A stretch of 64,000 nt of DNA from Bacteroidales bacterium (GTDB taxonomy: Bacteria > Bacteroidota > Bacteroidia > Bacteroidales > ML635J-15). Below the pieces are notes generated by a model that was given only the letters and a program-made list of their open reading frames with translations, made no database searches and had not been told where the DNA came from. The DNA is taken from the NCBI GenBank assembly GCA_017651185.1, contig JAGCDJ010000021.1, positions 62,001-126,000 of the forward strand, read 5' to 3'. Positions 1 to 64,000 of this stretch are shown piece by piece (within the stretch, counting starts at the first letter, position 1; each line of letters opens with the position of its first letter). Both the position numbers and the translations under genes were made by a program.

Positions 1-2
1 AG

Positions 3-104
3 TTTGACAAGGGCGACATAATTCGCCATAAGGTTGTGGGCAGGATTGTGGAGGCCTACGAGCGAAGCGAAAAGGACAATGTTCAGCATGACGGAGATAA
101 GTAG
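3..104 (+). CDS. C-terminal end of an unidentified protein (partial)
   Basis: The frame is open from base 3 to a TAG at 102-104 and gives the last 33 residues of a protein that starts before the window. The tail is basic and acidic (GDIIRHKVVGRIVEAYER, then a charged end). It faintly recalls the end of S24/S26-type peptidases, but this is too short to name. A promoter for the next gene follows after about 70 bases, so this gene probably ends its own transcript here. Confidence 0.4.
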   Translation, partial: FDKGDIIRHKVVGRIVEAYERSEKDNVQHDGDK

Positions 105-150
105 TTTCCATTGCTTGCATAAACTGCCCAGTCGAATAATTTTCCATAAA

Positions 151-184
151 TTTGCATTACTGCAACATATTTTTATTAACTTTG
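151..184 (+). promoter_or_regulatory. Bacteroidota-type promoter of the PorE-like gene
   Basis: TAACTTTG at 177-184 matches the Bacteroidota -7 element TAnnTTTG. TTTG at 151-154 is a possible -33 element with a 22-base spacer, slightly longer than the usual 19-21. The leader before the ATG at 203 would be only about 12 bases. Confidence 0.55.
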
Positions 185-202
185 CTTCTTATTTCGTTTT
201 AA

Positions 203-2221
203 ATGGCGAAACGTTTTGTCATATTGCTGTTAGTTATTGCTGCGGGTGTTTCACGCGGTTTCGCCCAGTTTGATACCGATTTCTGCAACGATATTGATGA
301 TAAGAAACTGATTAAGTCGTTCCAGAAGGGCGTACAGTTGCTTAACGAAGGCAAAATGAATGATGCGGAAATTATTTTTGCCAAGATATTGGATGAGGAA
401 CCTGAATTTACCGAGGCGTGGGTGGCAAGTTCGGAAATAAACTATTCGAAGTACAAGAGCGCAAAGGACCAGAAAAGTCAGAACAATTACTACTCGCGCT
501 ATGTAAAGTGCCTCGAAAGCGTTGCAAAGACTTGTCCGTCGTATCAGAACTACGAGGTGTGCTATACGCTTGGCAAGATTTTTTTCAGTCACGACAAACT
601 GGATGTTGCAAAGAAATACCTGTCGACATATACTGCTAACGCCAAAAAGGGTACAAAATACTACACAGATGCTGAAAGCACAATCCATTACATCGACCAG
701 TACCTTAACCTAATCGAAAATCCTGTGCCGTTTGAACCGGTTGTGGTCGAAGGTGTTTCAAGTGCGTACGACGACTATCTGCCGCTCATTTCGCCCGACG
801 GTTCGCTCGCTTTGTTTACAAAGGCATACATGAAGAAGGAAATACAGTCCATATACGGCGACAAGTACGTCGAGGAGTTTACTGTGTCGAAGGCATCAGA
901 CGACAAGGGTCTCGTATTCTCGCCAGGTGAACCGCTTCCATATCCGTTCAACACAGGTAAGAACCAAGGTGCAGCATCAATATCAATCGACAATAAGACC
1001 TTATTTATAACAATCTGCGAGTTTGTCAGCAGCAATTATGACAACTGCGACATATACATGTCGACTCGCGTTGGCGATGGTTGGTCTGACTTAAAACCAC
1101 TAGGTCCGAATATAAACGGGTTGTATACATGGGAGAGTCAGCCGTCTATTTCTGCTGATGGCAAGACCTTGTACTTTGCGAGCATACGCGAAGGCAACAT
1201 AGGATTCGACCCCGACCGTCCAACATCCGACATCTATTACTCTACAAAGGATGAAAAGGGCAATTGGAGCAAGGCGAAGAACCTTGGGGCAAAGATAAAT
1301 ACGCCCGGAAACGAGAAGTCTCCGTTCATACATTCCGACAGTCAGACATTGTATTTCTCTTCGGACGGGCATCTAGGAATTGGTGGATACGACATTTTCT
1401 TCTCGAAGTTTAGGGATGGCGACTGGACAACTCCTATTAATATAGGTTATCCCATAAACACCAAGAACAACGATTTGGGTTTTGTGGTGAACACGCAGGG
1501 AACAAAGGCATATTTTGCATCAAACAAGTTGAACGGCAAGGGCGGTTGGGACATATATGCCATCGACTTGTACAAGGAGGCGCGTCCCGAGAAGGTTTTC
1601 TTGGTTAAAGGTCAGTTGGTCGACGACAATGGCTATTCTATTGGCGAAGCAAAACTCGAAGTCAAGAACACGCGTACCGATGAAGTGTCAGAGGGAATCG
1701 TAGACTCGGAGACTGGTCATTATGCAGTTGCTGTGACTGCTGTAGACGAAAAGGATGACTTCCTTATGGTTGTTAAGAAAGAAGACTACAGTTTTACGTC
1801 TACGCTGATAGAACCTACCGAGGAAACCTTTGAAAAACCTATTGAGGTTAACTTCGAGGTGAAACCGATAGAGGCGGGAAAGTCGGTGCAGATAAACGAC
1901 ATATACTATGCTACGGCATCTTATGAAATAAATAATAAGAGTTTGGCGGTGCTTGATGAGTTTGCCGAGTTCCTGAAGACTAATCCTACGGTAAAGGTAG
2001 AGATTCGCGGACACACCGACAACATAGGCAGTGCGCAGACCAATATAACCTTGTCGAACCGTCGTGCTCAGGCTGTTTACGACTATCTGCTGACAAAGGG
2101 CGTCTCAAGGTCGAACATCAGTTACAAGGGTTACGGACCAAATATGCCAATTGCCGACAACAGGACCGAGGCAGGCCGTGCAAAGAACCGAAGGACAGAA
2201 TTTTACATCTTGTCGAAATAG
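203..2221 (+). CDS. PorE-like envelope protein (TPR, PD40 propeller, CpD-like, OmpA)
   Basis: The 672-residue protein starts with a signal peptide ending near GFAQ. It continues with TPR-like helices (about 30-165), a PD40/WD40-like propeller with repeated S(P/A)DG...LYF motifs (about 195-460), a carboxypeptidase-regulatory-like beta domain (about 470-555) and a C-terminal OmpA peptidoglycan-binding domain (about 565-672) with GHTDNIG and LSNRRAQAV. This order and length match PorE, the T9SS component thought to anchor the secretion machine to peptidoglycan. PorE of Porphyromonas is a lipoprotein, but no lipobox Cys is seen here, so this may be a paralogue. A T9SS cargo gene lies at 7730-9142. 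The family is clear; the exact PorE role is inferred. Confidence 0.8.
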   Translation: MAKRFVILLLVIAAGVSRGFAQFDTDFCNDIDDKKLIKSFQKGVQLLNEGKMNDAEIIFAKILDEEPEFTEAWVASSEINYSKYKSAKDQKSQNNYYSRYVKCLESVAKTCPSYQNYEVCYTLGKIFFSHDKLDVAKKYLSTYTANAKKGTKYYTDAESTIHYIDQYLNLIENPVPFEPVVVEGVSSAYDDYLPLISPDGSLALFTKAYMKKEIQSIYGDKYVEEFTVSKASDDKGLVFSPGEPLPYPFNTGKNQGAASISIDNKTLFITICEFVSSNYDNCDIYMSTRVGDGWSDLKPLGPNINGLYTWESQPSISADGKTLYFASIREGNIGFDPDRPTSDIYYSTKDEKGNWSKAKNLGAKINTPGNEKSPFIHSDSQTLYFSSDGHLGIGGYDIFFSKFRDGDWTTPINIGYPINTKNNDLGFVVNTQGTKAYFASNKLNGKGGWDIYAIDLYKEARPEKVFLVKGQLVDDNGYSIGEAKLEVKNTRTDEVSEGIVDSETGHYAVAVTAVDEKDDFLMVVKKEDYSFTSTLIEPTEETFEKPIEVNFEVKPIEAGKSVQINDIYYATASYEINNKSLAVLDEFAEFLKTNPTVKVEIRGHTDNIGSAQTNITLSNRRAQAVYDYLLTKGVSRSNISYKGYGPNMPIADNRTEAGRAKNRRTEFYILSK

Positions 2222-2252
2222 GTTGCCCGTGTTCTATTTTTTTGTAGATTTG
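2222..2252 (+). promoter_or_regulatory. Promoter of the hexosaminidase gene
   Basis: GTTG at 2222-2225 and TAGATTTG at 2245-2252 are separated by 19 bases, the usual Bacteroidota spacing. The ATG follows at 2274. The gene is therefore probably transcribed on its own and not with the PorE-like gene. Confidence 0.6.
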
Positions 2253-2273
2253 TACCACTAAATTTTAATTCTT

Positions 2274-4628
2274 ATGAAGTGTAAACTCGTCATTTTGATT
2301 ATAGTGGCATCGATATTTATGTCGTCGTGCGCTAAAAACTACGAACAGAAGTCATATAACGAAGGTGTGAACATTATTCCTGTACCAAAGGAAATGTCGG
2401 TTGACGAAACCAAGCATTTTGTGCTTGACAAGAATACAGTTTTTGTTGTCAATTGTGATTCTGCTCGCAATGTTGCCGAATTTTTTGCAAAAAAGTTGAG
2501 AATTTCGACAGGATACGATTTCAAGGTTGAGGAAAACGGAGAAAAGAATGTCATAGCACTTGAACTTGATGCCAATGCTCCGATTGTACGCGAAGGTTAC
2601 AACCTTTCGGTATGCGAAAATGGCGTGTCTGCAAAGGCATCATCTGCTGCGGGACTTTTCTATGTAATGCAAACCGTGATGCAACTGCTTCCTGCCGAAA
2701 TAGAATCGAATGAAGTTGTGAAGAATATCGAATGGCGTATGCCTTTTGCCAAAATTTCGGATGAACCTCGCTTTGCATATCGCGGTGTGCATCTCGACCC
2801 ATCGAGGCATTTCGTTGATGTTGAGTTTATTAAGAAACAGATAGATGTATGGGCGATGTACAAAATCAACACCATGCATTGGCATCTTACCGATGACCAG
2901 GGCTGGCGAATCGAAATAAAGAAATATCCAGAACTTACCACTGTCGGAGCAAAGCGCATCGAGGGAGAAGGGTACGAATATGGCGGATTCTATACCCAGG
3001 AACAGGCGAAGGAGATTGTTTCCTATGCAGCTGAACGTTTCATAACAGTAATTCCTGAACTTGAGGTGCCAGGACACGAACTTGCAGCAATTTCTGCTTA
3101 TCCGTGGTTGTCGTGCAACAACGACACTGTAACTCCACGCATTGTATGGGGAGTTGAGGATATTGTGATGTGTCCGGGAAAGGAATCGACTTTTGAATTT
3201 CTGCAAGGTGTTATTGATGAATTGGTTGAAATTTTCCCTAGCGAATATTTCCATATCGGTGGTGATGAATGCCCTAAGGTTTTTTGGAAGAAATGTCCTT
3301 TGTGTCAGGCAAGAATAAAGGAGGAACACTTGGATGAAAATCCCGATCATTCGCCCGAGGATTGTTTGCAGAGCTATGTTGTGAAGCGCGTAGAGGCAAT
3401 GCTTGCAAAGCATGGTCGCAAGATTATCGGCTGGGACGAAATACTTGATGGAGAGATAAATCCATCAGCCACAGTAATGTCGTGGCGAGGTGAAGATGGT
3501 GGAATTGCCGCTGCTCAAAAAGGTCATGATGTTATAATGACGCCATACAACGGTGGTATGTACATCGACTACTATCAGGGCGACAGCAAGATTGAACCTG
3601 TTACTATTGGCGGCAGTTCGAAACTCGAAACCACCTACGGTTACAATCCTATTCCCGACACTTTGGCAAAATTGGGGCAGGGCAAGCATGTGCGCGGTGT
3701 GCAGTGCAATCTTTGGGCAGAATACCTATATAATGACACCTTGCGCGAGTACCGCTACTATCCGCGTGCGTTGGCCTTGGCAGAGGTTGCATGGTCGCAA
3801 TTGGAGAAAAAGGACTATGCCGATTTCTGCCGTCGCTTGGACAATGCTTTTGTACGCCTTGACATGCACAACATTACCTATCATATTCCGCTTCCAGAAC
3901 AGCCAAAAGGTTCATGCAATTTCGTAGCATTTGTCGATTCGGCAGTGCTTGAGTTCACAACCTCGCGACCTGTCAAAATGGTTTATTCCATTGATGGTTC
4001 CGACCTTACGCCAAACTCAAAGGAATATACAGAACCTATTGTATTAAAGGAAAATACAATGGTAAAAATTGCCTCTGTGCTACCATCCGGAAAAATGAGC
4101 AAGGTGCGTGAAATTACAGTCGAAAAGCAAGAATATGCCCCATCTATTGAGGTAGCCAATGCAGTAGAGGGTTTGAAGATGCACAATGTTGCAGGAATGT
4201 TCCTTAATGTTGCCGAGTTGGAAAAGGCGACTGGCAAGGCAGAAAGGGATACTGTGATATCCAAACTGGTTGACATTCGCAGTGTGGCAAATTTTGGAGA
4301 ACCGCTCAACGGTTATGATAACTATGCATCAGTCGCAGAAGGATATTTGCGCATCGATGAGGACGGCGTTTACTATTTCTCCACCGACAACGAGGAATTC
4401 TGGATTGATGGACAGAAATTAATCGACAATTCGGGTGAAGTTAAGCGTTTTTCACGCCACGACAAGTCCATTGCCCTTGCAAAAGGTTTGCATCCGATAA
4501 AGATTGTCTATCTGGGACACATCATCGGCGGTTGGCCATCGGTTTGGAACGATGGAAAGGTCGAAATGCGCAAATCTGGTGATGAGAAATTCGCGAAGAT
4601 TGACGGAAGGATATATGTTGTCCGCTAA
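2274..4628 (+). CDS. GH20 beta-N-acetylhexosaminidase, lipoprotein
   Basis: Family 20 glycoside hydrolase that removes terminal GlcNAc or GalNAc from glycans by substrate-assisted catalysis. The N-terminus is a lipoprotein signal with lipobox MSSC, so it should be anchored in a membrane. A GH20b-like domain (about 30-165) precedes the catalytic barrel (about 168-520) with HIGGDE, in which D331 and E332 are the catalytic pair. A chitobiase-type C-terminal domain (about 545-615) and a PA14-like beta domain (about 640-780, with FWIDGQKLIDN) follow. The domain order is common in Bacteroidota enzymes acting on mucin or chitin-like glycans. No SusC/SusD pair is near, so the natural substrate cannot be judged. 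Confidence 0.92.
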   Translation: MKCKLVILIIVASIFMSSCAKNYEQKSYNEGVNIIPVPKEMSVDETKHFVLDKNTVFVVNCDSARNVAEFFAKKLRISTGYDFKVEENGEKNVIALELDANAPIVREGYNLSVCENGVSAKASSAAGLFYVMQTVMQLLPAEIESNEVVKNIEWRMPFAKISDEPRFAYRGVHLDPSRHFVDVEFIKKQIDVWAMYKINTMHWHLTDDQGWRIEIKKYPELTTVGAKRIEGEGYEYGGFYTQEQAKEIVSYAAERFITVIPELEVPGHELAAISAYPWLSCNNDTVTPRIVWGVEDIVMCPGKESTFEFLQGVIDELVEIFPSEYFHIGGDECPKVFWKKCPLCQARIKEEHLDENPDHSPEDCLQSYVVKRVEAMLAKHGRKIIGWDEILDGEINPSATVMSWRGEDGGIAAAQKGHDVIMTPYNGGMYIDYYQGDSKIEPVTIGGSSKLETTYGYNPIPDTLAKLGQGKHVRGVQCNLWAEYLYNDTLREYRYYPRALALAEVAWSQLEKKDYADFCRRLDNAFVRLDMHNITYHIPLPEQPKGSCNFVAFVDSAVLEFTTSRPVKMVYSIDGSDLTPNSKEYTEPIVLKENTMVKIASVLPSGKMSKVREITVEKQEYAPSIEVANAVEGLKMHNVAGMFLNVAELEKATGKAERDTVISKLVDIRSVANFGEPLNGYDNYASVAEGYLRIDEDGVYYFSTDNEEFWIDGQKLIDNSGEVKRFSRHDKSIALAKGLHPIKIVYLGHIIGGWPSVWNDGKVEMRKSGDEKFAKIDGRIYVVR

Positions 4629-4870
4629 ACACCCAACACGTCATTCCACAAAGCTGAACGAACCGACTAAGGAACGTGTCGTGTGAGTTCGCTTGTGCGG
4701 AATCTTCACAAGAAACGTTTTTCAACAGCAGATTACGGACAGCAGTCTTCACAACGCTCCCCGTTCCGTATCGCGTGTTACGACTAGCTTCCGAAATGAC
4801 AACCCACTTTTTTCGCGGTTCGATTGAACGGTTGGCAGAGAGTCCGTTAGACAGGTCTTCTGTGAGTCAT

Positions 4871-6055
4871 TTATACCTTCAATGTCTTTAGGTATTTCTT
4901 TTGTTCATCAGTAATCCTGTAACTTTCGATTGCCTTTTGAATTGACTTGTTGTGCGTCCATTTTTCGAGGCGTTTCTGCTCGATTATTGGCAAGGTGGCA
5001 TCATATTGCTTGGCAAGTGCGGTTGCAATGTACCATGCGACCATCATCTTAACATAATATTCATCGTTGCGGATGCTGGCAACCCAATCAAGGTATTCGG
5101 GACGGAAATCTTCGTCAAGGAAATGTGTCATTAGCATTTCTATTCCAAAGCGAATGGTGTAGGTCTGTTTTGCCTTCATCCACCTGCGGATATCCTTAAT
5201 TAGTCGTTCCCGGTTCTTTGCGAATGGTTTGGGTCTAAGCAGGTCGCAGGTTGCCCAGTTGTCGACGTAGGGCAGGAGACGGTCGATTTCGGCAATGCTA
5301 CGGTCGTAGTCTTTGATTTCGGAAATTATGAAGCCGTGCAGGTTGTTTTCTTCGTAGTACCTATGAGGTATGTTTGTTATGAAGTCGTCTATTTCGGGAT
5401 CTTTTGCAAGTTCCTTTGCAAGTTTCTTTAGTTTAGGTATGCGAATGCCGATTATTCGGTCCATTTCTATCCCTGGCATTAGTTTGGAATGAAATTCGCG
5501 GTAAGCAGTGTCTTGCAGTGCGAAAAGTTTTTCGTTGATCCTTGCGTTAATTGGTTTGTAATTCTTTGAGTAGGCGAAAAGTTCAATCGGCAGATGGCAA
5601 TAGCCGGTTGGGTTTTTGTCCAAGTAGTCCTGATGGTACTCGTCCGCTGGGTAGAAATTTTTCAGCGGTGCGACTTCCACTTGCAAGGGCGCGTTGTATT
5701 TCTTTGCTTCCAATGCCATAACTTCTTGTATGACTGGTAAGTCCGATTTGTCGGTGTAATATATTCCAGTGCGGTAGCGTGTGCCGAAGTCTGCTCCCTG
5801 ACGGTTTAAACTTGTCGGGTCGATGGCTTTGAAATACAGGCGCAGAATTGTACGCAAACCAATTATGTACGATTCGTATTTTATTTCTACTGCTTCGGCA
5901 AATCCAGTGAGGTCGGTGTAAACCTGTTCGTAGGTTGGGTTTTGTGTGTTGCCGTTTGCAAAGCCCACCTGGGTGAATGTAATGCCTTCAATTTGTTTAA
6001 GGTAATGTTCTGCACCCCAGAAGCATCCTGCGGCAAGATATATGCTTTTTTCCAT
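4871..6055 (-). CDS. msrA: MsrA fused to an AlkD-like DNA alkylation repair domain
   Basis: Residues 1 to about 160 form peptide methionine-S-sulfoxide reductase: GCFWG with catalytic Cys11, and the EYHQDYLDKNP segment before the usual MsrA end. After a short linker, residues about 170-394 form a HEAT-like helical domain of the DNA alkylation repair (AlkD-like) family, with RTP-like IRIPKLKKLAKEL, YVDNWATCD and WTHNKSIQKAIESYRITDEQKKYL. MsrA is often fused to MsrB, not to this family. One protein would then join oxidised-protein repair to alkylated-DNA repair. The frame is continuous with no stop at the join. It starts one base after the end of the HAD gene, so the two probably form an operon. 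Confidence 0.88.
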   Translation of the reverse strand: MEKSIYLAAGCFWGAEHYLKQIEGITFTQVGFANGNTQNPTYEQVYTDLTGFAEAVEIKYESYIIGLRTILRLYFKAIDPTSLNRQGADFGTRYRTGIYYTDKSDLPVIQEVMALEAKKYNAPLQVEVAPLKNFYPADEYHQDYLDKNPTGYCHLPIELFAYSKNYKPINARINEKLFALQDTAYREFHSKLMPGIEMDRIIGIRIPKLKKLAKELAKDPEIDDFITNIPHRYYEENNLHGFIISEIKDYDRSIAEIDRLLPYVDNWATCDLLRPKPFAKNRERLIKDIRRWMKAKQTYTIRFGIEMLMTHFLDEDFRPEYLDWVASIRNDEYYVKMMVAWYIATALAKQYDATLPIIEQKRLEKWTHNKSIQKAIESYRITDEQKKYLKTLKV

Positions 6056-6056
6056 G

Positions 6057-6692
6057 TTATTTCGTCTTTAGTGTTCCGTCATTGTTGAATAGGTCGCAGA
6101 TGTCGGTTGGTTTTTGTAACCAGATTGTGTTAAGTCCGACTTCCTTTGCGCCAATGCAGTGCTTTTCGCAGTCATCGATGAAAAGAGTTTCGGAAGCGAT
6201 GAGGTTGTGCTTGTCTAGTATGTGTTGGAAGATTTCTGGACTGGGCTTACGTTCGCCAATCGTGTAGGAGAAGAAAATTTCGTCGAAACCTTGACTGACA
6301 AAGTCGAAACCCGCTTCACTATTTAAATATTGTGTGAAATATTCGGCATTTACTACGTCGCTGTTGCTAAGGACGAATGTGTGGTAGTGTTTGTGGATTT
6401 TTGGGAACAGCAGTTGGTGTTCGCGTTTGAAATCTACAATCAGCGAGTTCCACACGTCGCAAATTTGTTCGTTGGTAATGCGGGTATTTAGGATTTCGCG
6501 GAATTCGTTACAGAACTCGTCGGTTGTTATCTGGTTTGCCTCGAAGCGTTTTGTAAGTGCGAGGTCATATACTTTGCGGTAAGGGTGTTCGCTGGTAATA
6601 CCGAATTCGTGCAACCGTTTGTCGATGAGGTTGACATCGATTGTGATTATTGGTCCGCAGAGGTCGAAAATTATGTTTTTGATGTTGGGCAT
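6057..6692 (-). CDS. HAD-superfamily hydrolase (phosphatase-like)
   Basis: The 211-residue protein has a HAD fold: motif I IIFDLCGPI at the N-terminus, a helical cap, motif II at VLSNSD, motif III Lys in GERKPSPEIF, and motif IV FIDDCEKHCIGAKEVGL. In motif I the second Asp of DxD is replaced by Cys. HAD subgroups with FDLGG also lack this Asp, so loss of activity is not implied. The substrate is unknown. It lies just upstream of msrA-alkD on the same strand, one base apart, so shared transcription and a repair or detoxification role are plausible. Confidence 0.8.
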   Translation of the reverse strand: MPNIKNIIFDLCGPIITIDVNLIDKRLHEFGITSEHPYRKVYDLALTKRFEANQITTDEFCNEFREILNTRITNEQICDVWNSLIVDFKREHQLLFPKIHKHYHTFVLSNSDVVNAEYFTQYLNSEAGFDFVSQGFDEIFFSYTIGERKPSPEIFQHILDKHNLIASETLFIDDCEKHCIGAKEVGLNTIWLQKPTDICDLFNNDGTLKTK

Positions 6693-6796
6693 TGTTGTTT
6701 TGTTTTATAATTAACATTGGGCCGCTACGCGCGAAGCCATCAATGAAATTAAGGACTACAAATTTATACAAATCTTTCAAATACTTTTGTTAGGGT

Positions 6797-6935
6797 TGAA
6801 AAGATTTGAGAGATTTGCCCTATGGGGCACACAAAAAGAAGTCGCTGCGCGAGAAATCTTACAAATTTATACAAATTTTACAAATAAACTTGTCAAATCT
6901 GAAAAGATATGAAGGTTTTCTACCCTTTAGGGCGC
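6797..6935. repeat. Two copies of a short dispersed repeat
   Basis: Two copies (6797-6830 and 6901-6935) of a unit reading roughly TTGAAAAGATTTGAGGGATTT followed by a GCCC...GGGC inverted pair. The first copy is followed by GTCGCTGCGCGAGAAATC. Two more copies lie on the other side of the GxxExxY gene. The area is AT-rich and has no other coding signal. Confidence 0.7.
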
Positions 6936-7361
6936 TCATATTAGTTTAATTTTGTCTATTACACCTGTTTCTTTATGACGATGATACCATTCTGAATACA
7001 ATCCGTCTGGACTAAAATTGATTAACATTCCATACGGCATGTGCGTAAGGTTCATATAATTCCATAGTTGACGGCGATGTGGAGTGTCAATGTGTGAGAT
7101 GGCTTTTAATTCCACAATGATGCTTTCATCTATAACTAAATCCATTCTGTAATTCTGGTCGAGTTGTATATCGTCCCAGTATATGGGTAGGTAAACTTGT
7201 CGTTCCACTTTGTGTCCATCTTTTTCCAGTAAATATCTCAATGCCGCTTCGTAGGCAGATTCCAGCAAACCGTATTTGTACTTGTTGTGAACCTGCATAG
7301 CAATTCCTGTGATTTCATGGAAAAACTCGTACTTTTTATTGTGTTCTTTGATTAAATCCAT
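6936..7361 (-). CDS. GxxExxY family protein (PD-(D/E)XK-like)
   Basis: The 141-residue protein carries the defining motif GLLESAY (residues 31-37) and a core with RMDLVID and then VELKAI, which resembles the D...ExK arrangement of PD-(D/E)XK nucleases. The family is common in Bacteroidota, is often found next to repeats, and has no settled function. The gene stands alone between two pairs of a short palindromic repeat (6797-6935 and 7461-7618). Its stop lies within a few bases of one copy. Confidence 0.85.
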   Translation of the reverse strand: MDLIKEHNKKYEFFHEITGIAMQVHNKYKYGLLESAYEAALRYLLEKDGHKVERQVYLPIYWDDIQLDQNYRMDLVIDESIIVELKAISHIDTPHRRQLWNYMNLTHMPYGMLINFSPDGLYSEWYHRHKETGVIDKIKLI

Positions 7362-7460
7362 TAATTTAATATGTATATATTTGTATATTATGTTGCAAAA
7401 TTAGTGATAATAGCCTGAAATTAAATCCTACAAATCTTTGTTGCTTTTGATTTGTCAAAT

Positions 7461-7618
7461 TTGAAAAAGATTTGTGAAATTTCTGCCCGTAGGGCACTCC
7501 AAATAAAGGAGTCGCATGCGCGAGAAATAATACAAATCGAGAGCGAATCATATAAATATTTGTTGCTTTGATTTGTTTGACTTGAAAAGATTTGAGGGAT
7601 TTCTGCCCTTTAGGGCAC
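7461..7618. repeat. Two more copies of the GxxExxY-flanking repeat
   Basis: Copies at 7461-7497 and 7582-7618 read TTGAAAAGATTTGAGGGATTT, then CTGCCC-TTTA-GGGCAC. The segment GGAGTCGCATGCGCGAG at about 7508 corresponds to GAAGTCGCTGCGCGAG near 6838. Within the 368-base gene-free stretch 7362-7729 I see only these repeats, a GTGACATTCGTGACATTCGTGG element at about 7651 and the terminator at its end. Confidence 0.7.
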
Positions 7619-7675
7619 TAAAAAAGTCTATGAGCTAAGCGAATATTATTTGTGACATTCGTGACATTCGTGGTT

Positions 7676-7707
7676 AAAAAAAAGACCCCGCACGCGGCGA
7701 GGCCTTT
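7676..7707 (-). terminator. Terminator of the T9SS cargo gene
   Basis: On the minus strand an 11-pair stem (AAAGGCCTCGC with GCGGGGTCTTT, two G:U pairs) closes a CGCGT loop and runs into eight or more T. It sits about 25 bases after the stop of the gene at 7730. Confidence 0.8.
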
Positions 7708-7729
7708 AAATTTTATCTTTATTGTAAAA

Positions 7730-9142
7730 TTACTTTACAACATTGATCTTAACAACGCTTTCGTTAACCTTTACGAAGTAGGTTCCGTTTGCGAAGTTGC
7801 TAGCGTCGATAGTCTGGTTAGCTGCTGCATTTTCGATGTTTGCTACAACCTGACCAAGTGAGTTAACAACTACGATAGTAGCACCTTCTGCGTTAGCAAC
7901 GGTGAACATATCGTTTGCTGGGTTAGGATATACAGAAACTTCTTCTGCAAGGTTTTCTTCAACTGAAGTAACTGCCAATGTAACAGGTATGCAGTGGCTG
8001 TTGTTTGTCAAATCAGGATCGTTGCCAGTGTATGAAACAGTCAAGCAAACATCAAATGTGCCAGAAAGACCAGCGTCAATCATTTCCTGAGCAGTCATTG
8101 TGTATGCGTATGGAGAAGGCAATAGGTTGTACCATCCACCTACTGGAATTGTATCATCACCAAGAGTCATAGCAGAACCACCATTCATCAATGATATTCC
8201 GTCAATTGTAAGGTCGAAAGTAACTGTACCTGATACAGCATCGTCATTACCATTGTTAGCGAAGAATGGCAACAAAGACAATTCATCAGTAGCAGAAGTT
8301 AATGTGTAAGAAGCTTGTGCAGCTGTCAACTGATTACCGGAAATACCGCCGAAGAATTTAACTTCAAAGTCTGATGTTGGAACATATTCGCCTGAACCTT
8401 GTACATAAATCTGGAAATATGGCAATACCCAGAAAGCTGCTACATTAGGTTGTGTGGTGTAGAAAAACATATAATATGCATCAATGTCAAGATAAGAATC
8501 GGTATTGTAAATCAAATATTGAGCATCGCTGAAATCAGAAATAGTCATATCGGGATATTCATCATTTTGAAGTTGCGTTGCAGTAACTTCTCCAGAAATT
8601 TGTGCACCCTTATTGCCTACAAGAAGTGATTTTCCGTTGCACTGGAGAACTACCCAGTAATTTGCATTTGTAATAGTGTAAGGTTCATTAAGTTCTACAG
8701 TTTGTTCACCGTATGATGTAGCTGTAAAATCTTGAGTACGAACAAGAGTTCCAAGTACTGTTGCATTGTCATCAGATGATGCAACATAACCGTCATTGAT
8801 CAAATCTTCATTCATAGCTGAACCTTCATATATCTTGATTGTGAAGCTCATGCTTGTGTAAGCAGGATATTCGTCTGCATCTTGATAGTTGTAGAATTTA
8901 ACCTTTGTTACCTGTTCGCCTGCTGTTGTTGCGCCTGCGAATGTTTCGGGACGCATGATAAGGTATTCGCCAGCTTCATAATCAAAATAAGTTGCCGGGG
9001 TTCCATTACCATACCATCCAGTAGCTTTTTCGTTAACGCTATTTCCATTAATCATAGGATTGTTGGAAATAGACATTGTCTTCTGTGCGAAGCACACACT
9101 ACCTATTAATAAGGCAGCTAAAATCATGTAAAATTTCTTCAT
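7730..9142 (-). CDS. T9SS type A sorting domain-containing protein
   Basis: The 470-residue exported protein has a signal peptide ending CFAQ and a C-terminal type A T9SS sorting domain starting at VYPNPANDMF (about residue 398) and ending GTYFVKVNESVVKINVVK. Such domains direct export through the outer membrane and are normally removed on the surface. The middle is a beta-rich, acidic region with no catalytic motif that I recognise; its pattern of short beta-strands and aromatic residues fits immunoglobulin-like domains. Residues 270-385 resemble a CARDB-like module (fluid NNGNDDAVSG and TNNSH spacing). A surface or adhesive role is inferred. The gene has its own promoter and terminator. Confidence 0.85.
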   Translation of the reverse strand: MKKFYMILAALLIGSVCFAQKTMSISNNPMINGNSVNEKATGWYGNGTPATYFDYEAGEYLIMRPETFAGATTAGEQVTKVKFYNYQDADEYPAYTSMSFTIKIYEGSAMNEDLINDGYVASSDDNATVLGTLVRTQDFTATSYGEQTVELNEPYTITNANYWVVLQCNGKSLLVGNKGAQISGEVTATQLQNDEYPDMTISDFSDAQYLIYNTDSYLDIDAYYMFFYTTQPNVAAFWVLPYFQIYVQGSGEYVPTSDFEVKFFGGISGNQLTAAQASYTLTSATDELSLLPFFANNGNDDAVSGTVTFDLTIDGISLMNGGSAMTLGDDTIPVGGWYNLLPSPYAYTMTAQEMIDAGLSGTFDVCLTVSYTGNDPDLTNNSHCIPVTLAVTSVEENLAEEVSVYPNPANDMFTVANAEGATIVVVNSLGQVVANIENAAANQTIDASNFANGTYFVKVNESVVKINVVK

Positions 9143-9190
9143 AACATTAAAATTTAAATTAATAATAAGTTTCTTTTAAAATTTGAACTG

Positions 9191-9221
9191 CAAGTTTAAT
9201 AAAGTTTTCGATACGCGCAAA
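9191..9221 (-). promoter_or_regulatory. Promoter of the T9SS cargo gene
   Basis: On the minus strand, TTTG (plus-strand CAAA at 9218-9221) is followed after 19 bases by TAAACTTG (plus-strand 9191-9198), one mismatch from TAnnTTTG. The leader before the ATG at 9142 is about 40 bases. Confidence 0.6.
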
Positions 9222-9320
9222 CATTTTTTTGATTTTTTTGCTTGCGAAAATTTGAGATTAGAATTAATTGTTTGACTACTAGCTTGTTGTAAGATGTGGA
9301 GTGCTCTGAGGTTATTGTGC

Positions 9321-9803
9321 CTACCACGCATACATCACAGCATACCAGATTGCCACAAATTCCACCAATGTAAGCGCACCATCGAAATGGAACATAATAT
9401 CGCTGGTGTAAACGGATGTGCCCTTGTACACCTTGCCATCGCGAATGGTGGCTATAATATCGCTGGTGTAAACAGATGTGCCCTTGTATATTTTGCCATC
9501 GCGGATTGTCATTACTATGTCGCTGGTATAAACAGAATTGCCTGCATACACCTTGCCGTCGCGTATGGTGTAAATCACATCGCTGGTGTAGACTGAGTTC
9601 GCCTTGTAAATCTTGTTGTCGCGAATGTTGCATACGACATCGCTCGAGTACACTGAGTTTTTTTTGTATACCTTGCTGTTGTTGAGGTTACAAATCACAT
9701 CGCTGCTGTAGACGCTGGTCTTGTTGTAAACCTTTACGGGACTGATGGCAAACAGCGAAACGGAAAACAGCACGGTTAATATCGTTGAGATTATTGTTTT
9801 CAT
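9321..9803 (-). CDS. Small exported protein of six 20-residue repeats
   Basis: After a signal peptide (MKTIISTILTVLFSVSLFA) the protein consists of about six tandem 20-residue units of the form KVYKGTSVYTSDIIATIRDG. The DNA repeats with a 60-base period, so the array grew by duplication. Each unit has alternating beta-forming residues (VY..SVY.SD......RDG), which fits a beta-solenoid or a beta-flower type fold. The last 20 residues differ and are hydrophobic and aromatic (VEFVAIWYAVMYAW), possibly a membrane or packing segment. I know no function. Bacteroidota small secreted proteins with similar beta repeats exist, but identity is not claimed. Confidence 0.75.
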   Translation of the reverse strand: MKTIISTILTVLFSVSLFAISPVKVYNKTSVYSSDVICNLNNSKVYKKNSVYSSDVVCNIRDNKIYKANSVYTSDVIYTIRDGKVYAGNSVYTSDIVMTIRDGKIYKGTSVYTSDIIATIRDGKVYKGTSVYTSDIMFHFDGALTLVEFVAIWYAVMYAW

Positions 9804-9820
9804 AGTAGAATGTTTTGGTG

Positions 9821-9828
9821 CAAAGATA
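9821..9828 (-). promoter_or_regulatory. -7 element of the 20-residue-repeat gene
   Basis: On the minus strand TATCTTTG matches TAnnTTTG, 18 bases upstream of the ATG at 9803. No clear -33 element is visible. Further upstream (9895-9975) only a common TTCGTG-rich spacer is present. Confidence 0.45.
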
Positions 9829-9975
9829 AAAGAAATTTACGAATTATGATTTTGGGAATGAAAAATTCAATTGTGGTCATTCGTTAGCGACTGCCATTTT
9901 AGTTCAAGCGCAGCGCAGAACTTCCATTGTCTACGCCGAGCTAAAGGTTCGTGTAATTCGTGCTATTCGTGGTTT

Positions 9976-12102
9976 TTAGCTAATACTTCCGTAGTTTACC
10001 TTGTTCTTGTTGAAATTCCTCAAAGCAACCAGCAATAGTTCGTTTTCGGGTTTGGCAAGGTCTGGGTCGTCATCGAGGATTTCGTTGGCAATGTCGCGGA
10101 CATATTGTATTAGTTGTCCGTCCTGACTTAAACTTGCCATTTTTAGGTCTATGGCAAATCCGCTCTGTTGCTTGCCTTCCATGTCGCCCGGACCGCGCAA
10201 TTTGAGGTCGGTTTCGGAAATTTCGAATCCATCGGTGCTATTGACCATCGTGGATATGCGGCTGTAGGCATTTTCGGAAAGATTGGGCTTGGTCATCAGT
10301 ATGCAATACGACTGCGAACTTCCTCGTCCGACCCTGCCACGCAGCTGGTGCAACTGCGACAAACCAAACCGCTCTGCACTTTCTATAATCATAACGGTTG
10401 CATTCGGCACATCAACACCGACTTCAATCACGGTGGTTGCAACCATAATCTGTGCATCGTTCTTTTCGAATAGTCTCATACCCAGTTCCTTCTGGTCGGG
10501 TTTCATTCGTCCGTGAACAACTGCCACATTGTAATTTGGAAGCGGGAATTCGCGCACAATGCGGTCGTATCCGTCCTCCAAATCCTTTAAATCCATATTT
10601 TCCGATTCGGATATGAGCGGATATACAATATATACTTGGTGTCCTTCTTGGATTTGCTGTCGCATGAAGCCGTATATTTTCAGGCGGTAGGCGTCGGTAA
10701 AATGCTTGGTGATAATCTTCGATCGGCCTTTCGGAAGTTCATCAATTACCGAGACATCCAAGTCGCCGTAGAGTGTCATGGCGAGTGTTCGCGGAATTGG
10801 CGTGGCGGTCATTACAAGGATATGTGGAGGCAATAGGTTTTTCTTCCACAACTTGGCTCTCTGCTCAACGCCAAAACGGTGTTGCTCGTCAATTACAGCC
10901 ATTCCCAAGTTCTTGAAAACCACTGTTTCCTCGATAAGTGCGTGAGTCCCCACCAATATGTTTAAGCTTCCATCGCGAAGTGTACGGTCGATTTCGGTGC
11001 GTTCGCGCTGCTTGGTGGAACCAGTTAGCAGACGGATGTTTACGCCTATGCCATCAAGCATTTTCGACAGCGAGCGGTAATGTTGTTGTGCCAGCACCTC
11101 GGTAGGCACCATGAGGCATGCCTGGTAACCATTGTCGACTGCCATGAGCATGGTCAGTAGTGCCACAAGGGTTTTGCCACTTCCCACATCGCCCTGCAGG
11201 AGACGGTTCATCTGGCGACCGCTGCAAACATCGGCACGGATTTCCTGAAGCACGCGGGTTTGTGCTCCTGTCATCTTGAACGGGATTTTCTTGTGGAAAC
11301 ATTCTTTCAGGTAGTTGTCCCTGCTACGGTCGAAGACAAATCCGCGTACAGTGTTGTGGCGGTGTAACTTTGCCCTTTGTATGTTTAGCTGTATGACGAA
11401 AAGTTCCTCGAACTTTATGCGGTACTGCGCCTGACGGAGCATTTCGGTGTTTTCGGGGAAATGAAGTTCGCAAAGTGTCTTTTCCAATCCCAACAGGTTA
11501 TATTTTTGGATGATATATCGTGGAAGAGTTTCGACAACCTTGCCGTGAATGTCGGGCAGGAGCGAACCAATGAGCGTCTGGAAAGTTTTGCTGTTTATGT
11601 AGTTGCTTTTCGACTGCTCGGTGGTGCTGTATTGCGGGGCGAGTGTCACCTGCGGTTTGCTTTGCCACTTCGACAGTTCCTCCATTTCGGGGTGTACAAT
11701 GTTGATACGTCCGCTAAATTCGCTCGGCTTGCCAAATAATATATAGGTCTTGTTGCTGTCGATGCTTTTGCTAATCCAGTCGATGCCTTGAAACCAAACA
11801 ATTTCCACGACACCAGTGTTGTCGGTGAATGTTCCGACTAATTTTTTCTTGTTGGCACCGATTTTCTGCAGTTCAAGACCGATAAATTTTCCTTTCAGCT
11901 GAATGTATGGCAGATCCTTGTTGAGTTCGGCAACAGAATAGAATCGGCTGCGGTCGACATAGCGGTAGGGAAAGTAATAAAGCAGGTCGCGGAAAGTACG
12001 AATGCCGAACTCCTTCTTGAAGATTTCGGCACGCTTGGGACCCACGCCTTTCATGTAGGTTATGTCAGTATCTAAAAAATCCGCAACCATACTCAGCGAC
12101 AA
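9976..12102 (-). CDS. recG: ATP-dependent DNA helicase RecG
   Basis: The 708-residue helicase reverses stalled replication forks and branch-migrates Holliday junctions. It has a helix-hairpin-helix-like start (YMKGVGPKRAEIF), a wedge OB-fold (about 65-165), Walker A GDVGSGKT, the DEQH box (VIDEQHRFGV), motif III TATPIPRTLA, and C-terminal motifs with HGRMKPDQKE and QLRGRVGRG. The length is normal for the family. An alternative start four codons later (MVADFL) is also possible. It is transcribed divergently from the methyltransferase gene at 12142, with only about 40 bases between the starts. Confidence 0.97.
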   Translation of the reverse strand: MSLSMVADFLDTDITYMKGVGPKRAEIFKKEFGIRTFRDLLYYFPYRYVDRSRFYSVAELNKDLPYIQLKGKFIGLELQKIGANKKKLVGTFTDNTGVVEIVWFQGIDWISKSIDSNKTYILFGKPSEFSGRINIVHPEMEELSKWQSKPQVTLAPQYSTTEQSKSNYINSKTFQTLIGSLLPDIHGKVVETLPRYIIQKYNLLGLEKTLCELHFPENTEMLRQAQYRIKFEELFVIQLNIQRAKLHRHNTVRGFVFDRSRDNYLKECFHKKIPFKMTGAQTRVLQEIRADVCSGRQMNRLLQGDVGSGKTLVALLTMLMAVDNGYQACLMVPTEVLAQQHYRSLSKMLDGIGVNIRLLTGSTKQRERTEIDRTLRDGSLNILVGTHALIEETVVFKNLGMAVIDEQHRFGVEQRAKLWKKNLLPPHILVMTATPIPRTLAMTLYGDLDVSVIDELPKGRSKIITKHFTDAYRLKIYGFMRQQIQEGHQVYIVYPLISESENMDLKDLEDGYDRIVREFPLPNYNVAVVHGRMKPDQKELGMRLFEKNDAQIMVATTVIEVGVDVPNATVMIIESAERFGLSQLHQLRGRVGRGSSQSYCILMTKPNLSENAYSRISTMVNSTDGFEISETDLKLRGPGDMEGKQQSGFAIDLKMASLSQDGQLIQYVRDIANEILDDDPDLAKPENELLLVALRNFNKNKVNYGSIS

Positions 12103-12112
12103 AGAATTTTTC

Positions 12113-12120
12113 TAACTTTG
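12113..12120 (+). promoter_or_regulatory. -7 element of the methyltransferase gene
   Basis: TAACTTTG matches TAnnTTTG and lies 21 bases before the TTG start at 12142. It lies just outside the divergent recG start, so any -33 contact would fall inside recG's first codons. Confidence 0.5.
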
Positions 12121-12141
12121 CCACCGCAAAAATAATAAATT

Positions 12142-12909
12142 TTGAAACTGCCAGGCAACATATCGTATTTGCTAAGGTCGAAGGAGAACGAAAAACTTCC
12201 CGACGTATTCAACGAGTTCATTTTGGATTCGATGTTCCAGATGAGCAGTTTCGTTGATTGCTGCGAGTACCGATTGAATATGCTTGCAGATGATACAATG
12301 CTGAACGTCAGGGATTTTGGGACGGGCAATAGCGGACAGCGGAAAGTGAAGGACATTGCCCGCAGGTCGTCTACCGATGTGCGGTATGGCGGTGTCATGC
12401 AGAAAATTATTGATGCCTTCAAGGTGGAAAGCATACTAGAACTTGGTACATCTGTAGGAATAGGCACGATGTTTCTGGCTCGGACAAATGCGAAGGCGGA
12501 GGTTACGACCGTTGAGGGATGTCCAGAAACTAGCAAGTTTGCCAAATCGGAATTTGCAAAGCGCAAAATCGCCAATGTGAATTTCATAAACGATGACTTC
12601 GACCACCTTTTTGCAAGCAACGCACTGAAGGACCAGCATTTCGACCTTGCTTTCATTGATGGCAACCACACCAGCGAAGCCACAATCCGATATTTTGACA
12701 ATATTATTAAGAGGTATAACAACAAGAAGTCAATCATCATCGTGGACGACATCAACTGGAGTCGCGATATGTATGATGCGTGGAAGGAAATTTCGTCTCG
12801 TATGCCCGATTCGTTGAGGGTCAACCTTTTCCGCATGGGAATAATTTTCAGTGGGTATGATTTTCCGAAAGCAGAGGTGAGAGCAGAGATTTTCAAATGG
12901 AATGAATAA
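12142..12909 (+). CDS. Class I SAM-dependent methyltransferase, TTG start
   Basis: The 255-residue protein has a Rossmann methyltransferase core with motif I ILELGTSVGIGTMFLA, an acidic motif II region (TTVEG) and FDLAFIDGNH, as in O-methyltransferases of the class with an FIDG/D motif. The substrate is unknown. Two stop codons lie immediately upstream in frame, so the TTG at 12142 is the earliest usual start. The next in-frame ATG would remove about 30 residues. The -7 element at 12113-12120 supports the TTG start. Confidence 0.8.
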   Translation: MKLPGNISYLLRSKENEKLPDVFNEFILDSMFQMSSFVDCCEYRLNMLADDTMLNVRDFGTGNSGQRKVKDIARRSSTDVRYGGVMQKIIDAFKVESILELGTSVGIGTMFLARTNAKAEVTTVEGCPETSKFAKSEFAKRKIANVNFINDDFDHLFASNALKDQHFDLAFIDGNHTSEATIRYFDNIIKRYNNKKSIIIVDDINWSRDMYDAWKEISSRMPDSLRVNLFRMGIIFSGYDFPKAEVRAEIFKWNE

Positions 12910-13040
12910 TGGACAATTGATAATTGACAATGGACAATTGACAATCCACACCCTCGGTGTCATGCTGAACTTGTTTCAGCATCTGAACAATTAACAATGG
13001 ATAATTTGTAGGCTCGCAATGCATTGCGAGCCTACGGAAT
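12910..13040. repeat. Composite repeat: heptamer-like, hairpin and palindrome parts
   Basis: Three elements stand in a row: ATGGACAATTGATAATTG-type units (12910-12945); a hairpin TCATGCTGAA-CTTG-TTTCAGCAT (about 12959-12983); and a perfect 28-base palindrome at 13008-13035 built on GTAGGCTCGCAATG and its complement. The same set occurs at 15395-15686 and, inverted, at 20563-20700. Confidence 0.85.
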
Positions 13041-13093
13041 CAATAAACGATAAAAATTAAAAATTTTCAGTTGCATTTTTTTACCAAATGTCA

Positions 13094-13123
13094 TTTGCTT
13101 GTGCAAATAATTCACTACATTTG
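13094..13123 (+). promoter_or_regulatory. Promoter of the FISUMP lipoprotein gene
   Basis: TTTG at 13094-13097 and TACATTTG at 13116-13123 are 18 bases apart. The start codon is 45 bases downstream. Confidence 0.55.
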
Positions 13124-13168
13124 TAGTTTATTTTCTATAATATTCAACATTACATATAATGTAAATTA

Positions 13169-15220
13169 ATGTTTATGAAAAGAATACTGCTGTTTGTGAC
13201 CATGTTTATTCTTGTTGCTGCCTTCATGGGTTGCCACAAGAATCCGCTGGACTATGGGAATGTAGGCGTACTGAACTTAAATCTGCAACGAGGCTACAAG
13301 ACCATGAACAAAGGAGCGTTAGAGTCATTTGACGCCCGAGTGACAATTTATTACAGCGAAAATGATACAATTAGCTATAACTGCCGTTTTGTAGACACAG
13401 ACGGCGACGGACTTTATAACAACGACCCGACTGCTCTCGATAACTTGTATGTCCGTAGAGAAGTTGGATTTTGGGTAGGCGTGTGGGCAGTGATTCAAGG
13501 CGATACGGTGACGGGAATGTCAGACCCGACCAATTTGCTGTATTTGTCGGAGGAGAATCCTTTAATTGATGTCTATATTGTGCTTATTTCTGGATATCCG
13601 CGCATTGTGTTGAACGCTAATCCAATGTTTGATGGCGAAAGTTTTATGCTTCATGGCGAAGTGCTTGAAGGTATAGAGCAGATAGAGCAATTCGGGTTCC
13701 TCATGAGACCGGGACAGCTCAGCGATGAAGAAAAGCGAATCTGGTCAAAGCGGGTTCTTACGCGATTGGATTTGGAAGAATTGTTTGCTTCTGATTATTA
13801 TGGAATTGAAGGAATGCCAGTTGATAATGACGCGAATAAGTTTGTAGGACAAGTGGATATGGGCGAACTAAGCGGAGATGAATATTCGGTTGTGGCATTT
13901 GCGATGTTGCGTATGAACGATAACGATACCATAGAAAAAATTATACACAGTTCTTTCGCGACTATGAAGTTTTCGCTCGACGGAGTTTACATTGACGAAC
14001 CATATTATAATGGTGATACTGTTACTCTTTACGCATACTATGCAGGAAGTTCACAAGTGAACGAATGTGGTTTTGTGCTTGGTTTCAGCGACAACGAACT
14101 TACCGACACTATGCCGTGCCGCTTAGATGGTGCTAGTTTTTCTTATTCGTTATACGGATTCCAGCCTAATACTACATATTATTTCAAGGCTTATGTAAAA
14201 ACGGCAGATGGCACTATTGTAAGCGAAGAAACAGGGCAGTTCCAGATTACGGGAATGATACAGGAATTTGGCGTATATACCGAATCTGCCACCGAAATTA
14301 CAGAATCGTCGGCAACCTTGAACGGTTATGTTACTTCTACAGATGGCGTGCATTACTGCGGTTTTATATTGAATATGGGAACTTATAATGATACCATAAT
14401 GGTTGAATCATTTGCTGGTGGCAGTTTCTCCTATCAGGTGTCAAATCTTACTGCTAGTACAACATATTACTATCAGGCATTTGCAATTAGAGACGGCTGG
14501 GATTTCGGTCAGGAGGTGTCGTTTGCTACAGCGAATTCAGGACAACAGGGAACTTCCTATAGTCAGCCTACAGGTAATATGGATGGTTACGGCTATGTTG
14601 ATTTGGGTTTGCCAAGCGGTTTGCTGTGGGCGTACTCCAATATAGGAGCAACCAACCCCGAAGACTACGGAAACTATTATGCTTGGGGCGAAACGGAACC
14701 GAAAGAAACCTACGATTGGAGTACTTACCGTTATTGCAATGGTAGCGACTCTACTCTCACAAAGTATTGCAACAATTCAAGTTATGGTAACGAAGGCTTT
14801 ACCGATACTTTGACCATTTTGGAAGCAGATGACGATGCTGCTACTGCAAACTGGGGAACAAACTGGCGAATGCCTACACTGACGGAAATGACGGAACTGA
14901 GAGATAATTGCGATACTACTTGGACTGCGATGAATGGCATAAATGGAATGCTATTTACAAGCAGAACCAATGGTAATTCTATCTTCCTGCCCGCTGCTGG
15001 TCTCTATATCTACGATGCCGGTTCCTACGGCTACTACTGGTCGAGTTCGCTCTACTCAGGCAGTCCGGGCAACTCTATAGAGCCGTACTACGCGTGTTAC
15101 CTCAACTTCTATTCGATCTATTACTACATGAGCGCCGACAATCGCTACTATGGGTTAACTGTGCGCCCTGTCTGCGTGTCCCAGAAAAAATCTGTTCTCC
15201 CCCCAAAGCGCGCAAAGTAG
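13169..15220 (+). CDS. Large lipoprotein with Fn3-like repeats and a FISUMP C-terminal domain
   Basis: The 683-residue protein has a lipoprotein signal with lipobox FMGC; the start may be the ATG two codons in (MKRILLF). Residues about 30-270 are not recognised. Two or three beta domains follow (about 275-455) with NECGFVLG / NTTYYFKAYVKT and HYCGFIL / STTYYYQAFAI pairs, as in Fn3-like modules. The C-terminal part from about 475 (GYVDLGLPSGLLWA, WRMPTLTEM, YYWSSS, GLTVRPVC) is the FISUMP, or Fibrobacter major paralogous, domain with a lectin-like fold. The end is unusually rich in Tyr, Ser and Asn. The last 14 residues after RPVC have a different composition and may be a run-on into the repeat field behind the gene. 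A surface binding role is inferred. Confidence 0.8.
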   Translation: MFMKRILLFVTMFILVAAFMGCHKNPLDYGNVGVLNLNLQRGYKTMNKGALESFDARVTIYYSENDTISYNCRFVDTDGDGLYNNDPTALDNLYVRREVGFWVGVWAVIQGDTVTGMSDPTNLLYLSEENPLIDVYIVLISGYPRIVLNANPMFDGESFMLHGEVLEGIEQIEQFGFLMRPGQLSDEEKRIWSKRVLTRLDLEELFASDYYGIEGMPVDNDANKFVGQVDMGELSGDEYSVVAFAMLRMNDNDTIEKIIHSSFATMKFSLDGVYIDEPYYNGDTVTLYAYYAGSSQVNECGFVLGFSDNELTDTMPCRLDGASFSYSLYGFQPNTTYYFKAYVKTADGTIVSEETGQFQITGMIQEFGVYTESATEITESSATLNGYVTSTDGVHYCGFILNMGTYNDTIMVESFAGGSFSYQVSNLTASTTYYYQAFAIRDGWDFGQEVSFATANSGQQGTSYSQPTGNMDGYGYVDLGLPSGLLWAYSNIGATNPEDYGNYYAWGETEPKETYDWSTYRYCNGSDSTLTKYCNNSSYGNEGFTDTLTILEADDDAATANWGTNWRMPTLTEMTELRDNCDTTWTAMNGINGMLFTSRTNGNSIFLPAAGLYIYDAGSYGYYWSSSLYSGSPGNSIEPYYACYLNFYSIYYYMSADNRYYGLTVRPVCVSQKKSVLPPKRAK

Positions 15221-15686
15221 CGAGAGTGCAATACAGGCGGAGAAGGCGGCAAGTCGAGCAGTCGGGTGCGGCGCACACGGAGTGTGCCACCCAGCCGCAC
15301 ACGGCAAACGAGTTGTGGCCTTCTCGCGCACCAAGGTGGATTGGTGAGGGAAAATATAGTTTGCAATCCGTCCAAGAAGAAAAGGAAATGAAAGGCAATG
15401 GACAATGGATAATTAACAATGGACAATGGACAATGAACAATGAACAATGGACAATGAACAATGGACAATGAACAATGGACAATGAACAATGGACAATGAA
15501 CAATGGACAATGAACAATGGACAATGAACAATGGATAATGAACAATGGACAATGAATAATGGACAATTAATAATCCATACCCTCGGTGTCATGCTGAACT
15601 TGTTTCAGCATCTGAACAATTAACAATGGATAATGAACAATGGACAATGGATAATTTGTAGGCTCGCAATGCATTGCGAGCTATAG
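15221..15686. repeat. Non-coding repeat field: heptamer array, hairpin and palindrome
   Basis: 15221-15394 is a richer-GC stretch with a hairpin (GGCGCACAC near GTGTGCC) and no supportable gene. From about 15395 to 15573 there is a near-perfect array of the 14-base unit ACAATGGACAATGA (two heptamers). The CTCGGTGTCATGCTGAACTT hairpin follows (about 15582-15612), then more heptamers, and an imperfect copy of the GTAGGCTCGCAATG palindrome at 15658-15686. Open frames across the array (Ser-Ile-Val-His-Cys-Pro-Leu repeats) are a by-product of the repeat. Confidence 0.85.
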
Positions 15687-15744
15687 TGTGATAAAATTAC
15701 AATATGTTGATTTATAATAATTTATAATTCACCCCAAAATAAAT

Positions 15745-15775
15745 TTTGCACATTGAAAATAAAGCAGTAATTTCG
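15745..15775 (+). promoter_or_regulatory. Promoter of rpsO-pnp
   Basis: TTTG at 15745-15748, then 19 bases, then TAATTTCG at 15768-15775, one mismatch from TAnnTTTG. The rpsO ATG is 30 bases downstream. Confidence 0.6.
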
Positions 15776-15805
15776 CGCCGTTTTTTTAATTATAAATTAT
15801 AAGTG

Positions 15806-16081
15806 ATGAAGAATTATTTAGATTCAGAAAAGAAGAAAGAAATCTTTTCAAAACACGGGAAGTCTAATACAGACACTGGCTCAGCTGAGTCACAAATAGC
15901 CTTATTTTCCTACCGTATCAGTCACTTAACCGAGCACCTGAAGTCGAACCGTAAGGATTTCAGTACTCAGCGTGCCTTGACTGGTCTTGTAGGTAAAAGA
16001 AGAAAATTACTCGACTATCTAAAGACCAAGGATATCGAAAGATACAGGGCTATAGTTAAAGAATTAGGCTTACGTCGTTAA
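15806..16081 (+). CDS. rpsO: 30S ribosomal protein S15
   Basis: The 91-residue S15 binds 16S rRNA in the platform of the small subunit. The typical core is seen: TGSAESQIALFSYRISHLTEHLK, shortened here to its start and end, then a basic loop and LVGKRRKLLDYLKTKDIERY. A GTG one codon upstream (15803) is also in frame, but the ATG at 15806 gives the usual N-terminus MKNYL. pnp follows on the same strand, the classic rpsO-pnp order. Confidence 0.97.
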   Translation: MKNYLDSEKKKEIFSKHGKSNTDTGSAESQIALFSYRISHLTEHLKSNRKDFSTQRALTGLVGKRRKLLDYLKTKDIERYRAIVKELGLRR

Positions 16082-16088
16082 GACATTC

Positions 16089-16122
16089 GGAAAGCAAGAC
16101 AAATGTTTTGCTTTCCTTTTTT
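16089..16122 (+). terminator. Hairpin with T-tract between rpsO and pnp
   Basis: A 12-pair stem, GGAAAGCAAGAC with GTTTTGCTTTCC (one G:U), has a 4-base loop and is followed by six T. In other bacteria partial termination here sets the ratio of S15 to PNPase. pnp has no clear separate promoter in the 30 bases that follow. Confidence 0.85.
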
Positions 16123-16151
16123 ATTTGCAAATTAATTAAACACAATAGATA

Positions 16152-18344
16152 ATGTACAACGAAATTAAGAAAGTCATCACTTTGGCTGATGGCAGAGAAA
16201 TTGAAATTTCCACCGGTAAACTGGCGAAGCAGGCAACTGGTTCGGTAGTGGTGAAGATGGGTAAAACCATGTTATTGGCAACAGTTGTTGCAGCAGATGA
16301 TGCGAAGGAAGACGTTGACTTTATGCCTCTTTCGGTTGAATACAAGGAGAAATATTCGGCAGTTGGCCGTTTCCCAGGCGGATTCAACAAGAGGGAAGGT
16401 CGTCTCTCGGACTACGAAATTCTCGTTTCACGTCTGATTGACCGCGCATTGCGTCCGTTGTTCCCGAGCGATTTCCACGCAGAAGTATTCGTAAATGTAA
16501 ACTTGCTTTCGGCAGACAAGAACGACACTCCCGATGCACTTGCAGGACTTGCAGCATCAGCAGCACTTACAATCACCGACATTCCATTCGAAGGCCCGAT
16601 TTCGGAAGTGCGCGTAGCCCGCATCGACGGTCAGTTCAAGATTAATCCGCCTTACGACGAGTGCCAGAGAGCCGACATCGATATGATTGTGGCTGCTACC
16701 TACGAAAACATTATGATGGTAGAAGGCGAACTCAACGAGGTTAGCGAAGCCGAAATGCTTGATGCAATAAAGTTTGCTCACGAGGCAATCAAACCTATGT
16801 GCTTGGCACAGAAGGAACTCCGCGAAATGTGCGGCGTTACCGAACCTGCTCCTTACTGCCACGAGGTTAACGATGAAGACCTCCGCAAGAAAGTTTGGGA
16901 CGAAACATACGACAAGGCTTACGCTGCCGCTATGACTCAGACCGCAAACAAGCACGAACGCGAAAGACTCTTCAACGAGGTTAAGGAAAACTTCCTCGCT
17001 CAGTATACCGAAGAAGAACTCGAAACAGTAGAAAAATTGGTTGACCGCTACTACCACGATGTACAGAAGGAAGCCGTTCGTCAGATGGTTCTCAACGAGA
17101 GAGTTCGTCTCGATGGTCGTAAGACCGATGAAATCCGTCCTATCTGGTGCGAAGTTGACTACTTGCCAACAGTACACGGATCGGCAATCTTCACCCGTGG
17201 TGAAACCCAGTCGCTCTCGACAGTTACCCTCGGCAACAAGCTCGACGAACAGACAATCGACGGTGCAATGATATCAGGTTCGGAATCGTTCCTGCTTCAC
17301 TACAACTTCCCGCCATTCGCAACTGGCGAAGCTAAGGCTTACAGAGGTGTTGGCCGTCGCGAAATAGGTCACGGAAACCTCGCACACCGCGCTTTGCAGA
17401 AAGTAATGCCAGTTAAGGGCGAAAATTATCCTTACACAACAAGAGTTGTTTCCGACATCCTCGAATCGAACGGTTCGTCGTCAATGGCAACGGTTTGTGC
17501 TGGCTGTCTTGCTCTTATGGATGCTGGTGTTCCGATTTCCCGTCCAGTTTCGGGTATTGCAATGGGACTTATTGCCGACCCCAAGACTGGCAAATATGCA
17601 ATCTTGAGCGATATTCTCGGTGATGAAGACCACCTCGGTGATATGGACTTCAAGGTTTGCGGTACCGAAAAGGGTATCACAGCAACACAGATGGATATAA
17701 AGGTTGACGGTCTTTCATACGCAACCCTCGAAGAAGCCCTCAATCAGGCTAAGCGCGGTAGAGAACACATCCTTGGCAAGATGCTTGAGACATTGCCAGG
17801 TCCGCGTCCAACCTACAAGGATTACGCTCCACAAATCGAAACTATGGTTATTCCTAAGGATTTGATTGGCGCTGTAATAGGCCCGGGCGGAAAGATTATC
17901 CAGGAAATTCAGGCTACTACCAACACTATAATCGCAATTACCGAAGAGAACGAAAAGGGTTATGTTGAAATTTCTGCAAGCAACGCCAACGACATGAAGG
18001 CTGCACGCGCAAAGATCAACGCAATCGTTAAGCGTCCCGAAGTAGGCGAAGTTTACACTGGTGTTGTAAAGGGCATCACAACTTTCGGAGCATTCGTTGA
18101 GATTCTTCCAAACTGCCAGGGATTGTTGCACATTTCAGAAATCGACTGGAAGCGCATCAAGACTATCGAAGATGCAGGTTTGAAGGAAGGTCAGGAAGTG
18201 GAAGTTAAGATTATCGAAATCGATAGCAAGTCGAATAAGATAAGACTCAGCCGCAAGGCCCTGCTTCCAAAACCAGACAAGCCACAGCACAACAGACGTG
18301 AAGAAAATGCAAACGGAACCGAAAACAATACTCCGCAAGCATAG
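16152..18344 (+). CDS. pnp: Polyribonucleotide nucleotidyltransferase (PNPase)
   Basis: The 730-residue 3'-5' phosphorolytic exoribonuclease forms the trimeric core of RNA decay. Two RNase PH-like domains (about 10-230 and 320-555) flank a helical domain. The second carries the active-site region [19 protein letters not shown] domain with [13 protein letters not shown] (about 570) and an S1 domain (about 625-695, [16 protein letters not shown]) follow, then a short polar tail. The length matches the family. It lies in an operon with rpsO and ends in a strong terminator. Confidence 0.98.
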
Positions 18345-18356
18345 TAATGAAAATAC

Positions 18357-18395
18357 GAAAGAAGCCTTGAAATACAGGCTTCTTTCATTTTTTTT
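18357..18395 (+). terminator. Terminator of pnp
   Basis: An 11-pair stem GAAAGAAGCCT / AGGCTTCTTTC is followed by A and nine T. The T-tract ends three bases before the ATG of the next open frame (18399). Confidence 0.9.
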
Positions 18396-18398
18396 GAT

Positions 18399-19004
18399 AT
18401 GAGGGGAAATAACACGAACCATATCCAGAATAGCGTAAGGAAAATCATAACGATTATCCTTTTTTCTGCATCCTTATATGGTAATTCTTGGGCGCAGAAT
18501 CTCAATGAACGGCGCAACGCAATAAAAATCACTTTCCTGTCGTGGATTACTGGTTCTACGAAGATAAGCTACGAACGCTCGTACACGCCATTGCAGGCAG
18601 GGGAACTCACACTTGGACTTATCTGTGCTGGTTACGACAAGTTTAGAAATCATCCAAAAGGTTTCACGGCAAGATATGCCCATAAGTTCATCCTTGTAAA
18701 TCACACAAACTACGCGCTTAACGGATTTTATGTCAAACCAGAACTAGTGTGGTCGAATTTTACATACGACAAGCGCGATGAGGATTTGCGCACGAAGTCG
18801 AGCATGGTTGCATTGTTTGCTTGTTCCGGCTATCAGTGGGCAAGGAAAAGGTTCATAATAGACGGATATGTGGGCATCGGAAATTCGTTTGGACGAGAAT
18901 CGGACACCAACTACCACCACGGATTTGTATTGTGGAAATGTTTCAACACCTACTGCAAGAATATTGCAATGACATTTGCAATAAAGTTGGGATATAGTTT
19001 TTAA
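18399..19004 (+). CDS. Exported beta-barrel-like protein of unknown function
   Basis: The 201-residue protein has a signal peptide ending NSWAQ (about residue 33) and a mature part of alternating amphipathic strands with a C-terminal aromatic end (KLGYSF), as in small outer-membrane barrels of the DUF3575 kind. No motif assigns a function. The first ATG sits directly behind the pnp terminator, leaving no room for a ribosome site or promoter. The true start may lie a few codons later, or the gene may depend on read-through from pnp. It converges with the deoxynucleoside kinase gene. Confidence 0.65.
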   Translation: MRGNNTNHIQNSVRKIITIILFSASLYGNSWAQNLNERRNAIKITFLSWITGSTKISYERSYTPLQAGELTLGLICAGYDKFRNHPKGFTARYAHKFILVNHTNYALNGFYVKPELVWSNFTYDKRDEDLRTKSSMVALFACSGYQWARKRFIIDGYVGIGNSFGRESDTNYHHGFVLWKCFNTYCKNIAMTFAIKLGYSF

Positions 19005-19032
19005 GACCAAGCAGAAAGAGTTATTGTTGGCA

Positions 19033-19056
19033 CAAAAAAAGACACCCGAAGGTGTC
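19033..19056 (-). terminator. Terminator of the deoxynucleoside kinase gene
   Basis: The stem GACACC-CGAA-GGTGTC (19041-19056) is flanked by a run of seven A on the plus strand, which is the T-tract for leftward transcripts. It lies 27 bases after the stop of the kinase gene. Confidence 0.8.
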
Positions 19057-19082
19057 TTATGTTATTTTATGTGTATTCTAGT

Positions 19083-19697
19083 TTAGAACAATCCGTGAAG
19101 TTCAGCATCAATTTTGTCTATTACTGTGCTGAGGTCTTCGGGTTTGTTGGCGAAGTCGATGTTATCGACATCGATGATGAGGAGTTTTCCACTGTCGTAT
19201 TCGGTTGCCCATGCCTCGTAGCGTTCGTTAAGGCGTGTGAGGTAGTCGATACGGATTGATGATTCGTACTTGCGACCGCGTTGTTGTATCTGGCGGACAA
19301 GCGTAGGTACGCTGGCGCGCAGGTAGATGAGCAAGTCGGGAGCTTGAACCACTGATGTCATCAGTTTGAACAAACTGAAATAGTTGTCGAAGTCGCGGGA
19401 CGACATCAAACCCATCGAATGTAGGTTAGGAGCAAAAATGTAAGCGTCCTCGTATATGGTTCTGTCCTGGATTATGGTCTTGTCCGACTTGCGAATTTCA
19501 AGTATCTGGTTGAAGCGGCTGTTCAAGAAGTAAATCTGCAAATTGAACGACCAGCGCTGCATGTCCTCGTAAAAGTCGTTAAGATAAGGATTGTAGTCAA
19601 CATCCTCGAAATTCGGAGTCCATCCGTAATGCTTTGCCAGCAACTTAGTAAGAGTAGTCTTGCCGGCTCCAATGTTTCCTGCTACTGCTATATGCAT
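19083..19697 (-). CDS. Deoxynucleoside kinase
   Basis: The 204-residue enzyme phosphorylates deoxynucleosides in salvage, as in the deoxyadenosine/deoxycytidine/deoxyguanosine kinase family. Walker A GNIGAGKTT lies at residues 7-15, the substrate-site region IQDRTIYEDAYIF in the middle, and LIYLRASVPTLVRQIQQRGRKYE is the lid region (given here as its start and end: LIYLRAS, QRGRKYE). Substrate preference cannot be read from the sequence. The gene at 19749 lies upstream on the same strand, 51 bases away, and may share a transcript. Confidence 0.92.
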   Translation of the reverse strand: MHIAVAGNIGAGKTTLTKLLAKHYGWTPNFEDVDYNPYLNDFYEDMQRWSFNLQIYFLNSRFNQILEIRKSDKTIIQDRTIYEDAYIFAPNLHSMGLMSSRDFDNYFSLFKLMTSVVQAPDLLIYLRASVPTLVRQIQQRGRKYESSIRIDYLTRLNERYEAWATEYDSGKLLIIDVDNIDFANKPEDLSTVIDKIDAELHGLF

Positions 19698-19748
19698 ACC
19701 TCTAAAAATTTTGCGGTGCTAAATTATATTTTTTTTTGCAAATACCCG

Positions 19749-20546
19749 TTATTTTTCCAACTGAATTTTGCTGCATTCCAATTTATTGTCATCAAGCAAA
19801 TAAAGCAGGTTGTGCCTTATGCGGAACTTGTCGGCTTTTTTGCCATCAGTTGGAATGGGAACGGTCTTGTCATCGGCGACATCGTATGCGATGATTTCGC
19901 CATTGATGCTGTAATACAAGATGTCGTTATCGATGCAGAAGTCGGTGCATTCACCATCGGTTTCGAGTGCGCGGAAGAAATTGCCAAACTTATCGAGAAT
20001 CAGCACTTTGCTGTCATCGGTAAGCAGAAAAAGATAGTTTGTCGACTCACGCATCGCCACCACTTCGGCATCGCCAAGTTTGTCGTAAATGTTTGTTCCC
20101 TGTTGCGAGACTTCCAAGTTAGGATTAACCCTTCTTACGCACGAATTCTGCTCGTCGAATACCCAGAATCCACCAAATACCGACGAACAAACCACTTTTA
20201 TATTATATAGACCTGCATCATCAAGCATCAGCGGGCTTAGAAGTTCGGCAAGTTTGCTGTCGAGATAAATCAGTTTGTTGAACTCGGAATAAAACACAAT
20301 GACCTTAAACGGATTGGAAACATCGAGCGATGACATGCTGCCTGCTGGATAATTGTCGTATGCGCATAGGAAATTCATGTCGGCATCGTACTTTGCCACC
20401 ACATTGTTCTTTACAAGATAGATGTTGTCAAGTCTATCAACTTCGACAGCGCTTGCATCAACATCCTTGCTCCATGGCACAAAGTCTTGTGCTTCGGCAA
20501 ATCCGAACAACAAAAACAGAACCGATGTAACGATAATTTTATTCAT
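19749..20546 (-). CDS. Exported propeller-like protein of unknown function
   Basis: The start is taken at MNKIIVTSVLFLLFG, since the signal peptide (ending FAEAQ) begins there; a longer frame runs into a palindromic repeat. The mature protein of about 245 residues has repeated short strands such as DRLDNIYLVKNNVVAKYD, GGFWVFDEQNSCVRRV and YLFLLTDDSKVLILDKFG, a pattern of beta-propeller blades (NHL or SMP-30-like). No enzyme motif is visible. A -7 like TACCTTTG at 20551-20558 ends only five bases before the ATG, which is too close for an ordinary leader. Confidence 0.7.
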   Translation of the reverse strand: MNKIIVTSVLFLLFGFAEAQDFVPWSKDVDASAVEVDRLDNIYLVKNNVVAKYDADMNFLCAYDNYPAGSMSSLDVSNPFKVIVFYSEFNKLIYLDSKLAELLSPLMLDDAGLYNIKVVCSSVFGGFWVFDEQNSCVRRVNPNLEVSQQGTNIYDKLGDAEVVAMRESTNYLFLLTDDSKVLILDKFGNFFRALETDGECTDFCIDNDILYYSINGEIIAYDVADDKTVPIPTDGKKADKFRIRHNLLYLLDDNKLECSKIQLEK

Positions 20547-20562
20547 GCCACAAAGGTAAGAA

Positions 20563-20700
20563 AATTTGTAGGCTCGCAATGCATTGCGAGCCTACAAATT
20601 ATTGACCATTATCAATTGCATATAGTTACAGATGCTGAAACAAGTTCAGCATGACTTTGTGGGGGGGGGATTGTTAATTGTCAATTATTAATTGTCCATT
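20563..20700. repeat. Composite repeat, inverted copy, with a 38-base perfect palindrome
   Basis: 20563-20600 is a perfect 38-base palindrome (AATTTGTAGGCTCGCAATG and its complement). It is followed by ATTGACCATTATCAATTG-type sequence, the hairpin GATGCTGAAACAAGTTCAGC at about 20630, a run of nine or more G, and TTGTTAATTGTCAATTATTA. The parts are those of 12910-13040 in reverse order. Confidence 0.85.
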
Positions 20701-20721
20701 CCTAAAAAAAAATTACTTTTG
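20692..20721 (+). promoter_or_regulatory. Promoter of the antiporter gene
   Basis: TTG at 20692-20694, inside the end of the repeat, is followed after 19 bases by TACTTTTG at 20714-20721. The ATG is at 20752. Confidence 0.5.
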
Positions 20722-20751
20722 CCATTATTAGATTAACATTTCTCGACGCAG

Positions 20752-22056
20752 ATGGAAAAAATTACAATAATTGTCATGTTTCTAGGAGGACTGATATTTT
20801 TCAGTCACCTGCTAAACAAACTTTTCGATAAGACAAAGATTCCCAATGTTTTGATATTAATCACCATCGGCATTGTCGCTGGATTTTTCATCGACAGCAA
20901 AATGTTTTTTGGAGAGGTAGGACGCATATTCACAACCATAACCTTGATAATAATATTGTTCGAGAGCGGTGTAGGACTGAAACTGCAGGAACTGAAGTCG
21001 TCCATCCTCTCGGCGACATTGGTGACGATAATCAATTTCATTTTTTCTGCCGGAATAGTTGTTGGCGTTACAATGTGGCTTGCCGACTTTGATTTCACAA
21101 CCGCACTTTTCCTCGGTTCCATCCTCGGCGGCACATCCTCGGCTGTGGTAATTCCAATGGTGCGGCAGCTCAACATGGGACAAAAAGCAGGCACCGTGCT
21201 TCTGCTCGAATCGGCATTTACCGATGTGCTTTGTCTCGTTGTCGGTTTGGCAGTACTCGAAAGCATGAAGGCTGGCGACCTCGAACCAACGGCAATTTTT
21301 GGAAACATGGCAAAGTCGTTTCTGCTGGCTATTGTGCTCGGCTTGTTTGGCGGTTTTGCTTGGAGCTTGCTACTCAACTGGATACGCGGAATAAAGAATT
21401 CAATGTTTACCACTTTGGCTCTTGTTTTCATAGTGTACGGATGCGCAGAATTGCTCGGACTTAACGGCGGAATTGCCGCTTTGTCGTTCGGTATTGTGCT
21501 CGGCAATTCGGAATATTTCGACAAGATGAAGATTTGGAAACGAATTTTCAAAATAGAAACCGCCAAGCTCAACGACAACGAAAAGAACTTTTTCTCCGAA
21601 ATCGTGTTTGTGTTCCAGACATATTTCTTCGTTTACATCGGCATTGTGATAGAGTTTGGTACGCCATTGATATACCTCATTTCCATAATGATAGTGTGCT
21701 TTGTTATCCTTGCAAGGATTCCGACCGTGCGACTGCTTGTGCGGAAGGACTGCACTCCCGATGATAAACTGCTGATGTCGATAATGATGCCAAAAGGACT
21801 TGTACCTGCAATTTTGGCATCGATTCCGTTGCAGGAAGGGCTTCCGTACGGACAGGAAATTGCCGAAATAGGTTATGCCGTGGTGCTGACAAGTATAATA
21901 ATGTGCAGTTTACTCATAATAATCCTCGGCAAGAAAAAGAAAACAGAAGTGCAGGCAGATGCAACAACGATACTTCCAATTGAAAACCAGACCGAAATAG
22001 CCAATGAAAACACAACAGAAACAACTGATGCAGTACACGAGCCGAATAACAATTAA
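20752..22056 (+). CDS. Cation:proton antiporter (CPA2 type)
   Basis: The 434-residue membrane protein has about 12 hydrophobic segments from residue 3 to 390 and a polar tail (about 395-434). The pattern (LFESGVGLKL, GSILGGTSSAVVIPMV, LLESAFTDVLCL, and MIMP-like MMPKGLVPAIL near the end) fits CPA2 sodium or potassium/proton antiporters. The ESAFTD segment carries the acidic transport residues. It likely serves pH and cation homeostasis in the inner membrane. No RCK regulatory domain is fused. The retropepsin-like gene overlaps its 3' end by up to 53 bases. Confidence 0.9.
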   Translation: MEKITIIVMFLGGLIFFSHLLNKLFDKTKIPNVLILITIGIVAGFFIDSKMFFGEVGRIFTTITLIIILFESGVGLKLQELKSSILSATLVTIINFIFSAGIVVGVTMWLADFDFTTALFLGSILGGTSSAVVIPMVRQLNMGQKAGTVLLLESAFTDVLCLVVGLAVLESMKAGDLEPTAIFGNMAKSFLLAIVLGLFGGFAWSLLLNWIRGIKNSMFTTLALVFIVYGCAELLGLNGGIAALSFGIVLGNSEYFDKMKIWKRIFKIETAKLNDNEKNFFSEIVFVFQTYFFVYIGIVIEFGTPLIYLISIMIVCFVILARIPTVRLLVRKDCTPDDKLLMSIMMPKGLVPAILASIPLQEGLPYGQEIAEIGYAVVLTSIIMCSLLIIILGKKKKTEVQADATTILPIENQTEIANENTTETTDAVHEPNNN

Positions 22057-22453
22057 GTCGCTCGAAGGTGGCGGAAAGCATATTTTCGTACAATGCACAA
22101 TCCTAGGGCAAAAGCATTTCATGCTGATTGACACAGGTTGTTCCAATACCGTGTTCGATAGTGGTGCCGAAATATTTTCTGGCATTCGTCGGCACGACAT
22201 AAAGGGCAGCGGAAAGAATTTCAGTTTGAATGCAGCGATAGACGATGTGAAAGTCGGGAAAATCAAGGATTTTGCGATTGGCAGGTTCAAGGTTGACATA
22301 AATCGTGGCGTTTTCATCAGTCTCGACCACATTAACGCCCTCTACGAAAGCATGATAGGTTGTAAGATTATTGGCATACTCGGCAGCGATTTCCTCAAAA
22401 AATACAAGGCAGTGATTGACTTTGGAGAAGGAAATATGACATTGAAAAAATAG
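22004..22453 (+). CDS. Retropepsin-like aspartic protease
   Basis: The 149-residue protein has the single-lobe aspartic protease motif LIDTGCSN with catalytic D43, a later flap-like region, and the C-terminal GILGSDFLKKYKAVIDF that is typical of this family. As a single lobe it would act as a dimer. It may start at M9 (22028), which still overlaps the antiporter gene by 29 bases in another frame, so translation is probably coupled. No signal peptide is seen, so it would be cytosolic. The substrate is unknown. Confidence 0.8.
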   Translation: MKTQQKQLMQYTSRITIKSLEGGGKHIFVQCTILGQKHFMLIDTGCSNTVFDSGAEIFSGIRRHDIKGSGKNFSLNAAIDDVKVGKIKDFAIGRFKVDINRGVFISLDHINALYESMIGCKIIGILGSDFLKKYKAVIDFGEGNMTLKK

Positions 22454-22456
22454 TTA

Positions 22457-22464
22457 TATTTTTG
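22457..22464 (+). promoter_or_regulatory. -7 element before the lipoprotein gene
   Basis: TATTTTTG fits TAnnTTTG, 21 bases before the ATG at 22486. There is no matching TTTG at the expected distance. Confidence 0.35.
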
Positions 22465-22485
22465 ACAGATTATCAATTAAAACTT

Positions 22486-23205
22486 ATGAAAACGAAATTT
22501 TTTATATCACTACTCGTTGTAGCAATGAGTGTTATGTTTATAAGTTGCGACCGTGGACCTTTTAGTGTGTTCAAACCTAACGAAGAACTTTTTGAATATA
22601 CTTGCTATGACAAAGGCAGTTATTGGGTTTATGAGGATTCTGCAACACACGAAACCGATAGCATCGCAGTTATCACCAAACCGGAAAAAGCTGTTTCTTC
22701 AGACAATAGGTCAGGTACAGCTTCTAAAGTAAAGACATTTAAATATAAGTACAATTATGTAAATAACAATAAATCCATAAGCGATACCATTTCATTTGAA
22801 CCAACGATATACGGTAATATGCATAGTACAGGTTTTTATAGCAATTTCCCCGAAGACTATTACTTATTTCCAAGATATCCTTATGGAAAAACGGTTCGAT
22901 CTGCTTACGCTCTTACATATATTAACTTGCGAAATCCAGTAAATGACACTAATAACATGGCTTATTATCCACATCATAATAAATTTTATCAATCGTTAGA
23001 AATTGGAGCGAACAGATTTAATCTAGTGAAACGTTTTGTAATTAAGGATAACATTAAGTTTGGTCCTAGGTTTGATTCTGTTATCACTTACTGGGCAAAG
23101 AATATCGGTGTTATCCGATGCGAATGTTACGATTCCTCTGGTGCAGCAATAATGAATCTAATAAGATATGATGTGAAAAATGTAAAGAAAAAAGAATTAT
23201 ATTAA
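22486..23205 (+). CDS. Lipoprotein of unknown function
   Basis: The start is taken at MKTKFFISLLVVAMSVMF, giving a lipoprotein signal with lipobox FISC; an in-frame start eight codons earlier would spoil the signal. The mature part of about 215 residues is rich in Tyr and Asn with strands such as KGSYWVYEDSATHETDSI and KTFKYKYNYVNN, a beta-sandwich-like pattern seen in many Bacteroidales lipoproteins. I do not recognise a family. Its codons are more AT-rich than those of the neighbours. Confidence 0.75.
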   Translation: MKTKFFISLLVVAMSVMFISCDRGPFSVFKPNEELFEYTCYDKGSYWVYEDSATHETDSIAVITKPEKAVSSDNRSGTASKVKTFKYKYNYVNNNKSISDTISFEPTIYGNMHSTGFYSNFPEDYYLFPRYPYGKTVRSAYALTYINLRNPVNDTNNMAYYPHHNKFYQSLEIGANRFNLVKRFVIKDNIKFGPRFDSVITYWAKNIGVIRCECYDSSGAAIMNLIRYDVKNVKKKELY

Positions 23206-23243
23206 AATAGAAAAATGATAACAATATTTAAGACTTTCTATGT

Positions 23244-23268
23244 CCTTCGGGATTTGTAATCCCGAAGG
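23244..23268. repeat. Perfect hairpin without a T-tract
   Basis: CCTTCGGGATT and AATCCCGAAGG pair around a TGT loop. It lies 38 bases after the lipoprotein stop and is not followed by T residues, so it looks more like a small palindromic element than a terminator. Confidence 0.6.
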
Positions 23269-23354
23269 TAAGAGTATAAGGATATTTTATCCGCTAAATT
23301 TTTTTCTCCAAAACTCTATTGTACATTAATTTATTTCCCATATTTCGACACAAG

Positions 23355-23382
23355 ACGGCAGAGTTTTTTCCTGCCGTTTTTT
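23355..23382 (+). terminator. Terminator upstream of secDF
   Basis: The stem ACGGCAG / CTGCCGT with a 9-base loop runs into six T. It would end rightward transcripts from the lipoprotein gene. Confidence 0.75.
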
Positions 23383-23443
23383 AGTTGTTTTCCACCCCAA
23401 AAAAATAAAAAAAATTATCTGTCATTCTTTTTGAAAAAAACAC

Positions 23444-23451
23444 TATATTTG
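23444..23451 (+). promoter_or_regulatory. -7 element of secDF
   Basis: TATATTTG is a full match to TAnnTTTG, 44 bases before the ATG at 23496. The -33 region is AT-rich without a clear TTTG. Confidence 0.5.
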
Positions 23452-23495
23452 CGACCTTAAAAATTTTATGTAAACTTAGTAAAAATTTAGTAAAA

Positions 23496-26400
23496 ATGCG
23501 TAACAGAGGAGCGATTATTTTATTATCGGTACTGCTTGCAATCATCAGCTTGTACTACCTCTCTTTCACATTCGTAGTGAACAAGGTAGAAGGCGATGCA
23601 GAAGAATACGCGCAAGCATACGTTGATAACGGAAATTATGGCAATCTTACAGATGCCGAGCGCAACAGCTTGATCGACAAGCAAAAGAAAGCGTACTTGG
23701 ATTCTGTTGACAATCAAGTGGTGTGGAGATACATCAAGAAATACACCTATAAGGATTGCAAGGAAAGAGAACTTAACTTAGGTTTGGACCTGAAGGGCGG
23801 TATGAACATTTCTATGGAAATTTCTGCCGAAGATGTGCTTTTGTCATTGGCAAGAGACAACAACGACCCTGCACTTCAGGCTGCAATCGAAAATGCTAGA
23901 AAGCAAACATCAGATCAGACCGGTACAAGTTTCATCGAAACTTTCGGCAAGGCTTACAAGGAATTGCAGATGGCAGACAAGCCAGCAATGGCATTCCATT
24001 TCGCAACTTCGCAGAATCAGGACAAGATTCAGATAACATCAACCGATGAAGAAGTAATCGATTACTTGACAAAGGAATACGATGCAGCAATTGGTAATGC
24101 TTACGATGTTATCAATAAGCGTATCGACCAGTTCGGCGTTGTTCAACCAAACATTCAGAAGGACGTTGCTGTAAAGGGCGTTTTCCACATCGAACTTCCT
24201 GGTATCAAGGATCCGGAACGTGTTGAAAAACTCTTGAAGCAGGCAGCTGTTCTCGAATTCTGGGAAACTTACAACTACGATGAAATTCGTGCTTCCCTCA
24301 TTGCTGCAGACCAGACAATCGTAGCATTGAAGAAGGCAGAAGCATCAAGGACTGGCAATGGAGAACCAGTTGCAGAAGCTACCGAAGAAGTTGCTGAAAC
24401 TGAAACTGCAGAAGTTGTTGCAGAAACTGACACAACCGCAGTTGCAGATACCACAGCAACCGAAGAAAACACTGAAGAAGCTAGCACCGACAGCGAATAT
24501 TCAATATTCAACAGGTTGCTTGCTAAAGCAGGTGGACATACTGTTGGTGGACCATGCATCGGTTTCGCAAAGAAAGCCGACATGGAATCAATTATGTCTG
24601 ACCTCAACCGCAAGGAAGTTAAGGGTTTGTTCAAGAAAGACCTTCAGTTCGCATGGGGTTTCAAGGAAGTAAAGGATGCTCCAGGATACTACGAACTCAT
24701 TGCCCTCAAGGCATCAAAGGACGGTAAGGCTGCTCTCAACGGTGAAGTTGTTACCGATGCTCGTCAGGAATTCGGTCAGACACGTGCTACTGCAGAAGTT
24801 ACAATGGCAATGAACAATGCCGGTTCTACTCAGTGGGCAAGAATCACAAAGGAAAACATTGGCAGATGCATTGCTATCGTTCTTGATAACGCTGTTTACT
24901 CTTACCCAAGAGTTAACGACGAAATCAAGGGTGGTCGTTCACAAATCACTGGCGACTTCACACTCAACGAAGCAACCGACTTGGCAAACGTATTGAAGGC
25001 TGGTAAGATGACAGCTCCGGCTGTTATCCTTTCGAAGGAAGTTGTAGGTCCGTCACTTGGTCAGAAGGCAATCGATTCGGGTATGTACTCGTTCATCATC
25101 GCCTTCATCCTTGTACTTGTCTACATGATTTTCTACTACAACAAGGCTGGTCTTGTTGCCGATGTCGCTTTGATTTGCAACCTCTTCCTCATATTCGGTG
25201 TAATGGCATCGCTTGGTGCTGTTCTCACTCTCCCGGGTATCGCAGGTATGGTACTTACAATAGGTATGTCGGTCGATGCTAACGTTCTTATTTACGAGCG
25301 TATCCGCGAAGAAATGAGAGCTGGCAAGATGATTAAGTCGGCTGTAGCTGATGGTTACAAGAACGCTTATTCAGCAATCCTCGACTCCAACATCACAACA
25401 ATACTTATAGGTATCGTTCTTGCTTACTTTGGTGTTGGTCCTGTAAGAGGTTTCGCAACTACTCTTATTATAGGTATCCTCACATCATTGTTCACCGCTA
25501 TCTTCATCACCCGTATCATCATCACCAAGATGCTTGATAAGGACAGAAAGCTTACTGTTGGCAACAAGGTTACAATCAATGCTTTCACCAAGTTGAACTT
25601 CGACTTCCTCAAGGGTAGCAAGATTGCATTCATCATTTCAGGAGCTTTGATAGTTGTAGGTATCATTTCATTGTGCACATTGGGTTTGAAGCAGGGTATC
25701 GACTTCACTGGTGGTCGTAACTATGTTGTTAAGTTCGAAAACAATGTTGTTCCCGAAGAAGTTGCCAATGCTCTCGAAGGCGTATACGGCGACCGTCCAA
25801 TCGTAAAGACTTTCGGTGATGCAAATCAGGTTAAGATTACAACCCAGTACAAGATTGACCAGATAAAGGACAAAGCTGCTGGCGAAGAAGCTGATAACTT
25901 GCTTTACGAAGGTTTGAAGAACGGAAACTTCCTGCCAGCTGACGTTGACAAGGATAAATTCTTCAGCGATTACCGTCAGACATCGCAGGTTGTAGGACCT
26001 ACAGTTGCTGACGACATCAAGACAAAGTCATCTGTTGCTATCCTCCTCGGACTTGTGGTTATGTTCCTCTACATCCTCCTCAGGTTCCGCAAGTGGCAGT
26101 ATTCACTCGGAGCAACAGTTGCTTTGATACACGACGTTTTGATAACCCTCGGTATTTTCTCGTTGCTCTACTCGGTAATGCCGTTCAATATGGAAATCGA
26201 CCAGGCATTCATCGCAGCAATCTTGACAATCGTAGGTTACTCAATCAACGATACCGTGGTTATCTTCGACCGTATTAGGGAATACACAGGTCTCTATCCA
26301 AACCGTGACAGAAAGTCGGTTATCAACTCGGCAGTAAATAGCACGGTTGGTCGTACAATCAACACCTCAATGACAACCTTGGTGGTATTGCTCGCAATAT

Positions 26401-26543
26401 TCATCTTCGGCGGTGAATCAATCAGAGGCTTCTGCTTCGCATTGCTCATCGGTGTTATCGTAGGTACTTACTCTTCAATATTCATTGCTTCCCCAATGGC
26501 TTATCTTTTGGGAGTTGGCAAGAAGAAAGAAGAAAAGAAATAA
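23496..26543 (+). CDS. secDF: Protein translocase subunit SecDF (fused)
   Basis: The 1015-residue inner-membrane protein uses the proton gradient to help SecYEG export proteins. The SecD half (about 1-640) has the N-terminal TM helix, GLDLKGGM, a large periplasmic domain, and TM segments from about 530 with GMSVDANVLIYERIREE. The SecF half (about 690-1010) has GIDFTGGRNYVVKF and IVGYSINDTVVIFDRIREY. Fused SecDF is usual in Bacteroidota. An insert in the periplasmic part (about 288-330) is a low-complexity stretch of Ala, Thr, Val and Glu (EVAETETAEVV type), probably a disordered loop. It has its own promoter and terminator. Confidence 0.97.
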   Translation: MRNRGAIILLSVLLAIISLYYLSFTFVVNKVEGDAEEYAQAYVDNGNYGNLTDAERNSLIDKQKKAYLDSVDNQVVWRYIKKYTYKDCKERELNLGLDLKGGMNISMEISAEDVLLSLARDNNDPALQAAIENARKQTSDQTGTSFIETFGKAYKELQMADKPAMAFHFATSQNQDKIQITSTDEEVIDYLTKEYDAAIGNAYDVINKRIDQFGVVQPNIQKDVAVKGVFHIELPGIKDPERVEKLLKQAAVLEFWETYNYDEIRASLIAADQTIVALKKAEASRTGNGEPVAEATEEVAETETAEVVAETDTTAVADTTATEENTEEASTDSEYSIFNRLLAKAGGHTVGGPCIGFAKKADMESIMSDLNRKEVKGLFKKDLQFAWGFKEVKDAPGYYELIALKASKDGKAALNGEVVTDARQEFGQTRATAEVTMAMNNAGSTQWARITKENIGRCIAIVLDNAVYSYPRVNDEIKGGRSQITGDFTLNEATDLANVLKAGKMTAPAVILSKEVVGPSLGQKAIDSGMYSFIIAFILVLVYMIFYYNKAGLVADVALICNLFLIFGVMASLGAVLTLPGIAGMVLTIGMSVDANVLIYERIREEMRAGKMIKSAVADGYKNAYSAILDSNITTILIGIVLAYFGVGPVRGFATTLIIGILTSLFTAIFITRIIITKMLDKDRKLTVGNKVTINAFTKLNFDFLKGSKIAFIISGALIVVGIISLCTLGLKQGIDFTGGRNYVVKFENNVVPEEVANALEGVYGDRPIVKTFGDANQVKITTQYKIDQIKDKAAGEEADNLLYEGLKNGNFLPADVDKDKFFSDYRQTSQVVGPTVADDIKTKSSVAILLGLVVMFLYILLRFRKWQYSLGATVALIHDVLITLGIFSLLYSVMPFNMEIDQAFIAAILTIVGYSINDTVVIFDRIREYTGLYPNRDRKSVINSAVNSTVGRTINTSMTTLVVLLAIFIFGGESIRGFCFALLIGVIVGTYSSIFIASPMAYLLGVGKKKEEKK

Positions 26544-26562
26544 TCAAAACATACAAACGGAG

Positions 26563-26587
26563 AAAGGCTGTTTATGCAGCCTTTTTT
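26563..26587 (+). terminator. Terminator of secDF
   Basis: The stem AAAGGCTG / CAGCCTTT with a TTTATG loop runs into six T, 20 bases after the secDF stop. Confidence 0.85.
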
Positions 26588-26626
26588 CGTTATTGAAGGA
26601 AAAACAAATTAAATAATAGATAATAT

Positions 26627-29563
26627 ATGAGACAATTAGCATTAGTATTAGTAGTATTCGCGCTTGTAATGACAGGTTGCAAGAAGTCGGCTAACAACGG
26701 ACACGAAACCAAGACTGCCAAGGACGCAAACGGTTACAGCTACGAATATGTAGAAAACGACCCATCGGGTACAAGAATCTACACATTGGACAACGGTTTG
26801 AAAATTTACCTTGCAGTAAACAAGGATGAACCGAGAATACAAACCTATATCGCAGTAAGGGCTGGTGCAAAGAACGACCCACGCGAAACAACTGGTCTTG
26901 CTCACTACTTCGAGCACATGATGTTCAAGGGTACCGACAAGATTGGAACAAAGGACTGGGAAAAGGAAAGCGTTTTGATTCAGGCAATCAGCGACAAGTT
27001 CGAAGAACACGCTGCTGAAACCGACCCAGAAAAGAAAACAGCAATCTATGCACAAATCGATAGTCTTTCACAACTCGCTTCGGAGTACGCAATAGCAAAC
27101 GAGTACGACAAGATTTGCTCGATTCTCGGTGCTACTGGAACAAACGCATGGACTTCTTACGAGGAAACCGTTTATGTAAACGAAATTCCATCCAACGAAA
27201 TTGACCGTTGGGCAAAGGTTGAAAGCGAAAGATTCGAGAACCTTGTTCTCCGTCTTTTCCACACCGAATTGGAAACCATCTTCGAAGAGTTCAACATGAA
27301 CCAGGACCGCGATGGTCGTAGACTTAGCAACACCATTTTCGCAAAACTCTTCAAGAACCATCCTTACGGAACCGCTATTATCGGTAAGGGTGAACACCTG
27401 AAGAACCCGTCAATGGCAAATGTTATGAAGTTCAAGGCCAACTACTATGTTCCTAACAACATCGCAATCTGTATGTCTGGTGATCTCGATTTCGAAGAAA
27501 CCGTAAAGATTATTGATAAGTACTGGGGACACATGCAGAAGAATGACAACGTTCCTGCATTTACATACACTCCAGAAGAAGAAAGAACTGCAGTTGAAGA
27601 ATTTGAAATCCACGGACCAGAACCAGAAAATGTATGCGTAGTATGGCGTACTCAGGGTAACAAGTCTCAGGAAGCTAAGTACTTGTCTATGATTGGTCAG
27701 ATTCTTTACAATGGTCATGCTGGTCTTATGGACCTTGACCTCAACACTGCACAGAAGGTAATGGGCGCTTACGCATACGGCTATGCTCTCAACGACTACG
27801 GAATGTTCGAAATGACTGGTATGCCACGCGAAGGTCAGAGTCTCGAAGAAGTTAAGGATTTGATGATGGCAGAACTCGAAAAGGTTAAGAAGGGTGAATT
27901 TGAAGATTGGTTGCTCGAAGCAATCGTAAACGAAATGAAACTCGATCAGATTAAGCGCATCGAAGGAAACCGCATTGCCTATTCATTTGTAAGCGCATTC
28001 ATCTCGCAGACACCATGGGAAGAAGAAATCTTTGATATTGAGAACTACGAAAAGATGACCAAGGACGAACTTGTTAAGTTTGCAAACGAATTCTTCAAGG
28101 ACAATTATCTTGTTGCATACAAGCGCATGGGTGAACCCGACAATGTAATGCATGTTGACAAACCTGCTATTACTCAGCTCAACATCGACCGCGCAAGCGA
28201 ATCTGCTTTCGTAACCGAACTCAAGAAGCAGGAACCTGCAGCTATCAGCCCTGAATTTGTTGACTACGCAGCAAAAATCCAGACTACTGAGATAGCAAAG
28301 GATTTGCCGATGAGTTACATCAAGAACGATGCAAACGAATTGTTCTCATTGTACTACATTCTCGATATGGGCAAGGACAACGACAAGAAGTTGGCTCTCG
28401 CTGTTAATTACCTCGACTATTTGGGAACTACCGAAAAGAGCGTTGAAAAACTTGCTGAAGAATGGTATCGTCTCGGTTGCAACTTCTATGTAAGCAGTGG
28501 CGCCGACAGATGCTATGTTTACATTAGCGGTCTTGATGAGAACCTTGAAACTGCAATGAAACTTATGGAAGAAATCCTTGCAAATGTTAAACCTGACAAG
28601 GATGTTTATGATGAGTATGTAAACAGTATATTGAAGGATCGCGCAAACAGCAAGCTCAATAAGAATGCTATCCTCAGCGGACTTGTATCGCGCTCGCAGT
28701 ATGGTGAAGAATCACGCTTCACAAATAACCTAAGCGAAGAAGAACTCAGGGCAATTGACCCCGAAGAACTTACCAATATTATAAAGGATATGCTTAACTA
28801 CAAGCACCAGATTTTCTACTATGGTCCGCGCAAGATGGATGATGTTGCAAAGGTTATAAAGGAAAATCACAATGTTTCTGGCAACTATAAGGATTATCCT
28901 GAAGCAAAGCAGTTTGTAGAACGCGACTACGACAAGCCTCAGGTTCTCTTTGTTAACTATCCGATGACACAGGTATTCATCGAATTGGTTTCGAAGGATG
29001 TTAAGTTCGACAAGTCGTTAATGCCAATTTCGGCAATGTTCAACGAATACTACGGTGGTTCGATGTCGAGCATAGTTTTCCAGGAAATCCGTGAAGCAAA
29101 GAGCTTGGCATACGGATGCTATGCAGGATACAGCAGAGCAAGAAAGGCTGAAAATTCGAACTATGTAATCGGTTACCTCAGCACTCAACCTGACAAGATG
29201 AAGGAAGCACTCGAAGCTCTCGGTGAACTCATGAACGAACTCAAGCAGTCACCCGAATCGTTTGAAATCAGTCGTCAGGCAATCATTAGTCAGATTAACA
29301 CTGAAAGAATCATAAAGAGCGGCATTTTCTGGAACTATCTTGCAAACAAGGAACTCGGAATTGACAACGACTACCGCAAGGAAGTTTACGAAGCTGTTAA
29401 GAATTTCACACTCGAAGATGCAACCAAGTTCTTTGATGAGCACATCAAGGGTAAGACCTTCGACATTATGATTGTAGGTCCAAAGGAAAAGGTTGATTTC
29501 AACCTGCTCAAGACTTACGGTGATGTAAAGGAACTTACTGTTGACGAAGTTTTCAACTACTAA
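26627..29563 (+). CDS. M16 family zinc metallopeptidase, lipoprotein
   Basis: The 978-residue protein starts with a lipoprotein signal (lipobox MTGC). The inverted zinc motif HYFEH gives H93, E96 and H97 as ligands and catalyst. A second M16 half from about residue 560 lacks the motif, as is normal for the non-catalytic half. Between the HxxEH and the downstream region YEETVYVNEIP there is a charged helical insert (about 100-155). The family degrades peptides. Membrane anchoring puts this one in the periplasm or on the surface. It ends at a bidirectional terminator shared with ruvC. Confidence 0.93.
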   Translation: MRQLALVLVVFALVMTGCKKSANNGHETKTAKDANGYSYEYVENDPSGTRIYTLDNGLKIYLAVNKDEPRIQTYIAVRAGAKNDPRETTGLAHYFEHMMFKGTDKIGTKDWEKESVLIQAISDKFEEHAAETDPEKKTAIYAQIDSLSQLASEYAIANEYDKICSILGATGTNAWTSYEETVYVNEIPSNEIDRWAKVESERFENLVLRLFHTELETIFEEFNMNQDRDGRRLSNTIFAKLFKNHPYGTAIIGKGEHLKNPSMANVMKFKANYYVPNNIAICMSGDLDFEETVKIIDKYWGHMQKNDNVPAFTYTPEEERTAVEEFEIHGPEPENVCVVWRTQGNKSQEAKYLSMIGQILYNGHAGLMDLDLNTAQKVMGAYAYGYALNDYGMFEMTGMPREGQSLEEVKDLMMAELEKVKKGEFEDWLLEAIVNEMKLDQIKRIEGNRIAYSFVSAFISQTPWEEEIFDIENYEKMTKDELVKFANEFFKDNYLVAYKRMGEPDNVMHVDKPAITQLNIDRASESAFVTELKKQEPAAISPEFVDYAAKIQTTEIAKDLPMSYIKNDANELFSLYYILDMGKDNDKKLALAVNYLDYLGTTEKSVEKLAEEWYRLGCNFYVSSGADRCYVYISGLDENLETAMKLMEEILANVKPDKDVYDEYVNSILKDRANSKLNKNAILSGLVSRSQYGEESRFTNNLSEEELRAIDPEELTNIIKDMLNYKHQIFYYGPRKMDDVAKVIKENHNVSGNYKDYPEAKQFVERDYDKPQVLFVNYPMTQVFIELVSKDVKFDKSLMPISAMFNEYYGGSMSSIVFQEIREAKSLAYGCYAGYSRARKAENSNYVIGYLSTQPDKMKEALEALGELMNELKQSPESFEISRQAIISQINTERIIKSGIFWNYLANKELGIDNDYRKEVYEAVKNFTLEDATKFFDEHIKGKTFDIMIVGPKEKVDFNLLKTYGDVKELTVDEVFNY

Positions 29564-29580
29564 ACGGATAATCGTAATAC

Positions 29581-29613
29581 AAAAAATGGCGGCCAGTGGT
29601 CGCCATTTTTTTT
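29581..29613. terminator. Bidirectional terminator between the M16 gene and ruvC
   Basis: AAAAAATGGCG and CGCCATTTTTTTT pair around GCCAGTGGT. The A-run and T-run on either side let it serve both converging genes. Confidence 0.85.
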
Positions 29614-29641
29614 GTGTCTTTTTGTATTGTTAAGGTTTTCG

Positions 29642-30205
29642 CTATATCTTTATTCCTTTCTTTGCCGCGTATTCCTTCCAGCTCTTGCATGGACTTTCGC
29701 CCGACGCAATGCTACGCTTCTGGTAATAGTGGCACATGGCGATTGCTATGGCATCGGTGGCATCGAGTTTCTCGGGAAGTTCCTCTATTTTTAGCAGTTT
29801 CTGTAGCATTGCCGCTACTTGTTCCTTAGAGGCGGCGCCGTTTCCCGTAATTGCAAGTTTGACCTTACGAGGAGCATACTCGAAAATAGGTATGGTGCGC
29901 TGTAGTCCGGCTGCTATTGCAGCGCCCTGTGCACGTCCGAGTTTCAGCATCGATTGCACGTTTTTCCCTTGGAAAGGCGCTTCTATTGCAATTTCGTCGG
30001 GATGAAAACCATCAATCAGCTCGGTTGTACGCTCGAAAATATATTTCAGTTTTGTAAAATGGTCGTCCATCTTGCGCATGTCCACAATTCCGAATGCCAC
30101 GAGATTTAAAGTTTTTCCCTTCTCGTGTATTATGCCGTAGCCCATTATGTTTGAACCAGGGTCGATGCCAAGTATAATCCTATCCTTTTCAATCGTCTGT
30201 GCCAT
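29642..30205 (-). CDS. ruvC: Crossover junction endodeoxyribonuclease RuvC
   Basis: The 187-residue RNase H-like resolvase cuts Holliday junctions. The catalytic acids are visible in ILGIDPGSNIMGYG (D15), EIAIEAPFQGKN and DATDAIAIAMCH. The length is normal. It begins inside the 3' end of the upstream TPR gene (17-base overlap), so the two are probably translated from one mRNA. ruvA and ruvB are not in the window. Confidence 0.96.
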   Translation of the reverse strand: MAQTIEKDRIILGIDPGSNIMGYGIIHEKGKTLNLVAFGIVDMRKMDDHFTKLKYIFERTTELIDGFHPDEIAIEAPFQGKNVQSMLKLGRAQGAAIAAGLQRTIPIFEYAPRKVKLAITGNGAASKEQVAAMLQKLLKIEELPEKLDATDAIAIAMCHYYQKRSIASGESPCKSWKEYAAKKGIKI

Positions 30206-32003
30206 TGTGCAATGCTCTCATTCTTTTTCGTGCTTCAACGGTGTAGATGCTTCCCGTGTAGTCGCTTATAAGTTTGAAATACGAATCTTCCGCCTCTTTG
30301 TTTTTGCCTTGTCGTTCGCATATTTCTGCGTATTTGAATAGGGCGTTGTCGGCAAGGACGTCGAATCCGTATTTTGTAAAGACTTCGTGGTATAGTGATG
30401 CTGCCTTGTCAAGGTCGTTGGTTTGCTCGTATATTTGTGCCTTGCGGTACATTACATCGTCGGAAAGAGAGTGGCTTGGATATTTCTGCTCGATAGTGTC
30501 GAGGCATAGCAGGGCCTTTGCGTATTGCTTCGAGAATGTCAGGAAATCGGCACGTGCAAATGTTCGCATTGTCGTTTCGGTAGTGTCCATGTCGTAGTTT
30601 TCGGCAATGAATAAACTCAGTTCGAGAGCATCATTCGATATAAGTTTCGATGTTCCTGCTTTGAGCACGTCGAGTTGCGCCTGTGCCCATTCGAACTGTC
30701 CTGTGTAGTATGCCAGTTTTGCCTTCCTATACCTTGCTTCGCTTGTAATGTCGGCACTAGCATTCGACTTTTCTATCTGTGCGTATGTCAAGGTTGCGTC
30801 CCACGGATTGTTGTTGAGCATATATATGTCGCCGAGCAGAAGTTTCATTTCAGGAACCTTTTGCTTGTAGTAATTGCTTGATATTGCTTCGTTTATCCTG
30901 TCAATGGCTTCGTCGCATTTGCCTAGGTTGAATGCTTTTAGTTTTGCAGAAATGATTATCAGGTCGTATGCTTTTGTTATTGCCATATCCTTGATTGCCA
31001 ATGTTATTGTTGAGTCAAGGTCTTCAAGTTCCTTTCTGTCGGGATTGAGTTTCGACACCGCCTGCTTGTACGACATGGTCAGCAGTCCAATATATGCCTC
31101 GTTGTTATATGTCGATGAAGTTTTTCGTTTTAGCAGGTATTCGTATGTCCTTTTTGCAAGTTCGATTTCGTTTATGTTTGCCATTTCGTTTCCAAATTCC
31201 AAGACTTCCTTGTCGTAACTTGGACCAATACGTTTGCTGTATGCAAGAATTTGATTCAAAGCAAGTTCATGACGTCCAGTTTGTGTGTACAGCCATATTG
31301 TCAGCGTGTTGAGCGAACCGCTGTTGGGATTCTTCTGTGCGCGCTCGACCAGTGCCTTTTCGATAATAGTAATGGCTTTGTCCTCGCTGTCGTTTGCAAT
31401 TACATAAGATAGTCTTGACTCTATGGCTTCAACGTTTTCCTTGTTAAGATAGTCGAGGTAATGCGACATCATCTGTTCGTAGTTTTTCTCGACACTATAT
31501 ATGTTGCCTATTTCGAGTCCATAATTTTTGTTTGGGAACTTTTTCTCTGCCTTTTCGTACAGGTCGATGGCATGCTGGAACTGGCGGTGCGACTGAAAAT
31601 AATTTGCCGCGCTTGCAACCGAACTTTCGTTGGCGAGCGCAAGTTCCTTCGCCTTATCGAACTGCTCTTCGCTTTCACTGCTGCGGTTAGTATTGTAGTA
31701 AACCATTCCGAGGTCGATATGCAGGTAGAAATCTGCTTTTTTCTTCTTTATTTCCTTTTTCAGGAACTTTTCGGCAGCATCGAACTGTTTGAGCAATGTC
31801 AAGCACGATACATACATGTCGCGGTAACTCTTGTATTCGGTCTTTGCGTATAGGTCCTCGTACAACGTAAGAGCTTTCTCGTACTCGCCGTTCTGGTAGT
31901 ACTTGCTGGCCAACTGCACAGTATTAGTCTCGCTTTGCGGCATTGCCGGAAGCGAAATTGCCATACAGATGGCGGTGAATATGATGAACCAAAAGTTTTT
32001 CAT
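30189..32003 (-). CDS. Exported TPR-repeat protein
   Basis: The start is taken at MKNFWFIIFTAICMAISLPA, since a signal peptide (ending PAMPQ) begins there; the frame extends 13 codons further upstream. The 604-residue protein is almost wholly TPR-like helix pairs, with clear units such as YYQNGEYEKALTLYEDLY near the start and AQIYEQTNDLDKAASLYHEVF near the end. It probably acts as a periplasmic scaffold; no partner is evident. It is upstream of and overlaps ruvC. Confidence 0.88.
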   Translation of the reverse strand: MKNFWFIIFTAICMAISLPAMPQSETNTVQLASKYYQNGEYEKALTLYEDLYAKTEYKSYRDMYVSCLTLLKQFDAAEKFLKKEIKKKKADFYLHIDLGMVYYNTNRSSESEEQFDKAKELALANESSVASAANYFQSHRQFQHAIDLYEKAEKKFPNKNYGLEIGNIYSVEKNYEQMMSHYLDYLNKENVEAIESRLSYVIANDSEDKAITIIEKALVERAQKNPNSGSLNTLTIWLYTQTGRHELALNQILAYSKRIGPSYDKEVLEFGNEMANINEIELAKRTYEYLLKRKTSSTYNNEAYIGLLTMSYKQAVSKLNPDRKELEDLDSTITLAIKDMAITKAYDLIIISAKLKAFNLGKCDEAIDRINEAISSNYYKQKVPEMKLLLGDIYMLNNNPWDATLTYAQIEKSNASADITSEARYRKAKLAYYTGQFEWAQAQLDVLKAGTSKLISNDALELSLFIAENYDMDTTETTMRTFARADFLTFSKQYAKALLCLDTIEQKYPSHSLSDDVMYRKAQIYEQTNDLDKAASLYHEVFTKYGFDVLADNALFKYAEICERQGKNKEAEDSYFKLISDYTGSIYTVEARKRMRALHNGTDD

Positions 32004-32081
32004 TACTTTTTTGAAAGTGCAAAAATATTTCATTGGGCGCACTTTTCAAAGTGGGGACTAAATGATTTTTTCAAAAATAAT

Positions 32082-32112
32082 TTTGCACGCTTACAAATTA
32101 TGTATATTTTTG
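32082..32112 (+). promoter_or_regulatory. Promoter of tRNA-Gln
   Basis: TTTG at 32082-32085, 19 bases, then TATTTTTG at 32105-32112: an exact fit to the Bacteroidota consensus, 26 bases before the tRNA. Confidence 0.75.
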
Positions 32113-32138
32113 CAGTCCCAATTTTGCGTTGGAGCGAT

Positions 32139-32209
32139 TGTCCCTTTGCATAATGGTAGTGCACCAGATTTTGGTTCTGGTTGTGGAGGTTCGATTCCTC
32201 CAGGGACAA
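32139..32209 (+). tRNA. tRNA-Gln (anticodon TTG)
   Basis: The acceptor stem TGTCCCT pairs with AGGGACA, the D-loop contains AATGGTAG, the anticodon stem ACCAGA / TCTGGT encloses TTTTGGT with anticodon TTG, and the T-arm is GAGG-TTCGATT-CCTC. 71 bases with discriminator A; CCA is not encoded. Confidence 0.95.
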
Positions 32210-32215
32210 CGAAAG

Positions 32216-32239
32216 AGCGGCTTTTGAGCCGCTTTTTTT
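32216..32239 (+). terminator. Terminator of tRNA-Gln
   Basis: AGCGGC / GCCGCT with a 6-base loop is followed by seven T. It ends five bases before the converging end of hsdR. Confidence 0.85.
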
Positions 32240-32243
32240 GTTA

Positions 32244-35200
32244 TTATTTCCCCATTTCTGTCAGTTCCTCGGCAATAAGTTCCGCCTGCTTCAAGACGGT
32301 TTCGGTTGCCAGCAACTGCATGTCGGGCGGATAACCGTACTTGCGCAAAAGCCGTTTTACTGCAACTTTCATCCTCGACCTTACATTTTCCTTGATTGTC
32401 CAGTCGATGGATGTATTTTTGCGTATGGTTTCGGTTAAAACAACTGCCAGTTCGCGAAGTTGGTCCTTGCCCATCAGTTCCCTTGCGCTTTCGTTGTCGG
32501 CTACGGCGGAATAGAATGCATACTCATAAGTTGTAAGGCCCATTTTTTCTGCTTCCTTGTCCTTCCCGACAATGATTTTGCTCATTTCTATAAGGTCATC
32601 GATGACCTCAGCCGCTGTAATTATCTTATTGTGATATCGCTTAATGGAATTGTCCAGCATTTCCATCAATGTACGGCCTTCCACAATATTGAACTTGGAA
32701 CGAGCCTTAATTTCGTCTTCCAATAACTTTTTCAATACCTCCAAGGCGATGTTCTTGTGCTCCATGCCTTTCAATTCCATCAAAAACTCTTCGGAAAGTA
32801 TTGAAATGTCGGGTTTCTTGATTCCCGCCGCATCAAACAAGTCGATAACCTTGTCCGACACCAATGCCTGGTCTATGACCTGACGGATTGTAGTTTCTAT
32901 TTCCTCGTCGGTGCGTCCCGAACCAGTCTGGTCGAACTTGCAAAGACGAGCTTTCACTGCCTGGAAAAATGCCACCTCGTCCTTTATATCCATTGCTGCA
33001 TCCTGCGGAATTGCCAGTGCAAAGGCTTTGCCCAAAGCTGTAACTTCGTTTACGAAGCGCTTCTTGCCGTCGTCCAAACCCAATATGAAGTCTTCGGCTT
33101 TCAGTATCCACGATAGCTTTCCAGATGTGTCGGCAGTGAAATATTGCTTGTAATCGAAACCAAAGAACATCTGCTCAACGACTTCCAATTTTTCCTGCAT
33201 CAATGCAACCGCTTGTTCCTGTTGCAAGGTAGGATCGCCCTTGCCGCCCGAGTCGGAATAAAACGACAACGCTTTTTTCAAATCAGCCGCGATTCCAAGA
33301 TAATCTACCACAAGACCGCCCGGCTTATCATTGTAAACCCGGTTTACGCGGGCTATTGCCTGCATAAGATTATGTCCCTGCATTGGCTTGTCGATGTAAA
33401 GAGTATGCAGACATGGTGCATCGAAACCTGTAAGCCACATATCGCGCACAATGACCATCTTAAGTTCATCTTTAGGATCTTTCATCCGTTCCGCCAATGC
33501 CCTGCGCTGCTCCTTGGTGGTGTGATGCTTGGCAATTTCGGCTCCATCCGATGCGGACGATGTCATAACCACCTTGATAACGCCTTTCGACAAATCATCG
33601 GAATGCCACTCGGGACGCAACTTTACAATCTCGCTGTAAAGTTCGGCAGCTATCCTGCGACTCATTGCCACAATCATCGCCTTGCCTTCGAAAACTTTCT
33701 GCCGTTCCTCGAAATGGGTTACAATGTCCTTTGCAATATTCCTAATACGGTCGGGACTTCCGATAAGCGCCTCCAACTGCGTCCATTTTGCCTTGGTTTT
33801 CTGGACATCGTTCATATTTTCGGTCTCAAGTTCCTTGTCTAGGTCCTCGACCAACTGACGGCCCTCGGCACTCAACTCAACCTTAGCCAACCGGCTTTCG
33901 TAGAATATGCGCACCGTAGCACCATCTTCAACAGCCTGTGCAATGTCGTATACATCAATATAATTGCCAAATACCGCAGGTGTATTTACATCGGTTGATT
34001 CAATCGGCGTACCCGTAAAACCTAGATAGGTGGCGTTTGGCAAGGCGTCACGCAAATATTTTGCAAAGCCGTATTTTATTTCGGAGCCAATCACTTCATC
34101 GGCTTCGTTTCTAACATCAACCGTCTTTGCCCTGAAACCATACTGGGTACGGTGGGCTTCATCGGCAATAACAATGACATTGCTACGGTCGGTAAGCTGT
34201 TCGTAAACATTGCCAGATTCGGGCTGGAATTTCTGTATTGTGGTAAAAATAACGCCTCCCGACTGCACCGACAATAGTTTCTTCAAGTTCTCGCGGCTAT
34301 CGGCTTGCACTGGAGTCTGTCTCAACAACTGCCTTGCTCCGGTGAAAGTGTCGAAAAGCTGGTCGTCCAAGTCGTTGCGGTCGGTAATTACGACAATGGT
34401 CGGATTGTTGAGCCTCTGCACAATCTTGCCTGTGTAGAACACCATTGTCAACGACTTGCCACTGCCCTGAGTATGCCAGACCACACCTGCACGATGGTCG
34501 CCTACTTCCTGCTGTTTTACAGTCTTGAATCCATAATTTGCAGGAGATTCTGCAACAAAGGAAATACCGTTGATGCCTGTTGCGCGGATTGTAGATTCTA
34601 CCGCCTTGTTCACAGCATAGTACTGATGATAGGCGGCAATTTTCTTTGCCGTCTTTATGGTAGTAATGCCAGTTTTAAGGTCTTCCTGCTTCTGCTTTTC
34701 AAAAACCGTGAACGAACAAATGAGGTCGAGCAATGTATCCTTGCGCATCATGCCGTTCACAAGCACTTCGAGTTCGTTCACCAATGGCGAAGCCATATTC
34801 TCGCCATCTTCGCTTTTCCAAGCGGTGAAACGGCTAAAACCTGCCGAAATGGAACCTGCCCTTGCTTCCAAGCCATCGGAAATGACAATCAAAGCGTTGT
34901 AGGTAAACAGCGATGGAATCTGCTGCTTGTAGGTTTCAATCTGACGATAGGCGCTTTGCAGGGTAGCGTTTTCATCTGCTGCATTTTTCAACTCGAACAC
35001 CACCAGTGGCAAGCCATTGACGAAAAGCACCACATCGGGACGGCGGTTGTGCTCGTTCTCTATTATTGTAAACTGATTGACAACGTTAAATTCGTTGTTC
35101 AACGGTTCGTTGAAATCGACAAGCCACACCCTTTCGCCACGCTCGGCGCCATCCCTGAACACCGATACTGGAATACCTTCGGTAAGCAGACGATGAAACT

Positions 35201-35462
35201 CCTCGTTGTTGGCAAGTACATTTGGCGAGCCGATACGCAAAACAGTCTTTATGGTTTCATCGCGTACCGATGAAGGCAGAGCAGGATTTAGCCGCCTTAC
35301 TGCATTTTCCAGCTTGCCACGAAGCACCACAGTACTGAAACTGTCGCGCAACGGATTTTCGCTGTCGGGTGCAATGTCGGGACCATAAAGGTAGTCGTAA
35401 CCTTTGGCCTTCAACTGCTCGATTAGCATCTGCTCTATGTCGGATTCGTGAAGATGAGTCAT
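32244..35462 (-). CDS. hsdR: Type I restriction enzyme subunit R (HsdR)
   Basis: The 1072-residue motor and nuclease subunit of a type I restriction-modification enzyme. The N-terminal PD-(D/E)XK nuclease has D143 (RRPDVVLF), E157 and K159 (VFELK) and a QxxxY-type QIETYKQ. The SF2 translocase follows with Walker A TQGSGKSLTM, DEAH box ADEAHRTQ, and motif III GFTGTPI, and then a helical C-terminal part. Its start overlaps the stop of rloB by four bases (ATGA). hsdM and hsdS lie 9.5-17 kb away on the same strand, with other defence genes between. Confidence 0.97.
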   Translation of the reverse strand: MTHLHESDIEQMLIEQLKAKGYDYLYGPDIAPDSENPLRDSFSTVVLRGKLENAVRRLNPALPSSVRDETIKTVLRIGSPNVLANNEEFHRLLTEGIPVSVFRDGAERGERVWLVDFNEPLNNEFNVVNQFTIIENEHNRRPDVVLFVNGLPLVVFELKNAADENATLQSAYRQIETYKQQIPSLFTYNALIVISDGLEARAGSISAGFSRFTAWKSEDGENMASPLVNELEVLVNGMMRKDTLLDLICSFTVFEKQKQEDLKTGITTIKTAKKIAAYHQYYAVNKAVESTIRATGINGISFVAESPANYGFKTVKQQEVGDHRAGVVWHTQGSGKSLTMVFYTGKIVQRLNNPTIVVITDRNDLDDQLFDTFTGARQLLRQTPVQADSRENLKKLLSVQSGGVIFTTIQKFQPESGNVYEQLTDRSNVIVIADEAHRTQYGFRAKTVDVRNEADEVIGSEIKYGFAKYLRDALPNATYLGFTGTPIESTDVNTPAVFGNYIDVYDIAQAVEDGATVRIFYESRLAKVELSAEGRQLVEDLDKELETENMNDVQKTKAKWTQLEALIGSPDRIRNIAKDIVTHFEERQKVFEGKAMIVAMSRRIAAELYSEIVKLRPEWHSDDLSKGVIKVVMTSSASDGAEIAKHHTTKEQRRALAERMKDPKDELKMVIVRDMWLTGFDAPCLHTLYIDKPMQGHNLMQAIARVNRVYNDKPGGLVVDYLGIAADLKKALSFYSDSGGKGDPTLQQEQAVALMQEKLEVVEQMFFGFDYKQYFTADTSGKLSWILKAEDFILGLDDGKKRFVNEVTALGKAFALAIPQDAAMDIKDEVAFFQAVKARLCKFDQTGSGRTDEEIETTIRQVIDQALVSDKVIDLFDAAGIKKPDISILSEEFLMELKGMEHKNIALEVLKKLLEDEIKARSKFNIVEGRTLMEMLDNSIKRYHNKIITAAEVIDDLIEMSKIIVGKDKEAEKMGLTTYEYAFYSAVADNESARELMGKDQLRELAVVLTETIRKNTSIDWTIKENVRSRMKVAVKRLLRKYGYPPDMQLLATETVLKQAELIAEELTEMGK

Positions 35463-36199
35463 AATTTGTTGTTTAATATGAATTTATCATCTTTATCTTT
35501 TCTAACAGTTCCCAATTCCTCCATCAGTTCGTACATAGTTGTTGCAGATTCAGAGAACTCGGAGCCATTTCTTTTCTTTGCCAGATGTATTTTCATTGCC
35601 CGTTGACAAGCGTCCACAATTCTGTGATTGTGTGTAATAGGATCTATTGCCAGCATCAAGTCAAAGAAATCTTCCTCCACTTTTTTGCTTTCGCTGTCGT
35701 ACAACTTGACATTGGCATTTTTACACTTGTTGTATTGTGCAATAAACTTATTGATTTCGTCTATTTGTGCTTTCGAATGACTGTTTCCTTTCAATGGTAA
35801 TGGAGAACCGTCATGGTCATAGAAATGTAGCATGAACCAGTATTCTATACACATATTGGAAAATGCCACTCGAAACCCCAGCTCCCTTGCCAGTTTTACT
35901 CCATCAGAAAAATCCTTATGACCATCGCAGTCGAAAACAATCCATATTTGTTTGTATTTTCCTCTTTTATCTTTCGATAAACTATCGTGGTTTTTCTTCG
36001 CCGTATTTACAAAATCCACACACGACCCTATTCCTTGCCCCGGTACAGTAACAGGAATTACCTTGCAGTTGCTTCGTTTCAACAATTCGAAATAACTTGG
36101 TTCCGTATTCCTGCCTTCAACATATAGAAGAATCTTCTGTGGCTTTTTTGTATTCTGGTTCTTCCGCTGAATATTCGAATGAGAGTGATTCCTTGCCAT
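35459..36199 (-). CDS. rloB: RloB-like protein (AbiLii/RloB family)
   Basis: The 246-residue protein has a basic start, then KILLYVEGRNTEPSYFELL and WIVFDCDGH, as in the RloB family, whose fold is related to TOPRIM nucleases (E in VEG, D-x-D later). In RloAB/AbiL pairs an OLD-like ATPase partners with this predicted nuclease in phage defence. It sits two bases after rloA and overlaps hsdR by four bases, so rloA, rloB and hsdR form one operon. RloB genes are known to be linked to type I restriction loci. Confidence 0.87.
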   Translation of the reverse strand: MARNHSHSNIQRKNQNTKKPQKILLYVEGRNTEPSYFELLKRSNCKVIPVTVPGQGIGSCVDFVNTAKKNHDSLSKDKRGKYKQIWIVFDCDGHKDFSDGVKLARELGFRVAFSNMCIEYWFMLHFYDHDGSPLPLKGNSHSKAQIDEINKFIAQYNKCKNANVKLYDSESKKVEEDFFDLMLAIDPITHNHRIVDACQRAMKIHLAKKRNGSEFSESATTMYELMEELGTVRKDKDDKFILNNKL

Positions 36200-36201
36200 A
36201 A

Positions 36202-37500
36202 CTATTCCTGTTTTATTAAGTCAAGGAGTTGTTCGATGCTGATATATGGGACACCTCCAAAATCACCCTCGAGATAAAGTTTTTCCAGATTTGAACGCAT
36301 ATCGTTGCTGAAATCCGACAATGGAGTAAGTATAGACTCTCCGTACCTGTTCTTATCGACAAGATATACCTGATGCTTCAAGAACAATTTTTTCCCATCC
36401 TGTGTTTCATAATTCAACATTGATGCGTTTTGCGTATTGATGACCAATTGTGCGTTTGAATTGCACTTGTAATACAATTCGACAATAATCCGTGCAATGG
36501 ACGGATGTATTCCACTGTCAAATTCGTCGATGAAAAGTACGGTTCCGTTTTTTAGCGAAGATATAATGGCCCAGCTTAGGGCAAACAACCTGTTTGTTCC
36601 ATACGATTCGTCCTTTTCCATTGAGAACCATACATCGTTTACCCGTTCATACAAGCCGTTATATTGTTTGTGCAAAGTATTTACCCCGTCAAACAGTTTT
36701 CCTTTCAAATTGTCTTCTCCAATCATTTCCTTGATTTTTTCGGGTATCTCCAATACTGGAAGTTCATGCAAGATCATATCCTCAATATTGAAGTCGAAAG
36801 CTTTCATGAAGTTGACGATTTTACTCTTATTGACATTGTTTTCCAAAACAGGAATAGGATATGTTAATGAGGAGCGAATATCATTGGCAGATATGACTTT
36901 AGTCTCTCTGAACCAATCAACGACTTTTGTGGCCAGTGGTTCGTTGAATATGCCTAAGATAGCAAGAAAACTTGCCCGTGAAGAAATCATATTTGCCGAA
37001 ATGATATTTTCCGCAATCTTAGCATTAAAATGTTTGCTGGTATAGGTTATATTGGAATTATTATCCCTTGAAAAGACATTGGTTTCGCGTTTTGTCTTCA
37101 GGTAAAGCCATTCCGAAACGAATCCCTTATAGTTCAATTCAAAACCATAGCGATATTGAGTGTTGTCAATGATGAATACGACCTCAAAAAACGAATTTTC
37201 TTCAGACGAACATGTATTGAGCCTAAAAGGGTCATATCTTGACTGCCAATAGTCAAGTACAGGAATTTTATCTTTTCCACTCGGAGGACATACTACCGAT
37301 TTCATAAAGTCGAAAGCCTCAAAGAGTTTTGTCTTTCCGCTTGCATTGGCACCATATACCGTTGCGGTCTTTAGCACAGTATTTTTTAAATTTGTCTTAT
37401 GCGAATAATAATCATATTTGGCGGTATTGGGAGCGATAAGATTCAAAACGGATTCGTCCCTGAAACTTTTGTAGTTGCTAAATGAAAACTGTAAAAGCAT
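36202..37500 (-). CDS. rloA: RloA-like AAA ATPase (AbiLi family)
   Basis: The 432-residue ABC/SMC-type ATPase has FSNYKSFRDESVLNL at the start, Walker A GANASGKT (residues 50-57), and Walker B with TVLFIDEFDSGIHP near residue 320. It pairs with the RloB gene right after it. In AbiL-type defence such an ATPase senses infection and licenses the nuclease. It shares its layout with the lone ATPase at 39503-40846. It has its own -7 element (37530-37537), so rloAB-hsdR can be transcribed apart from the genes upstream. Confidence 0.87.
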   Translation of the reverse strand: MLLQFSFSNYKSFRDESVLNLIAPNTAKYDYYSHKTNLKNTVLKTATVYGANASGKTKLFEAFDFMKSVVCPPSGKDKIPVLDYWQSRYDPFRLNTCSSEENSFFEVVFIIDNTQYRYGFELNYKGFVSEWLYLKTKRETNVFSRDNNSNITYTSKHFNAKIAENIISANMISSRASFLAILGIFNEPLATKVVDWFRETKVISANDIRSSLTYPIPVLENNVNKSKIVNFMKAFDFNIEDMILHELPVLEIPEKIKEMIGEDNLKGKLFDGVNTLHKQYNGLYERVNDVWFSMEKDESYGTNRLFALSWAIISSLKNGTVLFIDEFDSGIHPSIARIIVELYYKCNSNAQLVINTQNASMLNYETQDGKKLFLKHQVYLVDKNRYGESILTPLSDFSNDMRSNLEKLYLEGDFGGVPYISIEQLLDLIKQE

Positions 37501-37529
37501 AATTCTGTATTATTATGAATATAACTTCG

Positions 37530-37537
37530 CAAAAATA
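37530..37537 (-). promoter_or_regulatory. -7 element of rloA-rloB-hsdR
   Basis: On the minus strand TATTTTTG fits TAnnTTTG, 29 bases before the rloA ATG. An inverted repeat TTTTTGCA...TGCAAAAA (37574-37595) lies about 35 bases upstream and could be an operator or a weak terminator for the gene before. Confidence 0.5.
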
Positions 37538-37666
37538 CACATTTGTTTTAAATCGGCAATTCTTTATTTTAGGTTTTTGCACTTTTTTGCAAAAATAGAC
37601 AATAAGTATATTGTAAGGTGGCAGACTACAAAACTTTTTTGGAATTGATTCCAAATCTTCAGCGAA

Positions 37667-38176
37667 TCATATATCAACCGATGGGATATAACTTGTAACA
37701 TCAAAAGACGGCAAATGGCTGCCTTTTGAAATTACATCGGAAACAAACTGCCTGCATTCCGCGTCGGTGATTTTGCCCCTTTTGTAAGCATAATACAGGA
37801 AATCAAGAGTTGTAAGGTATGTTATCTGCTCCTTTGCGCAGTAATCCTTTATATCCTTCAGGTTGCTGCTGCCAATCACATTATTTGTAAACTTGCAATA
37901 TGCCATGCATGCGCTTTCTCCTCTGCCAAAATTGCTGGAGAGCACAGCATATTCCCTCATCATTTCACCTTGGGGATTGAAATCTTCCAAAGAAATATTT
38001 TTCAAAAGGTTAACCTGGTTGTCAACCTGACTTCTGATTGTTTTTATCTCATCGTAAACTGGCTTTAGTATAATATGCTCAAATTCGGGCAAGATGCTTG
38101 GCAAAACACTAAGCATACCACCTTTTGCAAAGTGAATGAGCACATCAGCATCCAGCACTACCTTGGTTTTCGCCAT
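37667..38176 (-). CDS. PIN-like domain protein
   Basis: The start is taken at MAKTKVVLDADVLIHFAKGG; the frame runs 19 codons further but inside the gene before it. The 169-residue protein has PIN-type acids: D in VLDADV, E in VYDEIKTI, a GRGESACMAY segment and D in LTTLDFL. PIN proteins are usually ribonucleases and often toxins. It overlaps the end of the ImmA/IrrE peptidase gene by 32 bases, so XRE, peptidase and PIN protein are made together. It may be the toxic part of a three-gene toxin-antitoxin-like module. Confidence 0.75.
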   Translation of the reverse strand: MAKTKVVLDADVLIHFAKGGMLSVLPSILPEFEHIILKPVYDEIKTIRSQVDNQVNLLKNISLEDFNPQGEMMREYAVLSSNFGRGESACMAYCKFTNNVIGSSNLKDIKDYCAKEQITYLTTLDFLYYAYKRGKITDAECRQFVSDVISKGSHLPSFDVTSYIPSVDI

Positions 38177-38879
38177 AACCGATAAGATTAAGCAGTTCGA
38201 TGTAGTGTCCTTCGGAAATACGCTCCTCCTCAAAAAGCTTGCGGGCTTTTGCTCCGAAATCGCCGATTATAAGTCTTTTTCCATCGCCTTTCTGGTACAG
38301 TTCGCTGCCAAAACCGCGCAAGGCTGCCTCCCTGGTGACAACAAGACTGGCAAGCATATCGGCGTAGTCGGGCTTAATAATGTGCAATTCCTTCAGCCTA
38401 ACGACCATGGTACTGTGCGAAATGCCGTAGAGATGTTCCAGCCTGATTACCGTATCGATGCCGACCTCCTTATTCTTCAGTTCTTCTGCCGGAATGTTCA
38501 TCAGAATGCCGTCCCTGGGCATCAGCAAGGCCGAAGCGAACATGTTGGCAGAACGCTCTGCCGGGTCGGTAAAAGGCTGACTGCAGAAATGTGGCTGTGG
38601 ATTCTCGTCGAAATACAGGTGATATAGTTCGTGGGCGACGGTAAAATGCTGTGCGCCACGGGTTATGTTGCTATTGACGAGCATAAACCTGTTTTTTCTG
38701 TCGTGCGAAACTATCGACAGTCCGAAAATTTTGTCGGACATGGGGCTGAAAACAGCCATAATGTTAAGCTGGCGCAAGGCTGTCTTTGCGTTTAGCGGTT
38801 CGGTGCCCGATATGCGCAGGTATTCGCTACGCATCTTTGCTGCAAGCATTTCGGCAGTTTCTGAATCTATCTTTTTCAT
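38145..38879 (-). CDS. ImmA/IrrE family metallo-endopeptidase
   Basis: The start is taken at MKKIDSETAEML (38879), which overlaps the XRE stop by four bases (ATGA); the longer frame only mirrors the XRE gene. The 244-residue protein has the zinc motif HELYH in VAHELYHLYFDE and a downstream PAERSANMFASALLMP typical of the family. These peptidases cleave XRE-type repressors to derepress genes, as in ImmA/ImmR and in CapP/CapH of CBASS. The order XRE-peptidase next to a CBASS-like locus makes a CapP-like role possible. Confidence 0.88.
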   Translation of the reverse strand: MKKIDSETAEMLAAKMRSEYLRISGTEPLNAKTALRQLNIMAVFSPMSDKIFGLSIVSHDRKNRFMLVNSNITRGAQHFTVAHELYHLYFDENPQPHFCSQPFTDPAERSANMFASALLMPRDGILMNIPAEELKNKEVGIDTVIRLEHLYGISHSTMVVRLKELHIIKPDYADMLASLVVTREAALRGFGSELYQKGDGKRLIIGDFGAKARKLFEEERISEGHYIELLNLIGYGENQGSAGC

Positions 38880-39211
38880 TTCTCCAGCAGCCTTTCCATT
38901 TTCATGTAATTCAAAACTATGTTCTTGAAGTCGGCCACTTCTTTCATGTCGGCTGGCGAGAGGTTGTCGGCGCGGAAAGCGCAGGCGAGGGCACCATGAA
39001 GGGCTTTTTCTTCCTCCTCGAACAAAAGGCTGAGCTCGCATCCGAACAAAGCAGCCGCTTTTTCGAGCACATTTACAGGCGCTTCGCGGCTACCGCTTTC
39101 GTAATTTGCGTATGCCGAGCGGTTGACGCCCAAAAACTCCGCAACGGTTTCCTGCTTGTAGCCGTTTGCGTCGCGCAAAAGCTTTAAGTTTCTTCCGACA
39201 ACTGATTCCAT
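38876..39211 (-). CDS. XRE family transcriptional regulator
   Basis: The start is taken at the ATG at 39211 (MESVVGRNLKLLR); an upstream TTG is also in frame. The 111-residue protein has an N-terminal helix-turn-helix of the Cro/XRE type (YKQETVAEFLGVNRSAYANYE) and a helical C-terminal part rich in Glu (LSLLFEEEEKALHG). It is followed by an ImmA/IrrE peptidase that could cleave it. An inverted repeat frames its promoter (39258-39305), so it likely represses itself. It may also act on the ATPase and CBASS-like promoters nearby. Confidence 0.88.
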   Translation of the reverse strand: MESVVGRNLKLLRDANGYKQETVAEFLGVNRSAYANYESGSREAPVNVLEKAAALFGCELSLLFEEEEKALHGALACAFRADNLSPADMKEVADFKNIVLNYMKMERLLEK

Positions 39212-39257
39212 TGATTTTGTTTTATTGTTTGTTATCAATCTTTTGTCTTATCCATTC

Positions 39258-39305
39258 CCGTGGCAAAGTTACAAACAATTATCAAAACCCAAAGTTTTGC
39301 CACGG
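39258..39305 (-). promoter_or_regulatory. XRE promoter framed by an inverted repeat
   Basis: CCGTGGCAAA (39258-39267) and TTTGCCACGG (39296-39305) form a perfect 10-base inverted repeat. On the minus strand -7 TAACTTTG (plus 39264-39271) overlaps the inner arm and -33 TTTG (plus 39290-39293) lies next to the outer arm, with 18 bases between them. Binding of a repressor dimer or two dimers would cover the promoter. Confidence 0.7.
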
Positions 39306-39418
39306 TTTTTATTATATGTTTTTCAACATTTATACGAATGGGACGTTAATCTATTTGGCATAAATTGTTGTTTGCCAGCAACTTTATTGCTTTTTTCATA
39401 TAGGCACAGGTTGTCGAC

Positions 39419-39433
39419 CGTGAATTTTTCACG
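39419..39433 (+). promoter_or_regulatory. Palindrome upstream of the lone ATPase gene
   Basis: CGTGAATTTTTCACG has 6-base arms around TTT. It ends 29 bases before the -7 element at 39463. A near-identical palindrome stands 30 bases before the -7 of the CBASS-like operon (40897-40911). Confidence 0.6.
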
Positions 39434-39462
39434 CTAAATCTAGTGGATGTTTTAAAAAATAG

Positions 39463-39470
39463 TATTTTTG
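39463..39470 (+). promoter_or_regulatory. -7 element of the lone ATPase gene
   Basis: TATTTTTG fits TAnnTTTG, 32 bases before the ATG. There is no TTTG at -33, which may mean the promoter needs an activator. Confidence 0.5.
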
Positions 39471-39502
39471 CATCAGTTTTCAATTGTGAAAAAGGATGAA
39501 TT

Positions 39503-40846
39503 ATGATAGAAAGGTTTACGGTAGAGAACTATAAGTCGTATCAACGGGAGGAAACATTGTCGTTTTTGGCCTCCAACCGAGAAAAAAGCAGTGTTTTGCC
39601 GCCACAATGGTATAAAGAAATTGATGGCAAACGACTGCTACGTCTTCTGATATGTGTAGGTTTAAATGGCACAGGAAAGTCAAAGATGTTTTCTGCATTA
39701 AATTACCTGCGTATGATTGTCATCGCCAAACCCAAAAACCCAACAGATCGTCCAGAATATCGACCATTCTTGCTTGACAATGACTCAAGAACGAAACCAA
39801 CTGTACTTTCGTTGACTTATTACATTGGTACAACAGGATATTATTATAAGGTATCGGTAAGCAATGACAGAATTGAAGAAGAATTGTTGCGACAGATGGA
39901 GGGAAACGTGCTAATATATCAGCGGTCGTATAATACAGAAAAGGACACTGTTGCAGTGAAATTTGGGCCAGCATGTGATTTAAGCAAGAATGACCAACGC
40001 ATGTTGGAATCAAGTGTTAATCAGAATGCCACGGTATTATCAGTGTTTGGGGATAAAAATTTGAATAGTCGGGTGTTGCGAGACAATTTCAACTACTATG
40101 CAAACAATATAAGTCTGGTGCAGCGCAGTGACCAGAGCCTCGCCGACCGATTGAAAACCAACGATCCGGAGCGTGACAAGCAAGTAAAAAAAATGCTATT
40201 AAAGTTGCTGAACGATGTAGGGACGAACATTGTTGATTATGAGGTAGATGATACCAGTATCCATATAACAGACCTTGTAAAGAGTGGAGCTCCTGACATT
40301 GTGGTAAAGGCAATGATGGAACAATATCCTACAGGGACTATTTCGCACAAAAACCTGCGTTTTATTCACAAAACAGCTGTGGCTGGCGAAAAATCACTGG
40401 ACGTAGGAGCGGAATCTGTAGGGACAATAAGCATTGTAAGACTGCTGGTTGTAATGTATGATATTGTGATGGGGCGCAAATGCTCATGCATTGACGAGAT
40501 TGAAACGGGCATTCATACCAAAGCATTGGCCTTTATCATAAAAATGTATCTTTCTATAGCAGAGGATTGCCAGATTGTTGTAGCCACGCATGACCTTTCT
40601 TTGCTAAACCATCCAATATTGAGGCGAGACGCCGTGCGTATGTTTGAAAAAGACGACAATGGCTGCACTTATATTCGGAAGCATGAATATGTACATAATA
40701 CTCTTAACTTTCAGAAAATTTACTGCAAAAAAGTTGATCCAAAACTCGACAATCTGCTTGAAGACACTGATTTGTTCCTTGAATATCGCAAGCTAATGGA
40801 ATTGTTCTTGTCTGAGTTTGCAAAGCCAATAGGCGTGAAAAAATAA
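39503..40846 (+). CDS. Lone RloA-like AAA ATPase
   Basis: The 447-residue ATPase of the same kind as RloA: start MIERFTVENYKSYQREETLSF, shown here to its 20th residue or so, Walker A GLNGTGKS (residues 53-60), and Walker B in CIDEIETGIH (about 332-341) followed by VVATHDLSLL. No RloB, TOPRIM or other nuclease partner follows. It lies between the XRE trio and the CBASS-like operon, and has a palindrome like that of the operon upstream. It may be an extra part of that system or a separate defence gene. Its codons are AT-richer than those of nearby housekeeping genes. Confidence 0.82.
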   Translation: MIERFTVENYKSYQREETLSFLASNREKSSVLPPQWYKEIDGKRLLRLLICVGLNGTGKSKMFSALNYLRMIVIAKPKNPTDRPEYRPFLLDNDSRTKPTVLSLTYYIGTTGYYYKVSVSNDRIEEELLRQMEGNVLIYQRSYNTEKDTVAVKFGPACDLSKNDQRMLESSVNQNATVLSVFGDKNLNSRVLRDNFNYYANNISLVQRSDQSLADRLKTNDPERDKQVKKMLLKLLNDVGTNIVDYEVDDTSIHITDLVKSGAPDIVVKAMMEQYPTGTISHKNLRFIHKTAVAGEKSLDVGAESVGTISIVRLLVVMYDIVMGRKCSCIDEIETGIHTKALAFIIKMYLSIAEDCQIVVATHDLSLLNHPILRRDAVRMFEKDDNGCTYIRKHEYVHNTLNFQKIYCKKVDPKLDNLLEDTDLFLEYRKLMELFLSEFAKPIGVKK

Positions 40847-40896
40847 CCACAAATACCAATATTTCTTGTCTTAAAAAGCACATCACCTGTATTTAA

Positions 40897-40911
40897 CGTG
40901 AAAAAATCACG
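40897..40911 (+). promoter_or_regulatory. Palindrome upstream of the CBASS-like operon
   Basis: CGTGAAAAAATCACG has 5-base arms around a 5-base centre. It ends seven bases before the -33 TTTG (40919) and 30 bases before the -7. It matches the palindrome at 39419-39433 in arms and position. Confidence 0.65.
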
Positions 40912-40918
40912 GAAAATA

Positions 40919-40949
40919 TTTGGAGGTTGAAATTTTTTATGTATTTTTG
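40919..40949 (+). promoter_or_regulatory. Promoter of the CBASS-like operon
   Basis: TTTG at 40919-40922, 19 bases, TATTTTTG at 40942-40949: a full consensus promoter 26 bases before the CD-NTase ATG. The operon is thus a transcription unit of its own. Confidence 0.75.
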
Positions 40950-40975
40950 CCGCATAATTTTAAAAAATATTATCT

Positions 40976-41914
40976 ATGAATAAAAATAATCATTTAAAAG
41001 AAGTACTTGACACTCATAAGATGTACCATGTACAAGACTTCGTGGACAAGGTTAAGAACCGCAGAGAAGAAATTAAGGAGAAAATGTACAATCATTATGG
41101 CAACAAGAAGTACCAGGCGTTTGACTCTGGCAGTTTTGCAAAACATACTGCTATAAATGTGAAATTTGACCTTGACTTGGTTGAGCCCTTCAAACACAGT
41201 ACATTTGGAACACTACAAGAGATGTTTGATGATGTATATGATTTTCTTGTAGAGGAATATAAAAATACAGGTGTTAGCATTAGGAAGCAAAAGGTGTCGA
41301 TTGGTATCACATTTCCAATTGAAAAAGGAGATGATAAGCCAGTTGAACTAGACATTGTGCCAGGAAGAGAATTGAATGATGATGATTACCCAGAAACAAA
41401 CGATCTTAATTTGTATTTTAACGAAGATCATTGGGGTTTTACAAAAGGAACAAGCCAAAAAACTAACATTCAAAAACAAATCGACCATATTAAAGGTAAA
41501 AATGATGAACGTGAAATTATTCGTCTGCTTAAAATTTGGAAGAAACAGAAAGAAAAAAAGTACAAGTCGTTTGTGATAGAATTGACTGTTATAAAAGCCT
41601 TTGAAGACTATAATGGTGACACGGACCTTTGGTCAAGATTAAAATTTGCAATGGAATACCTACGCGACAACATTGCAGATAGCAGTTTCCATTTGTATGA
41701 TCCAGGCAATACCAACAACGATGTTGTTTCGTCAATGTCGGATTTTGATAGGCAATCATTTAAAACTGATATGGAGAGCATGCTCAACAATATTGATAGG
41801 GATCCTGACACATATTTACCTTATTATTTCAAAGTGAATGAAAAGTATAGTGACGGTTACAAGGAAAAAAATTCTGGCACGGTGTACCCTAATAGCCCAA
41901 AACGTTTTGGATAA
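40976..41914 (+). CDS. CD-NTase (cGAS/DncV-like nucleotidyltransferase, CBASS)
   Basis: The 312-residue protein has the polymerase-beta-like active site of CBASS synthases: G52-S53 in DSGSFAKHTAI, D65 and D67 in FDLDLVEPF, and a third acid D126 in VELDIVPG. A helical second half (about 165-290) fits the SMODS-type core. Such enzymes make a cyclic di- or trinucleotide on phage infection. The last residue is Gly (SPKRFG). In type II CBASS the E1-E2 protein Cap2 links the C-terminus of the synthase to targets, and this end fits that. The product nucleotide cannot be told. It is first of three tightly linked genes. Confidence 0.88.
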   Translation: MNKNNHLKEVLDTHKMYHVQDFVDKVKNRREEIKEKMYNHYGNKKYQAFDSGSFAKHTAINVKFDLDLVEPFKHSTFGTLQEMFDDVYDFLVEEYKNTGVSIRKQKVSIGITFPIEKGDDKPVELDIVPGRELNDDDYPETNDLNLYFNEDHWGFTKGTSQKTNIQKQIDHIKGKNDEREIIRLLKIWKKQKEKKYKSFVIELTVIKAFEDYNGDTDLWSRLKFAMEYLRDNIADSSFHLYDPGNTNNDVVSSMSDFDRQSFKTDMESMLNNIDRDPDTYLPYYFKVNEKYSDGYKEKNSGTVYPNSPKRFG

Positions 41915-41917
41915 AAT

Positions 41918-43576
41918 ATGATGACTGCGGATAAAATAAAGGAACTGATAGAAACTGTTGACAGAGTGTCTCTTATTGATGCTTTCGTTGCCGATAAGAA
42001 TGGTACGTTGTCGGGGAAAATTAAAGTTAAGTCTGGAGGAAATGTCCATGATACAGAGTGGTCAGTAAAAATTTCTCCAACTTATCCTTTTAGACTTATG
42101 GATATGGAGCCTATTCATTTCATCAACAGCGCATTGATAGACTATTCGCATATCATGGAGAACGGTTCGCTTTGTAAGCATCCTGCAGAATATGAGAATC
42201 CTGAAGAACAGTTTGTTCATGATTTAGGGCAATTAATAGAATGGATTGATGAATACTACATAAAAGAAAAGAAGGATGAGCATTACGAGCATTTAGTAGT
42301 AAACCACAACTTAATTCGAGATCAATACTTTACATACTGCTTTGCGGAAACACAAGAAGAATTCGAAAACGAGGATTATGGTTTTGTTTCCTATGCAAAT
42401 ATTGCACAAGGCAGAAAGAATAAAAAGGAAATACTTAATTTTGTAGTTCAGAAATTCACATCGACTAAGCAAGTAAGAAAAATAGAAAATCCTTGCCGTA
42501 TAAGTCGGGCATATTTAAATCTTGAATCAAATTATGGCATCTATTGTCTATTGAAAGAAGCCCCTTCTGCACACAATAAGTTTATTATCAAAGACTTTGA
42601 TTCATTAAAAGATCTATTTTCACAAAGTCAAAAAGACTTTATTCATACTTTTGAAAAACAATATCGAAATAAAATTCAATACTTTCCACTATTTTGTGGT
42701 TACAAACTGCCTGACGGCAGTATTCACTGGCAGGCGATGGTTCTTCATATGGATGATTTACCGATAGAACCATTCCATATTGGAACAGGTCGTAATCGAG
42801 TATGGCATACGGATTTTAAAAGCGGCAAAATTCCCTGGTGCCAAACAGAAGATATTTCATACAAGTATTTCTTTGGTCGTGGTGCCATGCCACAAGAGTT
42901 AGCTGACAAAAAGATTCTAATCATGGGTGTTGGAGCAATTGGCAGCACTATTGCAGAATCTTTGACTCGATGTGGAGCAAAGAGAATTACAGTCTATGAC
43001 ATCGACGATAAAGAACCTGGTAATGTTTGTAGGTCAGCCTACCCATTCTATTCTGGTATAACAGAGAAAACACAAGACATAATAGACGCGCTACAACGGA
43101 TCTCTCCTCATGTAGAATGTGATAGTCTCAAATCGTTACTGGATGTAGTTGTAAAGAAGATTGCTGCCGAAGAGAAAGACATGCAGTTTATTGCAAAATT
43201 GTTCAACGCATATGATGTAATCTTTGATTGTACTACTGATAATCAGTTAATGCGAGTGATTGACAATTCTGGTATCACAGCACAAGTAATAAATCTTTCT
43301 ATAACTAACTATGCTCAGGATCTGGTGTGTGCCTTTTCTCCAAATATTACAGAAACTGTTCGTCTGATTTATAAAGTGTTGAACCGCGATACAGAATCCG
43401 ACTTGTATAACCCAACAGGCTGTTGGGCTCCAACATTCAAGGCTTCATTTAATGATATTGCTTGTAAAGTACAATTCGCATTGAAGCATATTATTAGAAT
43501 GTTAAGTGAGCAAGAACCTAGAGAAAATTTTTATGTGACGGAAGATGAAACTAATTTAATTATTAATCGATTATGA
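41918..43576 (+). CDS. cap2: E2-E1 fusion protein (Cap2-like)
   Basis: The 552-residue protein joins a ubiquitin-conjugating (E2-like) domain, with candidate catalytic C86 in NGSLCKHP, to a ThiF/E1 domain from about residue 320 with the nucleotide site MGVGAIGST (about 335-343), DIDD, and candidate catalytic C502 in PTGCWAPTF. This layout is that of Cap2 of type II CBASS, which conjugates and primes the CD-NTase. Two ATGs in a row make the exact start uncertain by one codon. It starts three bases after the CD-NTase stop and overlaps the next gene by four bases. Confidence 0.9.
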   Translation: MMTADKIKELIETVDRVSLIDAFVADKNGTLSGKIKVKSGGNVHDTEWSVKISPTYPFRLMDMEPIHFINSALIDYSHIMENGSLCKHPAEYENPEEQFVHDLGQLIEWIDEYYIKEKKDEHYEHLVVNHNLIRDQYFTYCFAETQEEFENEDYGFVSYANIAQGRKNKKEILNFVVQKFTSTKQVRKIENPCRISRAYLNLESNYGIYCLLKEAPSAHNKFIIKDFDSLKDLFSQSQKDFIHTFEKQYRNKIQYFPLFCGYKLPDGSIHWQAMVLHMDDLPIEPFHIGTGRNRVWHTDFKSGKIPWCQTEDISYKYFFGRGAMPQELADKKILIMGVGAIGSTIAESLTRCGAKRITVYDIDDKEPGNVCRSAYPFYSGITEKTQDIIDALQRISPHVECDSLKSLLDVVVKKIAAEEKDMQFIAKLFNAYDVIFDCTTDNQLMRVIDNSGITAQVINLSITNYAQDLVCAFSPNITETVRLIYKVLNRDTESDLYNPTGCWAPTFKASFNDIACKVQFALKHIIRMLSEQEPRENFYVTEDETNLIINRL

Positions 43577-44841
43577 AATACTATCAAGAAGAATATGATC
43601 TATACATTGAAATAAAGGCTTCGGTATTTGCAAAAATACAAATGCAGGCTAATGGAGAATACCCTAACGAGAATGGAGGAATGCTTGCTGGTCATTATTC
43701 ATCTGACAAACACACGGTATATGTTGAAGAAGTTGTCGTTCCTACTGAAAAGAAAACGGGCAGAACGTCATTTGTCCGAAGCACCACAGGACTTGAGTCT
43801 GTATGGAAAAAATTAGGTGAGAAAGGATTACGATATATTGGAGAATGGCATAGTCATCCAAATGGGACAACACAATATAGCGCCACTGATATGAGCGCAA
43901 TGAGAGATATAGAGAAGGAAGTCTCTATTGAGAACCCGATATTGCTGATTGTAAGTGTAAAAAACGAAGGTATAGTTGCACAAACATTTTACTGTTACAA
44001 GAATAATAAACTATTAGAATATAGAAAGATGATTGATTTAAGAGAATTATATGGAGGTTTGCAAAAACAGATGGAAACAAGCCTCAATGTAAACAGAGAG
44101 TTTATAAGTCATGCTGGCAGCAAAGGAGATGCTACAGAACAACATTGGATAGACTTCTTAAGAACATACCTTCCAGACAGGTATAAGGTTGACAAAGCCA
44201 TAATAATAGATTCAACTGGCAATGTGAGTTGGCAAATGGATATTGTTATTTATGATGGATTGTACACACCATTCATTTTTAATCAAGATGGATTCAAGTA
44301 TGTTCCCGCAGAAAGTGTGTATGCGGTCTTTGAAGTCAAACAAGATGTAAAAGGAAACCTTGAATACGCGGCACAACATGTAGAAAGTGTTCGCAAACTA
44401 CAACGCACTAGTATAGATATGGTTAATTCTGGAAAGCGAACAGACGCAGTTCTGTTGACGAAAATAATTGGAGGTATACTAACAACTACTAATTCATATA
44501 AAGACTCTCATACTATAGAAAACCAATTGAAAAAATTGAAGGGTTACCAAACTTTAGATATGGGATGCTTCTGCAATTCGGGTAGTTTTTACGTAGACTA
44601 TGAGGAAAAGGTACCCCCAAATATAAATAATAAAAATGGTATTGAAGAAAAACGTGAGTATATCAAACAACTATATGAAAGTCGTACGGTAAACGATGTC
44701 ATTTTTAGTGACAAGGAAGTATCGTTATTCACGTTCTTTCTCCAGTTAGTAAGTTATCTTAAATCAATAGGAACTGTTCCTGCAATTGATATCAATGAAT
44801 ATCTAAAACCAATTGGTGCAAAAATTGATGAAATAATATAA
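43573..44841 (+). CDS. JAB peptidase (Cap3-like) fused to a DUF6602 nuclease-like domain
   Basis: Residues 1 to about 145 are a JAB/JAMM isopeptidase: E33 in NENGGMLAGH, H93 and H95 in EWHSHPNG, then S103 and D106. Cap3 of this type removes the Cap2-made conjugate. Residues about 165-330 match the DUF6602 family (GSKGDATEQHWIDFL, IIIDSTGNVSWQMDIVIYD, shown to 19, and ESVYAVFEVKQ). D223, E254 and K256 fit a PD-(D/E)XK nuclease site. A helical tail of about 90 residues follows. Cap3 is usually a single domain of about 160 residues, so this is an unusual fusion. It may carry the effector that the operon otherwise lacks. Confidence 0.85.
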   Translation: MKYYQEEYDLYIEIKASVFAKIQMQANGEYPNENGGMLAGHYSSDKHTVYVEEVVVPTEKKTGRTSFVRSTTGLESVWKKLGEKGLRYIGEWHSHPNGTTQYSATDMSAMRDIEKEVSIENPILLIVSVKNEGIVAQTFYCYKNNKLLEYRKMIDLRELYGGLQKQMETSLNVNREFISHAGSKGDATEQHWIDFLRTYLPDRYKVDKAIIIDSTGNVSWQMDIVIYDGLYTPFIFNQDGFKYVPAESVYAVFEVKQDVKGNLEYAAQHVESVRKLQRTSIDMVNSGKRTDAVLLTKIIGGILTTTNSYKDSHTIENQLKKLKGYQTLDMGCFCNSGSFYVDYEEKVPPNINNKNGIEEKREYIKQLYESRTVNDVIFSDKEVSLFTFFLQLVSYLKSIGTVPAIDINEYLKPIGAKIDEII

Positions 44842-44861
44842 GACCACTTAAGGAGATAAAA

Positions 44862-44930
44862 AACATGGATTATTGATATATCTGATATCGCATGAAATAT
44901 TCGGATATACAGTAATCCATGTTAATTTTT
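44862..44930. terminator. Long imperfect hairpin between converging genes
   Basis: AACATGGATTA (44862-44872) pairs with TAATCCATGTT (44913-44923). Inside, TATATCTGATAT and ATATTCGGATATA extend the stem imperfectly around CGCATGA. A run of T follows for rightward transcripts. It lies between the ends of the CBASS-like operon and hsdS and could stop both, or mark the edge of the inserted cassette. Confidence 0.55.
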
Positions 44931-44980
44931 TAGTTTATCTAAAATCGGCAGATTGATTAGCCTCTATAATACGTATCTAC

Positions 44981-46129
44981 CTATATCTTTATCTCCCCTC
45001 CCATCAACCTCGGTAGCAAACCATCACGAGTTTGAATGAGAGTTTGAATCTCTTTATTGTTATTAATTATCTTATCATCTATATCCTTTACTTGTTGCTG
45101 AAAACTCATAATTGTATTCTCATCAGGAACAACAATGTCAAGATTTTCAAAATCAGATTTACTTATTGAACCAAATACTGTCCCATTGTCATTGAATTGT
45201 TTGATTTCTTCCAACAACGACTTTAGTTTGTAATAAGTATATGAATAATAAGAAGAATTGCCTTTGTATCTAAAAGCGGCAACACCACGGCCAATACAAC
45301 ATTTCTCTGTTGCCATATTCTGCGCGCCAACAGGTGCACGAACACTAATTAACGTGTCATTCGGTTCTGCAAATCTTGTCGGTTGGGTTGTAAAAACTCG
45401 CTTTGTAGGGAACCTAAAACCAAAATCAGCATTGCCTTGATACATAGGTATGCCGACACCTTCTTCATTAAAACTATCACCGCGCGGGGATTGTCCCATC
45501 GTGAAATTAAATTCATCTCCCAACTTTCCTTCCTCCCACTCCTCCTTGCTTTCTTCCACAAACCACTGCCTGAAAAGTGTCTCCGCCATCTGCTCCAAGG
45601 TGGCGTTCTCGCGGTGCAGAAGGTCTATCTTGTCGTCGAGAGATGAAAGGATGGATGCAATGCGGCGCTGGGTATCTAATGGGGGGATTTCTATGTCAAG
45701 GGCTTCTATATCACTAGGTTTCAATGAAGGATAGGCAGAAGTTGATGCTTCAGCAACAGAATGAAGGTATTCCGTAATTTGAGATTGTATCAAAAAGTAA
45801 TACAAGAATTTTGGACAAAGCAAATCTTTATTACAAGTAATGGTTACAAAACCAGTCGAAACCACAAGATTATCTTGCGGATTTGTGATATACCCATAAT
45901 GCAACTGATTAGGACGCACTGACGAATAGATTATATCATCTTGTTTCACCAACCGTTTGGCTCGACTTGGTGCTTTATCCAATTCAAATTCTTGAAATGA
46001 GTCAATGTTATTGCAAGTAATTGAGCCTGTGTCCAAATACAAAATCTTTGAATAAGGATAATCCCTGCCAATTGATTTTACATTGGTTTTTATCAATTCA
46101 CCCAACTTATATTCTTTCCACTCGGTCAT
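44981..46129 (-). CDS. hsdS: Type I restriction enzyme specificity subunit (HsdS)
   Basis: The 382-residue protein has two target-recognition domains (about 1-145 and 195-330), each followed by a conserved helix: PPLDTQRRIASILSSLDDKI in the middle and FQQQVKDIDDKIINNNKEI at the end. This is the usual two-half HsdS that sets the DNA target of both restriction and methylation. No second hsdS copy, inverted repeat or invertase is present, so no sign of switching. It is downstream of hsdM and the AlbA_2 gene, 122 AT-rich bases after the latter. Confidence 0.95.
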   Translation of the reverse strand: MTEWKEYKLGELIKTNVKSIGRDYPYSKILYLDTGSITCNNIDSFQEFELDKAPSRAKRLVKQDDIIYSSVRPNQLHYGYITNPQDNLVVSTGFVTITCNKDLLCPKFLYYFLIQSQITEYLHSVAEASTSAYPSLKPSDIEALDIEIPPLDTQRRIASILSSLDDKIDLLHRENATLEQMAETLFRQWFVEESKEEWEEGKLGDEFNFTMGQSPRGDSFNEEGVGIPMYQGNADFGFRFPTKRVFTTQPTRFAEPNDTLISVRAPVGAQNMATEKCCIGRGVAAFRYKGNSSYYSYTYYKLKSLLEEIKQFNDNGTVFGSISKSDFENLDIVVPDENTIMSFQQQVKDIDDKIINNNKEIQTLIQTRDGLLPRLMGGEIKI

Positions 46130-46251
46130 AAGGCATTCGTATCTATTTTCTTTTTCTGATAAAAAAACAAAAAAAGGATTTATTCTTTGATTGTCAATAA
46201 ATTACAATTTTCTTTTTTTATTATTATTGTTATTTCTTTTTTTTTTTGCCA

Positions 46252-47883
46252 TTATTTCAACTCATATTTTCTGTAAGTCCTGCCCCCTGTAGTTTTAATT
46301 TCATTTCCTACCATACTATAAAGCATTTTTTGCAACTCGTTCCGTTCCACATCGGGCAAACGTTCTGCTATTTCAGAAATAAGACTTTGCGGATGATATT
46401 TCAAATCTTCTATAATCAATGCTTTTAATGCGTATGGTTCAATTGTTTTCAACGATGTTTTGATGTTTGCATTTGAATTGGCAATCAGTTTAGGGTTAAT
46501 AAAATAGGTAGTACCTTTCTTTGTCCCTTTTTTGTTGATAATACCATCCTTTAACAAAGGTTCAACATAGCTTCTCAGCCTTTCATCGTCTGACAGCTGA
46601 AGGTATGCTGACAATTTTGTAGATTGCATTTTTGTTGCTGTGGCAATGGCGCCAAAGGCAATAAACCCTTTCTGCGAAAGATTGTAATTGTTGAGCGTAT
46701 AGTCAAGCAATGGTAGTATGTTAACATTTTGAATGTCAGAATATAAAGTAACCTTTGTTTCGTTAAATGAAGATTCGACAACAGGCGGCATCTTTCCTTC
46801 CATTCCGTTGAGTTCATAAATCAGATCGTATCCAGAACCTTCTCCTTCCATCAATCCCAAGTCACTCATTATGGCAATGAAATAAGGATTGCGCCTATGA
46901 CGTTGATGCAGTATGTTGTCTTTTGTAACACCCAAAGGCAATCCGCCTGGATTGGAAATTTCCAGTCTGTCAGGATATGCACAAATCATTATATCGCTTG
47001 AAATAGTAAAACTTTTATGTGCAAAGGAATTTAATAAAAGTTCTCTCAGTACTTTGGGATGGTAATGCCGTATCTGCTTACGGAAAAGTCCGTCAGGAAA
47101 TTCAAATGAATAGCCTAATTCTGTCGCCTCTTTCTCGATTTCAAGAAGTAATTCTTTAGGGTTCAATGCATTGTCGTGCCACTCTATTTTTCTAACTTTC
47201 TGCTCCAAATGGTTGTACACTATATATTGCACGGTTATAGGAAACGAAATTCGACTTCGCTGTTTGGCATTGCCAAGCCATAAAACGCCTAAGTTAGTAA
47301 CAGTTTCCCCGTCAATCATATTATAGTGTTCAAGTATTTCAATGTCGGACATTTGTTTGACATGTTGCTTGACTCTGTCGGCATTTCTAATGTCTTCTGT
47401 AAATTTCCTAATATTTTCTGCGAGCATATCCGACAAAGAAAATTTTGTAGCAAGAAGCTCCCATTGATATGCCCCCTTTTCAATTGACAACCGTTGCAAA
47501 TCCTCATTTCTTACAGGTTCGCACTTGTCGGCTATACGGATATAAATTTTTCCGTCTGATGTTGTAGCTATTGATTTCAATGAAGGTGCGACACTAATTT
47601 TAAAATACACACCGCCATTCTCATGCTTAATCAATCCGGAAGAAGATAAACTTACATTGAAACAAAGACTATGAAGTCGAGAAACTGTGTCGTTTATTTC
47701 GTCCTCTGTAATTGTCTGCCCAGCCAAAGGAATCAAACTTTTGTCTTCTATGCCAATGTATAAAGTTCCTCCTTGTGCATTTGCAAAAGCAATACAAGAG
47801 ACGGCTAAGTCTTTAAAACCTTTGTCACCAGTACGGATTTTCCGAATGCTTTTGTAATCTATTATTTGATTTTCTGTATTCAT
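46252..47883 (-). CDS. AlbA_2 (Schlafen-type) domain ATP-binding protein
   Basis: The 543-residue protein begins with an AlbA_2 domain (about 5-130) marked by AFANAQGGTLYIGIEDKS. A HATPase_c_4-like domain (about 255-400) has HYHPKVLRELLLNSFAHKSF, DRLEISNPGGLP and MEGEGSGYDLIYE, and a winged-helix-like C-terminus follows. Such proteins are often annotated as regulators; many sit inside type I restriction loci, and their role there is not settled. It begins three bases after the hsdM stop, so it is cotranscribed with it. Confidence 0.87.
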   Translation of the reverse strand: MNTENQIIDYKSIRKIRTGDKGFKDLAVSCIAFANAQGGTLYIGIEDKSLIPLAGQTITEDEINDTVSRLHSLCFNVSLSSSGLIKHENGGVYFKISVAPSLKSIATTSDGKIYIRIADKCEPVRNEDLQRLSIEKGAYQWELLATKFSLSDMLAENIRKFTEDIRNADRVKQHVKQMSDIEILEHYNMIDGETVTNLGVLWLGNAKQRSRISFPITVQYIVYNHLEQKVRKIEWHDNALNPKELLLEIEKEATELGYSFEFPDGLFRKQIRHYHPKVLRELLLNSFAHKSFTISSDIMICAYPDRLEISNPGGLPLGVTKDNILHQRHRRNPYFIAIMSDLGLMEGEGSGYDLIYELNGMEGKMPPVVESSFNETKVTLYSDIQNVNILPLLDYTLNNYNLSQKGFIAFGAIATATKMQSTKLSAYLQLSDDERLRSYVEPLLKDGIINKKGTKKGTTYFINPKLIANSNANIKTSLKTIEPYALKALIIEDLKYHPQSLISEIAERLPDVERNELQKMLYSMVGNEIKTTGGRTYRKYELK

Positions 47884-47886
47884 ACT

Positions 47887-49407
47887 TTATTCCATTTTTA
47901 TCTTCCCCAGATTCTCCAGAATTACCTTGTTCAAACGTTCTTCCTCCTTCAGTTGATCCTCAAACTCGGCTTTCAGGGCTGTGAAACGCTCGGCAAAGTT
48001 GAAGTCGTCTTCCTCCTCGGGCAAACCTACATAACGTCCAGGCGTGAGCACATAGTCCAATTCGGCCACACGGCTCACCGGAACCGAAGCGCAGAAGCCT
48101 GCAATATCCTGATATTCTGCTGATTCATCGCGCCACAGATGATAAGTCCGTGCAATCTCCCTAATGTCGTCATCCGACAGTTCGCGGGTTCGGCGGTTGA
48201 TGAGATGTCCCTTGTTGCGAGCATCGATGAAAAGTATTTCGCCTGCGCGCTTGCTGCGGTTGCGTGTCACAAACCACAGGCAGGCTGGAATCTGGGTGTT
48301 CAGGAACAATTTTGCTGGAAGGTTCACTATGCATGCGATAAGACCTTTGTCGATCAGAGCCTTGCGGATGTCGCCTTCGCCACCGGTCTTCGATGTCAGC
48401 GAACCTTTTGCCAGCACGAAACCTGCCTGTCCGCTCGGTGCAAGGTGGTAGATGAAATGCTGAATCCAAGCGAAGTTGGCGTTTCCTGCAGGCGGCACTC
48501 CGTACTGCCATCTAGCATCGTTGCGCAGCTGGTCGCCGCTCCAGTCGCTGTCGTTGAACGGCGGATTTGCCATAACGAAATCGGCCTTGACATCGCGGTG
48601 CGCATCGTTTAGGAACGAACCTTCGGTGTTCCACTTCACCTGCGAAGCATCGATGCCGCGTATGGCAAGGTTCATCTTGCACAGGCGCCAGGTGGTCTGG
48701 TTACTTTCCTGCCCGTAAACCGAGATGTTCTCTATCCGTCCCTGATGCTCCTTCACAAACTTTTCGCTCTGCACAAACATTCCGCCCGAACCGCAGCACG
48801 GGTCGAGCACGCGCCCCTTGTAGGGCTCCAGCATATTCACAAGCAGTTCCACGACACTTCGCGGCGTGTAGAATTGCCCGCCCTTCTTGCCCTCCGCCAA
48901 GGCAAATTCGCCAAGGAAATACTCGAACACATGTCCGAGCAGGTCGGCGCTCTTTGTGCTTGTGTTCTGCAAGGTGGAGTTGCCAACAAGGTCGATAAGT
49001 TCACCCAGACTGGTGGGGTCGAGTTCCGAACGCGAAAAGACTTTCGGCAGAATGCCCTTCAAGGTCCTGTTCTCACGCTCAATGGCGTCCATTGCATCGT
49101 CAATGTATTTTCCGATTAGCGGATGCTTTGCCTTCGATACCAGATACGACCATCTTGCGTCTGCCGGAACATAGAAAACATTCTCGGCTGCATACTCGTC
49201 GCGGTCTTCGGGGTCGGCACCTTCGGACTGCTGTTCCACGAGCTGTGCGTACAGCTGTTCAAACGAAACGGAAATATATCTCAGGAAAATCAATCCCAGT
49301 ACAACGTCCTTGTATTTTGCCGCATCAATGTTCTTGCGCAGTTTGTCAGCCGCTTTCCAAAGCTGTTTTTCAAGCGGTTCTTCAATAGTTTGTTTTGTGC
49401 TTGCCAT
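47887..49407 (-). CDS. hsdM: Type I restriction enzyme methylase subunit (HsdM)
   Basis: The 506-residue N6-adenine DNA methyltransferase has an N-terminal helical HsdM domain, AdoMet motif I DPCCGSGGMF, and catalytic motif IV NPPFND. With HsdS it methylates host DNA; with HsdR it forms the restriction complex. The length and domain order are typical. It is the first gene of the minus-strand defence block, with a -7 element at 49427-49434. Confidence 0.97.
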   Translation of the reverse strand: MASTKQTIEEPLEKQLWKAADKLRKNIDAAKYKDVVLGLIFLRYISVSFEQLYAQLVEQQSEGADPEDRDEYAAENVFYVPADARWSYLVSKAKHPLIGKYIDDAMDAIERENRTLKGILPKVFSRSELDPTSLGELIDLVGNSTLQNTSTKSADLLGHVFEYFLGEFALAEGKKGGQFYTPRSVVELLVNMLEPYKGRVLDPCCGSGGMFVQSEKFVKEHQGRIENISVYGQESNQTTWRLCKMNLAIRGIDASQVKWNTEGSFLNDAHRDVKADFVMANPPFNDSDWSGDQLRNDARWQYGVPPAGNANFAWIQHFIYHLAPSGQAGFVLAKGSLTSKTGGEGDIRKALIDKGLIACIVNLPAKLFLNTQIPACLWFVTRNRSKRAGEILFIDARNKGHLINRRTRELSDDDIREIARTYHLWRDESAEYQDIAGFCASVPVSRVAELDYVLTPGRYVGLPEEEDDFNFAERFTALKAEFEDQLKEEERLNKVILENLGKIKME

Positions 49408-49426
49408 AATTCATAAATATGTATGA

Positions 49427-49434
49427 CAAAAGTA
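49427..49434 (-). promoter_or_regulatory. -7 element of hsdM
   Basis: On the minus strand TACTTTTG fits TAnnTTTG, 20 bases before the ATG at 49407. The divergent -7 of the next gene is 46 bases away. Confidence 0.5.
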
Positions 49435-49479
49435 ATGAAAAAAAATGTCACTCATACGAAGTGTAACGCGTTTTTTCCC

Positions 49480-49487
49480 TATTTTTG
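49480..49487 (+). promoter_or_regulatory. -7 element of the RsmI-like gene operon
   Basis: TATTTTTG lies 22 bases before the ATG at 49509. No clear -33 element is visible. Confidence 0.5.
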
Positions 49488-49508
49488 CAAATTGTAATAA
49501 CTATTACG

Positions 49509-50213
49509 ATGGACGCAAAAGGCATTCTGTATCTTATTCCAAACAAGATAAGCGAGGCACCGCTCGACGAGGTTGTTCCGCAACGTCTTGTAGCACTTGT
49601 GCCAACCATAAAGCACTACATTGTGGAGGATGTGCGCACAGTACGTCGCTACTTGCGACAGTTGAATCGCGAGGTCGATATCGACTCTACAACCTTCTAC
49701 GAACTCAACAAGCACACCATCGAAACAGACATAACAAACTACCTTGATGCAGCCGAACGTGGCGAAAACATTGGACTTATCAGCGAGGCTGGACTTCCCT
49801 GTGTCGCTGACCCTGGAAATGTGATTGTGGCTATGGCTCACCGCAAGGGCATAAAGGTTGTTCCTCTTGTAGGTCCCTGCTCAATGATGATGGCGCTTAT
49901 GGCTTCGGGACTGAACGGACAGAATTTTGCCTTCAACGGATACATTCCCATCGACCAGCCCGAACGCAGCCGCAAACTCCGCGATTTGGAAGCGAGGTCG
50001 CGTAAAGAAGGCCAGTCCCAGATTTTTATGGACACGCCCTATCGCAACAACAGTCTGTTCGACGATCTCAAAGCAACACTTTCGCCACAGACAATGCTCT
50101 GCATCGCCCTCAACATCACTTCCGACGACGAATTCATCTGCACAAAGTCAATCGCCGAGTGGAAAAAGACAAATATCGATCTGAACAAAAAACCTTGCAT
50201 TTTCATAATATGA
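49509..50213 (+). CDS. SAM-dependent methyltransferase, RsmI/tetrapyrrole methylase family
   Basis: The start is taken at MDAKGILYLIP (49509) behind the -7 element; an earlier in-frame start adds eight residues. The 234-residue protein has features of the tetrapyrrole methylase fold used by RsmI: SEAGLPCVADPGN, GIKVVPLVGPCSMMMALMASG, FNGYIP and a C-terminal ITSDDEFI. It probably methylates 16S rRNA or is a paralogue of RsmI. Its stop overlaps the next start by four bases (ATGA). Confidence 0.85.
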   Translation: MDAKGILYLIPNKISEAPLDEVVPQRLVALVPTIKHYIVEDVRTVRRYLRQLNREVDIDSTTFYELNKHTIETDITNYLDAAERGENIGLISEAGLPCVADPGNVIVAMAHRKGIKVVPLVGPCSMMMALMASGLNGQNFAFNGYIPIDQPERSRKLRDLEARSRKEGQSQIFMDTPYRNNSLFDDLKATLSPQTMLCIALNITSDDEFICTKSIAEWKKTNIDLNKKPCIFII

Positions 50214-51397
50214 ACCGACTTATAAAAATAGGAATCCTCCTCGCTTTTGCTGTGGCAATATGCCTAGCATCGGGTAGAGTTTTCAATTACGAAATAGGCA
50301 CTAGCCAATCCGACAGGATTAGCGAACTTTCCGATTCAACCGCCTGCTTTGCTGAAATTGTGGATAATTTCTCGTACTACGAATACAAAGCCGACAACGA
50401 CTGCTATCTGCTTTACGACAAGTCGGAGAAACTGGTTGGCAAAGCGCTGTTTTCGATGCCATACTGCGCCGACATAAAGGGTTATGCAGGAAATATTCCG
50501 CTAGTTGTACTGCTTTCTGCCGACGACAAAGTTCTGAAAGTTCATCTGCTTGACAATAACGAAACCCCTTCTTTCCTTGACCGCGTAATTGCAAAAGGTT
50601 TCCTCGAGAATTGGAATGGTTTGTCTATCAATGAAGCAAAGGCAAAAGTGGTGGACGCTGTGACAGGCGCAACCTATTCAAGTTCGGCAATTTCAAAGTC
50701 GGTAAGAATTCGTCTCGAAACATACGCAGGTAGTGGCACGATCCCCGCAGAGAAAGAGAATATGGACAATCTTGTTGGTTTCATTGTTTCTATGGCATTT
50801 CTGTTGTTTGCAGGTTTCTGCTTTTGGGAACCGCAGCGCACAAGGAAATTCCGCATCGTGCTATTGCTGGCATCAATTGGAATACTGGGATTCTGGCTCG
50901 GACAATTCATCAGCATTGCAAAACTGTCAGCATGGCTGCTTTCGGGAGTAAACTGGCAGATGGAAATATTCCTGTTCATTGTGCTTGTGGCAGGAATTAT
51001 GGCTCCGCTTTTCCTCGGCAAACAATTCTACTGCATGTATGTTTGTCCGTTCGGGGCATGCCAGGAACTTGTTGGCAAGATTAACCCCAAGCACAAGTTG
51101 AAAATTTCGCCAAAGGTTGTAAAGGTTTTGCGCTACGCCCGTTATGTTCTGCTTGTAGTACTTGGCGCATTGCTTTGCACTTCGCTCGACATCAGCATCG
51201 AGAACTTTGAGCCTTTCTCGGCATTCAAGTTCCAGTTTGCCTCGTTGGCAGTACTGATACTTGCAGGTGTTATACTCGTAATGTCTATTTTTGTCAACCG
51301 TCCGTGGTGTACTTTCCTTTGCCCGACTGGCGCATTCTTCTCGCTGTTTATGAAAAAGCAAACACAAAATTCACAAAGCAAGGAAAAGGAGGAATAA
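50210..51397 (+). CDS. FMN-binding and 4Fe-4S membrane protein (NosR/NapH-like)
   Basis: The 395-residue protein starts at MNRLIKIGILLAF, overlapping the gene before by four bases. An N-terminal TM segment leads to an FMN_bind domain with VTGATYSS, where T155 is the expected site of covalent FMN. Four or five TM helices follow with two Cys clusters, CMYVCPFGACQ and WCTFLCPTG, as in NapH/NosR membrane ferredoxins. It should move electrons across or along the inner membrane. No Rnf, Nap or Nos genes are near, so its partner is unknown. Confidence 0.85.
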   Translation: MNRLIKIGILLAFAVAICLASGRVFNYEIGTSQSDRISELSDSTACFAEIVDNFSYYEYKADNDCYLLYDKSEKLVGKALFSMPYCADIKGYAGNIPLVVLLSADDKVLKVHLLDNNETPSFLDRVIAKGFLENWNGLSINEAKAKVVDAVTGATYSSSAISKSVRIRLETYAGSGTIPAEKENMDNLVGFIVSMAFLLFAGFCFWEPQRTRKFRIVLLLASIGILGFWLGQFISIAKLSAWLLSGVNWQMEIFLFIVLVAGIMAPLFLGKQFYCMYVCPFGACQELVGKINPKHKLKISPKVVKVLRYARYVLLVVLGALLCTSLDISIENFEPFSAFKFQFASLAVLILAGVILVMSIFVNRPWCTFLCPTGAFFSLFMKKQTQNSQSKEKEE

Positions 51398-51398
51398 A

Positions 51399-52622
51399 AT
51401 GTCAAAATACCGCAAATATATCATCGGATTTATTGGATTAGCAATACTAGTGCTATTCTGCATATACTTTTCAAACATTGTTTGGTGGTTGCTTATTGCG
51501 GCATTCGTTGCAGCGATTTCAAGCCCAATCGTCAAACTTCTCGACAAGATACACTTCGGTCGTTTCCAGATGCCACGCTGGGTGTCGGCGATGATAACTA
51601 CAATATTTATCTGGGGCGTGCTTGTTCTTTTCGTTGTGCTTACCATTCCATTCATCGGCTCGCAGGTAAAGCAATTCCAAAACATTGATGTTGAGAGCCT
51701 TCAAACAGGACTTAGCCAGCCAATAGAAACGATTGACGAGTTTGTTCAGTCGTACCCAATTCTCGGAATGCCAGAGTTCTCGACCGAAGATGTTGTGATA
51801 GACAAGGTTAAGGAAATAATAAACTTCTCGGCTATAGGCGACATGGTTGGAAACATCGGAAGCACGGCTTTGTCGTTGTTCTTGGCTCTGTTTTCGATAA
51901 CATTTTTCACCTATTTCTTCCTTAAGGAGAAAGGATTGGTTCGTGGTGGAATAATGGCGATAGTTCCAGAACGCTACGAGGAGAAAGCCACACGCATACT
52001 CAACAAACTGCCGGGACTTATCAAGAGTTATCTGCACGGAATCTTCTTTGAAATGATTTGCGTTACAACGCTGATTACCATAGGATTGCTTATCTGCGGA
52101 CAAAATTTTGGACTTTCGCTGATGATAGGTATGCTTTGTGGTCTTTTGAACATAATTCCCTACATCGGGCCATGGATTGGTGCTGCAATTGGAATGGTTT
52201 TCATAGGAGCAGCAAATGTCAATGCAGATTTCTTAACTACTACTATGCCGCAGATTTACGGTTTGCTGATAGTTGTGGTAATTGTCAGATTGATAGACGA
52301 TTTTGTATTCCAGCCGTTCTTCTACTCGCGTAGCGTAAACGCCCATCCGCTCGAAATTTTCATCGTGATAATTGTTGCAGGTACGCTATACGGCATTGTG
52401 GGAATGATGCTTGCAATCCCTGTATATACCGTAATACGCGTTGTAGCAAGGGAATTCCTATCGGAATACAAATTCATAAGAAAATTTACGCGTGGCGTTG
52501 ACGATGAAAATCTGCAATCCGAAAACGGTAAGGCAAACGAAAATACCACAAAGAAACGAACGAATAGAAGACGTTATTATAAACGACCGAAAAAACAGGA
52601 ACCAAAGGAATCGAAAAATTAA
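51399..52622 (+). CDS. AI-2E family transporter
   Basis: The 407-residue membrane protein has about eight TM helices: two at the start (IIGFIGLAILVLFCIYF, WWLLIAAFVAAISSPI), a long polar middle (about 85-150), and a C-terminal bundle with the family signature around RLIDDFVFQPFFYSRSVN and HPLEIFIVIIVAGTLYGIVG. The tail (about 365-407) is highly basic. Members export small molecules or ions; the substrate here is unknown. One base separates it from the FMN/Fe-S gene. Confidence 0.9.
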   Translation: MSKYRKYIIGFIGLAILVLFCIYFSNIVWWLLIAAFVAAISSPIVKLLDKIHFGRFQMPRWVSAMITTIFIWGVLVLFVVLTIPFIGSQVKQFQNIDVESLQTGLSQPIETIDEFVQSYPILGMPEFSTEDVVIDKVKEIINFSAIGDMVGNIGSTALSLFLALFSITFFTYFFLKEKGLVRGGIMAIVPERYEEKATRILNKLPGLIKSYLHGIFFEMICVTTLITIGLLICGQNFGLSLMIGMLCGLLNIIPYIGPWIGAAIGMVFIGAANVNADFLTTTMPQIYGLLIVVVIVRLIDDFVFQPFFYSRSVNAHPLEIFIVIIVAGTLYGIVGMMLAIPVYTVIRVVAREFLSEYKFIRKFTRGVDDENLQSENGKANENTTKKRTNRRRYYKRPKKQEPKESKN

Positions 52623-52630
52623 AGCAGTAC

Positions 52631-52650
52631 AGACGCAAAATTTTGCGTCT
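52631..52650. repeat. Perfect 20-base palindrome
   Basis: AGACGCAAAATTTTGCGTCT reads the same on both strands. It lies nine bases after the AI-2E stop. No T-tract follows, so it looks like a dispersed palindromic element, though it could also act as a hairpin. Confidence 0.7.
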
Positions 52651-52666
52651 CAACAAATAAACTTAT

Positions 52667-52695
52667 AAACGGCGAAGCCACTTAAACTTAGAAAC
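52667..52695. repeat. Degenerate 29-base repeat upstream of aspartate kinase
   Basis: The unit reads AAACGGCGAAGCCACTTAAA, then CTTAGAAAC. Close copies stand downstream of the kinase gene at 54002-54031 and 54053-54082. Confidence 0.6.
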
Positions 52696-52705
52696 AATAA
52701 AACTT

Positions 52706-53956
52706 ATGAAGGTATATAAATTTGGCGGTGCATCGGTAAAGACACCACAGGCATTAGAGAATGTTTACAATATCGTAAGCGGAGAAAACGAACTCGTAAT
52801 AGTAGTGTCGGCAATCGACAAGACAACCAACCATTTGGAACGCCTTGTGAACTATTATTTCAATGGAGATGAGCAGAAAAATGTGGAGTTCGAAAACATT
52901 AAGAAGTTCCATTACGACTATGCAAACGAAGCCTTTGAAGGAAAGACCGAATCTGTAAGCAAGAAGTTAGATATTCTTTTCGAAGAAATTGCAGAACGTA
53001 TTGACGGCATTCCTACTGACGACTATGATTTTGAGTATGATTCCATTGTTTCGTACGGAGAACTTCTCAGCACAACCATTTTCTCGGAATATCTTCGTTA
53101 TAGGGGAAAAGCAAACAAATTCATCGACATTCGCCGCTATATGGTCACCGACTCCAATTTCCGCGATGCGAAAATTGACTGGAAACTTTCGGAAAAGAAA
53201 GTTCGCAAGGCATTTTCGGATGCAAACTACAATGTTTTTGTAACCCAGGGCTTCATCGGTAGCGACAAAAGCCATCACACCACCACGCTCGGACGCGAGG
53301 GCTCGGACTATTCCGCCTCGTCGATTGCCCACATTATCGATGCCGAAAGCGTTACAATCTGGAAGGACGTGCCCGGCATAATGAATGCCGACCCTGCTTG
53401 GTGTGACTTTGCCGAAAAGTTGGACGAAATTTCGTTCCACGAAGCCATAGAACTTGCATTCTACGGAGCAAAAGTCATCCACCCGAAGACAATTAAACCT
53501 ATCGAAAACAAGAATATTCCGTTGTATGTGCGCTCGTTCAAAGACCCGTTGGCAAAGGGAACTGTAATCCGCAAGTTGGACTACTATCTCGACCTTGTTC
53601 CAGTATATATCTTGAAGCAAAATCAAGTGCTGATTTCAATTTCTCCGAAGGATTTTTCGTTCATAGTGGAGGAAAACATGAGCAACATCTTCGGACTGTT
53701 TGCCAAGTACAAGGTGAAGGTGAATGTTATGCAGAACTCCGCTATCGACTTTTCGGCATCCATTGATGCAAACAACCGCAATTTCGATGCGCTTGTAGCC
53801 GATTTGCAGAAGGAATATTTTGTGAAGTACAACGAAAATCTGCAACTTATCACCATACGTTACTACACCGACGAAGCCATCAACCGTATGATTTCTGGTC
53901 ACAAGGTTTATATGACGCAGAAGAGCCGTAAGACGGCAAGGTTTGTGATAGAGTAG
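52706..53956 (+). CDS. Aspartate kinase
   Basis: The 416-residue enzyme makes aspartyl phosphate, the first step to lysine, threonine and methionine. The kinase signature KFGGASVKTP is at the N-terminus, with TLGREGSDYSA and HPKTIKPIENKNIPLYVRSF in the kinase domain (each part normal for the family). Two ACT-like regulatory repeats fill about residues 300-416, pointing to feedback control. It is monofunctional, without a homoserine dehydrogenase part. Which amino acid inhibits it cannot be told. Degenerate repeats flank it on both sides. Confidence 0.94.
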   Translation: MKVYKFGGASVKTPQALENVYNIVSGENELVIVVSAIDKTTNHLERLVNYYFNGDEQKNVEFENIKKFHYDYANEAFEGKTESVSKKLDILFEEIAERIDGIPTDDYDFEYDSIVSYGELLSTTIFSEYLRYRGKANKFIDIRRYMVTDSNFRDAKIDWKLSEKKVRKAFSDANYNVFVTQGFIGSDKSHHTTTLGREGSDYSASSIAHIIDAESVTIWKDVPGIMNADPAWCDFAEKLDEISFHEAIELAFYGAKVIHPKTIKPIENKNIPLYVRSFKDPLAKGTVIRKLDYYLDLVPVYILKQNQVLISISPKDFSFIVEENMSNIFGLFAKYKVKVNVMQNSAIDFSASIDANNRNFDALVADLQKEYFVKYNENLQLITIRYYTDEAINRMISGHKVYMTQKSRKTARFVIE

Positions 53957-54001
53957 GGTGAAAAAGCAAACTTTATGTCTACAACAAACATAGAAACACA
54001 G

Positions 54002-54082
54002 AAACGGTGTCAGCCATCTAAACTCAGAAACTTTGAAACGCCGCAGGCATAAAAACGGCGTTAGTCATTGAAACTTAGAAAC
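54002..54082. repeat. Degenerate 30-base repeats downstream of aspartate kinase
   Basis: Copies at 54002-54031 and 54053-54082 read AAACGGYGTYAGYCAT, then AAACTYAGAAAC with small gaps. Related fragments (GAAACGCCGCAGGCAT, AACAGCGTCAGCGATAAAC) fill most of 53957-54120. The 267-base gap 53957-54223 holds no gene that I can support. Confidence 0.6.
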
Positions 54083-54195
54083 AGCGTCAGCGATAAACTT
54101 TCAAACAGCGGGGCTTCAAACTGGCATAGCCATAGTTAACTTTCATCTGTCAATATATCGTAGTAAAACATAGGTAGCGGTTGGGAAATATTGTA

Positions 54196-54203
54196 TAATT
54201 TTG
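54196..54203 (+). promoter_or_regulatory. -7 element of the coiled-coil protein gene
   Basis: TAATTTTG fits TAnnTTTG, 20 bases before the ATG at 54224. The -33 region shows no clear TTTG. Confidence 0.5.
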
Positions 54204-54223
54204 CGTTTTAAAATTTGTCAGCG

Positions 54224-55108
54224 ATGGAAAAGAATGACATAACAACAAAAGTGCTTATCGGACTGGTGTCGGTGATGTTGGTCGCCGTGATTGTGCTTGG
54301 TTACTTGCTATACAAGACATCGAAGGAGAAGGAACAAATAACAGTGGTGAATGTAGAAACAACCAGCGAGCGAGACAAGATTAAGGCGGAGTTCTCTAAC
54401 CTTTTGGACCAGTACAACGGATTGGAAACCACAAACGATAGTCTTAACGCAGAAATCAACGGTCGCAAGCAGGAGATTGTGATGTTGATAGAAGAACTCG
54501 ACAAGACCAAGAACTGGGCTGCTGGAATGAAGAAGAAATACGAGGAGGAACTTGGTACTCTGCGTAGCATAATGAAGCATTACGTTTATCAGATTGATAG
54601 TCTTAATACCTTGAATCAGCAGCTCGTAGCTGAAAATGAAATGGTAAAAACAGAAAACGACAGGTACAAGTCGGAAAACGACGAACTTGTCGACCGCAAC
54701 ACCGAATTGCTTACCACAATCGAGGATGCAAGCATAGTTAACGCATCGCACATAAGCGTTATATTCCTTAATGGTCGCGACAAGGAGACCAACAAGTCGA
54801 GTAAAATAGAGAAATTGAAGATTACATTTACGCTTTCGGCAAACAAGTTGGCAACGAGCGGACAAAAAACCGTATATCTGCGCATAAAACGTCCTGACGG
54901 ATATTACATATCGTCGGGAGGAACATTTACCGCAGGCGATAGTCAGTTGGCATATACCGATTCGCGAATAATAACCTACGAGAACCAATCTCTTGATGTT
55001 TCTGTATACCATAAGGTTACCGAAACCCTTGCTGTCGGCAAGTACGAAATTTCGCTCTACATGGATGGCAATAAGATAGGTGAAAGTTCATTCCTGATAG
55101 AAAAGTAA
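54224..55108 (+). CDS. Membrane-anchored coiled-coil protein
   Basis: The start is taken at the ATG at 54224 (MEKNDITTKVLIG), not the TTG three codons earlier. The 294-residue protein has one TM helix (about 10-30, VLIGLVSVMLVAVIVLGYLL), a long coiled coil (about 45-175), and a C-terminal beta domain (about 178-294) with KTVYLRIKRPDGYYISSG. The form is a single-pass envelope protein with an extracytoplasmic sensor or scaffold. No function is known. DUF4271 follows six bases after the stop. Confidence 0.85.
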   Translation: MEKNDITTKVLIGLVSVMLVAVIVLGYLLYKTSKEKEQITVVNVETTSERDKIKAEFSNLLDQYNGLETTNDSLNAEINGRKQEIVMLIEELDKTKNWAAGMKKKYEEELGTLRSIMKHYVYQIDSLNTLNQQLVAENEMVKTENDRYKSENDELVDRNTELLTTIEDASIVNASHISVIFLNGRDKETNKSSKIEKLKITFTLSANKLATSGQKTVYLRIKRPDGYYISSGGTFTAGDSQLAYTDSRIITYENQSLDVSVYHKVTETLAVGKYEISLYMDGNKIGESSFLIEK

Positions 55109-55114
55109 CTGGTC

Positions 55115-55795
55115 ATGGGTGAACTGATGCCGATTGTCGACAGGTTGAAGGATTGGAACGCATCTATAATTCTAATCGCATCGGTAATAATTTTGGTGTT
55201 GTATGTCGGTGTGCAGTTGAAATATCCGGGATTTTACAGGTCCGTAATCTATAGGATGTTCGTCGAAAATTTTTCTGGAAGACCGATTACGAGAAATATT
55301 GAGGTTGCGTCTGTCGAAGGGGTGTCGGTTATAATTTCATTGCTGTCTATATCGACGATGATATTTGCTGTCATCTGTTATTCTGATATGACAAAATTCG
55401 AACTTGAATATGGTGGCGAGTGGAAAGTAATGTTGATTGTGCTGCTTGTATTTTCTTTCTACAATCAATTGAAAGGTCTGCTGACATTGTTCTTTGGTAA
55501 ACTTTTCAGGTTGCAGGTTTATGCAGTAAGGTACAATACCCTTATTCTTGACACCGAAAGGTTTTTGGGTTTAATATTCGTGCCGCTTTTTGCATTTTGC
55601 CCATTTGTGCCTGATTCTGCTGCAATATACTTGATATGGACGGCAGCAGTTGCTACTTTGATTTTGGTCGGATTTCAGTTCGTAACATTTTTTTTCCATT
55701 TGTTGAAAAATAATTTTTTAAATCATTACTCAATTTTGTATTTTTGCGCCCTCGAAGTTTTGCCCATTTTGATATTCGTCAAGTTGGTGTTTTAA
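55115..55795 (+). CDS. DUF4271 membrane protein
   Basis: The 226-residue protein has about six hydrophobic segments and the DUF4271 pattern (YPGFYRSVIYRMFVENF, LLVFSFYNQLKGLLTLFFG). The family is known almost only from Bacteroidota and is regularly found before the hemD-like gene, as here. Function unknown. It is probably cotranscribed with the genes on both sides. Confidence 0.88.
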   Translation: MGELMPIVDRLKDWNASIILIASVIILVLYVGVQLKYPGFYRSVIYRMFVENFSGRPITRNIEVASVEGVSVIISLLSISTMIFAVICYSDMTKFELEYGGEWKVMLIVLLVFSFYNQLKGLLTLFFGKLFRLQVYAVRYNTLILDTERFLGLIFVPLFAFCPFVPDSAAIYLIWTAAVATLILVGFQFVTFFFHLLKNNFLNHYSILYFCALEVLPILIFVKLVF

Positions 55796-55840
55796 CTTCA
55801 AGAGAGTGGATAGTAAAAGTGTAATTTATAGGAGTTTACG

Positions 55841-56593
55841 ATGAAGATTAAAAGCGTGTTAGTATCGCAGCCGAAACCCGAGACGGACAAGTCGCCATAC
55901 TATGATATTGCAAAAAAATTCAACATTAAGATTGATTTCCGTCCTTTCGTAAAAGTTGAAGGCGTTCCATCAAAGGAATTCCGTACTCAAAAGATAAACC
56001 TCGCCGACTACATGTCGGTTATTTTTAACAGTCGTCATGGTGTTGACCACTATTTTAGAATGTGCGAGGAGTTGAGGGTTCCAACCAACGACAATAGGAA
56101 GTATTTCTGCATTTCGGAGTCCATTGCTTTCTATCTTCAGAAGTATGTGACCTATCGCAAGCGCAAGATTTTCTATGGCAACGGAACTCTAGCAAACTTG
56201 ATGCAGCAGATTCAGAAGTTCCCGGAGGACAAGTACCTTGTTCCATTGAGCGATGTCCACAAGCAGGATATTCCAGAAAAACTCGATGAGGCAAAGATTG
56301 CATACGATATCGCAGTGCTTTATCGCACCGTAAGTTCCAATATGTCAGACATGGAAAATCTGGGACACGACATTGTTTTGTTTTTCAGCCCTGCGGGAGT
56401 TATGTCGCTCAAGCAAAATTTTCCTAATTTCAATCAGGAGGAGGAGAATGTGTTTATAGGCGCATTTGGTCCTACTACTGCCGAAACCGTGGAGAAACTT
56501 GGTTATCGTCTTGACATAAAGGCACCAACGCCCGACAATCCATCTATGCCTGCTGCCCTCGAGAAATTCATCAAGGCGCACAACGGCAAATAA
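55841..56593 (+). CDS. Uroporphyrinogen-III synthase family protein
   Basis: The 250-residue protein fits the HemD fold: SVLVSQPKPETDKSPYYD at the start, VIFNSRHGVDHYFR, and the C-terminal IVLFFSPAGVMSLKQNF and FGPTTAETVEKLGYR. HemD closes hydroxymethylbilane to uroporphyrinogen III in haem synthesis. The family is divergent in Bacteroidota, and no other haem gene is near, so activity is not assured. It is followed by rnpA after 13 bases. Confidence 0.85.
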   Translation: MKIKSVLVSQPKPETDKSPYYDIAKKFNIKIDFRPFVKVEGVPSKEFRTQKINLADYMSVIFNSRHGVDHYFRMCEELRVPTNDNRKYFCISESIAFYLQKYVTYRKRKIFYGNGTLANLMQQIQKFPEDKYLVPLSDVHKQDIPEKLDEAKIAYDIAVLYRTVSSNMSDMENLGHDIVLFFSPAGVMSLKQNFPNFNQEEENVFIGAFGPTTAETVEKLGYRLDIKAPTPDNPSMPAALEKFIKAHNGK

Positions 56594-56606
56594 CAGTTGA
56601 CCGAAA

Positions 56607-57059
56607 ATGCCAGCCGATACCGAAACTTCTACTGTCGTCGTCAACAATGACGGATGCCTCGATTTCTCGCGGCAGACATTGAAGAGAAGTTCGATGCTGA
56701 AGCATAAGGTCGACATTGAAAACCTTTTCAGAAAAGGACGGAAGGTAAACGTCGAATACATAAGGCATACATACGTTAAATATTCTGCCACCTCGTCGAA
56801 AGGCGAGGTGCGCATTTTTGTGTCGGCACCAAAGAAATATATGCGGCATGCTGTCGACAGGAACCTTATAAAAAGGCGAATGCGCGAAGCAATAAGGAAA
56901 AATTTGTCGGAATTGAGAAAGGCCTGTGCCGAAAACAATATAAGCATCGACATCGCGTTTGTGTATCAGACGAATATTATTAACGATTATTCCGCCATAG
57001 AAAAGATAATTGTTCTATCTTTACAAAAAATTTATTCTGAAGTTTATGAGAAGATTTAA
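56607..57059 (+). CDS. rnpA: Ribonuclease P protein component
   Basis: The 150-residue basic protein assists RNase P RNA in tRNA 5' maturation. The family signature is VDRNLIKRRMREAIR, and residues about 35-60 hold FRKGRKVNVEYIRHTY. It is slightly longer than most RnpA (about 115-130), with an N-terminal extension of about 25 residues. rpmH is not adjacent here; the DUF4271 - hemD-like - rnpA order is the Bacteroidota layout. The S41 gene starts inside its 3' end. Confidence 0.93.
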   Translation: MPADTETSTVVVNNDGCLDFSRQTLKRSSMLKHKVDIENLFRKGRKVNVEYIRHTYVKYSATSSKGEVRIFVSAPKKYMRHAVDRNLIKRRMREAIRKNLSELRKACAENNISIDIAFVYQTNIINDYSAIEKIIVLSLQKIYSEVYEKI

Positions 57060-58725
57060 AAATATAATAATAGCGGTTTTTGCCACAATTTCAATGCTTG
57101 TCATGCCAGTTGCTATGCGTGCGCAGGAGGATGGCAAGACCGACTACAATTTCGAGAGTGTGAAGAATCTTGATATTTTTCACTCGCTCTACAAGGAATT
57201 GTACCTTTATTATGTTGATCCTGTTGAACCCGAAAAACTTATCAAGACAGCCATTGACAAGATGCTCGAAGGTCTTGATCCTTATACGGTATACATTCCC
57301 GAAAACCAAATTGAGGACATTAAGTTGATGACCACAGGTCAGTATGGAGGAATTGGCGCTCTAATCCGTCAGGATGGTGACTATGTGATGATTACCGATC
57401 CGTATGAAAATTCGCCTGCAGCAAAGTCGGGACTTATTGCCGGTGACAAAATCCTTGAAATTGATGGTCGGTCGATGAAAGGCAAGCAGTCTGACGAGGT
57501 TTCGGAACTTCTTCGCGGTGAACCAAATACAAAGGTAAAACTGAAACTTCAGCGAATGTTTAGCGATAACCCGATTGAAATTCAGGTTACACGCGAGGAA
57601 ATAAAATTGCCGTCGGTTCCTTACTACGGATTAATCGACAATGGAATAGGATACATCAACCTTAGCAGTTTTACAAATACAGCAGCAAAGGAAGTGCAGG
57701 ATGCGCTTGAAAGCATGAAGAAGTCAGATAATATTAAGTCTTTGGTGCTCGATTTGCGTTCAAATCCTGGTGGTCTTTTGATTGAAGCAGTTAAGATTTG
57801 TAATCTTTTCATTGATGCAGGACAGGAAATAGTCAGCACAAAGGGAAAAGTGTCAGAATGGGACAAGTCGTACAAGACGACTGCCAAACCTGTTGACCGG
57901 GACATTAAGATAGTAGTGTTGGTGAACGAAATGTCGGCATCTGCATCGGAAATTGTGTCGGGAAGCATTCAGGATTTGGATAGGGGAGTGGTTGTAGGAC
58001 ATCGCACTTTTGGCAAGGGACTTGTACAGACTACAAGAAACTTGAGTTACAACGGAATGCTCAAGGTTACAACAGCCAAGTATTATACTCCGAGTGGTCG
58101 TTGCATTCAGGCACTAGACTATTCGCACCGCAACGAGGACGGTAGCGTAGGTCATGTTCCAGATTCGCTGATTTCAAAGTTCTATACAAAAAACAAACGC
58201 GAAGTATATGATGGTGGTGGCGTTACTCCAGATGTTGTCGTTGATGATAGCATATCAAATACTTTGCTTACACAATTGATGCTTGATGATATGTTTTTCA
58301 AGTATTCGGTTTGGTATCGCAGCAAGCACGAATCCATTGGCGACGATCCTGCAAAGTTTGTTTTCACCGATGCCGACTATAAGGATTTCAAGGACTTTCT
58401 TGTGCACGAAAAATTTGAGTACAAGTCGTTCTCGGAGGAAAGCGTTGAGGACCTGATTGAGGTTGCCAAGAGCGAAAAATACTACGACAACATATCCAAG
58501 GACATCGAGAATCTTCTGTCGAAACTGAAACAGGACAAGGACAGGGACTTGGAACGTTACAAGGATGAAGTTGTTAAGTGGATTGTAAGTTACATAATGC
58601 CAAGATACTTCTACGAGAAGGGTAGCATAATGTTCAGCATCAACTACGACGAGGAAGTAAAGACGGCAATAGAGATATTGAAGGACGAAAAGAGGTACAA
58701 CGAGATACTTTCGCCAAAAAAATAA
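57046..58725 (+). CDS. S41 family C-terminal processing peptidase
   Basis: The start is taken at MRRFKNIIIAVFATISM (57046), with a signal peptide ending MRAQ; this overlaps rnpA by 14 bases. The 559-residue protein has an N-terminal helical part, a PDZ domain (about 85-165, GGIGALI to ELLRGEPNTKVKL), and the S41 protease core with LRSNPGGLL, the catalytic Ser in MSASASEIVSGS and the catalytic Lys in FGKGLVQT. A helical tail (about 450-559) ends the protein. It likely trims or degrades periplasmic proteins. Confidence 0.93.
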   Translation: MRRFKNIIIAVFATISMLVMPVAMRAQEDGKTDYNFESVKNLDIFHSLYKELYLYYVDPVEPEKLIKTAIDKMLEGLDPYTVYIPENQIEDIKLMTTGQYGGIGALIRQDGDYVMITDPYENSPAAKSGLIAGDKILEIDGRSMKGKQSDEVSELLRGEPNTKVKLKLQRMFSDNPIEIQVTREEIKLPSVPYYGLIDNGIGYINLSSFTNTAAKEVQDALESMKKSDNIKSLVLDLRSNPGGLLIEAVKICNLFIDAGQEIVSTKGKVSEWDKSYKTTAKPVDRDIKIVVLVNEMSASASEIVSGSIQDLDRGVVVGHRTFGKGLVQTTRNLSYNGMLKVTTAKYYTPSGRCIQALDYSHRNEDGSVGHVPDSLISKFYTKNKREVYDGGGVTPDVVVDDSISNTLLTQLMLDDMFFKYSVWYRSKHESIGDDPAKFVFTDADYKDFKDFLVHEKFEYKSFSEESVEDLIEVAKSEKYYDNISKDIENLLSKLKQDKDRDLERYKDEVVKWIVSYIMPRYFYEKGSIMFSINYDEEVKTAIEILKDEKRYNEILSPKK

Positions 58726-58744
58726 TTAGCAAAAGGAAGAAAAC

Positions 58745-59737
58745 ATGGATACTGTATTAAGTGGAATTAGATCGACGGGAAATCTCCATTTGGGCAACTA
58801 TCTGGGGGCAGTAAGGAATTTTGTAAGGATGCAGGAGGATAATAACTGCTACTTTTTCATTGCCGACTACCATGCGCTTACGACACATCCTGCAACAGAG
58901 GAACTGCATCGCAATGTGCGTCAGGTGCTTGTGGAATATCTTGCAAGCGGTATTGACCCCGAAAAGTCGACTGTTTATATACAGAGCGATGTGCCAGAGA
59001 TTTGCGAGATGTACTTGTTGCTAAACATGAATGCATATCTTGGCGAACTGATGCGTACTTCTTCGTTTAAGGAAAAGGCACGCAAGCAACCCGAAAATGT
59101 GAATGCAGGTTTGCTGACATATCCTGTGCTTATGGCTGCCGACATACTTATGCATCATGCAGACAAGGTTCCGGTAGGGAAGGATCAGGAACAGCATTTG
59201 GAGATGACGCGCAAGTTTGCTCGTCGTTTCAACACTATGTTCAATGTTGAGTATTTCAAGGAACCGCAGGCCTACAATTTTGGCGGCGAACTTATAAAGA
59301 TTCCTGGTCTTGATGGATCAGGCAAAATGGGCAAGTCGGAAGGAAATGGCATTTTCCTGGCAGATGACGAGAAAGTTATACGCAAGAAGGTTATGCGTGC
59401 TGTTACCGATAGCGGACCAACCGAACCGAATTCACCTATGCCAGAACCAATACAGAACCTTTTCACGATAATGAAGGTAGTCTCGACACCTGAAACAGTT
59501 GCATACTTCACCGAAAAGTACAACACCTGCGAAATTCGCTACGGTGATATGAAGAAGCAACTTGCCGAGGACATTGTGGCAATAATTAAACCAATTAGCG
59601 AGCGCATCAAAGAAATAGACTCTGATACTGAGTTTTTGAAGCGTACCGTTACCAGAGGTGCTGAGAAAGCCCGTGAAAATGCCATAAAGACTGTTCGCGA
59701 AATGCGTGAGATAATGGGATTCAAGAAGTTGTTTTAA
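58745..59737 (+). CDS. trpS: Tryptophan-tRNA ligase
   Basis: The 330-residue class I aminoacyl-tRNA synthetase charges tRNA-Trp. The HIGH-type motif is in GNLHLGNYLGA near the start, and the KMSKS-type motif is KMGKSEGN. The length is normal. It is 19 bases behind the S41 gene and probably on the same transcript. It converges with the fucosidase gene; the 40 bases between show no strong hairpin. Confidence 0.97.
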   Translation: MDTVLSGIRSTGNLHLGNYLGAVRNFVRMQEDNNCYFFIADYHALTTHPATEELHRNVRQVLVEYLASGIDPEKSTVYIQSDVPEICEMYLLLNMNAYLGELMRTSSFKEKARKQPENVNAGLLTYPVLMAADILMHHADKVPVGKDQEQHLEMTRKFARRFNTMFNVEYFKEPQAYNFGGELIKIPGLDGSGKMGKSEGNGIFLADDEKVIRKKVMRAVTDSGPTEPNSPMPEPIQNLFTIMKVVSTPETVAYFTEKYNTCEIRYGDMKKQLAEDIVAIIKPISERIKEIDSDTEFLKRTVTRGAEKARENAIKTVREMREIMGFKKLF

Positions 59738-59777
59738 CTTCGGGAATCCTTGATCACCAGTCAACTGGAACTTATTT

Positions 59778-61028
59778 CTACTTGATTTCCTTAACTTTAG
59801 CGTATTCCCCTTTTTCTAGCAAGGTAATTTCATATTTGTGCTTGCCGTCTTTCGATTGGGTGTAGCGGATATTGTCTTTTGCATAAGGGTATAGGGGACG
59901 GGTTCCGTAAATTGCCTTGCCATTCTTTTTCAACCATTCGCCGATTTCTTCCATGCGTTGCAGGGCAACTTCTGGAAGTTGTCCGTCTGCATCGGGACCA
60001 ACATTTAGCAGATAGTTTCCGCCCTTGGCAACAATGTCTATCAGCGTATGTATCAGTTTGCGAGTACTCTTGTAGTTGTCGTTTTCCACATACGACCAAC
60101 TGTCGCCCATGCTCATGCAGGTTTCCCATGGATATGAAAGCAATTTGTCGGGAACTTGCTGTTCGGGAGTGCGGTAGTTTTCGTACTTGCCTCCTACGCT
60201 ACGGTCAACGATTATTAGGTCGGGGTTATCCTTGCGAGCCATTGTGGCAATGCGTGGCATGTCGATGTCTTGTATGCGTGCGTAACAACCTAACCATTCA
60301 ATGGTTTCATCGTTCAAACTCCACTCTGGACGCACCCATCCACCATCAAGCCACAAAATGTCGATGTCGCCGTAGTTGTGAGTTAACTCGTATATCTGGT
60401 TGTAGGTGAAGTCCTTGAACTTCGCCCAGCGCTGCGGATTTTCATATATGTCGTAGTTTACATTGCGGTCGGGAGTTGCCCATTCGTGCGCCCAGTAGTC
60501 GTCGTTGTGCCAGTCGGGTTTTGAGAAATAAAGACCTATCCACATTCCTTCGGAACGGAACGCATCAACAATGTCCTTTGTGATGTCGGGCTGTGCCGAG
60601 GTATGGTAAGGACAATCTGTGCCTGCAACGCTGTAGTCGGTCTGCTTGGTGTCGAACATGCAGAATCCATCGTGGTGCTTGGTGGTGAAAACCATATATT
60701 TCATTCCTGCTTCCTTGGCCGCTTTAGCCCATTGCATAGCATCGAAATGCTTGGGATTGAAAGTCTTATTAAGTGCTTGATATTCTTTCTTGTACTCGTA
60801 GTAGTCGGCACCGTTGCGGTTTATCCATGGCTCGTTGCAGATACTCCACGATTCCACAACTCCCCATTGCGAGTACATTCCCCAATGTGCCATAAAGCCG
60901 AATTTCAAGTCTTGCCACTGATCGATGCGGTTGAGAATTACAGTGTCGGTTTCGGGCTGACTGTCACTTTGGGCATTCGCTGCAAAAGTTGCCAATATTA
61001 TGCTGAGTAGAATAATTGTGTTTTTCAT
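59778..61028 (-). CDS. GH29 alpha-L-fucosidase
   Basis: The 416-residue enzyme removes alpha-linked fucose. A signal peptide ends ANAQS. The GH29 barrel shows FGFMAHWGMYSQWG, MKYMVFTTKHHDGFCMFDTK (19-20 residues) and DIDILWLDGGW with the nucleophile Asp, as well as NYLLNVGPDADGQLP. The C-terminal beta domain is short. It follows the GH3 gene with a four-base overlap (ATGA), so both are made together. No transporter or regulator of a glycan locus is near. Confidence 0.94.
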   Translation of the reverse strand: MKNTIILLSIILATFAANAQSDSQPETDTVILNRIDQWQDLKFGFMAHWGMYSQWGVVESWSICNEPWINRNGADYYEYKKEYQALNKTFNPKHFDAMQWAKAAKEAGMKYMVFTTKHHDGFCMFDTKQTDYSVAGTDCPYHTSAQPDITKDIVDAFRSEGMWIGLYFSKPDWHNDDYWAHEWATPDRNVNYDIYENPQRWAKFKDFTYNQIYELTHNYGDIDILWLDGGWVRPEWSLNDETIEWLGCYARIQDIDMPRIATMARKDNPDLIIVDRSVGGKYENYRTPEQQVPDKLLSYPWETCMSMGDSWSYVENDNYKSTRKLIHTLIDIVAKGGNYLLNVGPDADGQLPEVALQRMEEIGEWLKKNGKAIYGTRPLYPYAKDNIRYTQSKDGKHKYEITLLEKGEYAKVKEIK

Positions 61029-63115
61029 CTTATTTTGTATTTGATTGTGATGTCTTCCAAGTCCTTGTCATCGCTGCTGAAGCCAACTTGCAGGATTAGT
61101 TTCTCGCCGTCTTCGGGATAGGTCATTTCTCTTGTTTTTTCGTCGAATTTGCGCAGCCAGAACTGATCAAAATAGCGGTCGATTCCTATGCCGACGGTTA
61201 TTTTCTCACCAATGGGAATTTCAACTTTATGTATCCCTATGAGCGACTTTTGCAGTCCTGTCGTGTCGTTTGGGTATTTGAGATACAGTTGCAATACTGC
61301 TTTTCCAGACTTGCATTTTGCTTTGCTTCCGTTGTTGCTGATAGTGGCATAAACCACTTTAAAATATTTGTCATATTTGACTTTCTCAATGCTGAAATCA
61401 GAATATGAGAGTCCGTATCCGAATGGGAATAGGGGCTTTTCTTTCATATATCTATAGGTGCGACCTTGCATGTTGTAGTCGTCGAAGTCGGGAAGTTGTG
61501 AGGTTGATTTGTAGAAAGTCACAGGCAGACGGCCAAAGTTGTCGCAGTCGCCAGCCAATGCCGAAGCAACAGCTTTTCCCATATCTTCGCCACCATACCA
61601 GCATACCATTATGGCATTTGTCTCGTTGATGATATTTTCGAGAGCAATAGCACTGCCAGTACACAACAGCAATACCAATGGTTTGCCAAGTTTTTTCAGT
61701 TGCCTTATTTCTTCAACTTGATTTTCGGGAAGTTCTATCCTAGTGCGGTCACCCTTGTGGAAACCAGGAATGTCGATTGGAAGTTCCTCGCCTTCGAGCT
61801 GCGGGTTAAGCCCACCTGCATACACGATTATGTCGGCATCGGTGGCTGTTTCTGCAATTGCAAAACGTTGGTTCAGACCTTCCTCTATGGTTGAAGTGTG
61901 AAGCGGAGTGCCATTGTAGTTGCCCAACGGCATAAGAGTGTCGCTTGCATTAGGACCTACGAGGAAAATCCGTTTTCCGTCAATTGGTAAAATACCATCA
62001 TTTTTTAGCAAAACGAATGTTTCTACTGCCGCATCGTGGGGTGTAATTTGTGGTAAATAATTGAAATCTGGATTTGATTCTGTGAGTTCCATTCGCAACG
62101 ACAAAACTCTCCGCAAATGTTCGTCAATCTTGCTCTCAGGAATATATCCGGAATCGACGGCAGTTTTCAATGCTTGCAAACCGCTTCCGCATTCAAGGTC
62201 GACTTCACTACCGAAAGCGTCTGAGGCAGCGAGTGCTGCAGTGGCGTGGGTCTTGTGACGAGGAATTACCGTATCGCGCTCCCAGCAGTCGTTCAAAGCC
62301 CAGCAGTCGGTGACGACAATGTCGTCGTAATGCCATTTGTTTCGCAGAATGTCAACAAGCAATTCGCGATTGGTACAGCAAGGAGTTCCGTTAAGGCGGT
62401 TGTAGCCGCACATGACCTGCCTTACATCGCTGCACTTTATAACATATTCGAATGCTGGCAGATAAGTTGTCCAAAGGTCGCGTTGCGAAACATTTGCATC
62501 GAATTGGTGGCGTGTGCCTTCGGGACCGCTATGCACGGCAAAGTGTTTTAGGCAGGCGGCCGCAGTAAGTATATGCTTGTCGTTGTCGCCATGCTGAAGC
62601 CCGTTTACGCAGGCAAGTCCCATTGTAGCGGTTAGGTAAGGATCTTCGCCGTAGGTCTCCATGCCACGTCCCCAGCGTGGGTCGCGGAAAATGTTGATGT
62701 TTGGCGTGAAGAAAGTAAGACCTGCATAGTCCCCGTAGTTGCCTTGCGCTTGTGATTCGGTATATTTTTTGTGTGCTTCTGCGGCTACCCGCACGAAAAT
62801 ATGTTCAACCATTATGTCGTCAAAAGAAGCGGCTAATGCTATTGGCATCGGCCATACAGTTGCTATTCCGTTGCGACCTACGCCATGCAGTGCTTCATTC
62901 CACCAGCTGTAGGCTTTTAGTCCGAGACGTGGAATGGCTGGGTTCTGGTGTTCCATCAGCGAGAGTTTCTCGTCAAGACTAAGCCGTCCAATCAGATCGC
63001 TGACTCGTGTGTCAATGTCAAGCGATGTATCCTGAAACGGGTATTGTTGGGCTGAGCATATTTGCGGAATTGTGAAGCAAACTATTGTTGCAAGTGTTAT
63101 AAATAGTTGTTTCAT
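61025..63115 (-). CDS. GH3 beta-glycosidase (glucosidase/xylosidase type)
   Basis: The 696-residue enzyme has a signal peptide ending CSAQQ and a two-domain GH3 core. The barrel has KHFAVHSGPEG and IVVTDCWALND, where the Asp is the expected nucleophile. The second domain starts near residue 370 (ETFVLLKNDGILPI), and a fibronectin-like end (about 575-696) completes it. PLFPFGYGLSYSDF is the usual GH3 marker. The barrel with WWNEALHGVGRNG resembles beta-xylosidase-type members. Substrate could be xyloside or glucoside. It is the first gene of the pair with GH29. Confidence 0.93.
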   Translation of the reverse strand: MKQLFITLATIVCFTIPQICSAQQYPFQDTSLDIDTRVSDLIGRLSLDEKLSLMEHQNPAIPRLGLKAYSWWNEALHGVGRNGIATVWPMPIALAASFDDIMVEHIFVRVAAEAHKKYTESQAQGNYGDYAGLTFFTPNINIFRDPRWGRGMETYGEDPYLTATMGLACVNGLQHGDNDKHILTAAACLKHFAVHSGPEGTRHQFDANVSQRDLWTTYLPAFEYVIKCSDVRQVMCGYNRLNGTPCCTNRELLVDILRNKWHYDDIVVTDCWALNDCWERDTVIPRHKTHATAALAASDAFGSEVDLECGSGLQALKTAVDSGYIPESKIDEHLRRVLSLRMELTESNPDFNYLPQITPHDAAVETFVLLKNDGILPIDGKRIFLVGPNASDTLMPLGNYNGTPLHTSTIEEGLNQRFAIAETATDADIIVYAGGLNPQLEGEELPIDIPGFHKGDRTRIELPENQVEEIRQLKKLGKPLVLLLCTGSAIALENIINETNAIMVCWYGGEDMGKAVASALAGDCDNFGRLPVTFYKSTSQLPDFDDYNMQGRTYRYMKEKPLFPFGYGLSYSDFSIEKVKYDKYFKVVYATISNNGSKAKCKSGKAVLQLYLKYPNDTTGLQKSLIGIHKVEIPIGEKITVGIGIDRYFDQFWLRKFDEKTREMTYPEDGEKLILQVGFSSDDKDLEDITIKYKIR

Positions 63116-63142
63116 TGCGCAAAATGTCCTCTATTGAATAAT

Positions 63143-63167
63143 AAAAGCTCCCCGAAGAGAGCTTTTT
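63143..63167 (-). terminator. Terminator of the OmpA-family gene at the window end
   Basis: AAAAGCTC and GAGCTTTTT pair around CCCGAAGA, 20 bases after the stop of the gene at 63188. The A-run on the plus strand is the T-tract for leftward transcripts. Confidence 0.75.
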
Positions 63168-63187
63168 ATGTTTATGCGGTTTCTATT

Positions 63188-64000
63188 TTAGAAGTCATCG
63201 CTGTCGTTTTTATTAATTACAGCGTTACCTTTCTTTGCTGCTTCCTCTTCCGCTTTCTTGACTTCATCTTCGATGCCATAGTCGGTTGATACGACACTGA
63301 ACTCGGTACGACGGTTGAGCTGGTGGCATATTTCTTTCTTTCCGAAATCAGAAATCTTGTTTATGTAGTCCTCTGTTAGAACATCGCCAACTTTCAAGAA
63401 GGTATATTGCTTTGCCATCTGTGCAGTCACAGTCTTGGGTTCTGTTTCTCCGAATCCCTTTGCCGTAAGTCTGTCTGGTTTTATGCCCTTTGAAATCAAG
63501 TAGTCAACGCACGATTTTGCTCTTGCAAGCGAAAGTGTCATGTTGTAGTCGTCGTTGCCACGGAAGTCGGTATGTGCACGCATTTCGATTGTGATGTTTG
63601 GGTTATCGTTCAAGGTTTTTACCAGACCGTCGAGCGAAACTGTTGATTCCGGTTTCAGGTCGGCCTTGTCGTATGCGTATTCAATGTTAGGCAACTCAAT
63701 GACGCGAGGTATTCTGCCGAGGTTAAGTATTGCATTGAAAACGGTGTCGTATTCAACCTTTGCAGTCGAGAACTTTATTGAATTAGAGAAATAATCCTTT
63801 GATACTTCTCCCTTGATTTCATAAATCTTATCCTTTTCCAACGTCATGTTGAATTGACCTTTTTCGTTGGAGGTAAGTTCCTTAACTACTGCGCCATCGG
63901 CATAAACAGTTATCTTTGCATCCTTCAGTGGGATTTTTCTTTCGATGTTGGTTGTGTCGTAGATTGCTCCGTTCAGTGTAATTAATAGCGGAGGCAGTAT
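63188..64000 (-). CDS. OmpA-family protein, C-terminal part (partial)
   Basis: The frame stays open past the window edge, so the 271 residues seen are the C-terminus only. A carboxypeptidase-regulatory-like beta module (IPLKDAKITVYADGAVVKEL) is followed by an OmpA peptidoglycan-binding domain with MRAHTDFRGNDDYNMTLSLA and RAKSCVDYLISKGI. An insert (about 30 residues, MAKQYTFLKVGDVLTEDYI) precedes the final NRRTEF. The tail is charged and ends KNDSDDF. It resembles the PorE-like protein at 203-2221 in its last two domains. Confidence 0.85.
   Translation of the reverse strand: MLPPLLITLNGAIYDTTNIERKIPLKDAKITVYADGAVVKELTSNEKGQFNMTLEKDKIYEIKGEVSKDYFSNSIKFSTAKVEYDTVFNAILNLGRIPRVIELPNIEYAYDKADLKPESTVSLDGLVKTLNDNPNITIEMRAHTDFRGNDDYNMTLSLARAKSCVDYLISKGIKPDRLTAKGFGETEPKTVTAQMAKQYTFLKVGDVLTEDYINKISDFGKKEICHQLNRRTEFSVVSTDYGIEDEVKKAEEEAAKKGNAVINKNDSDDF

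Follow-up and report, generated by a model that had tools for sequence, protein, structure and literature searches.

The window, a 64,000-nucleotide stretch of a Bacteroidales genome, contains a gene for a lone ABC-type ATPase followed, on the same strand, by a three-gene operon with all the parts of a type II CBASS: a CD-NTase, a Cap2 E2-E1 fusion, a Cap3 JAB domain and a NucC effector (Table 1). The Cap3 part carries the sequence EWHSHP...S..D, which fits the JAMM motif by eye, and the NucC domain of the same protein matches NucC structures 6q1h (1.5e-40) and 6p7o (1e-40). By gene content, the operon is predicted to be a complete type II CBASS. It resembles known type II CBASS with a NucC effector in its CD-NTase, Cap2 (E2-E1), Cap3 (JAB) and NucC components. 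It differs from them in that Cap3 and NucC form one protein and that the operon is preceded by an AAA_21 ATPase gene which appears to be regulated together with it. Cap3 (the deconjugase) and the suicide nuclease NucC are also a single protein in related loci L003, L004, L005 and L030, while L006 encodes JAB and NucC in two genes. No plasmid record covering 80% of the length of the Cap3-NucC protein was found.

Table 1. Features of the ATPase-CBASS locus and the neighbouring XRE module (window positions; L and G numbers are introduced in the text)
Feature	Position	Strand	Remarks
XRE + M78/ImmA-like protease	38145-39208	-	XRE 38876-39208; M78 38145-38879; neighbouring module
Putative operator of the XRE module: CCGTGGCAAA...TTTGCCACGG inverted repeat around its promoter	39258-39305		sequence; kept in L118-L121
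Palindrome CGTGA-ATTTT-TCACG (CGTGAATTTTTCACG)	39419-39433		putative ATPase operator; exact; kept in L005 and G405
-7 box TATTTTTG (TAnnTTTG type), ATPase promoter	39463-39470	+	8/8 bases kept in L005
Lone AAA_21/AbiLi-like ABC-type ATPase	39503-40846	+	447 aa; Pfam AAA_21 7e-12; PADLOC AbiLi 1e-47
Palindrome CGTGA-AAAAA-TCACG (CGTGAAAAAATCACG)	40897-40911		putative CBASS operator; exact; kept in L005
-7 box TATTTTTG, CBASS promoter	40942-40949	+	sequence
CD-NTase (CBASS cyclase)	40976-41914	+	312 aa; Pfam SMODS 6.8e-7; PADLOC Cyclase 4e-87
Cap2 (E2-E1 fusion)	41918-43576	+	552 aa; PADLOC E1-E2 5e-215, residues 2-551; ThiF 8e-16
Cap3 (JAB)-NucC fusion, effector nuclease	43573-44841	+	422 aa; Prok-JAB 1.5e-16; DUF6602 3e-30

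The lone ATPase classifies as an RloA-type ATPase of AbiL (AbiLi 1.2e-47, AAA_21 7e-12). It shares with the RloA/AbiLi ATPases its PADLOC AbiLi match (1e-47) and differs from AbiL in lacking an RloB/AbiLii partner of its own, which was absent beside this ATPase in the window and in related loci L005 and L077; the RloB of the window pairs with another RloA (36202-37500). The predicted fold (mean pLDDT 80) has a Rad50/SMC/PtuA-like head. Neither profile nor fold comparison matched a helix-turn-helix or other sequence-specific DNA-binding domain in this protein.

XRE, M78 and PIN-like genes (37667-39208) are oriented opposite to the ATPase and CBASS genes. The PIN-like protein, the third of this module, has no Pfam match and is recognized by PADLOC as PDC-S70. 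The type I RM locus that spans 32244-49407 serves as a hotspot for cargo. Interspersed with its hsdR, hsdS and hsdM genes are RloAB, XRE-M78-PIN, ATPase-CBASS and a Schlafen AlbA_2 gene, and different cargo is found between related RM genes in L121 and L083.

The original prediction placed the same palindrome at the same position in front of the ATPase gene and the CBASS operon, and this was confirmed exactly. Both sites are 15-mers of the form CGTGA-N5-TCACG with perfect arms, separated from the downstream TATTTTTG element by 29 bases (ATPase) and 30 bases (CBASS). TATTTTTG is present at all four promoters of the window and L005 and corresponds to TAnnTTTG, the -7 box consensus of sigma-ABfr (PMC7366714). 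At the CBASS promoter of the window, a TTTG 19 bases 5' of the -7 box fits the -33 box by eye; judged in the same way, it is the only one of the four promoters with a clear -33 box. The flanks share no words longer than one half of the palindrome, the -7 box and an A/T tract. Since the flanks are otherwise unlike, the shared element is the 15-mer and not a duplicated promoter.

Within the window, a search allowing up to one mismatch retrieved only these two sites, both exact, against a mean expectation of 1.57; this count is by itself not unusual for a one-mismatch search of 64 kb and proves little. The concern that the motif might be common throughout the genome was not borne out: in 3.37 Mb the exact pattern occurs twice, both times here, and a reversed control pattern occurs six times. 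Among 2000 dinucleotide-shuffled versions of each 200-base promoter, no more than one contained the exact motif. When up to two mismatches were allowed with a W5 spacer, the genome yielded 58 matches versus 47 for the control, and near-misses are therefore background; one single-mismatch site (C46:9218) was discarded, as it lies inside apparent coding sequence (by eye). The palindrome followed after 24-54 bases by TANNTTTG was retrieved at four places in 374 Bacteroidales genomes, namely the two window sites, one place in coding sequence and a stem in front of folB that resembles a terminator. A search of 18 genomes at relaxed stringency gave a few scattered single matches and no promoter site that recurred, and the motif with its promoter was not found in viral contigs. 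A global host regulator with many sites was rejected as the reader, since near-misses are at background and no promoter site recurs in this genome or its relatives. In the papers searched, neither the motif in Bacteroidetes nor the operator was found.

A cyclase search identified a yak-rumen Bacteroidales genome (L005/G393) with the same four genes in the same order and 75.5% nucleotide identity across window positions 39454-44844. Its ATPase gene is preceded by CGTGATTTTTTCACG and its cyclase gene by CGTGAAAATTTCACG; the motif has no further exact copy in the 2.5 Mb of this genome, and the gaps to the -7 boxes are 29 and 28 bases. The window and L005 agree at each of the 20 arm bases and in the two -7 boxes, whereas identity is 44% and 49% over the remainder of the promoters and 76% over the genes. 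Since the motif was defined without L005, this locus is a fair test, and the prediction, which absence of the motif from related loci would have spoken against, passed it at both genes. L005 is the sole independent locus found with both sites. A same-genus contig (G405, 95.7% identity) has the ATPase site and stops within the ATPase gene. In L005, the cyclase-side palindrome is extended into an inverted repeat with 20-base arms (7901-7941), and an apparent frameshift close to the start of the CD-NTase gene (8080-8081) may be an assembly error.

We propose that a single dimeric DNA-binding regulator recognizes both palindromes, which would be two copies of its operator. Each copy would directly precede the -33 region in a promoter of the sigma-ABfr type, with its centre at about -48 if the usual placement of the -7 box is assumed, one serving the ATPase gene and the other the type II CBASS operon. 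A shared operator would make the four genes one regulon, probably co-expressed on infection or DNA stress. We consider this explanation to be likely; the sequence of the sites, their uniqueness, their fixed spacing and their conservation in a second lineage are observed, and protein binding, co-regulation and the trigger are inferred from them. A position 5' of the -33 box would be more in keeping with an activator than with a repressor that simply blocks the promoter. The single regulon that had been predicted is supported by the rarity of the motif and by both sites of L005, but the XRE protein that had been suggested for testing with both sites is not.

The occurrence of the site was compared with that of the genes. 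Every locus found with a cyclase more than 70% identical to that of the window has an RloA-type ATPase immediately upstream. These ATPases are of three kinds: the one in the window and L005, a 454-aa protein in L003, and RloA-RloB in L004, L030 and L031 (the L031 cyclase is partial). The palindrome was absent from the same-lineage CBASS loci with other ATPases (L003; L004, L030 and L031; for L004, 56 bases upstream of the RloA gene were compared) and from one of this lineage without an ATPase (L006). The palindrome-promoter arrangement is thus found with this ATPase and not at CBASS loci with other ATPases, which indicates that the site moves along with ATPases of this type and the adjacent CBASS. 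In L003, the ATPase and CBASS promoters have no 9-mer in common and no alternative shared operator was seen. RloA-RloB lies 20-21 bases upstream of the CBASS genes in L004, L030 and L031, a spacing that suggests a second route by which this CBASS comes to be co-expressed with an ATPase. No report of RloA/RloB together with CBASS was found in the literature. The neighbourhood of RloA-type ATPases and this CBASS lineage should be read as a lead, not a statistic, the loci being few and some of them closely related.

Relatives of the ATPase also occur without CBASS. One such lone ATPase (L077, 60% identical) carries CGAGTTTTTTTCACGCTAAA, which shares TTTTTCACGCTAAA with the window, and four lone relatives from one genus (L078, L079, L086 and L087) have CCGTGC-N5-TCACC or close variants. 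Their distance to the -7 box is 49-51 bases, compared with 28-30 bases for the palindromes, which places these site-like sequences about two helical turns further upstream. CGTG-N7-CAC appeared in 0.1-0.6% of shuffles of the lone-relative promoters; since this looser pattern was picked after the sequences had been viewed, the lone-relative sites are to be taken as no more than suggestive. This ATPase was not found in viral contigs, its relatives among the matches listed for phages and plasmids are at about 30% identity or less, and a sample of 395 genomes of the phylum yielded no further close ATPase.

The lone relatives bring up the possibility that the palindrome is read by the ATPase, which would act as an SMC/Rad50-like dimer, sense DNA and control both its own gene and the CBASS. 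No other gene is shared by all loci that have a site or site-like sequence (the window, L005, L077, L078, L079, L086 and L087), the predicted fold of the ATPase resembles Rad50/SMC/PtuA heads, and the GTG-N7-CAC-like sequences before the lone relatives, at their 49-51-base distance and low shuffle frequency, are consistent with such a role. We nevertheless regard it as unlikely, for the protein has no matched sequence-specific DNA-binding domain, the relaxed motif is post hoc, the L077 site is one-sided and the other four lone copies come from one genus. By the same token, an ATPase that serves as a DNA sensor with a second copy of its operator at the CBASS, such that DNA sensing sets the amount of CBASS, is conceivable but doubtful.

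Still less probable is that the adjacent XRE repressor, acting with the M78 protease as a CapH/CapP-like pair, binds both palindromes and controls the four genes. The XRE gene is adjacent and divergent to the ATPase gene and stays beside it in G405 at 95.7% identity; XRE and M78, located beside the CBASS in the window, give weak profile matches to capH (8.5e-8) and capP (7e-18), and an M78-like gene (by eye only) is found beside the CBASS of L032. As in CapH/CapP-regulated CBASS (summarized in PMC13373217), an XRE gene and an M78 protease gene are located upstream of the CBASS genes; the locus differs from that system in two features. First, the XRE-M78-PIN module is present in four other genomes (L118-L121) that have no ATPase or CBASS in the examined neighbourhood and no CGTGA-N5-TCACG near the module. 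In all five genomes, the module's own promoter is bracketed by a slightly variable inverted repeat, GTGGCAAAA...TTTTGCCAC; this repeat is different from the palindrome, was not found at the CBASS promoter and is likely the operator of the XRE module. Second, L005 has both palindromes, while XRE and M78 genes are absent beside its CBASS and no XRE relative was found in its genome at E 1e-6. In L121, a closely related type I RM locus without the ATPase-CBASS unit has the module between its hsdS and hsdR genes, which makes the module a separate cargo of the RM locus. The XRE protein, which the original prediction suggested testing with both sites, is therefore not supported as the reader.

That the palindromes have no regulatory role, being chance occurrences or transcription terminator stems, is scarcely credible: the extended cyclase-side copy of L005 could form a hairpin, but the arms are kept in diverged DNA, the exact motif is unique genome-wide, neither palindrome has a T-run or a terminator call, and a terminator would have no function at the ATPase-side site, which is flanked by divergent genes.

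To return to a shared operator read by one dimeric regulator, the most probable reader is an unlinked regulator, encoded elsewhere in the genome; the ATPase is a less likely candidate, and the adjacent XRE protein is probably not the reader. A dedicated regulator is normally encoded nearby and often controls its own gene. Since no transcription factor gene common to the loci was found, this is a point against the proposed explanation, as is the count of one independent locus, L005, with both sites. It is very likely that the ATPase and CBASS genes form one regulon, and plausible that they form one four-gene defence system. The four genes occur together in two lineages, the ATPase is also found without CBASS, and this CBASS is also found with other ATPases. 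For a case built on sequence comparison, the evidence for the regulon is good; that for one system is weaker, given the lone ATPases and the CBASS loci with different ATPases.

The switching on of CBASS is known for few regulators, namely CapW/BrxR, CapH with CapP, and CapK/CapS (PMC13373217). The arrangement described here is similar to those of CapK/CapS (PMC13373217) and RptR (PMC12255303) in that defence operons are placed under short palindromic operators; CapS has operators at more than one promoter (PMC13373217) and RptR is found beside type I RM (PMC12255303). The half-sites of those regulators are TTAA (CapK/CapS, PMC13373217) and TAGCTA (RptR, PMC12255303), and their sites are reported to be at or to overlap the -10 box, whereas here the site is CGTGA-N5-TCACG and lies upstream of the -33 region.

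Thus, a Bacteroidales CBASS appears to share an operator with a separate ATPase gene. The 15-base palindrome is a probe for finding the regulator, and the CBASS lineage, standing beside RloA-type ATPases in several arrangements, offers a testable case in which such an ATPase may be a standing partner of CBASS.
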